A stretch of 64,000 nucleotides of DNA from Paracyclopina nana. Taxonomy: Eukaryota; Arthropoda; Copepoda; Cyclopoida; Cyclopettidae. The first letter of the stretch is position 1. The number at the start of each line of letters is the position of its first letter. Below the pieces are notes generated by a model that was not told where the DNA came from, did no database searches, and saw only the letters and a list, made by a program, of their open reading frames with translations. This document shows, in pieces, positions 1 through 64,000 of this stretch. Position numbers and translations under genes: made by a program. The stretch covers positions 5,592,501-5,656,500 of the forward strand of contig JAGUCH010000002.1 of the NCBI GenBank assembly GCA_019096065.1, given 5' to 3'.

Positions 1-330
1 AATACTATGTGACAATTTGCTATGTGACAATACGCTATGAGACATTATGCTATGAGCCAAAATGCTATGAGACATTATGCTATGAGACATTATGCAATGG
101 GACATTATGCTATGGGACAATATGCTATGAGACAATATGCTATGAGACAAATGCCTATGTGACAATTTGCTATGAGCCAATATGCTATGGGACAAATGCC
201 TATGTGACAATATGCTATGCGACAATTTGCTTTGTGACAATTTGTTATGGGACATTATGCTATGAGACAAAATGCTATGGGACAGAATGCTATGGGACAT
301 TATGTGTGGGCCCATGCAGCCTGATGTAGC
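1..330. repeat. 15-bp minisatellite
   Basis: About 21 head-to-tail copies of a 15-base unit close to TATGCTATGAGACAT, with variants at a few positions (GAGACA, GGGACA, GTGACA, GAGCCA). The unit length is a multiple of three, so an open frame of about 106 codons runs through it, but it encodes only a low-complexity CYETICYGT-like repeat and has no gene context. Degenerate single units continue to about 400. The array reaches the left window edge and may extend beyond it. Confidence 0.93.
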
Positions 331-461
331 ACAGAATGTTACTTTATAATTATTCATGCGGCCATATATTATGGGACATCATAATATGTGACAATTTAGA
401 GGAATATCTTGGTAGAATTTTTTACTTTTTTCGTGGAGCTGGACACATGCGCGTAGCCCAA

Positions 462-764
462 TTTTGAGTCAAAATGTCAGTTGCAGTTGACAGTTTGTTT
501 CAACTTGACTCAAAAAATGAGGCAAAGTCAAACTTTGACTCATTTTGAATTCGCAAGAGAGAAAGCTTGCGCATCGCGCGGTACTTCTACTTAACTGCTA
601 ATAAAACACGAAATTCTTGACCAAGTCAAATTTGAGTCAAAATATCAGTTGCAGTTGACAGTTTGTGTCAACTTGACTCAAAATATGAGACAAAGTCAAA
701 CTTTCGACTTATTTTGAATTTGCAAGGAGAAAGCTTGCGCATCGCGCGGTACTTCTACTTAACT
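462..764. repeat. two-copy tandem repeat, about 168-bp period
   Basis: The block starting TTTGAGTCAAAAT at 462 is repeated at about 630 with few changes. Both copies end in AAGCTTGCGCATCGCGCGG followed by TACTTCTACTTAACTGC. Each copy carries several short TTGACTCA-like palindromic words. No coding potential is seen. It sits between the minisatellite and the 210-bp satellite in a repeat-dense left edge. Confidence 0.85.
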
Positions 765-936
765 GCATGCTTATGTAGCACAACATAGTAATTTGCTGAA
801 AATGCATTTTTGACATGCGCAATTAAGTATTTGTATAATTTGTAATTATATTTGTAAAATGATATTTTTAGATTTTGACAAAAGAATCGGTCTATTGGTA
901 CCAAAAGCCATCCTGTCAGGTGCCTAAGCAAAGTTA

Positions 937-2035
937 TTTTGGCCGCGAATTGCTCAGCAAACGCCGGTTCACTTGACCACGGTAAAAATGAAATTTCCCT
1001 GACAAGCCCAACCGCGATTCAAAGCGGAGAACACGGTTTGCAGTTCTAGTACACATTTGATCTCAAATGATCCCAATGATCCCACCCAAAAAGAAAGACA
1101 GGTAAAAAATATAAGAGTCAGTTACTTTGGCATGAGGCAAATTTTTTTTTGGCGGCATATGGCTCAGCAAACCCCGGTTCACTTGACCACGGAAAAAACG
1201 AAATTTCCCTGACAAGCCCAACCGCGATTCAAAGCGGAGAACACAGTTTGCAGTTCTAGTACACATTTGATCCCAAATGATCCCAATCATTCCACCCAAA
1301 AAGAAAGACAGATAGAAAATATCAGAGTCAGGTACTTTGGCATGAGGCAAATTTTTTTTTGGCCACCAATTGCTCAGCAAACCCTGGTTCAATTGACCCC
1401 GGTAAAAACGAAATTTCCCTGACAAACCCAACCGAAATTCAAAGCGGAGAACGCAGTTTGCAGTTCTTGAACATATTTAAATCCCAAATGATCCCAATGA
1501 TCCCACCCAAAAGGAAAGACAGATAAAAAATATCAGAGTCAGGTACTTTGGCATGAGGCAAATTTTTTTTTGGCCGCCATTGCTCAGCAAACCCTGGTTC
1601 ACTTGACCTCGGTAAAAACGAAATTTCCCTGACAAGCCCAACCGCAATTCAAAGCGGAGAATGCATTTTGCAGTTCTTGAACATATTTTGATCCCAAATG
1701 ATCCCAATGATCCCACCCAAAAAGAAAGACAGATAAAAAATATCAGAGTCAGGTACTTAGGCATGAGGCAAATTTTTTTTTGGCCGCAAATTGCTCAGCA
1801 AACCCCGGTTCACTTGACCTCGGTAAAAACCAAATTTCCCTGACAAGCCCAACCGCGATTCAAAGCGGAGAACACGGTTTGCAGTTCTAGTACACATTTG
1901 ATCCCAAATGATCCCAATGATCCCACCCAAAAAGAAAGACAGATAAAAAATATCAGAGTCAGGTACTCAGGCAAATTTGTTTGGCTGCGAATCGCTCAGC
2001 CAACCTCATTTCACTTGACCTGGGTAATAATTAAA
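937..2035. repeat. 210-bp satellite array, five copies
   Basis: The marker AAATTTCCCTGACAA recurs at 991, 1201, 1411, 1621 and 1832, so the period is 210 bases with a single one-base shift. Each unit contains a GATCCCAATGATCCCACCC stretch, a purine-rich AAAGAAAGACAG run, a poly-T tract and TTGCTCAGCAAACC. Copies are highly similar, which suggests recent amplification or homogenisation. Open frames inside it on the minus strand repeat with the unit and are not genes. The last unit decays after about 1990. Confidence 0.93.
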
Positions 2036-2420
2036 TGTTGTGTGATTTTGTGCCTGATAAATTCTTGTTATGTTTAACCGTGTGTCAAAGCACTGAGAAC
2101 GGCAAGTTTTCATTGCATTTGAAGGCTGGCTCTGCAGACGCAGCCTCATTTCATGACCAATTTCAGCTTCTTATTGAATGACTTCTAGGCTATCAAAAGT
2201 GTCTAAATTAGTGTGCAATGGCAGATATAGATGAAAATTTGCCTTAGAAATCAATTTGTCTTGGATTAAGTCTATTTTTGGAAAAATGGTAGAAGGGCCA
2301 TTTTTGGCTGCTTTCAGACAGCCATAGCTTTTGATTGCAACCGAATGCAATTTAGATATGAGACAAAAAATAATAACTAAGACACCACCATTTTAGGATA
2401 ATCAATTAAAATTGAAAAAA
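2036..2420. other. non-coding spacer
   Basis: AT-rich sequence between the 210-bp satellite and the fold-back element. No open frame with codon structure, RNA gene or clear repeat was recognised. Confidence 0.6.
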
Positions 2421-3330
2421 CCTCATGGCATTACTTGGCTCTCGCAAGCTCTAGCCCGCAAAGCAGCCACTCGATTTTTACTTTACAAAATTTGCTCAGC
2501 TATTTTATCCGCTTGTTTTTATAAAATGTTTACATATCTAAATAGCTATTAGTCTTATTTATATGATGGAAAGTAATTTTCGCATGTATAATTCAGTTTA
2601 CCAATTCGTCTCAGTTCATATAACTACACATATATAAAGGCCCTGACGTTTTACTTTATCAAGTGACACACATTATAAAGTATTTTATAAGGTGTGTTGC
2701 TCCTCTGTTTGACCAGATATTGTCCAAGAAGTAAATCCCATTGCAGAAAAAAGGAGAAAAAAATGCCTTGCATGGGGATTGAACCCTGATCATCTAGATT
2801 AAGAATCCGTCACTCTACTGACTGAGCTACCAATACAGATAGAAAAAGTTGTTGTTAGAATTCCTTTTTATAAGCTGAGCTAAGTTCAGCAGAGGAGTAG
2901 AGTCTCTATCAAAGATACCAGACAAACATTGATCTAACACATCTTTTAGCTTCAAAAAGTGCCAAATTCAAAATGCACACTTTTTAAGTGATTCATTAAC
3001 ACTTTCAGCTACTCTTGCACTATTGAAGGCCTCTCAACCCAAGCCCTCAAAGTAATGGATCAAATGCTAAGTCAAGATTGCCTGGTCTGGTAACTTCATT
3101 AACATTTGAAAATTACTTTCCATCATATAAAATCGTATATATATGTAAACAAATTACAAAACATGCTTACAAAATATCTGAGCTCATTTTGTAAAGTAAA
3201 AATCTCATAGCATTACTTGGCTCTCGCAAGCTCAAGCCCGCAAAGTTGCCACTCGATTTTTACTTTACAAAATTTGCTCAGCTGTTTTATTAGCTTGTTT
3301 TATAAATTGTTTTCATATATAAATAGATAT
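2421..3330. mobile_element. fold-back element A with a tRNA-like cassette
   Basis: The segment 2421-2580 begins with CATTACTTGGCTCTCGCAAG. The same sequence recurs near 3206-3325, and 3109-3207 is its inverted complement around TTTTACTTTACAAAATTTGC. The right end (about 3126-3325) is therefore a long imperfect hairpin, and the left end is a half hairpin. Between them lies a tRNA-like module (2764-2837, minus). A second region at 12590-13386 shares the interior landmarks TATAATTCAGTTTACC and GGTAACTTCATTA in the same order and also ends in a hairpin. That makes this a family rather than chance. No transposase frame is present, so it would be non-autonomous. Confidence 0.7.
2764..2837 (-). other. 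tRNA-like sequence (degenerate, Lys-CTT-like loop)
   Basis: Read on the minus strand it has an A-box-like TAGCTCAGTCAGTAGAG, an anticodon-loop-like TTCTTAA and a B-box-like GGGTTCAATCCCC at tRNA spacing. The 7-bp acceptor stem pairs with one mismatch. The anticodon and T stems pair poorly, so it is unlikely to be a working tRNA gene. It more likely represents a tRNA-derived module inside element A. Pol III boxes could still be active. Confidence 0.6.
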
Positions 3331-3844
3331 AATCTAGCTGGGGTAAATTACGAAACCGAACTTTTCTCATTAGACGTATGGAAGTAGAATCTCCCTTTAG
3401 AGGCTCATTTGAACAGGGTACACTGCTAGATTCTACACCAAAATCGATAGCAAAATATCACTAGGTGACAATATTTTTGTTATTTACAAATAAATGCCTG
3501 AATCTGGCTGAACCATGGCACTCAGTTATTCTTGAAAATCAAAATGATTTTTAATTTTTTCACAGCTTTTTAATCTTCATTTTTTTCAAAAAGAGCTTTC
3601 TGATAGCGTGCTTACATGCGCTAAATGACAATGACAATAATGGCCAGCTTGTAATAAGGGTGAGTGAACACAATGTTAAGAGCCACTCTCGACCAACAAG
3701 CACGCGAGTTTTACCTAATAGAATAACGTAATGCGCGATTGTTGAGCCCGTTTGCGAAATAATGAGCTGTTACCTGATTGGACCAAATTGTCACCAGGAC
3801 AGGACGAGCTCTTCGTAGAAGTTTCCTTTGTCCAGTTGGTCAAA
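3331..3844. other. intergenic region upstream of the serine protease
   Basis: No gene or recognisable repeat was found. It contains the presumed promoter and 5' untranslated region of the plus-strand protease that starts at 3845. An in-frame upstream ATG exists at 3752, but the residues it would add do not look like a signal peptide. Confidence 0.5.
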
Positions 3845-4901
3845 ATGCGGCTCCGTCTGTGGAATTTCCTCTTGCTGGCTTCAATTATTGCTGCCAAAAA
3901 GCCTCAAGTTCGGTCTAGATGTTGTAGCAAGCTTGGGGTGAAAGGTAACTAATTAAGTAATTAATTCATTTCGTGAATCTCATCGAGTTACGGGTGAGCA
4001 GAGGGCAACCGATCTTTGCCAGCTACGCTCAACTTGGACGGTAACGAAGACCGAATCGTTGGCGGTTGTGAGCCTTGCCCTGGAGAATTCCCCTGGGTCA
4101 TTGGTCTTTTTGGACGTGGCCGATTTCGCCCCTTTTGTGGAGGGTCGTTAATTAGCGACAAGTGGATCTTAACAGCCGCTCATTGCGTCGTTGGCAAACG
4201 ATGCTCAAGCCTCCAAGTGCACCTAGGCGATCACAACGTCACTGCCACCGATGAGGGAGAAGTTGTCATGGACGTATGCAACATTGCCATTCATGATTTC
4301 TACCATAGCGTCTTTTTCGATATAGCTCTTATAGAGCTATGCGAGCCAGTGCAATATTCGCACGTCATTCAGGTGCATGCAATAAGCATTGTAAAGTAAT
4401 GCATACTTATATATCATCATTTTTTGCAGCCCATCAAATGTGCAACCAAGACTGAATATGAGCAGTCCAAGCACAACTTGGTTACTGTTGCTGGCTGGGG
4501 AAGCCTCAAGGAGCGACATAGGGGGTCAGAGGTGCTAATGAAAGTTGAAGTACCGATGGTGGACTTTGATACGTGCAAATCTTCCTATAATTGGCTATCA
4601 GACGGCATGATTTGCGCAGGCAATATGACGCACGGAGGCATTGATTCCTGTCAAGGAGACTCGGGAGGTCCCCTTTGGACTACTTTGCCAGGATCCAAAG
4701 AACCCTTCCAGGTATGGATTTTGTGCTATTCAAGTGCTGATGCATTCGATTGCCAATTTGCTTTCTTAGACTGGAATCGTGAGCAACGGAAGGGGCTGCG
4801 CAAGAGCCGGCTCACCGGGCGTTTATACTGACGTGAGCAACTACTACGATTGGATTCACGACACTATGGCCGATACCAAACGAACCAAGCAATGCCATTA
4901 G
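3845..4901 (+). CDS. trypsin-like serine protease (S1A family), secreted
   Basis: Four exons: 3845-3944, 4023-4372, 4430-4711 and 4770-4901, joined at GT-AG sites, giving 287 residues. It starts at a Met followed by a basic and hydrophobic signal peptide ([17 protein letters not shown]). After a short Cys-containing pro-segment comes the activation site R-IVGG. The catalytic triad is complete: His in LTAAHC, Asp in FDIALIEL and Ser in GDSGGP. The Asp six residues before that Ser ([10 protein letters not shown]) predicts cleavage after Lys or Arg. The last exon encodes the usual [15 protein letters not shown] end, which fixes the final splice. Its length is that of a simple trypsin with no clip or CUB domain. 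It faces PABPN1 tail to tail. The physiological substrate cannot be told from sequence. Digestive or immune roles are both possible. Confidence 0.93.
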
Positions 4902-5286
4902 CGATCATACTCATTCTTTATTTAAATACAAGCCCTACTACTGTAAGAAAATGAGGGAAGTGGGATCATTATTCGTAGACTAACCGCTGCTGTCCCTCTC
5001 CGGCAGGAAGAACAATGCACCTAAAAAGACAAAGTAAAGTAGAGAACAACTTACCTTCACTGGCAGATTTCGGGGCAAGGAAAAGGAGGCTAAAGAGGTA
5101 CTTTTTGCAAGGGGACAGTAGAAAAGCTAAATTGGGGCGCATCATTTATCTTTTTTCGCTAATACATTTATGTTTTAACTTTTTTTCTTCGCTCTCTCTC
5201 TCTCTTTCTTTTTTTAAGGCCCATCTTTTTTATAACCCTATCCGTTTTTTGATTGTTTCGAGGAAATATCGAAGGGATAGTCGACT
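4902..5286. other. convergent intergenic region
   Basis: This lies between the 3' ends of the protease (plus) and PABPN1 (minus). It has a CT-rich run near 5185-5215, which on the minus strand is a purine-rich stretch downstream of the PABPN1 stop. No gene was seen. It probably holds both 3' untranslated regions. Confidence 0.55.
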
Positions 5287-6276
5287 TTAATAGGGACTGT
5301 AAAATCCACGTCCACGGAACCTTCAGACACAATTTAGATTAGGATCTTGCGGTCGTTCCAAGGTATATAATTTCAACTTACCTTGGTCGGTGCATAGCTC
5401 CAAAACCTCCTCGGCCTCTCGAGTAACCGCCACGTCCTCCTCGAAAGCCTCCACGGAAACCCCCACGTCCACGCGGAGGTCGATTCGTTGAGGTGATTCC
5501 AGGCTTGTTCGTTCTCTTTGGCAACACTTTGATTTGCCTTCCACGGAATAATGAGTCATCCAGGGCTTGGGCTGTTTCAACAGACTCCTTGTCAGCAAAT
5601 TCCACGTAAGCGAATCCCTTGGGACAGCCATCAAATTTGTTGCACAAAATTGTGACACGGTTGATGCTACCGCAGCCGTGAAAATGCGCTTCCAACTCCT
5701 CCGCAGTTGCTGCATAGTCAACATTTCCAACATAAACGGACCTTAAAATGCAAACAGTTGATTTTCCAGGAAAACGCTGAGCAAGAAATCCAAAAAATCA
5801 CCTCGAATCCACTTCTACCTTCTCCTCGTAAGACATATTTAGCGAGGCTTGGGATTCAGCTGAGGGTGAGGCCATTTGATGGTCAACCTCTGATTGCATT
5901 TGCTTCAATTTTGCAGCCTCTTGTTCCATTTCCCTGACCCGAGCTTTGATGGCTTCCAGCTCCTAGATAAGAGAGATAAATTTTCTCCTCCTTTTTGCCT
6001 CGATGGATATGGCTTTTTAGCATTAAAAACGATTAGGTTTAATCTCATTTTGCGTTTCCGCAAAAAGAGATCATAATAAAATCCCCGGAAAAGATAAGAT
6101 TACATGACCAAAAAAGGACGAATTTCGGAAGCTCGAATTTATTGGCATTTATGAAGCATGTTCTGTTCACGTCAACTTACCGGATCGTCACCAGTCTCCA
6201 ATGATAGATCAGGATCATTTTCGTCCTCCAAGAGACTGTTGTCGCCAGGATTAGCATCAATCGTTGAAGTAGCCAT
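5287..6276 (-). CDS. PABPN1: polyadenylate-binding protein 2 (nuclear poly(A)-binding protein)
   Basis: Four exons on the minus strand: 6276-6181, 5962-5802, 5741-5382 and 5296-5287, encoding 208 residues. The order is an acidic N-terminus ([19 protein letters not shown]), a coiled-coil helix starting [13 protein letters not shown], and one RRM with RNP2 (VYVGNV) and RNP1 (KGFAYVEF). A basic Arg/Gly-rich tail follows ([15 protein letters not shown]). In known animals this protein coats growing poly(A) tails in the nucleus and stimulates poly(A) polymerase. The polyalanine stretch of the mammalian N-terminus is absent. The last coding exon supplies only the final SPY residues. Reading through the donor instead would give a stop right after MHRPR. 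The SPY end matches the family, which supports the splice. RPA1 lies 356 bp upstream on the same strand. Confidence 0.95.
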
Positions 6277-6632
6277 GTTTTTGTGAGTGCTTCGTTGCAA
6301 GTTTCACTTTTGTTGACAAAAATCGAAGCGGCCGCGATATAAGAGTTACCAGACATTCCGAATGAAAAAAACCAAAAGCGTGGATAATATATAAAAAAGC
6401 CAAAACCTTAATAGAAAAGTCGGACATTCACGTGATCTATAGTTTTTAAAAGATTCCTGTAGATCGGACGAGTGTGCTCGTTCTCCTTGTACTTTAAAAA
6501 GATTTCTTTGATGACAAATAATTATAGATATATTCTGAGTTGGTGGTATAAAATTGGATTGACATATGTTACATTTTGGTAAAATATAAAAAGGTGTTAA
6601 GAAAGTCATAATGAGTAAAAATGAAACTCTCA
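6277..6632. other. intergenic region between RPA1 and PABPN1
   Basis: This 356-bp gap lies between two minus-strand genes. It must contain the RPA1 3' untranslated region and the PABPN1 promoter. An open frame of 96 codons in it shows no family features. Nothing else was recognised. Confidence 0.5.
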
Positions 6633-8636
6633 TCAAAATGCATCAGAACGCTTCTGATGATTCTCCAAGGCTGCGATTTCAGCCTTTATTCGATCGATGT
6701 GTGCTTTGGAGGAGTAGTCGACCGGTTCAGCATTGGCAACACTCACTTTGAGTCGGTTCTCATCGTTCCACGTTTCCTTAGAAGTTTTGACTGAAAAATT
6801 GAACTGAGCATATCGTGCTTGTTTCAGCACCCTACGGTATTCCAGTTCGTCTTTGTCTTTGATTTCAGCCATTTCTTTCGCTTCTTTGCCAATGATTTTC
6901 GCTGCAGAGTCGTCAAACATCGTGATCCACTGAAAAATGCAAGTTCAACTAAGTAAATTTGGTGTTTGTGACAAAAAAAGACATCAAACCTGATAACTTG
7001 TTGCATCTGCAACCGCTCCTCGAAGTAAATATCGCCAATGAAACCTGTCATATTCCTGCCTGCATTTTTCACACTTGAATTGACCGTTGCCCATGTCAAT
7101 GACCATTTTGTTGCATTTTTCGCCTGGGCAAGCTTTGTACATAATCTTGTCCGCTTTCAGATCGATGAGGTAGGCGCATATGTTGTAGTAGCGTGTTTGA
7201 GATGTCTCTTGGAATTCGTCATGCATTTCCTTCAGCGTGACAAACTCAGACTTATCCATTAAGGGCTGGTACTGTTTCACTCTGGTCAAGCTCTGAACAC
7301 CAGCGATGCCAGAAGTGGAGAAAAGGTCAGCCAAATCTTTGGCTTCGTTCATATCGGGGTCAACTTCAATTGATGAGCCAAAAGAGCAGCTCAAGGATTT
7401 GCCATTCCAGTCAGTTACCATGACTTGTCGAACTGCAACAACTTTACCCTCAATTGCTTCCTTGCCGTACTTCTCAGCATTCTCACCCCATAGAGTGAGC
7501 TGTATTTCAGCTTTGGAATCATCAGTCACAGTGATTTCTCTCTTTTTCGTCTCCCTTCCACTTCTCAGAGACTGGTTCACACAAGCCTCAACTCGACAGC
7601 AAATTGCCAAAACGTCAATCTTATCCTTGTCGGGAACGTTTTCAATATCTTTGATCTTCACAAAGTTGTACTCAATACTTGGCACTTGGTCATTCTTGTC
7701 TACGCAAGGCTCCATGACCGTGTGGCTCATCAAAGTCAGCTCATAGTTATGATTGGTCTGAAATAAAGATGAGCGTTGACTAAAGAGTCCATGTGCCGCG
7801 TCCTTTGTAGCTATACTTACATGGTTGTATTCAGGTTTTCTGACTGGCTGAATTTTCGCGTTGCTCAAGTAGTACACTTTTCCTTCTTGAACCATCGGCT
7901 CAAATTTTCTTAGGTCTTCGTTGAAACCAGTGACCTTTATCTCCCCAGAGGCATCTTTAAGGACGAAATCGAACACAGATCCTTCCCCTCTTGAATTGTT
8001 CCAAGTTTTGACAGGGCTCTTCTTGGTAACGCGAGCCATAATTGTGTACTTATTCTGGTAGGGGTTCAGATCTTTAATACAGTGAGTGGCTTTCGTAGGG
8101 AACAAATTTCTCCTCGCAAGTTTCGCCTTGCTGTCCTCCTCTTTTTGAGTGTTAGGGCTCTTATCAAGAGGTCTTTTATAGGATAAGGGTGGAGGATCTT
8201 TTGCCGGATTTCCATAGCTTGCAGTAGGAGTCCCAGGAGCTCCTGAGCTAGATGACGAAGCTGACACACTAAAAGCATCCTCAGGAACAGGAATTGGATT
8301 TCCGATGCGGCTGTCTAACTTCTCTTGGATTTTAAATTCTCCAATGATCAGAATTAATCTTCCCTGGACGGTTTTCACGCAATTCTTGGCGCTACGAGCA
8401 ACCAACGTAATGATGGAGAACTCGGGTGGAACCTGGTCTTCATCGTCCAGCAAAATGACGGCTTGCGTAAATCGATGATTGCCATCTGAAATGCAGATTC
8501 TGAACTTGGTTTCGTTGCTGGAAGGAGTGGCAATTCTTCTCGTTCCAATCACTTGAAACGTGCACTTATTTGGCGGTGGAATTTCGCCTTTGCAAATATA
8601 TTGCAAAATCGCGCCTCCTGACAATGGTGGACTCAT
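6633..8636 (-). CDS. RPA1: replication protein A 70-kDa DNA-binding subunit
   Basis: Three exons on the minus strand: 8636-7821, 7757-6991/6990 and 6929-6633, about 626 residues. The chosen Met gives MSPPLSGGAI, which aligns with the family start. Another in-frame Met lies six codons upstream at 8654. Domains in order are the N-terminal protein-interaction OB fold (about 1-110), a Ser/Pro-rich linker, DBD-A (from YQNKYTIMARV), DBD-B and DBD-C. DBD-C holds the C4 zinc ribbon (CPGEKCNKM then CEKC). The last exon forms the C-terminal trimerisation part (WITMFDDSAAKIIG). RPA binds single-stranded DNA during replication and repair. The 63-nt intron at 7758-7820 is a multiple of three with no stop, so an unspliced message would stay in frame. 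Alignment to the family favours removing it. Confidence 0.96.
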
Positions 8637-8715
8637 GTCGCCGCAAAAAGTCACTGCATGCCTGACGTAAATGTCCGTTATTCTGAAAAATCGCCCTTTG
8701 TTTACATGAACGAAT

Positions 8716-8766
8716 CACAGATGTCTACTTCATCAGAGCTAACAGCGCGCAACGTAGACATCTGTG
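8716..8766. promoter_or_regulatory. inverted repeat just upstream of RPA1
   Basis: CACAGATGTCTAC (8716-8728) and its exact complement GTAGACATCTGTG (8754-8766) form perfect 13-bp arms around a 25-base spacer. Weaker pairing extends outward through GAACGAA and TTCGTG. It lies 80-130 bp upstream of the RPA1 start codon, so it could be a transcription-factor site pair or a hairpin. The function is unknown. Confidence 0.5.
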
Positions 8767-8862
8767 AACTGTTCGTGTGCTGCTGATTGTCGCTGTCTCC
8801 ACGACTTCACCCTCGCTTTTTGGCGAAAGATTTCAATGACTGTAAAAGTTGGGCATGACTCA

Positions 8863-9303
8863 CAGGGTGACCAGATGTGGCTATTTATAGCCAAAGTGGC
8901 TATTTTTGACCCATGTGTGGCTACGCAAATTTAGGCCGAATAGCCATAGCCATTTGTGGCTATTTTTGAAAAGCCCGAAAATTTGATATTTTTACTTAAT
9001 AAACGCTTGAAATTCTGCAAAAAAGTTAAGAAAAAAATTGAATTTGCAAAAACGGCAGACTTTTTTATATCTTTTGCCAACCAAAAAAAGGTGAAAATCA
9101 TCATTTCACTGTTGATTTCAGCAACAAAAATCCTAAAAATTGGATCAAATTTTCAAATTAATTATTATCATCATGAAAATTCTTAAAAATGTGGCTATTT
9201 TTGGCAATTTGTGGCTATTTTGAGTCTTTTTCTGAGATAGCCAAATGTGGCTATTTTAGAGAGAAATCTGGCTACAGCCCGCTCAAATTTTCTGGTCACC
9301 CTG
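8863..9303. mobile_element. hAT-type MITE with 8-bp target site duplication
   Basis: The 441-bp element begins CAGGGTGACCAGA and ends with the exact complement TCTGGTCACCCTG. It is flanked on both sides by ATGACTCA (8855-8862 and 9304-9311), an 8-bp direct duplication. Both ends carry several copies of TGTGGCTATTTT in subterminal position. Eight-base duplications and CAGGG termini are hallmarks of hAT transposons. There is no transposase, so it is non-autonomous. The perfect duplication indicates a fairly recent insertion between RPA1 and the PRA1 gene. Confidence 0.92.
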
Positions 9304-9380
9304 ATGACTCAGAAAATTTGACAAGATTAGCAGGCCAAAAATTAAAGAATTTCAGGAGTGCGAATCAAAAAAGACAAATT

Positions 9381-10025
9381 ATGGAGTTGGCACCGCTACG
9401 GAGCATGGACGAGTTCATCTTGTCCAAATCGAGATTTCAAGTAAGTTTCTTGGAGAGCATATCGTAATTTCAAGCTGTAACGAAACGACTTTTTTAAACC
9501 AGATGCCAAATGTAAATGATGAAGAGCGTTGGTTCAACCGCGTTGTGTACAATTTGATGTACTACCAAACAAACTATTTGCTGTCATCTCTAGTCATCTT
9601 CTCTCTCGTCTTCTTTTATCGGCCTCAAGAAATGTGCGTCGGCGTGCTCCTCATGGTAAATAAGGCCTTTTTAGAAGAAGAACACTTCTTAATGCAATTT
9701 TTAGGGTTTTTCTTTCGCCTTCTCGTTTTTCCTACAAGAAAAGAAGGCACAAGTAAAGCAATTCAAGCGGGAACATCCGATACTGGTCACCTTGATTGCA
9801 ATGTCTGTTGGTTATTACCTGATTTACAAGCTGTCATCAGTAGCAGTGTTTTTGCTTGGAGTTGCCTTACCCATTTTGTTCACTATGCTCCACGCCTCCT
9901 TCAGACTTAGGAATACCATGAACAAGCTGGCTAATGTCACTAATGTTCTGGGCCTCTCCAAACGAACTCCGATGGGAATGATCCTTGAATCCGTTGGCAT
10001 TGAACCAAACTTTAAGTATCAGTAG
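9381..10025 (+). CDS. PRA1 family protein (ARL6IP5/PRAF2-like), membrane trafficking
   Basis: Three exons: 9381-9440, 9503-9655 and 9705-10025, giving about 177 residues. The N-terminus MELAPLRSMDEFILSKSRFQ leads into the conserved RWFNRVVYNLMYYQTNYLL segment. Two hydrophobic hairpins follow (SSLVIFSLVFFY with GVLLMGFSFAFSFFL, and the ILVTLIAM... YKLSSVAVFLLGVALPIL pair), then a short basic tail. This is the architecture of prenylated Rab acceptor proteins of the ER/Golgi, and ARL6IP5/PRAF2 is the closest fit in length and tail. The family modulates Rab delivery, ER shape and glutamate transporter trafficking in mammals. Exon 1 supplies only 20 residues. The downstream Met at the start of exon 2 would truncate a conserved segment, so the upstream start is preferred. 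Confidence 0.9.
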
Positions 10026-10140
10026 TCTAGATCTGGCATCATCTTTCTTCAGTAAAAAACGAGACAGCTGTTCAAGGTCAAATAGAATTTTTTATTCGTG
10101 TTCAATGGGTAAGAAAGGAGAATTCATCATAAATGCACAT

Positions 10141-11334
10141 TTAGCTGTAGCAATTGGCAGAGTTAAGAGCTTTAAAGGATTCAAAGGCTCTTTTGACCAT
10201 GCTCTCCTCAGCAGCTCTGATCCACACCCTTGGGTCATAGTATTTTTATTAGGCTTGTCCTCACCTTCAGGATTTCCAACTTGGGCCTAAAGTAAAAGAA
10301 ATCGTACAATTTGCGGTAATTCACCGAGTAAATTAACTTCATACCTGAAGGTATGCCTCTTTATTCTTATAGAATCCACGGAGGCCGTCCCAGTATGCCC
10401 ATTGAGTGTCAGTGTCAATGTTCATCTTAATCACTCCATTTTTGACAGCAGCTTGAATCTCCTCCTGGGTTGATCCAGAGCCTCCATGCATGACCAAAAG
10501 CTGGCTTTGGGTTGGTGGATCCGATCTTCTTGTGAATGTATGCTTGATGCTCTCCTAGAAGGTGAGGGCTAAGGACAACATTTCCCGCCTTGTATACACC
10601 ATGGACATTGCCAAAAGCAGCTGCAATTGAAAACATGGGTCCAATGGCGCTTAACGCTTCATAGACCTTGTACACTTGCTCAGGCTTGGTGTACAGAGCT
10701 TCAGCTTTGACAGCAGTGTTGTCAACACCATCTTCCTCTCCTCCAGTAATACCAATTTCCATTTCAAGCCACAGCTTCATTGGTGCCATGCGCTTGAAGT
10801 AGTTGGCACAGGTGCTGATATTTTCCTCATCAAACTCTTCTGACAAGTCCAACATGTGGCTTGAGAAGAGAGGCTCTCCATGTTCCTTAAAGTAGGCCTC
10901 GTCGGCCTCAAGCATGCCATCAAACCAAGGAAGGAGTTTCTTAGCACAATGGTCACTATGAATGATGACAGGGACACCGTAGTGCTTAGCCATCAAGCGA
11001 ACATGTTGAGCTCCAGCTACGGAACCAATGACAGCCCCTTGCTGCTTGTCATTCTTGATGCCTTTTCCAGCCATAAAGCACCTCCACCATTGCTAAATTG
11101 GATGATGACAGGAGACTTGATGTCCCTGGCAGCCTCCAAAACTGCATTGATGGTAGATGATGATGTGCAGTTAAAGGCAGGAAGCGCAATCTGCAAAGTA
11201 TTTATGCATTTCAATGCAATTATGACTAATCTAAATATGAGAAACCTTACCTCATGGTCTCTGCAGTATTCCATCAATTTCATTAGGTTGTCTCCAGTGA
11301 CAACACCAGGAGGAACAATATCCATGAGCCCCAT
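10141..11334 (-). pseudogene. class II (zinc-dependent) fructose-bisphosphate aldolase, frameshifted
   Basis: Exons on the minus strand at 11334-11251, 11190-10345 and 10286-10141 cover the whole FbaA-type class IIA family. The landmarks are the PPGVVTGDNL start, INAVLEAARDIKSPVIIQFS, the catalytic/zinc motif HSDHCAKKLLPW, TGGEEDGVDN, FGNVHGVYKAGNV, HGGSGSTQ and NIDTDTQWAYW. All metal and catalytic residues are present. Three single-base indels break the frame: near 11075-11078 (one base short), near 10497 (one extra base) and near 10245-10250 in an A run (one base short). No substitution stop was seen. Animals normally use the unrelated class I enzyme. Class II is typical of bacteria and fungi. 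Spliceosomal introns argue against a bacterial contaminant. A 5' untranslated exon ending near 11649 is possible. It is either a young pseudogene or a functional gene with sequence errors in homopolymers. Confidence 0.85.
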
Positions 11335-12589
11335 GATGATAGCAAGCTGCAAAAAATTAGCAGGACCTTGAGTCTCCTTGAAGAAAACCCGTTCTAAAAT
11401 AATGCGTTATGCTAAGTTGACTTGATACGGTGTCATCCAAAACTTCTTTAAATATTGTAACAAAATAAGAAGCCAAGCCCACTTTTATCAGCAGCCATTT
11501 TGCAAAGTACGATTTTTCACCTGTGAACGCTACCGATATAGAATAAAATTTTGTGGCTGACACCTGCAAAAAATGAAATGACACCGCCTATTGTGTCAAA
11601 AAGAATAGCAACAGATCAGACCCAATTCCATTTTCAAAAGAAAATTACCTTTAAATCAAGAATAGCTGAAGGTGGAAGGTTGTGAGCTCTACAGGCTGTG
11701 GCGTCCAAGTGAACGACAAAACGAGTTGCATAGGCGGAGAAACTGGCCCGACGAGTTGCGCTACAACTACGTTGCGTTGCACGGCTAGCAACGACAGCCA
11801 GCTAAAGTTGAGCTATCAAATATTGCGTTGTTCGTGAGGACGACTGGACGAGCCTCTCGCTCGTTTCCTAGCTCGGAGATAGACAAAATTGAATTTTTCT
11901 CCTTCTTCCTTCCCTCAACTGTCATGCATTGTAGTGCAAATCATCTGCCAATGTCTCAAGTCGTTAATCAAAATGATTTTAACTAAGCAAAAGACGAACT
12001 ATCTTCTAATTCTTCTAAAGCACTTTATTATAGTATTTTAAAAGTAATCATAGATAAGGTATTCAATGAACTCTCATAGTTCCTGACTCCTGAAGCGGCT
12101 ATTTCAGGCAAACGGAGGCTGCTCGAAGGAGAGGCCTCATTTCTTACAAGATTTTGATAATTGGAGGCGAACTTGGAAAGCGCGTGAGCATGAATAGCAC
12201 ACACAGTTGAGCTGACACCTTTTTCTTAACACTTTTCAGTCCCTTTTTCTAGCCACTTTTTCTGACCACTTCTTCTGACCACTTTTCCTGACCACTTTCA
12301 CTGACAATACTGACCACTACTAGTGACCATTTACAGACCACATTTCAAGCCACTTTTATCGTGTTTGAAACTGATTTGGCTGAAATGGAGAAATAGGGGT
12401 CTCCGTGGCCCACTGTGGCAGTAGTACTTTTTCCAGCTAAGAGCAGACTCAGCATTCCTGACACTTTGCTGACCTCAGCTGAAAATTTGAGGCAGCTGAG
12501 TCAATTTCAATTACCAATTTCAGGAGTATCTACAAACTTCTAAATGCTGCCCATCTATTGAAAGTTGACCTGCATAAAATAGAAATAGA
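11335..12589. other. intergenic region upstream of the aldolase
   Basis: This region holds the presumed aldolase promoter and a possible non-coding first exon. A good donor lies at 11648/11647 on the minus strand, and the exon-2 acceptor is just upstream of 11351. It also holds a GC-richer patch near 11690-11870 and an imperfect short tandem repeat (see 12227-12360). No protein-coding gene was recognised. Confidence 0.5.
12227..12360. repeat. degenerate TGACCACTTTTYC short tandem repeat
   Basis: About ten imperfect copies of a 12-15 base unit close to CTGACCACTTTTT follow one another (CTAGCCACTTTTT, CTGACCACTTCTT, CTGACCACTTTTC, CTGACCACTTTCA and so on), fading into diverged units at the right end. 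It is a decayed microsatellite-like array. Confidence 0.75.
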
Positions 12590-12819
12590 AAAATGTGTCA
12601 TTTACACTTTTATATACTGTAATACGATTTCCTCGTGTTATAATTCAGTTTACCGATCCGACTCAGCTCTTTTATATCACAGTTCTTTCTATGCAATTTG
12701 GGGATATTAAATACTTAACAGCCCTTGAATCAAATTTGAGGGATTTTAAGCAATTTAATGCCCCTCATATTCCATGGAAGTAATCCAAATTCCAAAGAAG
12801 TTGGAAAAAGAGAGGATCA

Positions 12820-12885
12820 TCCTAGATTCGAACCTCAGAAAGTTGGATCAGCATTCCAATACTCTAACCACTGAGCTATGGAAAC
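12820..12885 (-). other. tRNA-like sequence (GCT loop), truncated
   Basis: On the minus strand it has a perfect A-box (TAGCTCAGTGGTTAGAG), a 5-bp anticodon stem (TTGGA/TCCAA) with loop ATGCTGA, and a B-box GGTTCGAATC. The variable arm is short, unlike a real tRNA-Ser, and the 3' acceptor half does not pair. It is probably a tRNA-derived module within element B. Confidence 0.6.
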
Positions 12886-12959
12886 ATCATGAAAATTACA
12901 TGCTATGTATAGGACTTAAGGATAACTTAAGCGAGATAAAGAAATAAAAAAGTTAAGGA

Positions 12960-13029
12960 ATGACTGAGGTTTGAACCCTAGACTGCTGAATCAAGAGCCC
13001 AGCGCTCTAACCATTATGCCATAGGAACA
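12960..13029 (-). other. tRNA-like sequence (CTT loop)
   Basis: On the minus strand it has A-box TGGCATAATGGTTAGAGCGC, a 5-bp anticodon stem (CTGGG/TTCAG, two G-T pairs) with loop CTCTTGA, and B-box GGGTTCAAACC. The acceptor stem is poor. It lies about 75 bp from the GCT-loop module in the same orientation. It is likely a tRNA-derived cassette of element B rather than a working tRNA-Lys. Confidence 0.6.
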
Positions 13030-13211
13030 CCTCTGAAGATATGGTTTTAAAAGTCTAATTTATTGCTCCCAAACCACAGGATACTAGCTCATGAGAGCCA
13101 GTCATACATATCAACTAAAAACCGAGCAGCATTTTCTGGGGCACGGGGCAGCCCGGTAACTTCATTAAAACACTCAAAAATTGTATTACAGAATATAAAA
13201 TTGTATATTTT

Positions 13212-13386
13212 GAGCTGGGGCACGTAAAATTGGGTCATTAAATAGCTGACCTCGGATTTTAAAATGGAAAAACACTCGTACAATTACAGCCCTCGCAGGC
13301 TCGGGCTAGTAAAGCTGTACTCGAGTTTTCCCATTTTAAAATCCTCGCTCAGCTATTTAATGACCCTTCTTTACGTGCCCCAGCTC
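13212..13386. repeat. long imperfect palindrome (hairpin end of element B)
   Basis: GAGCTGGGGCACGTAAA at 13212 is mirrored by TTTACGTGCCCCAGCTC ending at 13386. Pairing continues inward through GGGTCATTAAATAGCTGA, ATTTTAAAATGG and the CTCGCAGGCTCGGGCT centre. Arms of about 75-80 bases enclose a loop of roughly 20 bases. The CTCGCAGGCTCGGGCT core resembles the CTCGCAAGCTCAAGCCCGC core of element A. Confidence 0.88.
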
Positions 13387-14540
13387 GAAATAAATAACTA
13401 TTATGAGACCTAACTCAGCATTCTTGATCTAATGCTGAGTTTTGCTGAGAATTTGAGGCACCTGAGTCACCCCCAACATGTAGATTAAGCAAGGATTGTT
13501 ATGGCCAGCGTAGCCAACATGGTGAAATTATGGTAAAATGACAAGGTTAATGTATATGAAAATGGGTCCACTACTCGTGGGTAAAGAAACACGTGTTTAA
13601 TTCATTGTAAATCTCAGGGTACACTGACTAGAAATCGGGTGATGTGGCTGAGCTGAGCTGAAGTTTCAGCATTGAGAGACTAGGGTAGACCAAACTTATA
13701 TACTGTGCTAGGGTCGACCAGACCATAACAGGATCAATTAAATCAGTTTTTTGGCTGGCCTGAAATGTCCACAGTAGTACTTTTTTCAAGCTAAGAATAG
13801 ACTCAGCATTCTTCTACACTAATATAAAAATTATCGGTTTCTCAGTATTTCTCTCCAATATTTTGCCAAAATATAAGCCATAATAAGCAGGTGAACAGGC
13901 CCTTAGCTCACAATGTTCATAATTTATTATTTGGTCTTTAAATGAGCAGACTTTTCATATCTGGTCTTTTTGCAACCAGACTTTTTACAGTACATCCTTT
14001 TGAACCATTGAGCTTGCGTAATTTCAGTTAAAAAATGAATACTTGTTTCAAAAGAAAAAAGAAAAAATATTGCCATAGCCCGCTTCCAGCAATGAAAATT
14101 AGTTTATTCGTCAAAATTATTGATTTAACTGGAGGTTTAAAGCACTAAGTGAATTTTTTTAATTATGTGTTAATTAGAATAATTGCCTGTTTTTTCAAAT
14201 GCATTTGCATTTTTTTCCTGCGTGCGGTATTTAGTAGTGTGCGGTATTTAGTCGTGTGCGTTGCGGTGCGTTTGTGTGCGGTATTTTGTACATACGCATG
14301 TGAAGGTCCTTAGTAAATTTTTTCCAAAAAAAGTTCAGCTGTTGTTAAGAACGAGATACTCTCATCAAATCTCAGTGCTCTAGATTTTTCCATTTTTAAA
14401 AACTGAAAGCTAAAAAAACACAGCTAAATATTGTGAAAGAATAGGCTCAGGCCCACGCCGTTCAGGCACGTACAATAAGCGCAACTGTGCTCGAAGTCGA
14501 ATCACAACAAACTTATCTGCACTTTTTTCTGAAAAAGAAG
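13387..14540. other. repeat-rich intergenic region before the dehydrogenase gene
   Basis: No gene was found. It contains a solo end of a dispersed element at about 14100-14300 and GA/CT-rich spacer. The dehydrogenase promoter must lie at its right end. Confidence 0.5.
14100..14300. mobile_element. solo end of the GTGTGCGGTATTTAG element
   Basis: GTGTGCGGTATTTAGTA-type units are repeated three to four times at 14219-14290. They are preceded by an AT-rich stretch that aligns with the sequence before 37536 and end in GTACATACGCAT. The inverted form of the same terminus lies at 36146-36226. It is a fragment of the same non-autonomous family. Confidence 0.7.
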
Positions 14541-15625
14541 ATGTCATCGGCTACCAAGTGGGGAATTGTTGGAACTGGCAAAATTTGCCATGATTTCGTG
14601 GCTGCCATTCTCAATGGAGAGGATGAGTCCTCGCACCAAGTAATTAGCTCCTTTAAGCCCCCAATTTGTCTGTGCCTCTTGAGATAACTTTACTTTAGAT
14701 ACGCGCCATTGCTGCAAGAAGCTCTGACAGTGCAAAAGCTTTTGCAGATGGTTTTAGCCTTTCCTCTGCAAAGATCTATGGAGGATATGAGGGTCTTGCT
14801 CTTGATGGCAATATTGATGTTGTCTACATAGGCACCATCAACCCTACTCATTTGCCTTTGGTCAAGCTTTTCATTAGCCAAGGCAAAAATATCTTGTGCG
14901 AGAAGCCACTAGGAATGAATGTAAAAGAGACTCAAGAAATGATTACTCTGGCCAGGGAGAAAAATGTTTTCCTTATGGAGGCTGTTTGGTCCAGATGTCA
15001 CCCTGGGTATGCCAAACTCAAGGAAGAGTTGAAGACCATAGGCAAGGTGTGCAGTGCCAATATTGAGTTTGGTTTCAACTTGCCTCCTCACTTTGCTCCA
15101 AATGTGTTTGAAAAGAAGCTGGGTGGAGGTGGAACTCTGAATATGGGCATATACGCTATTCAGTTGGCTCAATTGATTTTCGGGGGTGAAATACCCAAGA
15201 CAATATTAGCAGGAGGCCATATGAATGAGGATGGTGTGGATGTTGCTGTGTCAGGAACTTTGGTCTACTCTGAGGGAAAGATGGTCAGTTTTCAGCAAAC
15301 CAATTTGGTTGACAACTCATGTGAAGCCAATATTTATGGCACAGAAGGGAGAATCAAGGTGGGCTATCCTTTGTGGTGTCCTAATAGCTTGGTTTTGAAG
15401 GATTCGAGCGTGATAGAGTTTCCTTTGAACGAGGGGAAGTTCAAGTTCAACTTGATAAATTCAGCAGGGCTAGTCTATGAAGCTCAGCATGTCAGGGATT
15501 GCTTGTTAAGGGGCCTGAAAGAGAGCCCATTGCTGCCTCATGAAGAAACTTTGCTCCTCTCTGAGATAATGGAGAGCGTCAGGAGGCAAGTGGGAGTGTC
15601 ATATGAGCAAGATCAAAATGAATAA
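14541..15625 (+). CDS. trans-1,2-dihydrobenzene-1,2-diol dehydrogenase-like (Gfo/Idh/MocA family)
   Basis: Two exons: 14541-14639 and 14699-15625, about 341 residues. The N-terminus MSSATKWGIVGTGKICHDF contains the GxGxI dinucleotide-binding turn. The Gfo/Idh/MocA catalytic signature is ILCEKPLGMN with its Lys. A substrate-binding half with GGGGTLNMGIYAIQLAQLIFG follows. Length and motifs match animal dimeric dihydrodiol dehydrogenase (DHDH), which oxidises dihydrodiols and D-xylose with NADP in the cytosol. The intron donor GTAATT follows CACCAA and the acceptor leads to IRAIAARSS, restoring the family sequence. An in-frame Met at 14487 would add 18 residues ahead of the Rossmann fold and is less likely. 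Substrate specificity cannot be read from sequence. Confidence 0.92.
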
Positions 15626-16039
15626 ACTGAAAGTCGTTGTCTCGAACTATTTAAAAAAAATACTGAAGCACCGTTAATGCTCAAAATAATGGAATTATAT
15701 AATAGTTTCTCTTCAGACCTTGAAGCACAGTTTTAATGTGCACCATTTTCTCAAAACGAAAAATAAAGGCAACAAACTTCATGGGCGCAAAATTTTACCC
15801 ATGCGGCGTCACATGCATGCAAATGGTAAACAAAAATCAGCTGACTTCATTGCATAATGTGTTCTGCTTTCCCAATGAAGAAGGCGTGTGTAACAACGAG
15901 CCTTCATAATTCAACGCTTAAGTAAGAATTGTCTTGCTTTCGTTATTTCTCTGTCAATTTCGAGAGTTTGGAATACATGCAAACACTTTCTGGCGTGCCT
16001 CAAGTTCAGAGAGTACAAACCGGTTTTATCACTGTAATA
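15626..16039. other. intergenic region and PET117 promoter
   Basis: No gene was recognised. It includes the dehydrogenase 3' end (an AATAAA-type signal occurs at about 15762) and the presumed PET117 leader. An open frame continues upstream of the PET117 Met to 15929, but the extra residues are not typical of the family. Confidence 0.5.
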
Positions 16040-16264
16040 ATGCCTTCGTTGGGATCTAAGGTGACACTGGCCGTTTCTACTTTGATAAGCGGAGGTACGA
16101 TTTACTATGTGCACTTCAAGCAAGTTGATGACCGCGCTCAGCTCCACAAAGGCATAGAGCTCGAGACTGAACGCCGCGAGGCCCAGAAGAAGGTCAACCT
16201 TGCAAGGCTTCAAGAGCAAGATGACATAGCGAGATCATTTCAAAAGTCCAGCAGTAGTAACTAG
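16040..16264 (+). CDS. PET117: PET117-like cytochrome c oxidase assembly factor
   Basis: A single exon of 74 residues. The start MPSLGSKVTLAVSTLISGGTIYYVHF gives a short basic end and one transmembrane segment. A charged helix follows (LHKGIELETERREAQKKVN ... LARLQEQDDI) ending in a Ser-rich tail. Size, single membrane anchor and the GxELETERR-type helix match PET117, an inner mitochondrial membrane factor needed for complex IV assembly together with the heme A synthase. The frame is open from 15929, but the chosen Met best fits the family. The next gene, another mitochondrial protein, begins 49 bp after the stop on the same strand. Confidence 0.85.
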   Translation: MPSLGSKVTLAVSTLISGGTIYYVHFKQVDDRAQLHKGIELETERREAQKKVNLARLQEQDDIARSFQKSSSSN

Positions 16265-16313
16265 AGTGCATAATCAGCTGATGTTGGTGTCAGATTACGT
16301 AACCCTGCCATAA

Positions 16314-17415
16314 ATGAGCATGGCTAACGAGAAGAAGAAACGCGTGCTCAACATCAACGGGATCACGCCATTGCAGCAAATGGCCTCGTCGTGCACTGGT
16401 GCCATGCTTGTTTCCCTGTTCATGACTCCATTGGATGTTGTTAAGATCAGACTGCAAGCTCAGGACCGACTGATGGCCAAAAAGTGCTTTCTGTACAGTA
16501 ATGGCATCAATGATTTCCTCTTCATGAAGACTAACGGAGTGCCACAACCTGTTGCTTTGCACACACCAGAAGAAATTTGCAATTGCAAATGGTAATTTGC
16601 TATTTGAATATGCCCAATAGCAGCACGTGCTAATGATCAGTTCTTTCAGGTATAACCGTCCCAAATATTTCACTGGGACGTTTGATGCCTTCGTGAAAAT
16701 CTCAAGGGTCGAAGGCCTCTCGAGCCTTTGGAGTGGCCTTAGTCCAACCCTGGTGTCAGCTGTGCCAACCACTGTCGTTTACTTTACAACTTATGAGCAG
16801 CTAAAGGCTGTGATGGTGAGGCATTCAAAGAATCCTGAACAATATGCAATGGTAATCTCCACATTTTCTGGCGGACTTGCTAGAGTTTGGGCAGTCACGA
16901 TCGTGTCACCTTTGGAGCTGATAAGGACAAAAATGCAGTCTCAGAAAATGAGCTTCCTAGATGTGAGAAAAGCCCTGGTGTTAACAATTAGAAACGAAGG
17001 CATTTCCGGCCTTTGGAAAGGACTCAGTGCGACGCTGTTACGCGATGTGCCATTCTCTGCTGTGTATTGGCCTTGCTACGAGTATCTTAGGCCGACAGAG
17101 TTCAACCTCGGAGAATCCTTTGCAGCTGGTGCCTTTGCCGGTAGCTTGGCCAGCACCGTGACCCTGCCCATGGATGTAATCAAGACCAGGTTTCAACTCG
17201 AATTGGGAGAACTCGGAGTGCCCAAAAAGAACATTGAAGTCGCTCGTGAAATATTGTCTGCTCAAGGCTGGCGAGGCCTTTTTTCTGGCCTTGTTCCAAG
17301 ACTGCTCAAGGTTGCGCCTGCATGCGCAATCATGATTAGCAGCTACGAATATTGCAAGATATTTTTCTACAAACACAACCATCCACAGAGTGATGACAAA
17401 TCTAACTCCCTGTAA
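16314..17415 (+). CDS. mitochondrial carrier, SLC25A39/SLC25A40-like (glutathione importer)
   Basis: Two exons: 16314-16591 and 16650-17415, about 347 residues. Three mitochondrial-carrier repeats are present, each with the Px(D/E)xx(K/R) signature: [22 protein letters not shown] and [11 protein letters not shown]. The long loop in the first repeat contains several Cys residues ([17 protein letters not shown]), as in SLC25A39/40, where it takes part in iron-sulfur-linked regulation. SLC25A39/40 import glutathione into mitochondria. The intron splits the Trp codon before YNRPKYF, and its removal restores the family. A second in-frame Met lies at 16320. It starts 49 bp downstream of PET117 and faces dopey tail to tail. 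Confidence 0.93.
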
Positions 17416-17559
17416 GTGTTCTTAAATACAGATCACGTTAGATTTATTTTCTCACTTTTTTCCATTTCGAACGTAATAATTTCCTAATTGATTGCTTACG
17501 ACTAGGGTTTAGCTATTTGTGACCAAATTTAAATGCAGCTAGCTTGAATCACATACAAA

Positions 17560-20500
17560 TCACTGCTTCGCCACAGTTTCAAGAAAGTCCCTTTCAATGA
17601 TAGAGTTGATCAAATCGCTGTTGTCGTTGCTGCTTGTCGTCATAGGTTTTGTAGCCGCTGAAAGCCTAAGCCTTCGTCGTTTCTGGCCTTTTGTCTGCTG
17701 CCGCGTAACGCTGTCGCACACTGCAGCGAAAAAGGGTGCCAGATCATCCAGTGAAAAAATGCTCGTCATCGTCAATTGTGGTTCACCCTCCTTCAGACCC
17801 ATTGGCCGCACTGATCCAGGCTCTGATCTTGATTTATCAAGCAAAAGCTTTGCCACCCTCACAACATATGGAACAAAATCCTAAGAGAAACCTTGATAAC
17901 CGCTTCCAATTCACAGTTAGTTAACCTACTTGATAAAATTGCATTCCATTGGTGCCAGCTGCAGAAGTTGCAGGATCGTTGACATTATTGTTCTCATTCC
18001 CTTCGCTGACGAAAGCCCATTGGTACATCTGGAACTGGGGCAGTTGTTGTGCTGGCAAGGCCAAAGCCAAATCTAGTAGTTTGCAGACTGACAAATACAA
18101 GCTCAACCAAGATGGGCTGTTGTGGGCTGCAAGACCGTTGTAGCCAGCATTCACCACCCATGATGAGTCCAAGGTGGACAGTCTCTTCAAATGTGCACTG
18201 CAAAACACAAAAATAACATGAAGCAACAAAATCCAAACAATATGGCACTCAATGATGACAAGCTAACGAGCAAGGATATAATAAAAGCCATTCTACAGGA
18301 ACAACTAGTTGTTAAAAAATTCTCCCAGTTTATAACATGCATTTTTATAACATGCTTTTTGCACACAGTTTGGAAACGAACACACATATGATATACCTGT
18401 TAGCTTTCCTAGGATCACTGTAGGGACGTGTGAGGAAAAAAGAGAAAAGATACTGTGATATTAACCGTATTTACAGTACACCTGTTATTCTATACGTAGG
18501 ACGATAAGATCATCCATTTTACCTCCATTCTTCACTGTCAGTGGACAGTTCCTGCTCCAGGTAAGAGAAGATTTGAACCATTTCGGTGATGATAAGTGGC
18601 CACAGCGATGTCACGTGTTGTGGTGACATCCTTATCAGAATGACTCGAAAGCACAAGAACACAGCCGATTGAACCGCGGGGGAAGTGGGGATTGTTCGCA
18701 GGCTTTCCGCTAAACGTTCTACAAGCAAAAAAGCCCTCCAGAATTAAAATTATTTCTATTAGCTTTTTAATTGCTGTCGCTCACCTTGAATTTCAGGCAT
18801 TTGCTTTTGATACTGATCTATATCAGAGCAAAAGATGACAAAGGCTAACCTTTTCAGAAGCAAAGCTCGTTGCTCCAACTCAAGATCTTTGCTAGAAAAT
18901 AGACTGAGAGACCCAGATTGCGAGATTGATGCCACTCTTGCCATCAAGTCCTTGAAAGTTGTCTTGTCGTGAGTCATCAAGTTGTCCACGGTTGTTTTCC
19001 AATGCCTTAAACTTGTCAAGTCTATTTGAAAGAAGGCTGGATCGATCAAAAGCTCCATAGCTTGACTTTTCCAGGCTTTTCGAGTGTTTTGATATTCTGA
19101 CAAGGACGCGAGTAACCTTGAGCACGACCGAAAAAAGGCCAGGTTGCTTCTGGAATGATTCTTCAGATATGGAACGACACTGTCCATCACGTTTTTCAGC
19201 AAAGGAACTACTTTTTCCTTTTCGTCTGAGCTGTAGATGATATCCAGGAGAGGTGCCACCAGTTCACCAAGCAGAGACAAAGCTGGAACGGCATATTGCG
19301 TCAATGTTCTTTTACCCGCGTTACTCGAGACATCCGTGGAAGTAGTTGAGGATGCGTCCGAGTTGTCAATCAAGTCAGTTAATTTTGTGCTTGCTTCGTT
19401 AGGATCAACGTCCTCGTCAGCCTCAGCTAGCAGCTCAGACTTCACAGCGTAGTTTCTGCGTAACCAAGTGGTCTGCTCAAGACATGACCCTCCAATCTAT
19501 AGTATAAGATAAGAATCAAATGTTGACGAAAGTGAAATAATAATTGTGTGTACCTGAGCACATGCATCTATCAACTTTCCAGCTAATTCTTGCAGCTCCT
19601 TTTGGTCTTTTCGTTCAGGCATCGTTGGAGCTCGATGAGCAAACTGGTTGAGAATAGCCAAGGCCAAGAAGATAGCTGGGGGAGCCAAGACTAGACACTC
19701 TCTCAATAATCCAGCCAAACCACTCCATAAATCCACAACTTGATTGGAAGAGCATTTTGCCAAATATGCATAAAAGAATTGCAGTACGGCAACCTCAACG
19801 TTGATTCTAGTACCGGACACATGAGGTGGAGACTTAAGAACTTGCCTCACAGTTTGAATCACAGTGGCAACTGGCATGGTTTTGATCGAACCGACCTATA
19901 AAGACAACAGATTTTTCCCCCATCAATTCATTGTTATGGATAAAATGAAGCATGCATGCCATCTACAACAAGCAAAACATATCTGTCTTACCATACTTAA
20001 TAAATTATTTCTAACATCATGAGCGAAAATAGGCTTACCATGTCCACAAGGACGTCTTGGTCCTCGTTGCTAACCGGAAGAGGATTCTTCACAAGGCCAT
20101 GAGCCCCAGGGGATCTCTTCTCTTGCCAAGTGATTCCAATTGCGGACAAGAAGGATACAGAGTGGTGATGAGCGATGGGTGACAACAGGTCTAATAGCCT
20201 CAATCGAACAACTTTGGGTGCTCCCACCAGAACACAGGATTTGTTTTCTTTCGCCTTGGCAATTGCGCTCCACAGAATGGCAGCACAAGATACCAGTCTG
20301 GGCAATGTAGCCAACATCGCCTTCCTCCCGTGCTCGAGAGACGAGGAAGACTCCATAGATGAAGCCACCAAAGCTTTGGCATCGGAATTGGATAGGAACA
20401 CGTGAAGCAAGTTGTTCAAGATTTCTGACTGGCCAGGAACGCTAGAGGCCCCAACCAAGTTTGAGGTTGGCAATGTCATTGTGCTGACCCTGGCGGCGCC

Positions 20501-23500
20501 CGAATCCTCAATCAGGCAAAAGTGATACATCATTGTCATTGCTTCCAACTGGGTGATAACATAGTCTGCCGGTATTTGGCCGAGATCCACTTCTTCAGTA
20601 TCTTCATTATCAAAGTAAAATGGGGCCAATTTTTCCAAATTAGTTGCAAGTTGGCCAGTGACCTCAAACACAGTCTGGGTCAAAGAATGGTCTAAAAATG
20701 GAAGACAACTTGAGACTAGACTCGTCCAATGAGAGTGCAGATGTCGCATTTTGTCCAGCTTGAGGGCAGAGACTATGGCTGCCAGAAACATGGGTTGGTC
20801 TGGAATAACATGCTCGTTCAGGTATCGCAGAACTTTCGAGTTCACATGTGGGGTAGCCTTCTTGCTCGGTGAAGTCATAGAATTGAGCATGACAACTTGC
20901 TCTAGCATAACCAGGGCTAAGAGGAGCTTGAGGATTTGCACTTGGAATGCTTCTGAAAAGTTTGACACTCTCTCGTCTAGGCTTACATGGACTTCATTGA
21001 ATTTGAGGATGTCCTCCGTGAAGCTATTGCTGTCGGCATCCTTCAGGTTTTGCATGTCATGCACACTGGCTATTAAGCTATGGAGGACTACCTTCTGAAC
21101 TTTGCATCTGGAGAAAAGATCACTGATGTAGGTGGCATAAGCCTTGCCATTATCTTTGACAACCAGAATCAGCTCAGAAACAAGAACTATGAGCAGGTCT
21201 ACTGCAGTCAGTTGAACTTCTCTGTTGGCTTGAATGTCATCGCGAGACAAGTGCGGTAGGTTGGGATAGTATGATCGTAGATAGTACAGAGCAGAGGAGA
21301 TCAGGACCTCAATCAAAGTAGAATTGCGATGAGTTGCAAGGTTTTCAGACGTCAACTCTCCCACAAATCCTTTGCCAAAAACTGATTTCCTATGCCTCGC
21401 CAGCAAGATTTGTACTTGGTGGCTCCTCGGCGATGGCTTCGAGTTAAGATTGGTAGATGACAGAGCACAGATTGACAGCCTTGCATTTGACTTTAAAATG
21501 TTTTTGATGCATTCCAAAGTGTACAAGACTTGCCTCGAGTCAGAAACTTGCGTGTATAATAGCAGGTGAGAATGGAGAGGGTGAACTCCTGGCGTGGCTT
21601 TGTCAATAATGCCATCTGAAGTCATAACCACATCAATCACTTCGTCCAAAATCTGCCCGACAATGTCAAAGGCCATGGCTGAATCATTGATTGACACCAT
21701 CGATGACGTATTGGAGCTTGAGGAAGATGTTAAAGCGTACTCCTTGTTGTAGCCTTTAGTGTAGTTGTCGTAGTCAGCCATGTGGGGAGGTACCAGAGCA
21801 AATGGGTTGACTTCGATATTGAGGGCGCCCAGATCACTGATGGCCTTTTTGAAGCCCGCCTTTTTGGTAACTTGCATTTTTTTGCTGTATTGCTCCATGC
21901 TTTTCAATTTATCCACGGTATTGATCACATGAAAGATGACCTCCTTCTCTCTGTCAAAACCAATTGCAAATACCTCGTTTTCGAGGTTGTCTAGGCTGCA
22001 ATGAAGCACACTGACCCGCGCTGTACAAGGATCAAGCAATGTCAAGAACAAAGGCTCCATGATCCGGCCCATGTCACCCCTAGTCATAGCATGAACAAGC
22101 CAAGATTGACTGAGAACTTTCAAGGGCCCTCCGGGCATGTTTAAATTGTCCAGCATTTTCAGTAGGCAAATGTCGAAAGTCCTAGTCTGGTCCCTTGTCA
22201 TCGTTTTCAGCTCCAAATCACGGCTCAGATGCCAAAGCAAAGTAAATCTTTGGTAAGTGTCGACATTGTTGAGGTCTTTGGCAATGATCTTCTCAATAGA
22301 CTTTGGCCTACAAGACAAATTTGAAATTACAGGGTAAAGTGACATATTACGACAAAAAAGTTGCTGAACTACCTTGGTACAATATTATGCAAGTGATGAA
22401 GGAGTCCAACGCACTTCAAGTGATAATTGGCTTTCATGTACCCCAAAGCATCCCATAGCCTTGCAGTCACAACTTGAGCGATTATGGTTTGCTTCAGAAT
22501 GCATCTGTACTGGCCTTCCGTTATCAAGGGCATCATAACAATTACAAAATTTGCCTCGTGCTCATTGGGACGAATCTTGAGATTAGAATCGAGAAGCGAG
22601 ATGATTTCCAGCAAAGTGTTGATGCTTTCGAGCTGGAAATCAGGATAATCTTTGCCATCAATCAGGCATGCCGAAAGTACCAAATGCTTCAGCCAATTGG
22701 GCAGCTCTTGTGGACTGCAGCCATAACTGAGAATTGAAAAATCATCGCTTATGGTGGAATTTGGACTGGTTGATCCCATAGTCGGAATGCTTGATAACTC
22801 CACTAATATTTGGCAACTGAGAGTGAGAGCATTCGTAAACTTATGAACACCTTGTACGAGGCCAATAGACGATTGCTTCAAGTTGTCGATGAGAACTTGA
22901 TCTTCTTCATTAGCCGCAGCTCCATCAGAGTCACTATGTTCGGAGCCTCGCAGTAGATGCTCCAGGTAACGAGTCCTTTCCTCCAATGTGTCATGGGGCC
23001 TCTTTACCATTTTAGCAAGCCATTCATTGGGATCAAATCCAGGCAAAAACGCTCGCGTGGCAAGGAAAGTCACAAAAAAGTCCTCGTATGCCTCAATGCA
23101 ATCCTTCATGAGCAACTCATGAGCTCTCGGCACTTTCTCAAACGACTTGGCAGCATCCACGCCTAATTCCTCGGCGTGATCTTCGTCAGAAGCTGATGGC
23201 GGACTCAATGACTCTGTAGCCTCCTTCCCCATCTCCATGGACGGAATGTTAGACTTGTCTTGGGTGGCATCAACATCCCAAGCATTCCAAGCTGGTTGGA
23301 CTTTGGTCAAAATTTTCTTGGCCAACTTCAAGGCGTGTGTGACCTCAAACGCGGAGAGGTCAGAAACTTTTTCAGTTACTACCAATATAATAGACTTGAA
23401 CAGGCTTGGCAAATGCTCTGAGGCAGTCTCAACATAGGTTTCAATCGACACAATGTCGAGCAGAAAGTCGACGAGCTCACACATTTCAATCACAGTTGTA

Positions 23501-25110
23501 TCTTGACTGCCTACAAAGTTGACAGCATTGGCCTCAGTATCGCTGATACGAAATCGTTGGCATGACGCTTTTTCAAAGGCTTTTCCACAAAACTCCCAAA
23601 TGTAGGAGCTTTCCAAAGTGCCGAAAAGCAAATTGGCCGATTTCATCAGTTCTTGATTGTTGCTTGGCACTTTTTTGTCCTTGATGTCTTCTCCAGTTTT
23701 GTTTCTGCTAGAATGATACAGCGTCCGAAAAACGTCAGTGATGACATGGTCAAGAATTGCCACTCCGACTTCAGGTTTGTCAAGCAAAGTCATGACAAGC
23801 CTGTACGGCTTCAGATCTGGTTGATCTTCGTCACAAACTTCTAAGCTTCTCTGAAGAATCACCTTCAAGGCCTCCACCAGAAGGCTTTTGGAGTAGTGAC
23901 AAAAGTAGACGTTGGTGTCCTCATCGATGGACACTTCGCTGTCATGCCTATGATGGCCCTTGACATTACTTGACTCAGAGCCACAAAGCCAGCTGTACAA
24001 TCTGCGATTGAGGCTCATATCACGTCTTAGCAAAACAGAGGTAGCGGCTGCTACCACTTCGACAAGGTCCTCATGGGAAAATTTGATCACTTCAATATGC
24101 ATGGGAAAAGCTAGCACCAAAAAATCGAGGGCACACCGCTGTACAAGAACTGAGGAGTCCATTAAAGCCGCGCATACAGCCTTGACAATGACCTCAGAAT
24201 CGGATCCAAATAGGTGGACTTGATCACTGATCGGAATTTTGCGGTCAATGTGTCTGAGAACAAAAGATACAGCCGCTAGACGAATAGCTGGGTTGGCTGC
24301 CACGCATTCCCAAAGGCTGCCATAAAAGACTAGAGGCTGAGCAGCATCACAGACCGACTCCAAAAGACTGTTGGTCCTGTCGTAATGATCCGATCCCTCC
24401 TCAAGGCCAAGCAAGACACCTGCTAAGAGGCCATTGAGAGCCGGCCTTAGTCTCTCGCCAAGCGGTACAAAGTGGGTCTCGTACACAGTCAAAAGAGTTG
24501 GTCTGACATTCATTGCCGCATGGCCCAAAAGTGGAAATAGACCAGCGCTGTATAAAAATAGCTCTTGAGCCAGCCGATTCGTGCCCATGGTCTTGAAAAT
24601 GATGTCGTAAGTGTCGAGTGCTTTTAAATGAACCCCCGAGGGCAAAGCAGGATGCATGCATTGTGCCAATCTCTGTAATCCATAACAATGAACTGTCGTT
24701 AAACGTAAATAGAGGTACACATAGCTGTGAACCTAAGTGCCATGATCTTGAATATAAAGTTTTCCGCTAATGCAGTAATTGGATTTGATGGGGAAACCTT
24801 CCAATTTTTTCGGTTGTGTTGGTGAGTCATAATGATAATTACCTTGCTTATTACGATCCTTCTCGGTATGATTGGGTACTTCATATGGGCCAAAAGGACC
24901 TTGTTTAATTTGCCCAAGGCTGCTATTAGGTCTGCCCATTCTGTCGTATACTCAAAAGCCTTCAAAGCTTTGTCAATTTGGGACATGTACCTGTTTATGA
25001 GCCAAACAAGAAATTACTGGAGTACTCATCGAATCAACTGATAAGAAAACTTACGCTCTGTACTTGGCATCGCCGAGAAGCTCATACTCCTCAAGCACAA
25101 TCGAAGTCAT
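17560..25110 (-). CDS. dopey family protein (DOP1/DOPEY), Golgi-endosome trafficking
   Basis: About nine exons on the minus strand, roughly 2,200 residues, with mostly short introns. Exon 1 (25110-25055) starts MTSIVLEEYELLGDAKYRA. Exon 2 (24990-24843) carries the signature IDKALKAFEYTTEWADLIAAL. Exon 3 (24672-22373) continues LAQCMHPALPSGVHLKAL. A second large exon (22307-20039) and four or five small ones follow, including LWPLIITEMVQIFSYLE, and the stop is at 17560-17562. The protein is a large soluble HEAT-like scaffold. Dopey works with MON2 and a lipid flippase in endosome-to-Golgi traffic and links to kinesin-1. No frameshift was seen across more than 6.5 kb of coding sequence. The two longest exons are open throughout, which supports good base quality here. 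Exon positions near 17.9-19.9 kb are read from splice motifs. Confidence 0.95.
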
Positions 25111-25738
25111 CGTCACATGACAACTTTACAACTACAGTAAAAAAGCTGCAAAATCTGCTTTTCAGGTTCCGTTCGTGGTGCGTGAGAAGACGTCATCCAC
25201 TTTTCTTTTACTTTTGTTTTTGATACAAATCCCAGAGTTTGGGTAGACGAAACAGCCGAATACTTATGAAAAGTGCCAAATTGTAACTTCATCGCATGTT
25301 AGCATAGTCTTGCAACTTGTTTATTCCCTCGCTTAAATAGAGACGGAATTTAATAACAGGTGCTCCGTCCATTTACCCTTGGATCAAACGATGTGCTAAA
25401 AAAGCCGTCGTTCATTTTTTTCAGTTGCTTCGGATTGTGTTGGCTGTTTGTGTGAGATGCGTAGCGCTAAAATATTTTGCAGCCTAATAACACAAGACGA
25501 CAAGTGTTCCTAGGAACGTGACAAAAGTAATCGATAATAAGCGCTCAATTAAGCAATCTGAGAAAGCGGCGCAGAAAACTAAAAGTTGACTAATCCGTTT
25601 ATTGACTCATATTATTCATGAATGTGCAATTTGGTTGATTTAAATAATAATGCAGAACTACAGTTTCAGTGATGAAAGTGTTAATACTCTTAAAAAGCCA
25701 AATAAAATGCATGAAATGAGGGAAATGCTCTTAAAAAT
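25111..25738. other. intergenic region between CRMP and dopey
   Basis: Non-coding spacer between two minus-strand genes. It should contain the dopey promoter and the CRMP 3' untranslated region. No repeat or RNA gene was recognised. Confidence 0.5.
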
Positions 25739-27570
25739 CTACCAAAATCCGACAGATGAGAGCCCACCAGGAGGTGCTCGCACCTTGACAGACGACTTGG
25801 GCAAAACTGGCTCAACATCCCCAGTTGGGTGAGCCTTGAGATCGAAGTTAGATGACTGTTGACTGGCAGCCTTGGGAGCTTGTGTCGACTTCGTGGGAGT
25901 AGGTGGAGGTATGTCGTCAGCAGAGCTGCCATTGGAGGACGACTTGACCTCTGAACGGATAACAGCACTCGTAGATCGAGCCTCGGCTTCACGAGCACGA
26001 ACTTTTTCGTACACGTGAGGCGCAAAGGTGGGCAAAGCCAAAAACTTCCCAAATCCTTGCATAACTCTCAAACTTCCCTCATCCACCACAACCTTTCCGC
26101 TGACGATGACAGAGTCGGGAACTCCGGTAAGGGTGAGACCACTGAAGATATTGAAGTCAGTTTTCAAGTTGTGGTCTCCAGTGGATATCGTTTTCCTGCC
26201 ATTGGGGTCCCAAATCACGAGATCAGCCAACGAGCCAAGCTCAATACGTCCCTTTTCCGGATACATGTTGAACATCTTTGCTGGGTTGGCAGAAGTCAAA
26301 GCAACGAACTGCTCTGGTGTAGCCTTTCCAGAATTGACCAACTTATCCCATAGAATCATCATGCGCTCGCCCACTCCATTGACACCAAGAGGGATTTGAG
26401 TAAAATCCCTTGCTCCCAAAGCCTTTTGCTTGGAATTGAAGGTTGCGTGGTCACTAGATACAATGTCAAAAGCTGAAAGCATTGCAAAAATCAATTGATG
26501 CTGCCAAGGATGTATAGTATAATAGAAGTCAATTACTTGAAACAGAAGCATCAACCATGGCATCGGTGACCCCCTTTCTTAGTGGAGGAGCGGTTACAAA
26601 AGCAGCAGCATGGGACCAGCAGCTATTCCAGTATTCGTTGCCGTCACAAACCAAGGCAGCAGGAGTGACCTCACCGTAGAGCACGTTTCCACGGCCCTTC
26701 TTGGCTCTGATGATATCAGCAGCAGAGTCGCTAGTCACGCTCTTGAGAAGCAAAGGGCAATTAACCTGGTTGGCCAGTGTTGAAGCCCGCATCACGGCCT
26801 CCTCCTCAGCCTCAGCTGTGTGAGCCATGGCAAATCCCTCCGGTCCAGTGACCCCATTTTCCAGCATTTTCTTCTCGTTCCTCTCGACAATTTCTCCACT
26901 CTCAGCATGCACATTGGCCAAGCACCCCAGATTCACGCAAGCTTCAAAGCCTCGAAGCAGATCTTCATCATTGAGCCTTTCATCACCCACCATGGACATG
27001 AAGAAAGCATTGACGCCAAACTCTTCGCGCGTGAGCTCATGCATATCCTTAAGGATATCTTCGGTGACCTCTGGAAGCGCTACCTTCAAGGCGTAATCGC
27101 AGCAAACTTTTTCGTCAGCCCAGCCTCTCCATTTGTTATAGGCATCAACAAGTGACTCCCCTTTACCGGGAAACACGCAGTCAATCACGGTCGTAGTTCC
27201 GCCGGCTAGGGCAGCCTTAGTTCCTTGGTAAAAATCATCAATGGTCCTGGTATTGCCCTGCATTCAAATATACGCTGCATCGATCTTCAAAGGCTATCTA
27301 TCGTGAAAGTTCACTTACCCTCAAAAATGGAGATTCGAAATGAACATTGGCATCAATGCCTCCCGGTAAGACAAGCTTCCCAGTGGCGTCAATCACTCGG
27401 GTTCCGCCGGGAATAATTAGATGATTGCCAAGTTGCTTGATTCGACAGTCTTCAATGTAGACATCCACAGTTTGGGAGCCATCTTCGTTGACAACCGTCC
27501 CATTTTTTACGAGGAGCCGGTTTTGAGCACTCTGCAAATGAATGGGAACCTTCTTCACAGGAGTCACCAT
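25739..27570 (-). CDS. CRMP: collapsin response mediator protein / dihydropyrimidinase-related protein
   Basis: Three exons on the minus strand: 27570-27319, 27257-26537 and 26472-25739, encoding 568 residues. The amidohydrolase fold is complete (LLVKNGTVVNEDG, LVLPGGIDANVHF, QGTKAALAGGTTTVID, YGEVTPAALVCDG, KTISTGDHNLKTDFN). Active-site residues of true dihydropyrimidinase are missing. The His-x-His is Asn-Val-His, the carboxylated Lys is absent, and only the His of ANVHAESG and the DH of SSDHATFN remain. That matches CRMP-type proteins, which bind tubulin and guide neurites instead of cleaving pyrimidines. The C-terminal tail is Ser/Thr/Pro-rich with the APPGG end seen in CRMPs. Only one version of each exon was seen, so no alternative exon for an active enzyme was found here. 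Confidence 0.92.
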
Positions 27571-27968
27571 TTTTCCCGACAGATGAAAATCGTAGAACTC
27601 AGCTTTGATGAGGCGCGGTCAGCAAGCCAACTTTTTAACTTTGTTGACACTTTCAGCTCACTGCTTTAGTTTGGCGGAAATTCTCGCCCAAAAAGGCCAG
27701 ATTTTATAGGGAAATAGAAAGCAGGGATAATTCCTCGAAAATAACGCGGTTAGAAAGCAAACTAAACAGCGTTGATAGTCAAAACATAGCCTATTACTCA
27801 GGACTCAGTAAAACTGGCTTTAAATGGTATTTTTTGGCCTTAAAGTGACATTTAACCAGCACAGCCTATGCGGCAAAATCGATTTATGTCAACAATCTCG
27901 AGTATTGTCGATCAGTGCAATTTTGTCAGAGGAGTTTTGCCCAGAAAGTATTTAAATCTCGTTTAGAA
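27571..27968. promoter_or_regulatory. shared divergent promoter region of CRMP and THEM6
   Basis: The two genes are transcribed away from each other from this 398-bp interval, so both promoters must lie here. No TATA box or known operator was recognised. Confidence 0.5.
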
Positions 27969-28883
27969 ATGGCGAATTGGGCAATCATTTTTGGAACAGG
28001 ATTTGCCATAGTTGCATCTTTCGATGTGTATTGGTTTCTGAGGTTGGCATACACCCGTATCACATCCATGTTCAGGAAACCGATGGCCATAACTGACGTG
28101 AGTATAATTTTTATTCAGGTTAGAAGTGTTGCGTTGCGTTCATGTTTTGGCTTAAATGAGACAGTGCTTATGTAATCTGTAGATTTTTGCCTCTTTTCTT
28201 CCGTTGGACTCGTTAGGTCATTCGGGGGCTCTTCTTGACCCCGATCTATCTTTCCCTGATTTATCTATGCATGGGCGTTTGTAACAAAACTATTGCTTTT
28301 TATAGGCATCAATTGTCTACAGCATCTGCTCCACAACTGACATTGATTTCTTTTGCCACATGAACAATGGCAAATACTTCAGAGAACTCGACTTTGCAAG
28401 GCAAGCTAATTGTATTTCATTATTATTAAGTCGTTTTAAAAGAGTGTGCCTTTTAGGTTTGATTTTTACTTCCGCTCTGGCCTCTCCAAATTCTTGGAAT
28501 CCAGAAAAGAAATGTATGTTGTGCAACATGCAGCCATGATTCGGTATAGGCGGTCCTTAAACTTCCTAATGCCCTTCATTGTGAAAACTCGCCTGGTTTA
28601 CTTCGACCAAAGATCTTTGTATTTTGAGCAATCCTTCATCTCAAAACCGGATGATTTTGTGAGAGCTGTGGCCTTTTGCAAGAATACCGTCGTCAATTGC
28701 GATGTTCCAGCAATGCTGAAGAATTTATATGATTTGGACCAACCCGATTGCCCTCCAGACTTGTCCAAATTCATCGAAGCCAATGAAATTTCATCCAACC
28801 GGCTCAAAATGACGGGCCATCCAGTTAGTGAAGCTACATGTCTTAGTCAATTAGGTGAAAACTCAGCCAAAAAAATGGACTAG
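27969..28883 (+). CDS. THEM6: THEM6-like protein (thioesterase superfamily member 6)
   Basis: Three exons: 27969-28097, 28306-28400 and 28457-28883, about 216 residues. An N-terminal hydrophobic segment ([21 protein letters not shown]) is followed by a hot-dog-fold domain. Its core lines are [36 protein letters not shown] and [21 protein letters not shown]. These match THEM6, a membrane or secreted hot-dog protein linked in mammals to ER membrane lipid balance. Its thioesterase activity is unproven. The second intron has a GC donor (AAG followed by GCAAGC) instead of GT. With it, the protein reads [13 protein letters not shown] as in the family. It ends 89 bp from the convergent sulfotransferase-like gene. 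Confidence 0.9.
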
Positions 28884-28972
28884 TGAACTAGGAACTTGTC
28901 AACTTTCATTTACTCAAAATAGTGATATAGTGACTCTTTAATTGCATTGTTGATAGATATCCAAGTACATGA

Positions 28973-30392
28973 TTAATGAATCATGTTAGAAAGATCTTGT
29001 AAATGCATAGCAACTTCTATGGGAACTTCAAGTTCTTTGAAAACAACTTCTGCGTCTCTCCAGTCAAGTTCCGTCAATAGATCCTCAGTGTTTAATTCTG
29101 AGGAGCCAAACATGTTGTTCTGCGAATGCTTTTTCAATGCTGTTAGAGCCTGTGAAACCATGTTTGAGGGAATTCCCAAAACATCAAACAGCTTTGAGGC
29201 TTCAGTGCTGACATCAGAGGTCATTTCTTCGTAAATCACTGCATGCTTGTAAATGCTTTTGTGCATCAAATATTCGGCCATCACACTCGCATAACCAATA
29301 GCAGAAATAACCCCCATGCTTGCTGATTTTCGTTGCTTGAAGTATTTTTCGAAAAGAGCCCTGTACTTTGGAGTGTATGGCATCCCCAAGTTTACAAACC
29401 AGAAGTAAGCCAAGTTTGATTTGTCTACTTGGGAGAAAACTTTAGCAAATGAAAGCATAGAAGGCTTGGGAAGCCTGGTTGACAGGATGATTTTGATTTT
29501 TTCTCCAAATAACTCATGGATTGAATGCATCATAGGCGAGCAGAATAAAGGCAGTTTAAGAATGTACCTAAAAATCAACCATTGCTCTTGAAAAAATTAA
29601 ATTATGTTGCTTATGATTAGTTGCCTCTCTGATTGCACTTGCTGTGTTGGCTTGAATTGAATTTTAATGCAAGATCTGATCAACTCTTGGTAATCATCCC
29701 ACGTAACTTTGCCCAAGTTGTACAACTGATGAATGTACAACAATCCCCAGGGCTCTGACATCACTAAAGTGTTAGGAAGCTTGCGAAACATCTGCATCAA
29801 AAGGATCCACTAGACAACGTAAGAAAAAAATTAAGCTTCAATATACCTGGCAAAGCAGGGTAGACCCGCATCTTCCTGTGTTGTTGATTAAAATGCAATT
29901 TCCAGATGGTTTGCCAATTTTGTTAGCTATTTGGTGTAAAGTGGAAATGTTCACCAAGAGGAGTTTGTCTGACGAAAAGAATTGAGCCATGAAAGCGAAT
30001 GGAAACCGACCCAGGCCGTACACGTCAGTTTTGGTTGATACAGAAAACCATGCCTGGTCAGCAGAGACTCCCATTAGAGTAACATTGTCATTGTTGATAA
30101 TAAAGCTTATGGGGTCAACATAAGCTTCATGCCGAAGAATAAAGTGGTGAAGTGTGCAGGTCCCCGCGGGATTTGAAGTACCTCTACCTAATATACGAAC
30201 TAAGTTTCCTGATTTGTCCACTCTTGCTTGAGCTAATTGCTGTTCATGTTTCCATCCATTCACCAAGCTGTAGCCAAATAATGAGCAGCAGATGAAGTCA
30301 ATAGCCATGTACACGCTTCTAATAAGCTTGAAGACCTTGTAGATGTTGTGCAAGCCAACTATTTTGACAATTTTTTCAGCAGTGCCTCCCAT
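28973..30392 (-). CDS. sulfotransferase-like protein, tandem copy A
   Basis: Three exons on the minus strand: 30392-29847, 29791-29625 and 29567-28973, 435 residues. Two PAPS-binding-like motifs are visible: NNTGRCGSTLLCQ (5' phosphosulfate loop) and ILSTRLPKPSMLSFAKV (Arg/Ser 3' phosphate motif). The N-terminus MGGTAEKIVKIVGLHN leads into a moderately hydrophobic stretch (VYMAIDFICCSLFGYSLV) that could anchor it. Otherwise it does not resemble the named cytosolic or Golgi sulfotransferases I can recall. The second intron has a GC donor. The neighbour upstream on the same strand (30422-31881) is a paralogue with the same three-exon layout and identical splice phases, so they arose by tandem duplication. 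The substrate is unknown. Confidence 0.75.
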
Positions 30393-30421
30393 TTTGGTAG
30401 GTTGATATTTATTGAGCTTTG

Positions 30422-31881
30422 TTATCTTATTTTCTCTACTAGGTCAAATAGAGTTGCTGATGTATCAATGGGAATGTTGATAGCATTGAAAATGTTATCT
30501 ATGCTACTCCATTCCTCCTTAGAAACTAGTTCATTATCTGGTTTGACATGAGAATTGTCAAACATTTTGTTTTGGGAATGAGTTGATAGAGCTTTCATGG
30601 AGTTGTCCACATACTCAGTTGGGATATCTAGTGCCCTGAACATATCAAGGGTCTTTTCATGAGCAGATGCTATCATCTCTTCATAGATAATTGATATCTT
30701 GTACATGCGTTTGTTTTCCAGGAATCCAGCAATGCATGCTGCATATGCTACAGCGATAGCTTCTGCGTAAGTCAGCTCCCTTCTTCTGCTGTAGTACTTG
30801 TCAAACAGACCCTGGTGCTTTTGTCCATATGGCATGCCTATTCCACTGAACCAAAAGTCTCCTCTGATATGCAAGGGTTCAGGCTCAAATGATGAAACGA
30901 CTTTGACAAACGACAGAATAGAGGGCTTGGGTTGTCTTGTAGAGAACATGAATTTGATGGCGTTTCCAAAAATATCACTGATAGGCTTCATTGTTGAGGC
31001 ACATAGTAACGGCAACTTTAACACGTACCTTACAAAGAAATAATTTTTTAATCATTGTCATTTATTCTGAGCTCTTGATCTATGAGCTAATGTACCTCTC
31101 TGTTCTTGATTGCATTGTTGGCTTAAATTGGATTTTTGTGCTTGATGCCAGTAGTTTCTTGTATCCTCCCCATGAGATTTTTTTCATGTTGTACATTTGG
31201 TGAAGATACAGCAATGCCCATGGCTCAGACATCACCAATGTGTTGGGCACCCTTTGAAACATCTGGAAAAGTAGGCTTTCTGAAATGCATCAACTGTTTT
31301 AATAGTACAAATTTTGATTTACTTGGCATAGCAATGTAGACCCACATCTTCCTGAGTTGTTCATTATGATGCAATTTCCTTGAAGAGAGTCGCTTAGCTT
31401 GTCAGCAATTCTGTGCAATCCTGCATGGTCAACAATGAGCAATTTTTCTGAAAGCATCAGTTGACCAATGAAAGCAAATGGAAACTTCTGAGAGTCATAC
31501 ACATTCGTGTTGGATGTGACTGAAAACCATGCTTGACATTCATTGATGCCCATGAGAGTCACATTGTCATTGTTGAGCACAAAGTCGATCGATCGGGTCC
31601 ACATAAGCTTCATGCCGAATAATGAAGTTCTGCAGGTTTGTGCTTGCTGCAGGATTTTCAGTTCCTCTACCTAGAACTTTAACTAAATGACCACTCTTGT
31701 CATGGTTTTTCTTAGACAAACGCTCTTCATCCTTCCATCCGTCTACCAAGCTGTATCCAAGCATAGCAGTGCAGATGGTGTCAATTAGCAAGTAACAGTT
31801 GCGAATGGTTGCAAACACCTTGAATATGTTTCGCAAACCGATTTTGAGCACGATTTCTTCTGCTGTTGTTGATGTCCCCAT
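30422..31881 (-). pseudogene. sulfotransferase-like protein, tandem copy B, frame broken by a 4-bp duplication
   Basis: Exons on the minus strand are 31881-31323, 31262-31096 and 31028-30422, in the same order and phases as copy A. It has the matching motifs NNSGRCGSTLLCQ and FSTRQPKPSILSFVKV. The coding frame is interrupted near 31586-31593, where GATCGATC stands where one GATC is expected. Upstream of it the frame reads RHEAYVDPID, and downstream it resumes at DFVLNNDNVTLMG in another frame. Everything else is open, about 442 residues in all when the break is ignored. It may be a very recent pseudogene, a polymorphic allele or an assembly artefact. The intron-2 donor here is an ordinary GT, unlike copy A. 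Only 29 bp separate it from copy A. Confidence 0.65.
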
Positions 31882-32020
31882 TTTGGACGAGCCATAAATC
31901 TACCTGCGTTAAGCTCACACGTTCATCACATATAAGTGTGAAGCCTGGTGAGATGAATATAAAGAGAGGTTTGGAGACTCAATGATCTAGGTACATTTTT
32001 AATCATATATTTCACCAAGA

Positions 32021-35000
32021 CTAGTTATCCCCGTCATCACTTAGGTTATGAGAAATTATGCTGGCCAAGGAATCCGCTTCAGGCGCCTCAGCATCGTCAT
32101 CAGAGGGTACGTCATACCAAGCTTTGTTTTCGATGCTTTTATTGCCCGGCCTCTCCTCAATTTTGCTCAAGTTATTATTCTGCTGTAGGTGCTTGACGAC
32201 TCCAATTCCTGAATCTTCCGAGCCTTTCGAGGAGCTTGACTGCCTTGAGCTTGGCGATACAGAGGGAGGTTTGGCCATGGAGCTGGGAATGACATCCTCA
32301 TCGTCCTGTTGTTGCTCATCAAATGAGTCGGGGAGAACATGCTCCTCCACACCCTCATGATCGCCAGTGTTCAAGTCGTAATTTGCATACAAGGCTGGGG
32401 ATCTCCTCTTTTTGACAACTTTACTCTTTAGTGGCACCTTTTGAAAAAAATTGTTTTTGTGATCAGTCTTGTCGTCGTCATTGTCAATTGTCTCTGTGTG
32501 GATGCCCATCTCAAGCAGTCTTTTGGTAGGAGACAATTCTCCATTTGATGAATACTTGCTGCTGCGTCTAGAGGATCCCCTACTTGTTTTGGAGAGGGTA
32601 GGAGAGCATCCTTGATTCATCAGCCTTCTGCTCCAATTCATTTCCTGGAGTGCTTTCTTAAACTCCTCCTCCTCACTCGCTGTGGGCTCAATCACCTCGA
32701 TGACTGATGCTGTTCCGGATTCAGACATGGCTAGGCTACTTTTCTTCCCCTGCTGCACGTGCACGTTACCGCTTGAGCCCGGGCTGATTTTGGCATAGTA
32801 CACATCATTATACAGGCTCTCGTTGTGCAAGGATGGTGAGGGTGTGGCCAACTTTTTCCTCTGAGCTATTCGTCCCTTCTCATGGTCAAGGTCTTCGTAG
32901 TCGTTGGACACCTCATCAGTGGTGCCAGAGATGTCTTCCTCCGAAGATGAAGCGAGATTAGCTGCCATCCCTGACGTGCTCGGCAACGCTTTGCTCTTCA
33001 AGTCCATCATCCGATCCCTGAGATATCTTTGAGGAAAGTCTTGAGATTGCAAGCTACTTGGTCCGGACGAGACGCTTGTTTTGGGCCTGGCTCTCAGCGA
33101 TTCCTCGGCCAACCATAGCCTATGATCAGTTTCAGCCAAGCTGGCACCAAACCACTGCCTCGAGAAATGCATCCATTTCTCACTCAGGCCAAGATCATCA
33201 AGTCTATTGTCTAATATCAGCTTTTCAGTGGCATCGTGAATTTTCCTCAGTTCTCTTCCCATCTCATCTCGTTCCCGTGCCAGACGCTTGCCCACACTCA
33301 GAGCATCCCTGTAAAAGCAAAACTCATGTTAGTGGAGAAGTCCAAGAAAAAGTTTCACTTTTTTCCTTACTTGAAGTGGGATTTGAGTTCATTGTGTTCA
33401 CTCAATAATGAATCCCTTTTCATCTGGGCATCTCTGAGTTCCATGGCCATTTGCAAAGACGTCTCATAAAGGATCAGAAACTCAGCACATTGAGAATAGC
33501 CCATAATTTTGGCACAGTCATGTGGCTTCAGTCCCATGTCATTCTAATAAAGAAGTTTGAAAGTGCATTACTTTTATGGTACTTATTGTGCATGCTTGCT
33601 CAGTGGAGGAAGCCATAAGTGAAATATGGCTAGGGAGGATTCAAGATTAATGGTCTTTACTGCGAACTTATGCTGGCTATTAGTTATACACATGCAAAAT
33701 TATACTTTTTGCTGGGTTGGCTAGGATCTCGTTTTGACTAATTAGTGTAAGCTTGTTTTCTCCTCCCTATAAGGAAGATGGTGGAAGAATGTGTACATCA
33801 TTTGAAAATGCTCAAAAAGAAACATTCTTTCATGTCAGGGAAAATATGAGGTCCAAATATGTTGGCGCAGCTACCTTAAGGGCCACTTGAGCTCCCAAAT
33901 TGAGCAGGGTTGCCACTGTGGAAATGTGACCATGCTTTGCGGCCAGATGCAGTGGAGAATTGGCTCCAATATCAAGTTGATCCACATTGGTCAGCCCCTG
34001 ATGGGACATTTCTTCGGACAACCAACTGACGAGTTCCTCCTGCAAGATTAATGGATCACTCATGTTAGCTTGTCTGACCTGGAATGCTAAATATGCAACT
34101 GAGAAATTTCACAGGGGAAACACCCTTAATTCCTGGCGATAAAATCAGAGACAGAGTAAATTTTACAAATGCATCATAAAGGCAAATATAGTGCACATTA
34201 GAAAGTGAGGCATATAAGTGTTATGAGAATTAAAATATGTGTGATGCGCGCGCGCGCGGCCACTCCCTGAAACTACGGCGATATGCATGCATGTCATGAA
34301 GTGGGCTGTAAAAAGTTAATTAGATGTTTTGTTTCTCCCTCAGAATGATTGATTTTGTTGATGCATCAAGATAGCGTGAAAAAGCTGGCTCAGGTCATTT
34401 CACTAATAATTTTGGTTGCAGCAGCTCACGGTGATTAACATGTGATAGAGCAATTTTCCCCCTCGATGATCTAACTTTCTCCATCTTGGAGCTGAAAAAT
34501 GGGTGATTTGATTCTAAACAACCTCATCATTCCAGAGAGCCAAAGGCAATTCCTTTTAAGACCATTAAAACTACTGAAAAATGTAGTAGTAAAATTCGCG
34601 ACCTTGAGCATTTAGATGCTCGGAATTGAGGTGTTCTTCCCCAACGCGATTTGACGGCTTATTGATGAATTGTTTGTTTACAGTTATGTTTACCTTGCCA
34701 TACTTCGCTGCCATGTGCAAAAGTGATCTTTCACCATCTCGACTTGACAATTTTTCTAGGAGATTTGAATGACGGACCAGCCATTGCACACACTCAAGCC
34801 GACCAAGCTGAAAGAAATCATAGGGCATGTTATTTATTTTGGAAACCTCATCATTATTCCGCTCACAGAAAAGATCATGGGGATTTCCTGCTGATTTGAC
34901 CTATTTGCAGTTTACTCTCTTTCAAATTCCATTTCGGCATGCGCGATGAGAGATGCAAATACTAGAAAAGTGTTCCTCTCATCTACCAAAAAAAATTCTC

Positions 35001-35953
35001 ATTTTGGAAGAATAAGGACTCATTTTGTCTGGTAGCGTCATGAACAATCACAACAAACTGAAGCCAGTTAGAGGAGGAAAAAAATGCATTTCAGAAATAT
35101 GGTCGCTTGTGCCAAAAGGAGCATGCCATTTCTTGGAGTGTGTCATTTCTCCCTGACAAGAACACCAACGCAAAAGCTAGCACCATTATTTAAGACGCGT
35201 GGCTTCTTACCTTAATTGACAGCTGGACAGGGGTGAATCCTTTCCTGTTCTCATCACTGAGAGCGCCGGACAGCTCACGCCCAAATCTTGAGGTCAAAAA
35301 AGGCAGCAGAGGCGTGTGACCTGAAGAGCAAACTACATGAAGCAAATTGTTCCCCTCGGAATCTGTTAAATTTCGTATTAAGGTTGACTCTAGGCCTTCA
35401 GTGGCCCTCTCCTGAAAGTACAAACAACATATTTAGCCACTGCTTTTATAGGGTCTCAAAGATACAAAATGCTTGTTCAGGGTATGAAAGAGGGTTTAAA
35501 AGCATTTCAATTTTGGAGAGGCTGCTGTAAATTCAATTTAGTGATAATGGTTACCAATTTGTCTCTTAGTCCTCTCTTTGCATGGTGAAAAATGTCTCTG
35601 ATCCAATCGGGCGTAGATCCATTGTATTGGTAATTGATGGCACTTAAATTCAGCAATTTCGGATATGATTGGTTAGATGACTTGATTGGTGAGGAGGCGA
35701 GGAATCTCGGCTTCGCTCCTAATTGTGGCACTTTTGGGCCGTTTTCGGCGCCTTTTGAACTGACAGGTGGTAATGGCACTTTTTTGTTGATTCTCACACT
35801 AATTGGCGAGGGGAGGCTCAGTCTGGAGGCTTCGTTTTTATCCAAAGCCAGTTCAGAAATGGTGTCAATGATGGACAAAGTTTTCACCGTCTTCTTCTGA
35901 CTGGTTAAGCTGTTGTTGTTATTGTTGCCATTCAGCATCATGACATCCGCCAT
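32021..35953 (-). CDS. SNCAIP: synphilin-1-like ankyrin-repeat protein
   Basis: Six exons on the minus strand: 35953-35555, 35411-35211, 34807-34694, 34039-33875, 33543-33371 and 33308-32021. The total of 2,340 coding bases gives 779 residues. A low-complexity N-terminus (NGNNNNNS) is followed by ankyrin-type repeats across exons 2-5: GNNLLHVVCSSGHTPLLPFL, LGRLECVQWLVRH, RSLLHMAAKYGK and SPLHLAAKHGHISTVATLL. The YETSLQMAMELRDAQMKRD coiled-coil segment comes next. The long last exon encodes a Ser-rich disordered tail. The run GRLECVQWLV, the LHLAAKHG repeat and the coiled coil in this order match synphilin-1, the alpha-synuclein-interacting protein of vertebrates. Introns between ankyrin exons are longer than the window average. 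The cellular role in invertebrates is not established. Confidence 0.83.
33876..34693. other. synphilin-like gene introns (largest stretch)
   Basis: Apart from exon 4 (33875-34039), this is intron sequence with a short CG dinucleotide run near 34248 and AT-rich filler. No nested gene was seen. The introns at 34808-35210 and 33544-33874 are likewise empty apart from simple AT-rich sequence. Confidence 0.5.
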
Positions 35954-36145
35954 TCTCTGGAAGGAAAATTAACAAATGACCAGGCCAAGAAGAATGCGCT
36001 AAAGTTCAGTCAGGTCAAATGAGGAATTTTTCTTGGATGTCTCACAAATTGAGATAAAAAAAAAGATTCCCCTGGGCAATTTTGTGTTAACAATTGCTTA
36101 AGGTTACTGAACTTTAGCAGCAATTCTTAGATCAAAAAGAATGGG

Positions 36146-37612
36146 TACATACGAAATACCGCACACAAACGCAACGCAACGCACAATACTAAATATCGCA
36201 CACTACTAATTACCGCACTCCACAGTAGGGTCACTCCTAATAAAAAAGTCGCATCATTGAAAAGTACGTGAAAATGCGCCATAACTTTAAGAATGCAAAA
36301 AATTGGCATTTTCTTGATAAATCCCCTTCTAAATCATATGAAAGTCATTCTAAAGCCAGAAAAATGTAAATAAATTAGGTTGTTAGGCAGCCAAGTGCCT
36401 AAATTGATCAAAAACATACCAATTTTAATAAAAATAGCCACAAGTTTGGTTTGCAAAAACTCCGCCAAATCTCATAAGAATGTGGATATATGAACACAAC
36501 ATGGGTACTAAATTATTCCAAGGTGTCCTACTGAAGTTTTTTAGAAAGCATCTTTGAGGAATGCTGAGGTCCAAGGGATCTAGACACATATGATTTTTTT
36601 CTGATTTTCGTGCAGCCTTTTGGGACAGATTTTCATAGACAAAATCTGAGTTTGATAAAATAAAATATCCAAAGATAACATTTTAGTAGCCCAAAAACAT
36701 CATGGAAGTCAATTTTGAAGTGTTAGCATCAATCTAGAGCCGAATTAGTGATAGCCTTTTTCGCTTAAGTTTCAATGAAAACGATGCGACTTCTTTGTTA
36801 GGAGTGACCCTTCTGTGCACTCTACTAAATACCGCACAAAGTTTTTATATTAATTATAACAATGAACTTATGGCACTGTCTGGAGGAATACACAAATTAA
36901 TTTTTTTGTTGCTAGACACACAAGTAAGCATGAATACATATAATAATGAGTGAATCCATATTTTTGGCCGTTTTTTTAAGTGTGTGCAGTATTTAGAGAG
37001 GGAGCTCATTGTACACGTTTAAAAAATGCCTCCGCTGATATTTAAACTCTAAATGCAGCATCATTTCCTTTTGCTTTCTTAGGAATACTGATGATATTTA
37101 TACTTTGATACAAGCTCCATTTTCACAAAAGGGGGCGCTAGTTACACTCGGCGACAGGATCATATACTGTATACTGACATCAATTAATCAAAGGATGAAA
37201 TTTGGCTGAAAGAGGGTCCTTTTTAAATCCAAAATTGGCTTACTTGCAAAGCAAAAGAAAATCATATTGTTTGTCACTTACAAGCCATTTTGACCGAAGT
37301 TCAAAAAGCAGTTTTCATGAGCTTAAGAAATTCTGCCAAGTTGCCAGATTCTCATTTTGCGACCCATAAAAATTGCATTAGCCAGGTTCCATCAATGATA
37401 ATTAGCTTATGCACCAAAACTAATTATTTAACTCGCAGTGTAAGGCACTAAGGGAGAACAAATATATTTTGATTATGAGTGTATTTGAATAATTGCTGTC
37501 AATTTCTTCAAATACATTTCCATTTTTTTTTGCTGTGTGCGGTATTTAGTAGTGTGCGATATTTAGTAGTGTGCGATATTTAGTAGTGTGCGGTATTTGG
37601 TATGTGCGAAAA
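36146..37612. mobile_element. GTGTGCGGTATTTAG element with inverted ends
   Basis: The left end (36146-36226) carries the complement of GTGTGCGGTATTTAGTA-type repeats, ending near GGGTACATACGAAA. The right end (37536-37612) carries the same repeats in direct orientation. A further partial right end lies at about 36920-37000. A related solo end is at 14100-14300 with the GTACATACGCAT terminus. The left arm is interrupted by a different inverted-repeat element (36228-36810), then resumes at 36825 with CTACTAAATACCGCACA. It may be one element or two overlapping copies. No transposase frame is present. Confidence 0.6.
36228..36810. mobile_element. 583-bp MITE nested in the preceding element
   Basis: GGGTCACTCCTAATAAAAAA at 36228 is mirrored at the right end by its near-exact complement ending GGAGTGACCC at 36810. 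The inverted repeats are about 30 bases and include AAGTCGCATC. The interior is AT-rich with no open frame of note. It splits the repeat motif of the surrounding element, which shows it inserted later. No clear target duplication was identified. Confidence 0.8.
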
Positions 37613-40600
37613 GAATGTAACAGAATGTAATTTTCAAAAATGCAAAACAGTAGCAAAAGGTCGGGTCATTCTTTGTCTTTAGTATAGTTTTTAAGCTTTT
37701 AATGGATATTGAGTTATTAGGTGAATATGTCATGCATATTAGGTGATTTTTTCACCAAAATTGCTGATGAGCTCTATTTTCACAAAAGGTTTACCCTCGC
37801 CGACAAGAACTATAGCGAATTTTTTTTAACAAATTGCACATTTGATGATGCTTGATTCCTCAATTTTCCTTTTAAATTGTTCAAGGAAAAATACTGTCCT
37901 AAACTTCGATCATCGTTCATGTAAATTAAAGCCCAAAATGGTTTGTTCTAACTTTTGAAAAGCCAAATCAGTCAAGGAACGAAAAAGAATTCATACATTA
38001 TTCAGTTTCATGGGAAGCAGTCAATTTCATTTTGAAAGGACTCATACTGGTGTACGGTATTTGTCGAGCACACAAAAGTCGAGTGTTATTTTCTTGTCTA
38101 TAGACTCAAAATTCATGATCTTGCCCACAAAGGAAATGAATATTCAAATATTGACTTTTCTCTTTCGTGTTTGCCAAACTGGAGCTGACATTAAGCCTCA
38201 GAAATTCATCGCATGCCAGATAAGTAGGTATTTGATTGGAATTTCGTTTTAATGAGTTTCTGCGGTGCTATAACAACCAGGCCAAAGAGGCTCTTGTCAT
38301 TTCCGGACGTGAAAATAATGCGGATGACAAATCGTCATCATCCATCATCAAATAGCAGGATACAATTACCCCAAAGTCTTTTGACCTCATGTCAGGTAAC
38401 TTTAAAGGTCAAATGATTGTCTTTTCTCTTCGCAACAAGCCCTTGAGGAATTTTTTCATGAAAATAATGATGCGCATCTTATGTCACGTGGAAGTGCGCG
38501 CAAAGAAAGGGAATTTTTATGGCCAATTTACGTGCATAATAAACAATGTGGGACCTTCAAGCTGCACAAAAAATGCTACATGCAATAACGAATTTGCTGA
38601 ACTATTACTACTTATCCAAAAAAATCTTCAAATGTTTGCCTTTAAGCCTGAGCTAACGAGATGAACTGCAAGCCAGAAAAGAAATGAGCTTACGTGGATT
38701 TTAAAATGGAATGGAGACCATTGAAGACTGTTGCTTCACTCGTGTTGTGCGTTGCTGTGGATTGGAATGTCGACTGCTAGCAGCATATTATTGTATGTCA
38801 AGTGTGACCTGGAGCTCAACTGCAGCCCAAAATCACTCTCCTGCACCATCACAGGGCTTCTTGGCTCGCCCAGAGCTCAAACATCTACCTGTTCTGCTCA
38901 TTGCAACCACCTGGCACTGAGGGTGAATTGCACCAAAAGAGGCAAAAAGGTGTCCTGATTTTATAGTACAACACTTCTTTGTAGATATTACTTTAGCAAA
39001 AGAAATAGCACAGTTTTCAAAGTTTCCATTAATGTTAGATTTTTGCAGTTTTTGCGGTTCCATTCCCGCTGTGATTGGGCTATGAACAAAGACGCCGGCT
39101 CGACTTTTCTTGTAAGCTTTTAACAGTTTTGGAGTTAGTTTTCCCGCTTTGAGTAGCCTTTGCACTCAGCGGGATTGATGGTTGAAGTTGCGTGTTTCCG
39201 TCTTGTAAATGTTACGCTCAATTACGCCAAGATTTTCTAGGTTGACCTTTTTCCTTTATTGAAAGCCTTTACGTAGGCAAACTCCAGAGAACTATCTCTA
39301 ACAATACCAAAATTCGAGCAATTTTCCAATCATTAATGTTCATTACTTTTATTGTTTATACGCATTGTTAAATAATTATGGATGTGATTTGTTAGATTGC
39401 CTTTAAGCTGACAGTGCAGTGTTTAGGTGGATTTCCTGTTTGCTTGCTGCACCACTTGACCACCCTAGAGTGGTCCAATGGTCATGAAACTTAATTTTCC
39501 AACTTTTCACACCATTAGAAGGGTTTGGGGCAAAAAAACTGATTTTTGAATCCGAAAGCTTGTATCAGGATTGCTTGTGGCTTACAGTCCGAAGCTGTTA
39601 AATAAGTGCAAAACAGCTTCGTCGACGTAAAAAAGGAAGACCAGTAACCATTTTTAAAAGTCTACTTCTCCTTTACTTTTTCAAATTGATTTTCAGAAAT
39701 GAATAAATCTTAAAATAATTTTGTTTCATTTTTTTGACATGAATTAATTTTATAGCATCTCAAGTCAGCACCACTCAAACTCATTATCCAATTCATAAGA
39801 TTTTGTATTAAGAGGGATTTTTCATTTCAGCAATTCTTTCAAATAATCATGTCTGTAGAAGTTCTTTTCATTTTTAGGAGCTTGAATTGGACTTGATTTT
39901 CAGTGGCATTTTGCGTTTTTTTCTGTGCGGAAAAATCAAATGCCATCAACCTGTAAAAGTAAATGTTTGTAGCGCATTTTAGGTGTCGCGTATTTTTGTA
40001 CATCCCCAATCTAATGGGTTTAATTTATCTAACCTTCTGAAATTATATTTGATTTCTATGCATGAACCTTCAGCGAATTAAGTCTAACTGGAAACGCTCA
40101 TAAGCGATGAACGATTGTTCTTTTTCTATTATAGTTTATTAATCTCGGTTCATCGTTTCATGATGTTGCATTTAAACCTGCTTGAGAATAAAGTAATCAG
40201 TTGTTTGGCTGATATTAACTACGATTCAGTTTTTTGACCTCCTATGATGCCCAAAATTCTATATAACAAAATCTCATGCAACAGCTCATCACGCTTTGAC
40301 AATTCAGGTTAACACTCTGCGTCAATTAAGTACACCATTTTCCCTTCCTTGTCACGTCGGAGAATTTTTCCATCAGTCAAGCCTTGCATTAAAGAAACTT
40401 TATTATAGTTTCTTTACCTTACGAATCTGCATTAACTCTCATATATTTGGGTGATTTTGAATTTCTTCATCTTTTAAGAGCATATTTGACATTTCCACAA
40501 AAACCTGCTTTTAATTTCCAATTAAAGTTCTTCATAAATCGAGAATTTTTTTAAACAAGGCAGGCAAGTTGTCCATTGTCCCGTTGTTTTAGAACCATGC

Positions 40601-40886
40601 AAAACCGCGGAGAAATCTGTACACATTTTGCCCTTTTCCATTGACATGAGTGATGCTTGCCGCAACACCTTATAGCTTCATGCATGGTTTTTTTAACTTT
40701 TGCAACTCTGTATGGTAGGTGATGAAAAGGCCTTAGTTACCATGGCGATAGCCTGTTATATCTCCTTTGAACCGAATCCAAGTGAAAGTTGTGACGGTTT
40801 TTTGTAACTGGATTTTTACCTTTATAGCTCTGGCTCCCTTTAGCAGCTTTGGTCACTCCCGCAGAAGCTCTGGTTAGGAAGACACC

Positions 40887-41336
40887 ATGAAAACCACTTT
40901 GATCGTTTCCTTGGCAATTTTTGCTCTGGCAAAGGCAGAAAAAACGGCCTCTGGTCTGGATATTGAGGTTGTCTCAAGACCTGAGCCTTGCAGTCAAGTG
41001 GCCCAAAGCCGCCAGACAGTGTCCGTCAGCTACACTGGAACTTTGGAGGATGGCACCAAGTTTGATTCATCTTATGACAGAAACGAACCCCTCAAGTTCC
41101 AAGTTGGAGTTGGCAGAGTCATCAAGGGTTGGGATGAAGGCATTGTTGGCATGTGTGTGGGCGAGGAGAGGAAGCTGATCATTCCCCCAGAGCTTGGATA
41201 TGGTGATAGGGTGAGTTTTACATGCAACGACATATTGAATATTTATTTATCTGACCATGTTTTTTAGGGAGCTGGAGAGCTTATTAAGCCAGGAGCCACC
41301 CTCTACTTTGATGTTAAGCTTGAAGCTGTGGAATAA
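40887..41336 (+). CDS. FKBP2: FK506-binding protein 2-like peptidyl-prolyl isomerase, secretory pathway
   Basis: Two exons: 40887-41210 and 41268-41336, 130 residues. A cleavable signal peptide ([17 protein letters not shown]) precedes a complete single FKBP domain ([71 protein letters not shown]). The residues lining the FK506/proline pocket (Tyr, Phe, Asp, Val/Ile, Trp and the YG loop) are in place. Two Cys residues flank the N-terminal strand as in the ER form FKBP13. The usual C-terminal ER-retention tetrapeptide is absent, so it may be secreted or retained in another way. An AATAAA signal overlaps the stop region at 41341-41346, and the SLC6 gene starts 178 bp downstream on the same strand. 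Confidence 0.94.
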
Positions 41337-41341
41337 TTTGA

Positions 41342-41347
41342 AATAAA
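41342..41347 (+). terminator. polyadenylation signal of FKBP2
   Basis: AATAAA directly follows the FKBP2 stop codon in the short gap before the SLC6 gene. It suggests that FKBP2 is cleaved and polyadenylated separately from the downstream gene. Confidence 0.6.
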
Positions 41348-41514
41348 GGATTGCGTTTCCCTGTTTGAGATTGTAGCATTGTTTGACCTGCTTACTTATT
41401 CCATAGCGAATGACTTGTGTCTTGATTAAATTAGATCCAAAGGGCTAGGAACATTGAGTGAAATGGGACAGCAGCAAAATTAGAATTCAGTTGGGCTTCA
41501 AATTTCCTGCAAAC

Positions 41515-44500
41515 ATGTCTGCTTCTCAAGCAAAGACTTCTGGTAAATAGATAAAGCATGGTAGAGACAATTTGAGTTATAGATTTTTTAAGTTGCTGAT
41601 AGCCATGATGAGTCACAAGTCAAAGTTGAGGTTGAGAAAATTTCTGAAGATTATCAAGCAGGCATTGAAGGCTCTGGAACTCACCATCATCAACCGGGAA
41701 GTAGCAAATGTGGTGCCAAAAAGGAAAAGGTACTCCAATTTTTACATTTGGCTGATAGTGATGACTTTTGGCGGTTTGGACTGCGAATGGGCTAACAACT
41801 TTTTTCTAGCGTAAACAAAACCGTGCATTTTTTAACCAGCATTTTGTGCACTCGCAACAACTGCGGGTGATTCTTGCTGAAAAGGTCTATTTTGAACGTC
41901 GTTAATAGCATAAAAGGAGGAACACTTGTTCGATCAGTATTCATGCAAAAAAGCTGCTTTATCTGAAAGGCCTTCATCGCATAGGGCAATGATAATCCAG
42001 GATTTCAAGGTGACAAGGGCCATGCCAACCATTTCAAAGTTGAGCCAGAGTGGTTAGAGAGTAAAATCAAGGCTTACTTGTGTACCAAGTGTCAGGTAAT
42101 ACGAATTTCACTTGGGATGCGTTCTCCTGCTCAAATCTCTTTTTCAAGGTTGAAGCTGCCGTCCCCACTGTCCCCATTTTAACCAACGACAGACCCTACT
42201 CGATCGAAGTCTACGACTGCGGAAATGATCATAAGATTGAAGTGCTGAGAGTTCATATTGACCAAAAAGGACCAAGTAGGGTTGAAATGGGCAAGATCAT
42301 CCACACCAACAATAGAGTCCAGCCTCATCAGGAGTCGATTGGGCTTAAATCTACTTCCACCACACCAAAAAAGTACACCACAGAAAAAGAAGAGCCTGAT
42401 GTGATTGAACAGGATGGTGAGCATGAGAGTAGCACCAATGAGTCAATTGAGCACTCTGATGAGCCTGAAAGGCAGCAATGGTCAAACCCCATCGAATTCT
42501 TGCTTTCATGCATCGCAATGAGCGTAGGATTAGGAAGTAAATGCTACCCTTTTTTTTACAAGCGAGTATGTTCATATCCAAATTCGCAGATGTTTGGCGG
42601 TTCCCTTTTACTGCTTATGAGAATGGTGGTGGGGCCTTTCTAATTCCTTATTTGCTAGTACTGTTTTTCATTGGGAGGCCACTCTATTTTTTGGAGCTGT
42701 CTCTAGGCCAATTTTCAAGCAAGAGCAGTGTCAAAGTGTGGGACATGGTTCCCTTCTTCAGAGGTGCATTTATTAATTGCTCTTTTCTGATCCTTTTTGA
42801 AACTGTTTGCTTAGGAATTGGCTACGGTCAAGCAATTGGCACTGCGTCAGTGGTCTCTTATTACACTTGCCTCATAGCTCTGTCAGTTTTCTACTTATTT
42901 GCCTCAATGCAAAGCGTGTTGCCGTGGACAATATGCAATCCTGACATCATTCTGGAGAACACAGTGTGCATTAGCGCAGGTGCAAATGCCACGGAGGTGC
43001 TGATCAATGGATCGTTTGCACCTGACACCCAAGTCATTGGGTCAGCCGAGCAATACTTTTTGCACACTGTCCTCAAGCAAAAAGATGATATTTTCGATGG
43101 AATTGGGCTACCAGATTTGAAGCTTGTTGGCTGCCTAGCTGCTTGCTATGTAGTGCTCTTTCTCACCTTTTGGAAAGGTGTAGCAGGCGCAGGGAAGGTG
43201 GCTTATTTTACGGCCATTTTCCCCTACCTCGTCTTATTTACCCTGCTTGGACGTGGGGTCACTCTGCCAGGGGCTGTCAATGGAATCATGTTTTACATCA
43301 CTCCACAATGGAGCCAATTGCTTAATATAAAGGTATGCACTCTTTGACTGAAATCCAAGCAATCAGCTCATTAAGTTAATGTTTCAGGTATGGTATGCTG
43401 CAGTCACTCAATCGTTTTTCTCCCTGTCTGTGGGATTCGGAGCGTTATTTGCTTACTCCTCGTACAACGGCTTTACTCATAATGTCTACAGAGATGCAAT
43501 TATCATCTCCATTGCTGACACATTTACCTCCCTTTTAGCTGGTATATCCGCTCTTTTCCTGTCACCTTTAAAATTGAATTGTCTGCAGCTAAGATGCTAT
43601 TTTGCATAGGATTCACAATTTTTGCTGTGTTGGGCAATTTGGCGGAAGAGCTGAATGTTCCCATAGAAAAGGTGATCAAAAGTGGGGCAGGCTTGGCCTT
43701 TGTGTCGTACCCTATGGCCATAGCAAAGTTTGACTACGTGCCACAGCTGTTTGCTGTGCTTTTCTTTCTCATGCTCTTCACACTTGGACTTGGCTCATCA
43801 GCAGGGCTCATATCTTCGCTGATAGCCATCATATCTGACACGAAACCCGAATGGAACAAAACCTACGTGGCTGCCATAGTCTGTGTTTCTGGATTTCTCG
43901 TTGGGCTCGTTTATCTCACGCCAGTAAGGCTTTTAAAAGATCTCGAGGTCCCACGTCTGGCATAATTTTCATTGCAGGGAGGACAGCACATATTGAATCT
44001 GGTGGACTTTTATGGCGGGGGCTTCATGATCTTTGTCTTTGCCATTTTGGAAGTGATTGCTATTTCGTGGATTTATGGCCTGTCCAGGGTGATACCCGAT
44101 ATAAAATTCATGCTGGGCATTGAGTTGGGCATTTACTGGAAATTCTGTTGGGGCCTTTTGATTCCAGTTGCGTTGGGATTTTTCTTCTGCTATTCGACTG
44201 CAACTGCAGAGACACTGACTTATGGGGGAGTTGCTTACCCTGACATAGCCATAAGTGATGATTTATAGCTATTTCTCCTTGGCTTTTTAAAAAAATGGTT
44301 TTTTTTTAATTTTAGACGCTGGATTGATTTTGACTGCGGTTGCATTACTTCAGGTGCCATTTTGGGGTATCTACGCAGTCTTCACCTCTCCCAAGAAAAA
44401 TTTCCTTTCCGTAAGTGATCATTTTATCCTAGACGTGAACACGGTAATAAATAATCTATTGAATTGCTATTTACACAGAAAATCAAGTCTGTCTTTAAGC

Positions 44501-44610
44501 CAAGCAACAGTTGGGGCCCCAAGAATCCGAGACAGAAACTAGAATGGATGAAAATTGTCGTTGAAAGAGAAATCAACGAGGTGTTGGAAGATTATAATTC
44601 TGGAACGTGA
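41515..44610 (+). CDS. SLC6 family sodium-dependent amino-acid/neurotransmitter transporter with long N-terminus
   Basis: Ten exons: 41515-41542, 41593-41729, 41985-42095, 42149-42536, 42590-43332, 43388-43541, 43610-43923, 43978-44254, 44316-44410 and 44479-44610. Phases are consistent throughout, giving 792 residues. The transporter core begins [23 protein letters not shown], the sodium/substrate signature of SLC6, and contains about twelve membrane segments ending in a cytosolic tail. The second extracellular loop has several N-glycosylation sites. It looks like invertebrate nutrient amino-acid transporters, but the substrate is uncertain. About 195 residues precede the first membrane segment, far more than usual, and include a CTKC motif and a Ser/Thr/Glu-rich stretch. 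A possible optional in-frame 45-nt exon lies at 41840-41884. The acceptor at 43608/43609 (TTGCATAG) restores [12 protein letters not shown]. Confidence 0.88.
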
Positions 44611-45237
44611 TTTTTTGACATAGTTTTTCAATAAAATGACTACGCGTTGTTGCTTCCTACAAACAGAAAGGCAGTTAATTTGCTATTATTTTCTCCTTTT
44701 TTGCTGAATACTGCTGAGCAAAGATATCCACGATCGATATACTTTCAACCGAATATTTCTTTCTTTTGTCTCCTAGACGCTAATTTTCACAAAATACTAT
44801 ATGGAGTTATTTTCAGTCATTGTAGCTTTGTATTTATCGCTTGCAATAATGGTTTCTCAATACATTATTAAGAGTAATATTGAATTTAGGTCAGATTCGC
44901 GTGAGTGTAGTATTGCAATTTGACAAAAACTAATTTTGTGTGGTAATGGAGGGTAGATTTGTGGCATTGTTATCTTGTGGGGCGGGGGGCACGGGGGCAC
45001 TATTTATCAAAAATAGCAACAATAATAAGAGTTGGTTAACATCTGACTTTTTGGCTTGAGATCTCTCAATAGATATAGTAGTAGCTTATACGCACAGAGT
45101 TATAATTGTACCATTTGACACACATGAACTTTTTTCACTGAATGAATTGCTTTATCGGTCCTACATGAATATATATAAAGTCTTTAGCTCGATTTTGCAT
45201 TGTGTTGTAGAAGATGAACACGCAAAGAAAGTTTCTC
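44611..45237. other. convergent intergenic region
   Basis: This lies between the 3' ends of the SLC6 gene (plus) and the Fat-like cadherin (minus). AT-rich, with a short G-rich run at 44978-44994. No gene was recognised. It should hold both 3' untranslated regions. Confidence 0.5.
44630..44636 (+). terminator. polyadenylation signal of the SLC6 gene
   Basis: CAATAAA lies about 20 bp after the stop codon of the SLC6 reading frame and is the likely cleavage signal. Confidence 0.65.
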
Positions 45238-48200
45238 TTACACTTGGGTGATTCTAGACAAGCCCAAGGATTTGCTCTCCACTGTTGGGGTTGCAGCCTC
45301 CTCCTCGTCATCTGTTTCTTCAAGCTCACACAGATTGTCCAATGTCCCATTCTTGTCACCGTTGCTTTTGGCGAGTCCATTTTTGGCTGCAATGGCCGCG
45401 GTGAGGGGAGGAGGCTGTTTTAGGAACTTGTCTTCGGGCAATGCTCGAATGGAAGCATTATACTCGGAAGAAATGTCGTAGTCGTTGATTGACCTGTTGA
45501 TGCCACCACTAGGGCTCATTATGAGTCTTCGTCGGTCAAGCATGGGTGTCTGCTCATCTGTTTCGCTGTACTCGCTCAAATTGTAAGTTGGCAAGTAGTT
45601 GTTCAGATGCAGGTGGTAGTCATAGGAATTTGGTTGCTCAGCGTTCACTGGTGACTCATCATCCTCATCAGCAAAGTTAATGTCGTCGTTTAACGCCAGG
45701 AGTTGTTCAAAGCTGAAAAATGAAAATACTTTAAAGAATGAACGAAGAAATGCTTTTTTATGATCTACCTTGTAGAGACTGGGTTTCTTGGGAAGACTTG
45801 CCCCAGAGGTGCTTCATCCTCAGTGCCAGCATTTGAAATGGCATCTTGATGATGCATTCTCCTAGGCATGGTTGCAATCCTCACGTCCTCTGGCAAAGTC
45901 TCGATGTCCCTGGTCGGATCAATGGCAGCAGCAGGAGCCAGCAATCTGGCCCTCTCGTTGTTAGAGGAAGACTCGCCACTCACAAAGCTGGCATTGTCGT
46001 TGGCTGCAATTTCGGACGTCATCTTGTCCTTGGGTTGCTCATCCCCACCATCGGGGTTATTCAAGTCGAAACTATCCCAGAAGTACTTAGGCGTATCCTC
46101 AGCAGTCGAGGTAGGCAAAGAACTCAGCGAGGTTGCACCTTTCAGCCCAGGAGAATCCGTAGGAAGCGTGGGCAAATTGACCTTTAAAGGCCTGAAGCTG
46201 TTGGGCCTGAGGCCGTTTGAAAGTGGTGATCTCATTTCCACATTCATCAACTTGCCCTTGGCTGGATAAAAGTCGAGGAGATTCCGGCCCATAAGAGGAT
46301 CTAGAAAATATGAGGAATAGCATTGCATTTTCTGCTCAAATAAGGTTATACGCATAATTTTATATTATCATGCGTTTCGCGGAAAACTAACCTTGCTGTA
46401 TGGAACCTGTAGCGCCATATTCGTCGTGGTTAGGTGGAGGCTGTCCAATAACGCTAGGCGCCACAGCAGCCATGGGCTTTTGAATGCTCTGGATGTAGTC
46501 ATGCGAAGTCAGCCTGGTGGGAGGCAACGACTCTAGCTCATCTGCCGCAGAACCATAGCTTCTCACTGTGTCCACATAATTAAAGCTCGTTTCTTGTTGC
46601 TGTTGACCTCGAGGCTGCGAAAGCAGAGGCCGTTGAGCATAAATGTCATTTTCAAGGTTGTTAAGCTTTGTCTCTCCATTACGATAGATGTCCTTGTCTA
46701 CGAAGTCATTCAGTATGTGATTGCCAGTTGCCATCTCATCTGTGTTTGAATTTGGGCGGCCAGTTTTGGCCACTCTGAGCTTCCTACACATAACAACCAG
46801 AAAAACAACCAAGACAATGATGAAGAGGGAGGCAATGATTCCCACCAATTCTTGCAACGTGAAAGCATAGTTCCTATCTTTTTCCCGTTTTGTCATTGGG
46901 ATGTGGCCACCAGGAGTATGACAGTAGGGCTTCATTGTTTCAGGAGGGCACTCACATTTGAAGCTACCCAAAGTGTTGATACAAGTACCTCCATTGTGGC
47001 AGGGATTCTGCCTCAAACATTCGTTGATGTCAACTGTGCAATTCTGGCCGGTGAAACCTCTGCACTGGCAAATAGCTCCTTGAGATCCCTCTTCACAAAC
47101 TCCACCATTTTGACAAGGATTGGGATTGCAGTAGAGTCCATAGTGACACCTTTTGCCGCTCAGCTTTGAAGGACACTCGCAGTGATAGTCATTTTTCAAA
47201 TTGATGCACTTGGCCCCATGGAGGCAAGGATTGGATGCACAAGGGTCTTGATCAATCTCACATTGAGGGCCACTGAATCTGTCCGAACATTCGCATTTGT
47301 AGATGTCACCAAGCTCTAGGCAAGATCCGCCGTTCAAGCAGGGCTGTGAGCCACAAATTCCAGGATGGGCCAACTTGGCCAAACATTTGAATTCAACTTC
47401 GTGGTTTTCCAGAAGTTCAGCCACTGTGGTCGTTGCCTCTCTAGTTGTTGGGAGAGGAATGTCATCAACTCGAATGTTGTCCAGACACCCATGAAAGCCT
47501 CTTTGCAAGAGGTGGTTATTGCCAAAATACATTTGACCATAGCTGTCAAGCGCATCATTGATTCCAGGTGCGGATCCTTGAGACTCATACTTGTTGTCAA
47601 TCAAAAGCTTGGCACTGTTACCGTGACGCTCAAGGTTGACAAAATGCCATTTTCCATCATTGACACTGATGCTAGAAATCATGACAAGCCCCTCACCGCT
47701 TCCAAAGTTGAATCTGAATCGAAGGTTGCCTTCATGCAACTCAACCACAGCATAATCCACATCTCCTCTAGATTCCATTATGACACCAGAGGACCAGAGT
47801 GTTCTGAATCCAAAAGCTAGGCTTAGGTGCCGCTCAGTTGATCGCAGCATTTTGAATTTAGAATAGCTTTTACCAGAGTAGATGACTGGATTGACGATGT
47901 TGCGACACTTGTCAAAGTCACAACTTTTTTCATCAACATTGCATAACTCTCCTACCATGCCAGCTGGACAAGTGCACTTGTAGCCTATTTTGGAATTATC
48001 CACGGGTACGCACAATTTGTGAGCAGGACAAGGCTTCTTTGCACACTCATTCAAGATCTGGTCACATCTGGGTCCAGCAAAGCCTTGATCACACACACAA
48101 ATGGCATCATGTTTATGCCGAGGGCCAACAAATGATGTGATATCAGTTGCAATACTGATCATGGCTGTCTCATCCATCATGACTTCATCTTGACATTGAC

Positions 48201-51200
48201 CATGCTGACAATGACTGTCTGTGCACTCATCCTCTTGAAGCTCAAGCACTCGAAGGCCAAGTTGAGATGAAATAAAAGACATCTTGTTGCGCAGGCCAAT
48301 TCTGACTTTTTCCCTGCTCAAGTACTCATTCTTGTTTTTCCTCACGACAAATAGAACCTCGAGTTCGGGCTCATATGTCTCATTAGTGATCAAGTCTTTT
48401 TCAGGAAGGGCCCTTTTCTCTTCAGCACGTTTTGCCCTTGCCAAAGCTGATGTTGATGATTGAACGCTTAAAAGGACCACATCTGATGCTCGTACGTTGA
48501 GAATACTCTTTATCACTTTCACAAATCCTTTTTGGTAGCTCAAAATAAAGTCTTCAGGGTTGATGAATGCAAACCGGATGATGACACCATTATCCAACAT
48601 ATCATCAGTCACTAGCTCAACAGTGACAATTGCCTCACCAAAGGTAGTGAATTTGCCATCATTGACACTGATGTTCAAGGAGTAGACACCAACATCAAGT
48701 CCTTCAAGGGCAATGATGGAGCCTTTAGAATGATCTATGTCAAACAAGCCAGAACTGTCAACGAGGTCATAGGAAAGCTGATCATATGGATCCTGATCTG
48801 AAGCTTTTACTCGGCCAACCATGGCACCAGGAAAGTCATCCAAATAGGACTTGACTTCAACCTTCATAGGAACAATCACAGGTGGATATTGAGACTCTTC
48901 TATGATGTTGACTGTGACTGTGACGTCACTGAATAAAGGTGGTGTTCCATTGTCAAATGCTCGAATTTGAAGCACATAATTGTTCTTGATTTTGTGGTTG
49001 AACTTGGTAGCCGTTCTTAGGGTACCATCTTGAACAACTCTGAAAGCATTATCCTCATTCCCAGCACGAATATCAAACGTGAAAGGTGCTCCATTGGGAG
49101 TGTCATCAGAATCTGTGACAGAGAAGCGTGATAAGATGTATCCAAACGGCTTGTCTTCTTGAACGTAAACAGTATAGTTTTCTTCAGCAAACACTGGAGG
49201 GTTGTCATTAGCATCAGCAATGTCGATGTTGACCAGAACAGTGGAGGACTTGACCGGAACTCCATGATCCGCAGCTTCAATTTCAAGCACATATGAACTA
49301 ACCATTTCTCTATCAAGGTTCCCTGCGGCCACTGCAATCACTCCATTAGAGTCAATAGTAAACTGATCGTTTCTGTCACCCTCGCTGATGGTGTACCAAA
49401 CTCTTCCATTCTCATTGGAATCTACATCAAGCGCACGAACAGTTACTACTTTTTCACCCTTGACAGCAGCTTCATTTATCATGGCACTGTACGACACCTG
49501 AGTAAACAGGGGCGCATTGTCATTTACATCCAGAACAGTGATGTTGACCGTCGCATGATTGCTCAATGGGGGATCACCTCCATCCTGAGCCTGGATGGTC
49601 AAGAAGTAGTTAGAGCCTGTCTCATGATCAAGATCATCAGAGGCAACAGTGATCATGCCAGATTTGGGATGGATGTCAAACTTTCTTGCCTCATTGCCAC
49701 CAACTATAGAGTAAGTGATGTCAGCATTAACGCCAGAATCCCTTGAAGTAGCCAAAAGTTGGACAACATCTGTGCCCTTGGGGACACCTTCTCTCACTGA
49801 GGAAAAGTAGAGTCTGGAGGCAAACTCTGGAGGATTGTCATTTACATCCAAGACCAAGATTATCAAGCTAGACACTTGAGACAGTCTTGGGCGACCTTGA
49901 TCCATGGCTCTGATGGTCAAATTGTACATGGCTTGTGTCTCTCTGTCCAGTTCCTTGGCCAATCGGACAATTCCGGAATCAGGGTCAATGGTAAACTCAT
50001 TGGAATTTAGGATCGCGTAGGATAGCTTCTTGTTGGGCAAGAGACTATCAGAGTCAGTGGCATGAATTTTTGTAGCAATAGCTCCAATTGGAGTATCCTC
50101 CCTCAGGGAGGCAGTGAAGACTTCTTGGGCGAATTCAGGAGCATTATCGTTAATGTCAGTTACTTCAATTAAGACGTTGGAAATGCATTCCCACTCAGGA
50201 GCACTTGCATCTTGAGCATGAGCTTTCAGGCTGTAGCTAGCAATCTTTTCTCGGTCAAGTGGCAAAGCAGTCTTGAGCGCTCCAGAATCTTGCTCAAGGC
50301 TAAAAAAGTCTGCATTGTCGCCAGTCAAGTAGAAGACTTGCTTGGCATTGAAGCCTTCGTCCTTGTCAGTTACTTCAACTTTGAGCATAAGGAAGCCTGG
50401 TGAGATGTCTTCAGATACCTTCAAATTGTAAGCTGGGATAGGACACTCTGGAGGGTTGTCATTGTCATCCAGGATTTCTATACTGACACTAGCCTCAGCT
50501 ACAAATTTTCCATCAGATGCCACAACTTTGAGCTTATAGCTTGCAGTTTGTTCCCTATCCAAAGGCCTTGACACATACACTTCTCCATTGGTTTTTATGG
50601 CAAAATGACCATGTGAGTCACCTTCCAGAATGTAAAAGTCAACCCTGGTCTTGGCTACTTGATCAGCATCTTCAGTCATCAGTTGGAAGACAATTGTGCC
50701 TGGTAAAGCACCCTCATTGACTGCAGCATGGTAGAAGCTTTGGGAAAAGGTATGAGCATTGTCATTGACATCCTGTACATGAATGCGTACAGTTGTCATA
50801 GCTGACAATCCATTTCCATCCTCGGCCTTAACAATCAGCTCGTGAGAAACTTGTGACTCAGCATCCAAATTATTGATGTTGCTGATCCATCCAGAGTGGG
50901 TGTCAATATGGAAAAGATGATTGCTCCTGTCATTTCCCTCAAATTTGTAGCGGACCTCACCATTATTTCCAAAATCAGGGTCAGTGGCCTTAACCTGGAC
51001 AATGTTGGTGCTAATGTCAATAGCCTCACTTATGATGATGTCATATGGATCAGATTGAAATTCTGGAGCATTATCATTGCTGTCAAGCACCTGGACAGTC
51101 AGCTCAAAATAGCCACTAAGGCTGGGGCTAGTTATGGTCTCAGCAGCAAAGGTAAGCTTATGCGTAGCCCTTACTTCTCTATCCAGCCTCCCAGAGACTA

Positions 51201-54200
51201 AAACTCTCCCATCTTGGTCAATTTGAAAGAGCTCTTCATCTAAATACTGAGCACTTGCCATTTTGTACTTGACAACTTTCTCTTCCTCGCCATTTTCCAC
51301 GGTTGCTTCAAGTTGAGTGAAAACCCTACCAACTGGAGTGTTCTCCTTGATGAAGTAGATTGTATCTCTCTTAGCAAAGACTGGAGGCCGGTCAACTCCA
51401 CTCATGATGTACACTTCCACTGGAATGTCAGAATGAAGCTGGAAAGGTCGACCTTTATCTTGAGCCCTCACAAAGAACTGGTACACTTCATTCTCATGGT
51501 TCTTGTTCAAGTTCTTTTTGAGGCTAATCACTCCTGTTTTGGAGTCAATGTCGAACAGGTCCATATGCTTGTCACTACTGCCCTTGTCATTGTAAATCAA
51601 ATACTTGATTTCAGCATTGTGACCCTCATCCAAATCCTCGGCTTGTACCTGGACAACAAGTGAGCCCTTAGTCAAGTTGGAAAAGACATTGGCTTTGTAT
51701 TCCTCCAATTCAAATTGCGGGTGGTTGTCATTGGCATCCGTGATGTGGACAATCATGTTTGTGAATCCTGCTCTACCTCCTGTATCCACAGCCTTGATGG
51801 GGATCTCATAGGTGGCCTTCACTTCTCTGTCAAACATCTGCCTACTCCATACCTCCCCAGTGAGACTGTCAATGCTGAACATTTGCAAGAGGTTGTCACT
51901 TTGGATCAAGTATGTTATGGAGTCACTTCTATCAGCATCTGTGGCTTGCACTTGTCCAACTCGCACTCCTTCAGGCTGACCTTCAGCAAAGTCCACTTCA
52001 AATGTATCCTTAGAGAAAGTTGGAGTGAACGAGTTGGCAGAGACGAGGCCTATTTTCAAAGTTGTCGAAGCAGCAAAAACTCCATCTGACACGGATATAT
52101 TCAATGAGTATGTTGAGCTGTGGTCGAAGCCCCTTAAGTTGGCCAACTTAACAATCCCATCATTTGCATCAATTTTAAAGACATGTTCTTCATTGCCTCC
52201 CGTTATAGAATACACCAAGTGGGAATTTTCATCCGCATCCACAGCACGAACAGAGGCAACAAATTGACCTCTTGAGGCCGTGTCAGACAATCTCACTGCA
52301 TATTCAACATCCTCAAAAACTGGCGCGTTGTCATTGGCATCGAGCACATTCACAGTCACTTCAGCAACCTCGGAAAGAGGCCTCAAGCCTTTATCCAAAG
52401 CCAAAACTTTCATGTGGTGCACTGCCTTTCTCTCTCGGTCCAAATAAGAGCGGAGAGTTATTTCACCAGTGGCTCGGTCAATGTTGAACAAAGACAATTC
52501 AGATGAGTTGGAAGGCCTCACGAGGCTATACTCTACCTCAGAGTTGGGCCCAGGACCATCAGAATCAGTGGTGGTGACCTTGACCACGAAAGAACCTGCA
52601 GGACTGGCCTCGTTGATATCCACAACATGTTGGGACTTTTCAAAAATTGGCTTGCAGTCATTGACATCCACGACCTCGAAAAGGACAACAGCCTCTGTGA
52701 ATCCACCATTAAGGGTGTCTGTGGCTCGTACTCTAAGTTGATGGTGCCGTTTTGACTCGTAATCCAATTTGGCGATGTTGGACATCATGCCCGTGTCGGC
52801 GTCTATGTGGAACAAGTCAGTGGCCTCATTACCGGCCTCAATTGAGAAAATTAACTTATGTGGCTTCCCTGAAAACAAATTGCAATCAGTAATTACATTC
52901 TCAGTGGCTTCGTTGTGGCTTCATTTTTACATGAAGAAAGAATTTGCTTAAACAATTGCATGTGTATATGTGGTAAATTAAAACTTCTCATACAGTATGC
53001 AAGGTTTACGTCATGGGTTCGTTGAGCGCCAAAATCCAAAAAATGAAACGAAGGAAGCTCTGACACATTTCCTTCTTTAGCATTAGTTTTCTTTAGTTTG
53101 CGTGAATTATGTGCATAACCACTTAGCCCTAGAGACAATTTAGCACTTTTATCTTTGAAAACAAATTCAAACTATTCTAACTGTCTGGTTTTTTATTAGT
53201 AGGAAGCAGACTCTTACCAGTGATTTTGTCGACCATGGGACTGTCAGCTTTGACGCTCAAAATAGGGGTGAATAGCTCCACATCCTCTTTCACAGAGGTT
53301 GTGTACAATTGTTGGTCAAAAATGGGTACCGATTCGTCGACTATTTTGATGACCACAACAACTTCAGCACTGTATGGAGGAATGCCCCCATCATATGCAG
53401 CTACAGTCAGGGTGAAGTCATTTCTGTACTCATCAGTCAAGTCTGTCTTCAGAGTGATGAGGCCAGACTTTCGGCCTACCCTGAACAACTCTCCGTTGCC
53501 CTTCACTAGCTGATAGTAAATATCTCCATTTGGCCCAGCGTCAGCGTCAACAGCTCTCACTTTGATCACGGATTCGTCTTTTTTAGACTTTTCTCTTTGG
53601 ACAACCGCAAAGTAGGGAAGGTTGACAAACATTGGAGCATTGTCGTTCATGTCCAAAACATCAATCTCAGTCATGACATGGGCGACTCTTGGGTTGACTC
53701 CTCGACCAGCTTCACTTCGTACCTCTATCACAAGCTCATACTTGTCCTTAACTTCACGATCAAAAGGTTTGCCAGTTGTCTTGAGTGCTCCAGACGTCTC
53801 ACCAATGCTGAATAAGTGCCTGGAGTCATCATCGAGGTTTAGGATGGCGAATCGTAGGTTTTCATTGAGATCAGCCCCAAGTACGGTGACAATGACGAGT
53901 ACATCTGTTTTGGTGGAATTTTCCAAGACAGATGCATAGTACTTGTCTTTGGCAAATGCAAGTCCAGAGTTGTCCGATTTCTCCACATTGATGGTGACAA
54001 GTTTGCGGTCACTGAACTTGCCATCTGTCACAGCCACGTCAAGGTTGTACTGAGAGTGAGCCATCTTTTCACCACCTCGGCCAACTTGGATCAAACCAGA
54101 CTCAGGGATAATTTTAAACACTCCCTCCTCATTGCCCCCAAGAATGGTATATGTCAAGTTCGAGTTGAGGCCTTTATCCATGTCGATGGCCTCCAACTGA

Positions 54201-57200
54201 GTTACGTCAACTCCAGGATAGGTTGGCAGCAAAAGAACAGAGTCAGAACCACGTGCAGTAAATTTGGGTGGAGAATCATTGGCATCGTCCACATCAATAA
54301 CAACTTTAGTCGTGGAGTCGGAGGTGAGTCGTGGTGATCCGCGATCGGAAACGCGAACCTGGAACTCAAACTTGGTCTTTGTCTCGTAATCAAGGCTGGC
54401 AATGGTGCGTAGGGCTCCTGTAGCTTCGTCAATGGCGAAGTAGTTCTTGGCCTCAGCATTCAAGATCTCGTAGGAAAGAAGAGCATTGATCCCGCTATCT
54501 TTGTCAGTGGCTTTCAAGACAAGTGGTTGGTGACCGTTCACCAAAATCAAGCTGCCAACAGAGGCCGTTTCACTGACATGGCCACGAAACGAGGACGACT
54601 CAAAGGTTGGCTTGTTGTCATTGACATCCAAAATGTAAACATTAACAGATGCGAGGGCTTTCTTGCCCAGGGTGTTAGTGGCAGCCACGGAAAAATTGAA
54701 CATGGTCACTCGCTCATAATCCATTGGCCATTGGTTGATGACGTGGCCAGTGCTTGGGTTTATCCTGAACAACCCATCTGGGTGGTTGAGAATTTCGTAG
54801 TAAAGACCACTATTGGCATCTGCTTCAGCATGCAGAATCAGAGATCCCTTGGGAATGTCCTCCTGAATTTCCACAGAAAAGTGAGGCTTGACAAACATGG
54901 GAGTTGAGTCATCTCCAGACGTCAATAGTATGTGCACTGGGATTGTGGCGGACTTTTTATCCTCATAGCTTTGATCAGTTGCTCTTACCATGAGCATAAA
55001 CTCAGTCTGGACATTGTCCAATTCCTTGGCCAAGATCAGTGTGCCCAGCATTGGATCGATGACAAAGGTGTCATCCTTGTTGCCGTGAATTATGGAATAC
55101 CTTATCTCGCCGCTCAAACCATGATCGCCGTCATATGCTTGCACTTGGACCACAGCAGATCCCAAGTCGGCATTGTCAGGTAGCCTGGTCTGGATGATAT
55201 CAGCCATGAATTTGGGTTCATGGTCGTTGTCATCCAACACGTTGACAATCAGCTTAGCAAAGTTTGCATTGCTCACTTTGCTGTTGGTGACATCTTTGAT
55301 AATAATGATAAGCACGTGGCGCCTCATTCGCTCCATGTCCAATTTGTCTCGTAGGGTAACTTGACCAGTGTCTGGATGAATCTTGAATTGCAGTAAGCTG
55401 TGGGGATTTTGGGCAGAATGAAGGCCGAAAGTCACAGTTGAGGAAGAATTGATTTGGACAACCACATGACCTATGGGCTCAATTTCGCTCACGTCAACCT
55501 CGTACACATCTTGCATGAACTTCGGTCTCCGAACCTTGATCTCCATCACATCGACGACCACATTTGCCAAGGTGACAAAAACTCCATCGGTGACACTAAT
55601 GCTAATGTTGTAAGCATTCCTCCTCTCATAGTCCAACGATGAGGCCACAATCAAGCTACCTTGGTCAGGGCTAAGGTAAAAGTCATGTGCCTCATCACCA
55701 TCCGTGATGGAGTAGAACAATTTGTCGCCATCTTTGTCATCAGCAACAATCAAGGCGACAAGATGACCAATGGGATCCGACTCGAAGACTTGAACTCGAA
55801 TGGATTTTTCCAAAATGCGTGGAGGATGAAGGCTTTCATTGAAGCTTGGCCTTGCATGAAGACTCAAGGAAATGCGGCTCAAGCTGGACAATTCCTTTTG
55901 ACCTTTATCATTAGCCTTAATGAGGAGATCGTACGCTTGGTCTGAGTTCATCAAAGGAGATGAGGCGTACACTATTCCAGAATCTGGCGAGATTTGGAAC
56001 AATCCTGGATGGGAAGATTTGATGCTGTACGACAATTGTCCATTCAGACCCGTGTCCCTGTCGTATGCCAAAGGTCGGAATAAAGGCCGCTCTTTGGTGA
56101 GCTCACTCTCATTGAACGTTTCCCATTTGCCAGCCGTCTCAAAGTTGGACTCGAAATCCTCCAGCATATTAGCATCGAGCTCAGTGATGTTGCCACTTGG
56201 ATCATTATCGATGAACAGCGATTGATCGTCATTCTGCAGGTCATTCATCGCCATTTTTGAGGTAAGCAAAGTGATCTTTTGGAACCTGGTCAGAAATTCA
56301 GGCTTATTGTCATTTTCGTCCGTGACACTTACAATGACTCTGGTCGTTGAGTTCAAACTGGGTTGGCCGTTGTCACTGACCAAGATCTCTAGAATATGTT
56401 CAGCTTGAGCTTCTCTGTCAAGCATTCGTGAAGTTGTACTGATGAGACCGGAGGCTTGGTCGATGCTAAACAAGGATTGAGGATTGCCCGATATGATTTC
56501 GAACGTTATTAACTTGTCCAAGGAGTCATCGTCATCCTGAGCTTCAAGCTTGATAACTGGAGTCCAAGGCTTGGTGTTCTCCTTCACATTCGGATTGTAA
56601 ACAGGTAACTCTGTCATTGGAACGTTATCATTAACATCAAGTACGTCAATAAACACATCTAGCCTGGAAGCAAGTGGAACTGCTCCATGATCTTGAGCAA
56701 TCACGGTAAGCCAGTAAGACTTTTGCTCCTCTCTGTCCAAGATGCTCAAAGTCTTGATGTTTCCTTGCTCGTCTATGTAAAAGTCTCCAAGACCATTTCC
56801 ACCTTTGATGCTGTAAGAGATCTTTGCGTCCTCGCTGTCTGGATTTCGCATCGAATCCATATCCTTGGCTGTGACAGTGGTGACAAGACTGCCAATTGGC
56901 ATATTTTCAGGTACTGCGGTTCTCCAATAGAAAGACTCGAACCTTGGCGGATGCTGGTTCTCATTGACATCAATCACCTCGACAAAGACATTGGCAAACG
57001 ATGTCAAAGGAGGAGAGCCTTCGTCTGTGGCCTTGACAGTTAGGTTGTACGATTGCTTCGACTCAAAATCTAGCCTTTTGTTGATCCGGATTGTTCCCGA
57101 GGCCTCATCAATGAAGAACTGGCCGTCTTCGTCATGCTTGAGGCTGAATTTTATCAAGCCACCTTGGTACAGGTCAGGATCTGTGGCCTGAACGCTGCCA

Positions 57201-60200
57201 ATGACGGTGCCGATGGGTAAGTCTTCACGAGCCTTGAGTTTGTACAGCTTGGAAGAGAACTGAGGCTCGACGTCATTGACGTCCAGCACACGAACGCGAA
57301 CAACGGCATAGCTGGCCAAGGGGTACTTGTCATTTGAGTCCACAGCCTTGATGGTGAGGTCGTAGAACTCTTTCACCTCACGGTCGAGAGCGTTGGCCAC
57401 CTTCAGTAGACCCGTTTTCGAGTCAAGGAGAAAGTCTGAAGACCAAGCTGAGGGCTCCAGTGAGTAGGTGACAAGACCATTGAGTCCGAGATCAGGATCT
57501 GATGCGTTCACAGTCACTACTGGCGTTCCAGTTGGAGTGTTCTCGGGAAAGAAGAATGAAAACGTGGATTTGATGAACTGAGGAGCGTTGTCGTTGACAT
57601 CGAGAACGACAATGTGGAGCAGCTTGGAAAACGATTTGGGGTTGGGCGATCCTTGATCTTGAACAGTGATGTTCAGGAAGTACTCTGCAGTTGTTTCACG
57701 GTCAAGAGGTCCATCGACAAATAGCTCTCCGGTGAGAGTGTCAATTTTGAACACTGAGTCAAAGTCGCCGTTTGAGATCACGTATAATAAGTCGCCATTG
57801 AAGCCAAGGTCACGATCCTGGCCATTGACCTGCAAAAGAAAAAGCCCTTCATGTAAATACATTCGTGCAAAAAGCATAATAATAGAGTGGTGACCGACGA
57901 CGCGAAAGTCGAAAGAAATTTTCAGGCAAGGTGACGCCAAAACTTTGCCTATAAAAGGCGTTACATAATTCATATGTGTATTATGTACTCAGGTATGACA
58001 AGAACATAATGGAGGTAAATTAGGCCTTTGTGAAATGAATAGTCTACTACTACCCACAAGGAAGTGTCATGACAATACCCAAGCTTTCTCTATTTTTGTG
58101 GACCTTAAATCTTTCCGTTTTTATGACGCATAAATCATGCTCATAATCAGTTTATGTGTATAGACGGCCAAGACAAAAAGGGTGAGAAACTCTATACGAG
58201 GAATTAAGGTAAAAAAATTTTCAGCAGCTTTGCATGACAATCCTAAGCTAATTTTGCTTTTGGCACGTCATCCATTATTTCCTAAGCAAAGCAAGGCCTG
58301 CTGCCGCATTCCTTAAGCTGTCAACGCTTAATTCCTTCGCAGGTTGGGAGACCGCTTAACCTATTAGTATATTCATAAACTGAGAGTATCAAATAGCTAT
58401 TAATGTTATATAAAAATACTGACAGTGAATTAGCCATTATCACTTAAAGGTAAGAGGTTCTTAAGTTTCCCGCACCTAAATATTTGGACACTTGCAAGCT
58501 GTGTTTATCAGCATGGCTAAATGCTCGTGAGAGCATTCAGTCTTCGCGTCGGATGCTTTCATTTTTCAGGATGATTCATCTTGGTGTGCAAAGTGTGTCA
58601 AAGTTGGCTACGGTGCCCAATTTTCTGGGGTGAAAGTAGTAAAGCGAGCAATTTATTTTCGTCTCGTTGCTTTTGTGGCATTTTTGTGGTCTCTGCGAGT
58701 TGGCCATTTTCGACTCGCGCGAATTTTCACTTTTTTGCCCCCACTAAGCTCTGGTGACAAGCAAAGTGACAAATAGTTCTTTTTAACAGCACAAAAACAT
58801 TACAGTATTATTCCGCGAACAGTAAAGCTGCCGCATGGAGTTGGCTAGAAGGTTCGCCTGTTTGGCGGACAAACACAGCGAATATCATAAAATGCTCAGC
58901 ACGTGCAATAATATGTCGTGCACGATTCCCTTATTGTAAGAAATCACGAGAAAAATCCCCAGGAGAGCCTCTCATTTGCATTATATTTGCAGTAAGCTTA
59001 CTCCCAATAATCTTTTTCAAACGGCTAATGAAGCCAAGATCCCTGGAGATCCCCGCCAAACTCTCCAATTGCAAAGAGGAGGAAAGAAGTGGAAAAAGTC
59101 TAATGAACGAACACATGGTCCAAAGAGAAGGAATAAGAGCCTTTGCGGATAGTGACCCCAAGCTCAACGAGCTAGTGGATTAAACATTCTGCCTAATGAG
59201 TAAGTCTCCAGCAACGCCCAGCTCGTTTGACGAAAAAATATACGCAACACAAATTTAATCTATAAAGGGGATTACTCGGTGGCACACTCCTCCTCCAAGT
59301 TCTACCATTACTCTTGGACATATCTACTTGCTCGAGGAGTGTCGTGTGTGTGTCATTCAGTGTCCTTTTTTACGACATAGTTAGGGATAGAGAACAAAGC
59401 TGAGAGATATTGCACGCAAGAATGACTCCAAGAAAGACGACGACTGCGCTGCACGGGGATGGATTAGTGCTAAATAGGAAAAGGGAGGGAGTAGTACACT
59501 TTTATGGGACCAAGAAAGCTAGAGATGGAAAGAGCTCAGAAGCAAGTCTTGCACTTGTGTGGCTGGCGGAGGAGAAATCGTTACATACTGGAATTAATTA
59601 GAGGCTTGAAATTGAAGTGGAAAAGGCCAAAGGTTAGCGGAGATTAGACCCCCCGTGAAAATCAGTTTTATGGCTTTACTAAACTAGGCCAGTCAATTGG
59701 ACGACGGGAATTTGAGCTGCCTAAATTTGTTCAATTTTAACAACAAAGCGGGACCCCCAAAAAGTTTTCTCATCAGGGAAGCTATTGAACGCGCGTCATT
59801 GTTTTAGCACTATTTTTTAACAAAATCACCCTTGATGACTCGGCAAGATATTTTTGTGTGATCTGAAAAACATTTTTCCCCCAGAGACTGAACAATCTGG
59901 TAGAGTCGCACAAAAAATTGAAATCATTTATTTTTGTCCATTGTCCCAATAACTGCAACTCACCGGAAACATTTCATTAGCCATTAATGATGCCCAGCAA
60001 CTGTTACCCTGGCGCTGCCTGATTTTTTCCCTAGTTTTGGCCGCAATCTAGTCGACTATAGCATCTTTTATTTCCACAAAATGATTCGTTTTCGTCTTTC
60101 ATCAGCTATTCACTTTGAGGGGATTTTTAGTCTAGACTGTGAAACTCTATCAAGAAACTCTGTGGGGAACTTTGTGTGTGTCTCTCTAGGGGGGACTAGG

Positions 60201-63200
60201 GCTTGTGTGACAATTAATCTTTTTATTTTCCCTCTATTTGCAAGCTTATCTGCTTCTTCGAGCTTTTGTTGAATATTGGCTCGTTTTTCAGGCCTCCCCG
60301 GAGAACAAGACTGAAAAAATGTCGACTTGAAACAATAGAATACTTCTGCGCCAGAAGCCATTGTTGTTTTTGTATCAAAATTCGGAGAAAAATCCCAACT
60401 TTTTCCCGTAAAAATGAAGCGTCATTAATCACGCTATAATAGAAAAGAAAATGAAGTGACTGCGTTGGGGGTTTTGGGCGGGAAATTTGCTATGTTTGTT
60501 TGCACTTCCGTCGCACCAAATGTCAAGAGAAATTTGGCGCCGTTTTAAAATTAATTAAAGATAAAAAATCTCCTGCTTGGCGCCGACAAGCTAACCACTC
60601 AATTTAAACAAATAGCAATATGATTAAAAAATGCATTGATCTGGGACGTAGGCAAATATTATGTAGGCGCACCACGTGTGAAAAAATCTAATATTTAAAC
60701 TAGGAGATGATACTGCATGGCAGCAAAAAGTCGAGACAGGGCTGAGTCGTGACATTTCAAAACTGAAATATATACATTTTCTACTCCCCATCTCTACGCT
60801 ATAAAATATGATCTGCAATTCAAAACTGAGGGGTGCAGCAGCAGCACAGTGGTGAAGGAATGTTCTGCGAGGGTATATTTACTATGCAATCTCAACACTT
60901 TTAGTCTCACAGTTCATGTCCTGCAATTAAAAGCGGATCTATCAGAGGCAGCCACACTTGTAAGGCCATGAATGTGGAACTCATAAAAGTGGGTGGAGAG
61001 AGAAAAGTGTCTGAAAAAGGAAACTTTGGCGTTTCCTTCCTCCACCCCACGAATATGATTCCTGGGGGCAAAATATCGTTGAAGACAGTTTTATTGTCTC
61101 ATGTAGTCCATAAGACTTTTATGAATGTGAAAGAAATGAAAAGATCAATATTTTCCCTCTCATCCTCCACGCAGTGGTACTAGCAGTATATTACATTTTT
61201 ACAATGACCAGACATGGAAATGCCAGAAATATGAGTCAGCACAATAAAGAAAGTAGAGCATTACTGCTGCGACGGTCAGGGACATTTCCTTGTAATGCAA
61301 TAATGCCTAGTGAGGCCAAATTGATAAACCGGACGAAAATGATACTGCTTTTAAAGCATGAATCATCGGCAGTTTTCCCATAAGATGCTATTACATTAAT
61401 GGACTGGAATCGAAATGATGCGTTTTTCATGAGAAATTATATCTGAGCGTAAAAAATGACGTCATTTCCGAGCCGGAAACACGGACAAATAAAGCGCACG
61501 GAAATAAACAAAAAGAAATCCCGCCAAATTACATCACGCACAACGAAATGTCAACAAAGCGAGGAAAATGGTGTGCCTACCTTCAACAATTTGGTGCCAA
61601 TCGGTGCCGTTTCTTCAACGGATATTTCACTAGGCAAATCACGAATTTCCGGCTGGTGAACATTCGAACCAAATCGGCTCGGCAACGACGCCGAATGCGA
61701 AAAGTCACTGTTGTCATCACTGAAAGCATTGTTCCTCTCGGATTTCGACAGAATGTCGGTCAGCCTCGAGGCCACGTCCGTTTCTCGGCAGTCGAAGTTG
61801 ACGCCGTAGCCATTATTGAACCGCCTATTTTTGCTATTCGATTTCAAGTTGAGCACTATGGGAGCCACGTCGGAAAAGTGCTGGCCGTCTGTGGCTGTCA
61901 CATTCAAAGTTCTAGAGCTCATGGGTAATGTCCGCAGATCACACATCACTGTCAGGGTCCCTTTGTGGCTGTCAAGGCTGAAACAGCCGTCAGAGTTGCC
62001 AGAAACAAATCTGTAATTGATGATGTTGCCCGCGTCAAAGTCCAGGGCACTCAGAGTGAACACATTGGCTCCAGGGCCCACAAGGTCACGGTCCAGCTCA
62101 CCAATGCAGCCGACCCTCTCGAATTGAGGCCGGTTGTCGTTAATGTCTGATAGTCGAACTGTCAGCCTCATTTCAGTCTGCCTCCGATACGGAGTGCCCC
62201 AATCACTGGCTCTGACCTTCAAGTGGTACACTCGACGGTCAGACTCGAAGTCCAGCAGCCTTTTCGACTTGATCTGGCCGGTGAAGTCGTCGATTTCGAA
62301 TGGCACCTGTTCCCCATCCAGGTTGGCAATGCTGTATGAGATGTACCCGTTTTCGCCAGAGTCCTCGTCAAAGGCCACCACTTTGTAGACCTCAGAGCCC
62401 GCCGGCTTGTTCTCCTCGAAGCTGACTTCCTTGAAGAAGCCATCTCTGAAGCGAGGATCGTTATCGTTCACGTCGACAACGTAGATGCGCACTTTGGCCG
62501 AGCTCTGCTTTCTCATACCCGAGTTGGCATGGTCCAAGGCCGTCACTGTCAAACTGAAGGCCGACTTGACCTCAGCGTCCAGGGGCTTATCGATGTACAG
62601 CACTCCTGTCTTAGGATTGATGCGAAAATGGCCATCTCTGTTTCCGGCCACTATGCTCAGGCTGACCTTGGCATTCGATCCCTGGTCTTCATCGGTGGCC
62701 TTTAGTCGCAATATAGGCGTGTTCACTGGCACACTCTCGTTAACTTTCACTTCATACATCTCCCTATCGAAGACTGGAGCATGATCATTTAGGTCTGCCA
62801 GTCTCACGTGAACTTCCTTGTAGGAGGCCCTCGGTGGGTAGCCTTTATCTATGGCCTTTAGCGTCAAATTGTAGCCATAAGGGGAAATTTCCCGGTCTAG
62901 AAGTCGCAGCACTTCGATGTTGAACTCGTTCGGGTCGTTGACCGAGGGCTGCGTGATGCGAAAATGAGCCTCAGGGTCACCCTCGATAATCTCGAGACTG
63001 GCCACTTCCCCGTGACGGCCTTCATCGGGATCCTCGATACGCACAATTGCGTATATGTCGGCATTGGATTGCTCAATGACCTCTGGCAAGTGATGGACCT
63101 CGATGGACGGATCATGAAGGTTGACCTGCAATAATGAAAGCCATGCTACTCAATGAAGATCGATACAGAAAAGTCATTTTCGATTTCCCTTGGGATTAGA

Positions 63201-64000
63201 AAGCAAAGCTTTGCGTAATTGAGGACACAGCAAGCTAGCATATAGTGGTAATAATAAATTACTCTTTTTCGCTTCTGAAGACGCATTTCTTCTCTGATAT
63301 CAATTAGAGAGCTCATCTTGCATTTCAGCTAGCTTTCTTTTATGTCAATTATCGCGGTTACGGTCGAATCCACGTAAATAAAGTATCCACCACTACGAAA
63401 TGCATGCAAGATCCATCTCATTCACATGGATGGATATTCCATCATCATGGATCACATTTTCGGCAGGAGCCATCTCTTGCAAAACTCTTGACTTTTAATT
63501 TCACGCTCTTAAAATTCTGCAGCTAGGAAAGGGGGGCGATGAACCCTATTTCTACACGCAGCAAAGCAACTGTCAATCATGCCGCAGCAATTAACAGTGT
63601 TGTCAAGCTCGAAAAGTAGTCAGATTGAAAAGGAATATATCTTGAGCATTGGCATATTGACTTCCAATGCCGCCTAGTGCTATTTGTTAAACCTGGAAAA
63701 ATCCTCAATTCTGCCTCGGGGAGAGGAGGATTTGCAATTTTCGATAATATTGGCTACCATGTACTCTTGCAAAGTATCAATTTATTTTTAGTACCTGTCT
63801 GACAGAAAGTTGAATTGTGGCCGTATCTGGAGCTCTGGTAGCGAATCTTGATTTGGCACCTCGATCTTGAGCCACGACGGTGATGTCATGCTTGGCCATT
63901 TTTTGGAAGGATAAAGGCCGCGTCAGGGAGATCACGCCTGTCACCGGATCCACGGCAAACGAGGACTTGGGCTCGGTCAAGCTGAAGTAGATCTCACCGT
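45238..64000 (-). CDS. Fat-like giant protocadherin (FAT1-3/kugelei type), 5' end outside the window
   Basis: Minus-strand exons: over 64000-63795 (partial), 63125-61581, 57829-53218, 52868-46392, 46300-45769 and 45712-45238. More than 30 cadherin repeats show the DxNDNxPxF linkers. Then come EGF-like modules (about 48240-47930), one laminin-G domain (47900-47450), further EGF modules including a calcium-binding one (DINECLRQNPCHNGGTC), and a transmembrane helix (46790-46850, IIASLFIIVLVVFLVV). A roughly 400-residue cytoplasmic tail ends ITQV, a class I PDZ-ligand form. An RAKR furin-like site lies at 48427-48438 before the EGF part. One laminin-G domain and this tail fit the Fat-like/FAT1-3 branch, which organises epithelial planar polarity and actin. 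Two exons of 4.6 and 6.5 kb are unbroken. Splice phases join all exons in frame. Confidence 0.95.
52869..53217 (-). other. cadherin intron
   Basis: A 349-nt intron between the two giant exons. The donor follows ITG codon bases at 53218 and the acceptor precedes GGAAGCC at 52868. No other feature was seen. Confidence 0.8.
57830..61580 (-). other. large cadherin intron
   Basis: A 3.75-kb intron, by far the longest in the window, joining IGTKLLK to VNGQDRDLGFNG. It contains no supported gene, only scattered short open frames and AT-rich sequence. Its size in a genome of about 60-nt introns makes it a candidate for enhancers. A palindromic AAATGACGTCATTT lies at 61454-61467, close to the upstream exon. 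Confidence 0.8.
61454..61467. promoter_or_regulatory. CRE/ATF-like palindrome
   Basis: AAATGACGTCATTT is a perfect 14-bp palindrome with the full TGACGTCA core bound by CREB/ATF-type bZIP proteins. It lies 114 bp into the large cadherin intron. Binding here is inferred from the consensus alone. Confidence 0.4.
63126..63794 (-). other. cadherin intron
   Basis: A 669-nt intron between the edge exon, ending with SVRQ, and the exon starting VNLHDPSIEVHH. No other feature was recognised. Confidence 0.8.

Follow-up and report, generated by a model that had tools for sequence, protein, structure and literature searches.

Does an animal chromosome carry a working class II fructose-bisphosphate aldolase and, if so, what would such an enzyme do beside the class I aldolase of the same genome, and where did it come from? 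Class I aldolase in animals and class II in bacteria and fungi is a textbook marker, and class II aldolases are, to our knowledge, deemed safe as drug targets on the ground that animals have none. The excerpted text of a 2025 review (PMC12965863) records class II, to date, from yeast, algae and certain protists among eukaryotes, and otherwise from some bacteria and halophilic archaea. An excerpt of PMC9499490 describes krill aldolase as class I and most like that of Penaeus vannamei. Excerpts of PMC1665464 and PMC2064935 describe anaerobic protists as having gained class II type B independently. Among the matches listed for the open literature, we found no animal class II fructose-bisphosphate aldolase in the titles and abstract openings, and the word 'aldolase' is absent from the main text of an HGT compendium (PMC13342648).

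The locus lies in a 64,000-nucleotide stretch of Paracyclopina nana DNA (hereafter the window), where a class IIA fructose-bisphosphate aldolase coding sequence runs from 11334 to 10141 on the minus strand in three exons (Table 1). The original prediction had placed the gene correctly at 10141..11334 without naming the strand, and its identification of an FbaA-type class II aldolase was confirmed: a 221-aa piece alone, the longest open piece of this copy, matched the TIGR01520 model (FruBisAldo_II_A) with 322.1 bits (E = 4e-96), which is far above chance and below the model's cut-off of 347.7. The predicted introns were equally sound (60 and 58 bases long, each bounded by GT and AG), as was the setting in an animal chromosome among metazoan genes, the neighbours being RPA1-like, PRA1, DOP1/Dopey, SLC6 and cadherin genes. 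The claim that the protein carries every FbaA motif held in part: all of them are present in the window, but not in one frame, with HSDHCAKK, TGGEEDGVDN and FGNVHGVYKAGNV sharing one open frame and HGGSGSTQ lying in a different one. The motifs are split over frames because of three short deletions.

Table 1 Coordinates of the genes in the window, and of the class I aldolase gene elsewhere in the genome
Feature	Position	Strand	Details
RPA1-like gene, OB domains	6987..8714	-	576-aa open frame; PF16900, PF08646
PRA1-family gene	9381..10025	+	Start and introns read by eye; PF03208 on 9705-10022
Class IIA aldolase, window copy, exon 3	10141..10286	-	Third frameshifting deletion (-1 near 10247); TAA stop in original frame
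Class IIA aldolase, window copy, intron 2	10287..10344	-	58 bases, GT..AG; position equal to that in the C4 copy
Class IIA aldolase, window copy, exon 2	10345..11190	-	846 bases; two frameshifting deletions against C4 (-1 near 11079, -2 near 10498)
Class IIA aldolase, window copy, intron 1	11191..11250	-	60 bases, GT..AG; position equal to that in the C4 copy
Class IIA aldolase, window copy, exon 1	11251..11334	-	28 codons, ATG at 11334; length and frame match C4 exon 1
DOP1/Dopey	within 20000-24732		Pfam
SLC6 transporter	42541-43344		Pfam
Cadherin, large	53180-57988		14 matched repeats
Class I aldolase gene	C2:12583357-12582071		Four exons; 346 codons, open frame complete

Besides the genes in Table 1, Pfam identified a GFO/IDH/MocA oxidoreductase, a mitochondrial carrier, an amidohydrolase, a trypsin and an FKBP in the window. 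Two similar tandem genes were read by eye on the minus strand at 28976-31899; the frame at 28976-29596 gave a weak Sulfotransfer_1 match (25.2 bits) and its counterpart at 30425-31051 no Pfam match. A further minus-strand open frame (1066-1476) has an internal repeat, TANCVLRFE...GLSGKFRF, present twice. Elsewhere in the genome there is a perfect mir-276 gene (RF00637, 70.9 bits against an Rfam cut-off of 62), a gene not known outside arthropods; like the TTAGG arrays described next, it marks the genome as that of an arthropod. A genome search for the pattern of mir-282, which marks mandibulates, gave no match, by itself a weak hint at a chelicerate, and a search for COX1 likewise found nothing. 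Noisy TTAGG-type arrays stand at the starts of four of the ten contigs (C2, C5, C6 and C7; L012, L015, L016 and L017), arrays of a GGCCA-type 5-base unit at the start of C1 (L011) and the ends of C2 and C4 (L021 and L022), and runs of N at the starts of C8 and C9 (L018 and L019).

Searching the organism's own genome (10 contigs, 92 Mb in all) with PF01116 returned four matches: the window gene accounts for three of them, in pieces, and the fourth is a further locus on contig C4 (C4:3052173-3053003). This C4 gene is intact, with three exons, 359 codons before the stop and both introns at the same positions as in the window gene. The two copies agree at 313 of 352 protein residues (89%) and, in one DNA alignment, at 956 of 1231 bases (78%). 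Across 356 of the 360 codons (stop included), differences at codon positions 1, 2 and 3 numbered 34, 19 and 152, respectively, corresponding to a dS of 1.53 (near saturation), a dN of 0.072 and a dN/dS of 0.047. Because dN/dS is 0.047 at a dS of 1.5, both copies must have been under selection for a long time and, on the evidence of their sequences, the window and C4 genes are an old duplication with strong purifying selection on the protein. The flanks of the two copies are unlike, since the ~10 kb around the C4 gene gave no second match; these non-matching flanks, together with the dS of 1.5 and the different contigs, reject the alternative of two haplotypes of one gene.

The C4 protein belongs to class IIA, scoring 577.9 bits against the TIGR01520 equivalog (cut-off 347.7). 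All 21 of the active-site and metal-site positions that we checked against E. coli FbaA (PDB 1dos and 1b57) hold the identical residue in it, and at one of them the window row reads X. Eight E. coli residues that we take to be metal ligands or catalytic residues (H110, E174, H226, H264, D109, E182, N286 and R331) are all identical in C4 and also in the window copy when its pieces are taken together. Overall, the arthropod protein matches E. coli FbaA at 211 of 351 positions (486 bits); it differs from it in that the arthropod gene has two introns, falls outside the sampled bacterial clade and shares ten signature residues with fungi. Near the intact C4 gene, a frame at L005:8225-8701 (-) resembles a peptide precursor in which YLFRTRK-like units recur, and gave no Pfam match.

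Relative to this intact copy, the window copy carries three deletions that went unnoticed in the original prediction (-1 near 11079, -2 near 10498 and -1 near 10247). Because they break the reading frame, the window gene as assembled is unable to make the full protein, and the possibility that in this form it is a functional copy is rejected. Given that both copies were long under selection, the break in the window copy is either recent or a product of assembly errors; we see about even odds of a true recent loss and an assembly artefact in what is an old duplicate, long functional and now broken in frame. That the three frameshifts are errors of assembly and that both class II genes work is a reading we hold to be only slightly short of an even bet. 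Several properties of the window copy agree with it. Once the frame is held by the alignment, no stop codon interrupts the copy. At least 95% of the 83 other rows agree at 148 columns; in the window copy 145 of these are readable, and at none of them does it depart on its own: its 12 departures are all common to C4, which itself departs at 14, once on its own and once where the window row reads X. The end branches of the two copies in the 85-row protein tree are almost alike (0.063 and 0.056), and the telomere arrays of the assembly look noisy. Moreover, a long-unconstrained gene that had fixed three indels should, by our reasoning, show more damage. Against assembly error, one of the three deletions is of two bases, and the window copy has changed slightly more than C4, keeping the majority residue at 6 of the 39 protein differences between the copies compared to 11 in C4 (22 undecided). 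Nor does the assembly look generally error-ridden, because the window's other coding frames are long and open, ten of them with Pfam domains and totalling 3645 aa (a weak control, as they were chosen as open frames), and because the frame changes viewed from exon to exon in DOP1 (22.3 and 19.5 kb), SLC6 and RPA1, examples that cover part of the frame changes in the window, are readable as GT..AG introns.

The original prediction also held that animals normally rely on the unrelated class I enzyme. It missed that class I is present in this genome as one divergent gene, without the C-terminal tail and with changed phosphate-site residues. PF00274 and a search of the genome with the protein of that gene itself both found a single class I locus, on contig C2 (Table 1). 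Because PFK and TIM were detected by the same kind of genome search, the search is able to see split glycolytic genes; a canonical class I gene might still be hidden where the genome is unassembled. The best PDB relative of the C2 gene is the aldolase C chain 1xfb, which we take to be human, with 176 of 340 residues identical (52%).

In rabbit numbering, the class I gene keeps D33, R42, D109, K146, R148, E187, K229, S271, G272, G302 and R303 and is changed to A35, A38, Q41, T107, F147, D189 and C300. We compared it with 12 class I rows, namely aldolases C and B, two chains presumably from plants, PDB 4d2j and seven plasmid-borne bacterial enzymes. All 12 have S35, S or T at position 38, K107 and W147, while position 41 is variable. 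The stop of the C2 gene matches residue 342, and the 1xfb chain runs 22 residues further; tails of the bacterial rows are of varied length, so a C-terminal tail is not general to class I. We take S35, S38 and K107 to be ligands of the C6-phosphate, and the tyrosine of the tail (Tyr363) presumably assists fructose-1,6-bisphosphate cleavage. Where canonical animal class I aldolases have S35, S or T at 38, K107 and a tail with tyrosine, the C2 gene has A, A, T and a stop at 342. With the presumed C6-phosphate site and the tail changed, and with the C1-phosphate site and Schiff base kept, the class I protein should handle fructose-1,6-bisphosphate badly, but given its open frame and kept residues it may still be a slow fructose-1,6-bisphosphate aldolase. 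Animal class I aldolases A, B and C (including 1fba, presumably the Drosophila aldolase) catalyse the same glycolytic reaction as the class II enzyme by an unrelated, Schiff-base type of catalysis; this arthropod also has one such class I gene, which differs from theirs in A35, A38, T107 and the missing C-terminal tail. Nested in intron 2 of the class I gene is a tRNA-Val (CAC) gene (L023:2254-2326, minus strand).

Taken together, we favour, with a probability of about 0.55, the reading that a working, fungus-related class IIA enzyme of the zinc type, encoded on C4, is probably the main fructose-1,6-bisphosphate splitter of this animal, with the window copy a broken duplicate and the class I protein a ketose-1-phosphate enzyme or a relic. 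Here zinc use, catalysis, the glycolytic role and the division of labour between the class II and class I enzymes are what we infer from sequence. The C4 enzyme would cleave fructose-1,6-bisphosphate via a divalent metal held by three histidines and one glutamate, a metal site presumably as in E. coli FbaA, and would carry most of the glycolytic aldol cleavage flux. The class I protein, which keeps the Schiff-base lysine and the C1-phosphate site, would serve a ketose-1-phosphate or be a relic, a role made probable by the loss of the presumed C6-phosphate ligands and of the C-terminal tail. How this state arose is a more tentative matter, and we give somewhat less than an even chance to a swap in which the fungal-type class IIA enzyme took over fructose-1,6-bisphosphate cleavage in an arthropod lineage and the ancestral class I enzyme, then freed, lost its C6-phosphate site and tyrosine tail and turned to another ketose-1-phosphate.

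It is conceivable, if rather doubtful, that glycolysis still relies on class I and that class II plays an accessory part in a tissue, in gluconeogenesis or under stress. The complete class I open frame with its Schiff-base lysine would suit such an arrangement, and two aldolases with split roles are described for Bacillus methanolicus in an excerpt of PMC8119897, but the class I gene has substitutions at three residues that all 12 compared enzymes keep, is without the tail and is only 52% identical to aldolase C (176/340). Among other enzymes of this genome, phosphagen kinases that look creatine-kinase-like lie on C8 (about 2.69 Mb) and C3 (about 8.27 Mb) (L029, L030 and L032), and the apparent usual arthropod arginine kinase on C7 (about 6.59 Mb, L031) is a divergent single frame; the phosphagen kinases are possibly another replaced enzyme.

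As to where the class II gene in our favoured reading came from, identity alone does not separate the candidates, with the arthropod protein 62% identical to the best bacteria (among the best 80 of at least 585 relatives) and 61-62% identical to fungi. At least 585 bacterial relatives were found in at least 590 stretches, of which the best 80 were used, that is, sampled by closeness, together with a few plasmid rows. A first tree of 85 rows contained 80 bacterial genome loci (the best of at least 585), E. coli, two fungal PDB chains and the two arthropod copies, and placed the arthropod and fungal rows on one side of a branch, with support of 100/99, opposite the 81 bacterial rows. In a second tree of 74 rows, 18 near-identical bacterial rows were left out and seven plasmid hits added, three of them as an actinobacterial outgroup. 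Support for the arthropod-fungus clade was once more 100/99; the clade stood inside the class IIA set, opposite 70 bacterial rows, in this tree with the actinobacterial outgroup. A program warning applies to this tree, in which long branches meet at the join of Azospirillum-Roseomonas and the outgroup. The fungal rows, two only, are aligned parts of PDB chains and are the sole eukaryotes besides the arthropod copies, and it is with these two rows that both trees give 100/99 to membership in a eukaryotic, fungus-related class IIA lineage.

Signature residues agree with the trees. Ten residues are common to the arthropod and fungal rows (two of each) and occur in at most 5% of the 70 bacterial rows, and the same count for the arthropod rows with each of 11 bacterial pairs was 0; this control is weak, since the other rows include kin of most pairs, and residues shared with kin rows cannot count as rare. 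Neither in the two trees nor by these residues did the arthropod protein take a position inside the bacterial group (represented by the best 80 of at least 585 relatives). The fungal class IIA enzymes (PDB 7rgn, 6lnk and 7yva) include that of Candida albicans (7yva), and 7rgn and 6lnk are presumably from Candida as well. Residues such as F118, D125, D149, W169 and H243 are common to them and the arthropod protein, but the path between the two is long (1.3 changes per column in the 85-row tree), and the arthropod protein differs from the fungi at KMNIDTDTQWAYW and YLQ, where E. coli is closer (the KMNIDTDTQWA and YLQ stretches). Among viral contigs there was one partial match (residues 181-353, 57% identity), and a search with the alignment gave none among 83 stretches; phage records gave 27 matches, all below 60% identity, which were set aside.

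The original prediction had proposed this phylogeny and kept horizontal acquisition and ancient retention both open. With the check run, the protein groups with the two fungal enzymes (100/99) and not within bacteria (81 and 70 bacterial rows), so that the fungal clade leaves transfer from a eukaryote (fungus or protist) or old retention as fitting the grouping, and bacterial transfer as not fitting it. The first two fit alike because the other eukaryotes of the tree are two fungal rows only. We nonetheless consider it unlikely that the gene was retained vertically from the opisthokont ancestor and lost in most animals, rather than transferred from a fungus or protist: the fungal grouping fits descent equally with transfer, and the long path to the fungi (1.3 changes per column) is in keeping with descent, but retention would require many losses in animals, because the excerpt of PMC12965863 gives class II in eukaryotes for just yeast, certain protists and algae.

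Transfer from a bacterium, unlikely as judged on the sampled bacteria, and bacterial contamination, which the original prediction had correctly dismissed, are together very improbable: the equal identity to the best bacteria and fungi and some C-terminal stretches closer to E. coli than to fungi speak for them, and they are rejected by the introns, the chromosomal context, the 100/99 clade with fungi in trees holding the best 80 of at least 585 bacterial relatives and a few plasmid rows, and the lack of signatures common with any of the 11 bacterial pairs, a control weakened by kin among the other rows.

Among known systems, the enzyme is a further member of the known class IIA family in an unexpected host. 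We take the class II aldolase/adducin domain to be a different family, an adducin-type head domain, and not F_bP_aldolase (PF01116). What that domain shares with the enzyme is the wording 'class II aldolase' and, in the excerpted text of PMC12599920, its occurrence in animals. A closer likeness is Blastocladiella emersonii, a lineage that also has an aldolase class unusual for its kingdom but as a mirror image, being a fungus with class I and, according to the excerpt of PMC1550239, with no other fructose-bisphosphate aldolase in its transcripts.

The interest of the locus rests on the intact C4 copy and the altered class I gene together, and not on the window copy alone. That an animal has replaced a core enzyme of glycolysis would, if true, be a rare and testable case, and the displaced class I gene would show which of its parts are no longer needed. 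An animal class II aldolase also bears on the idea that such enzymes are safe drug targets.
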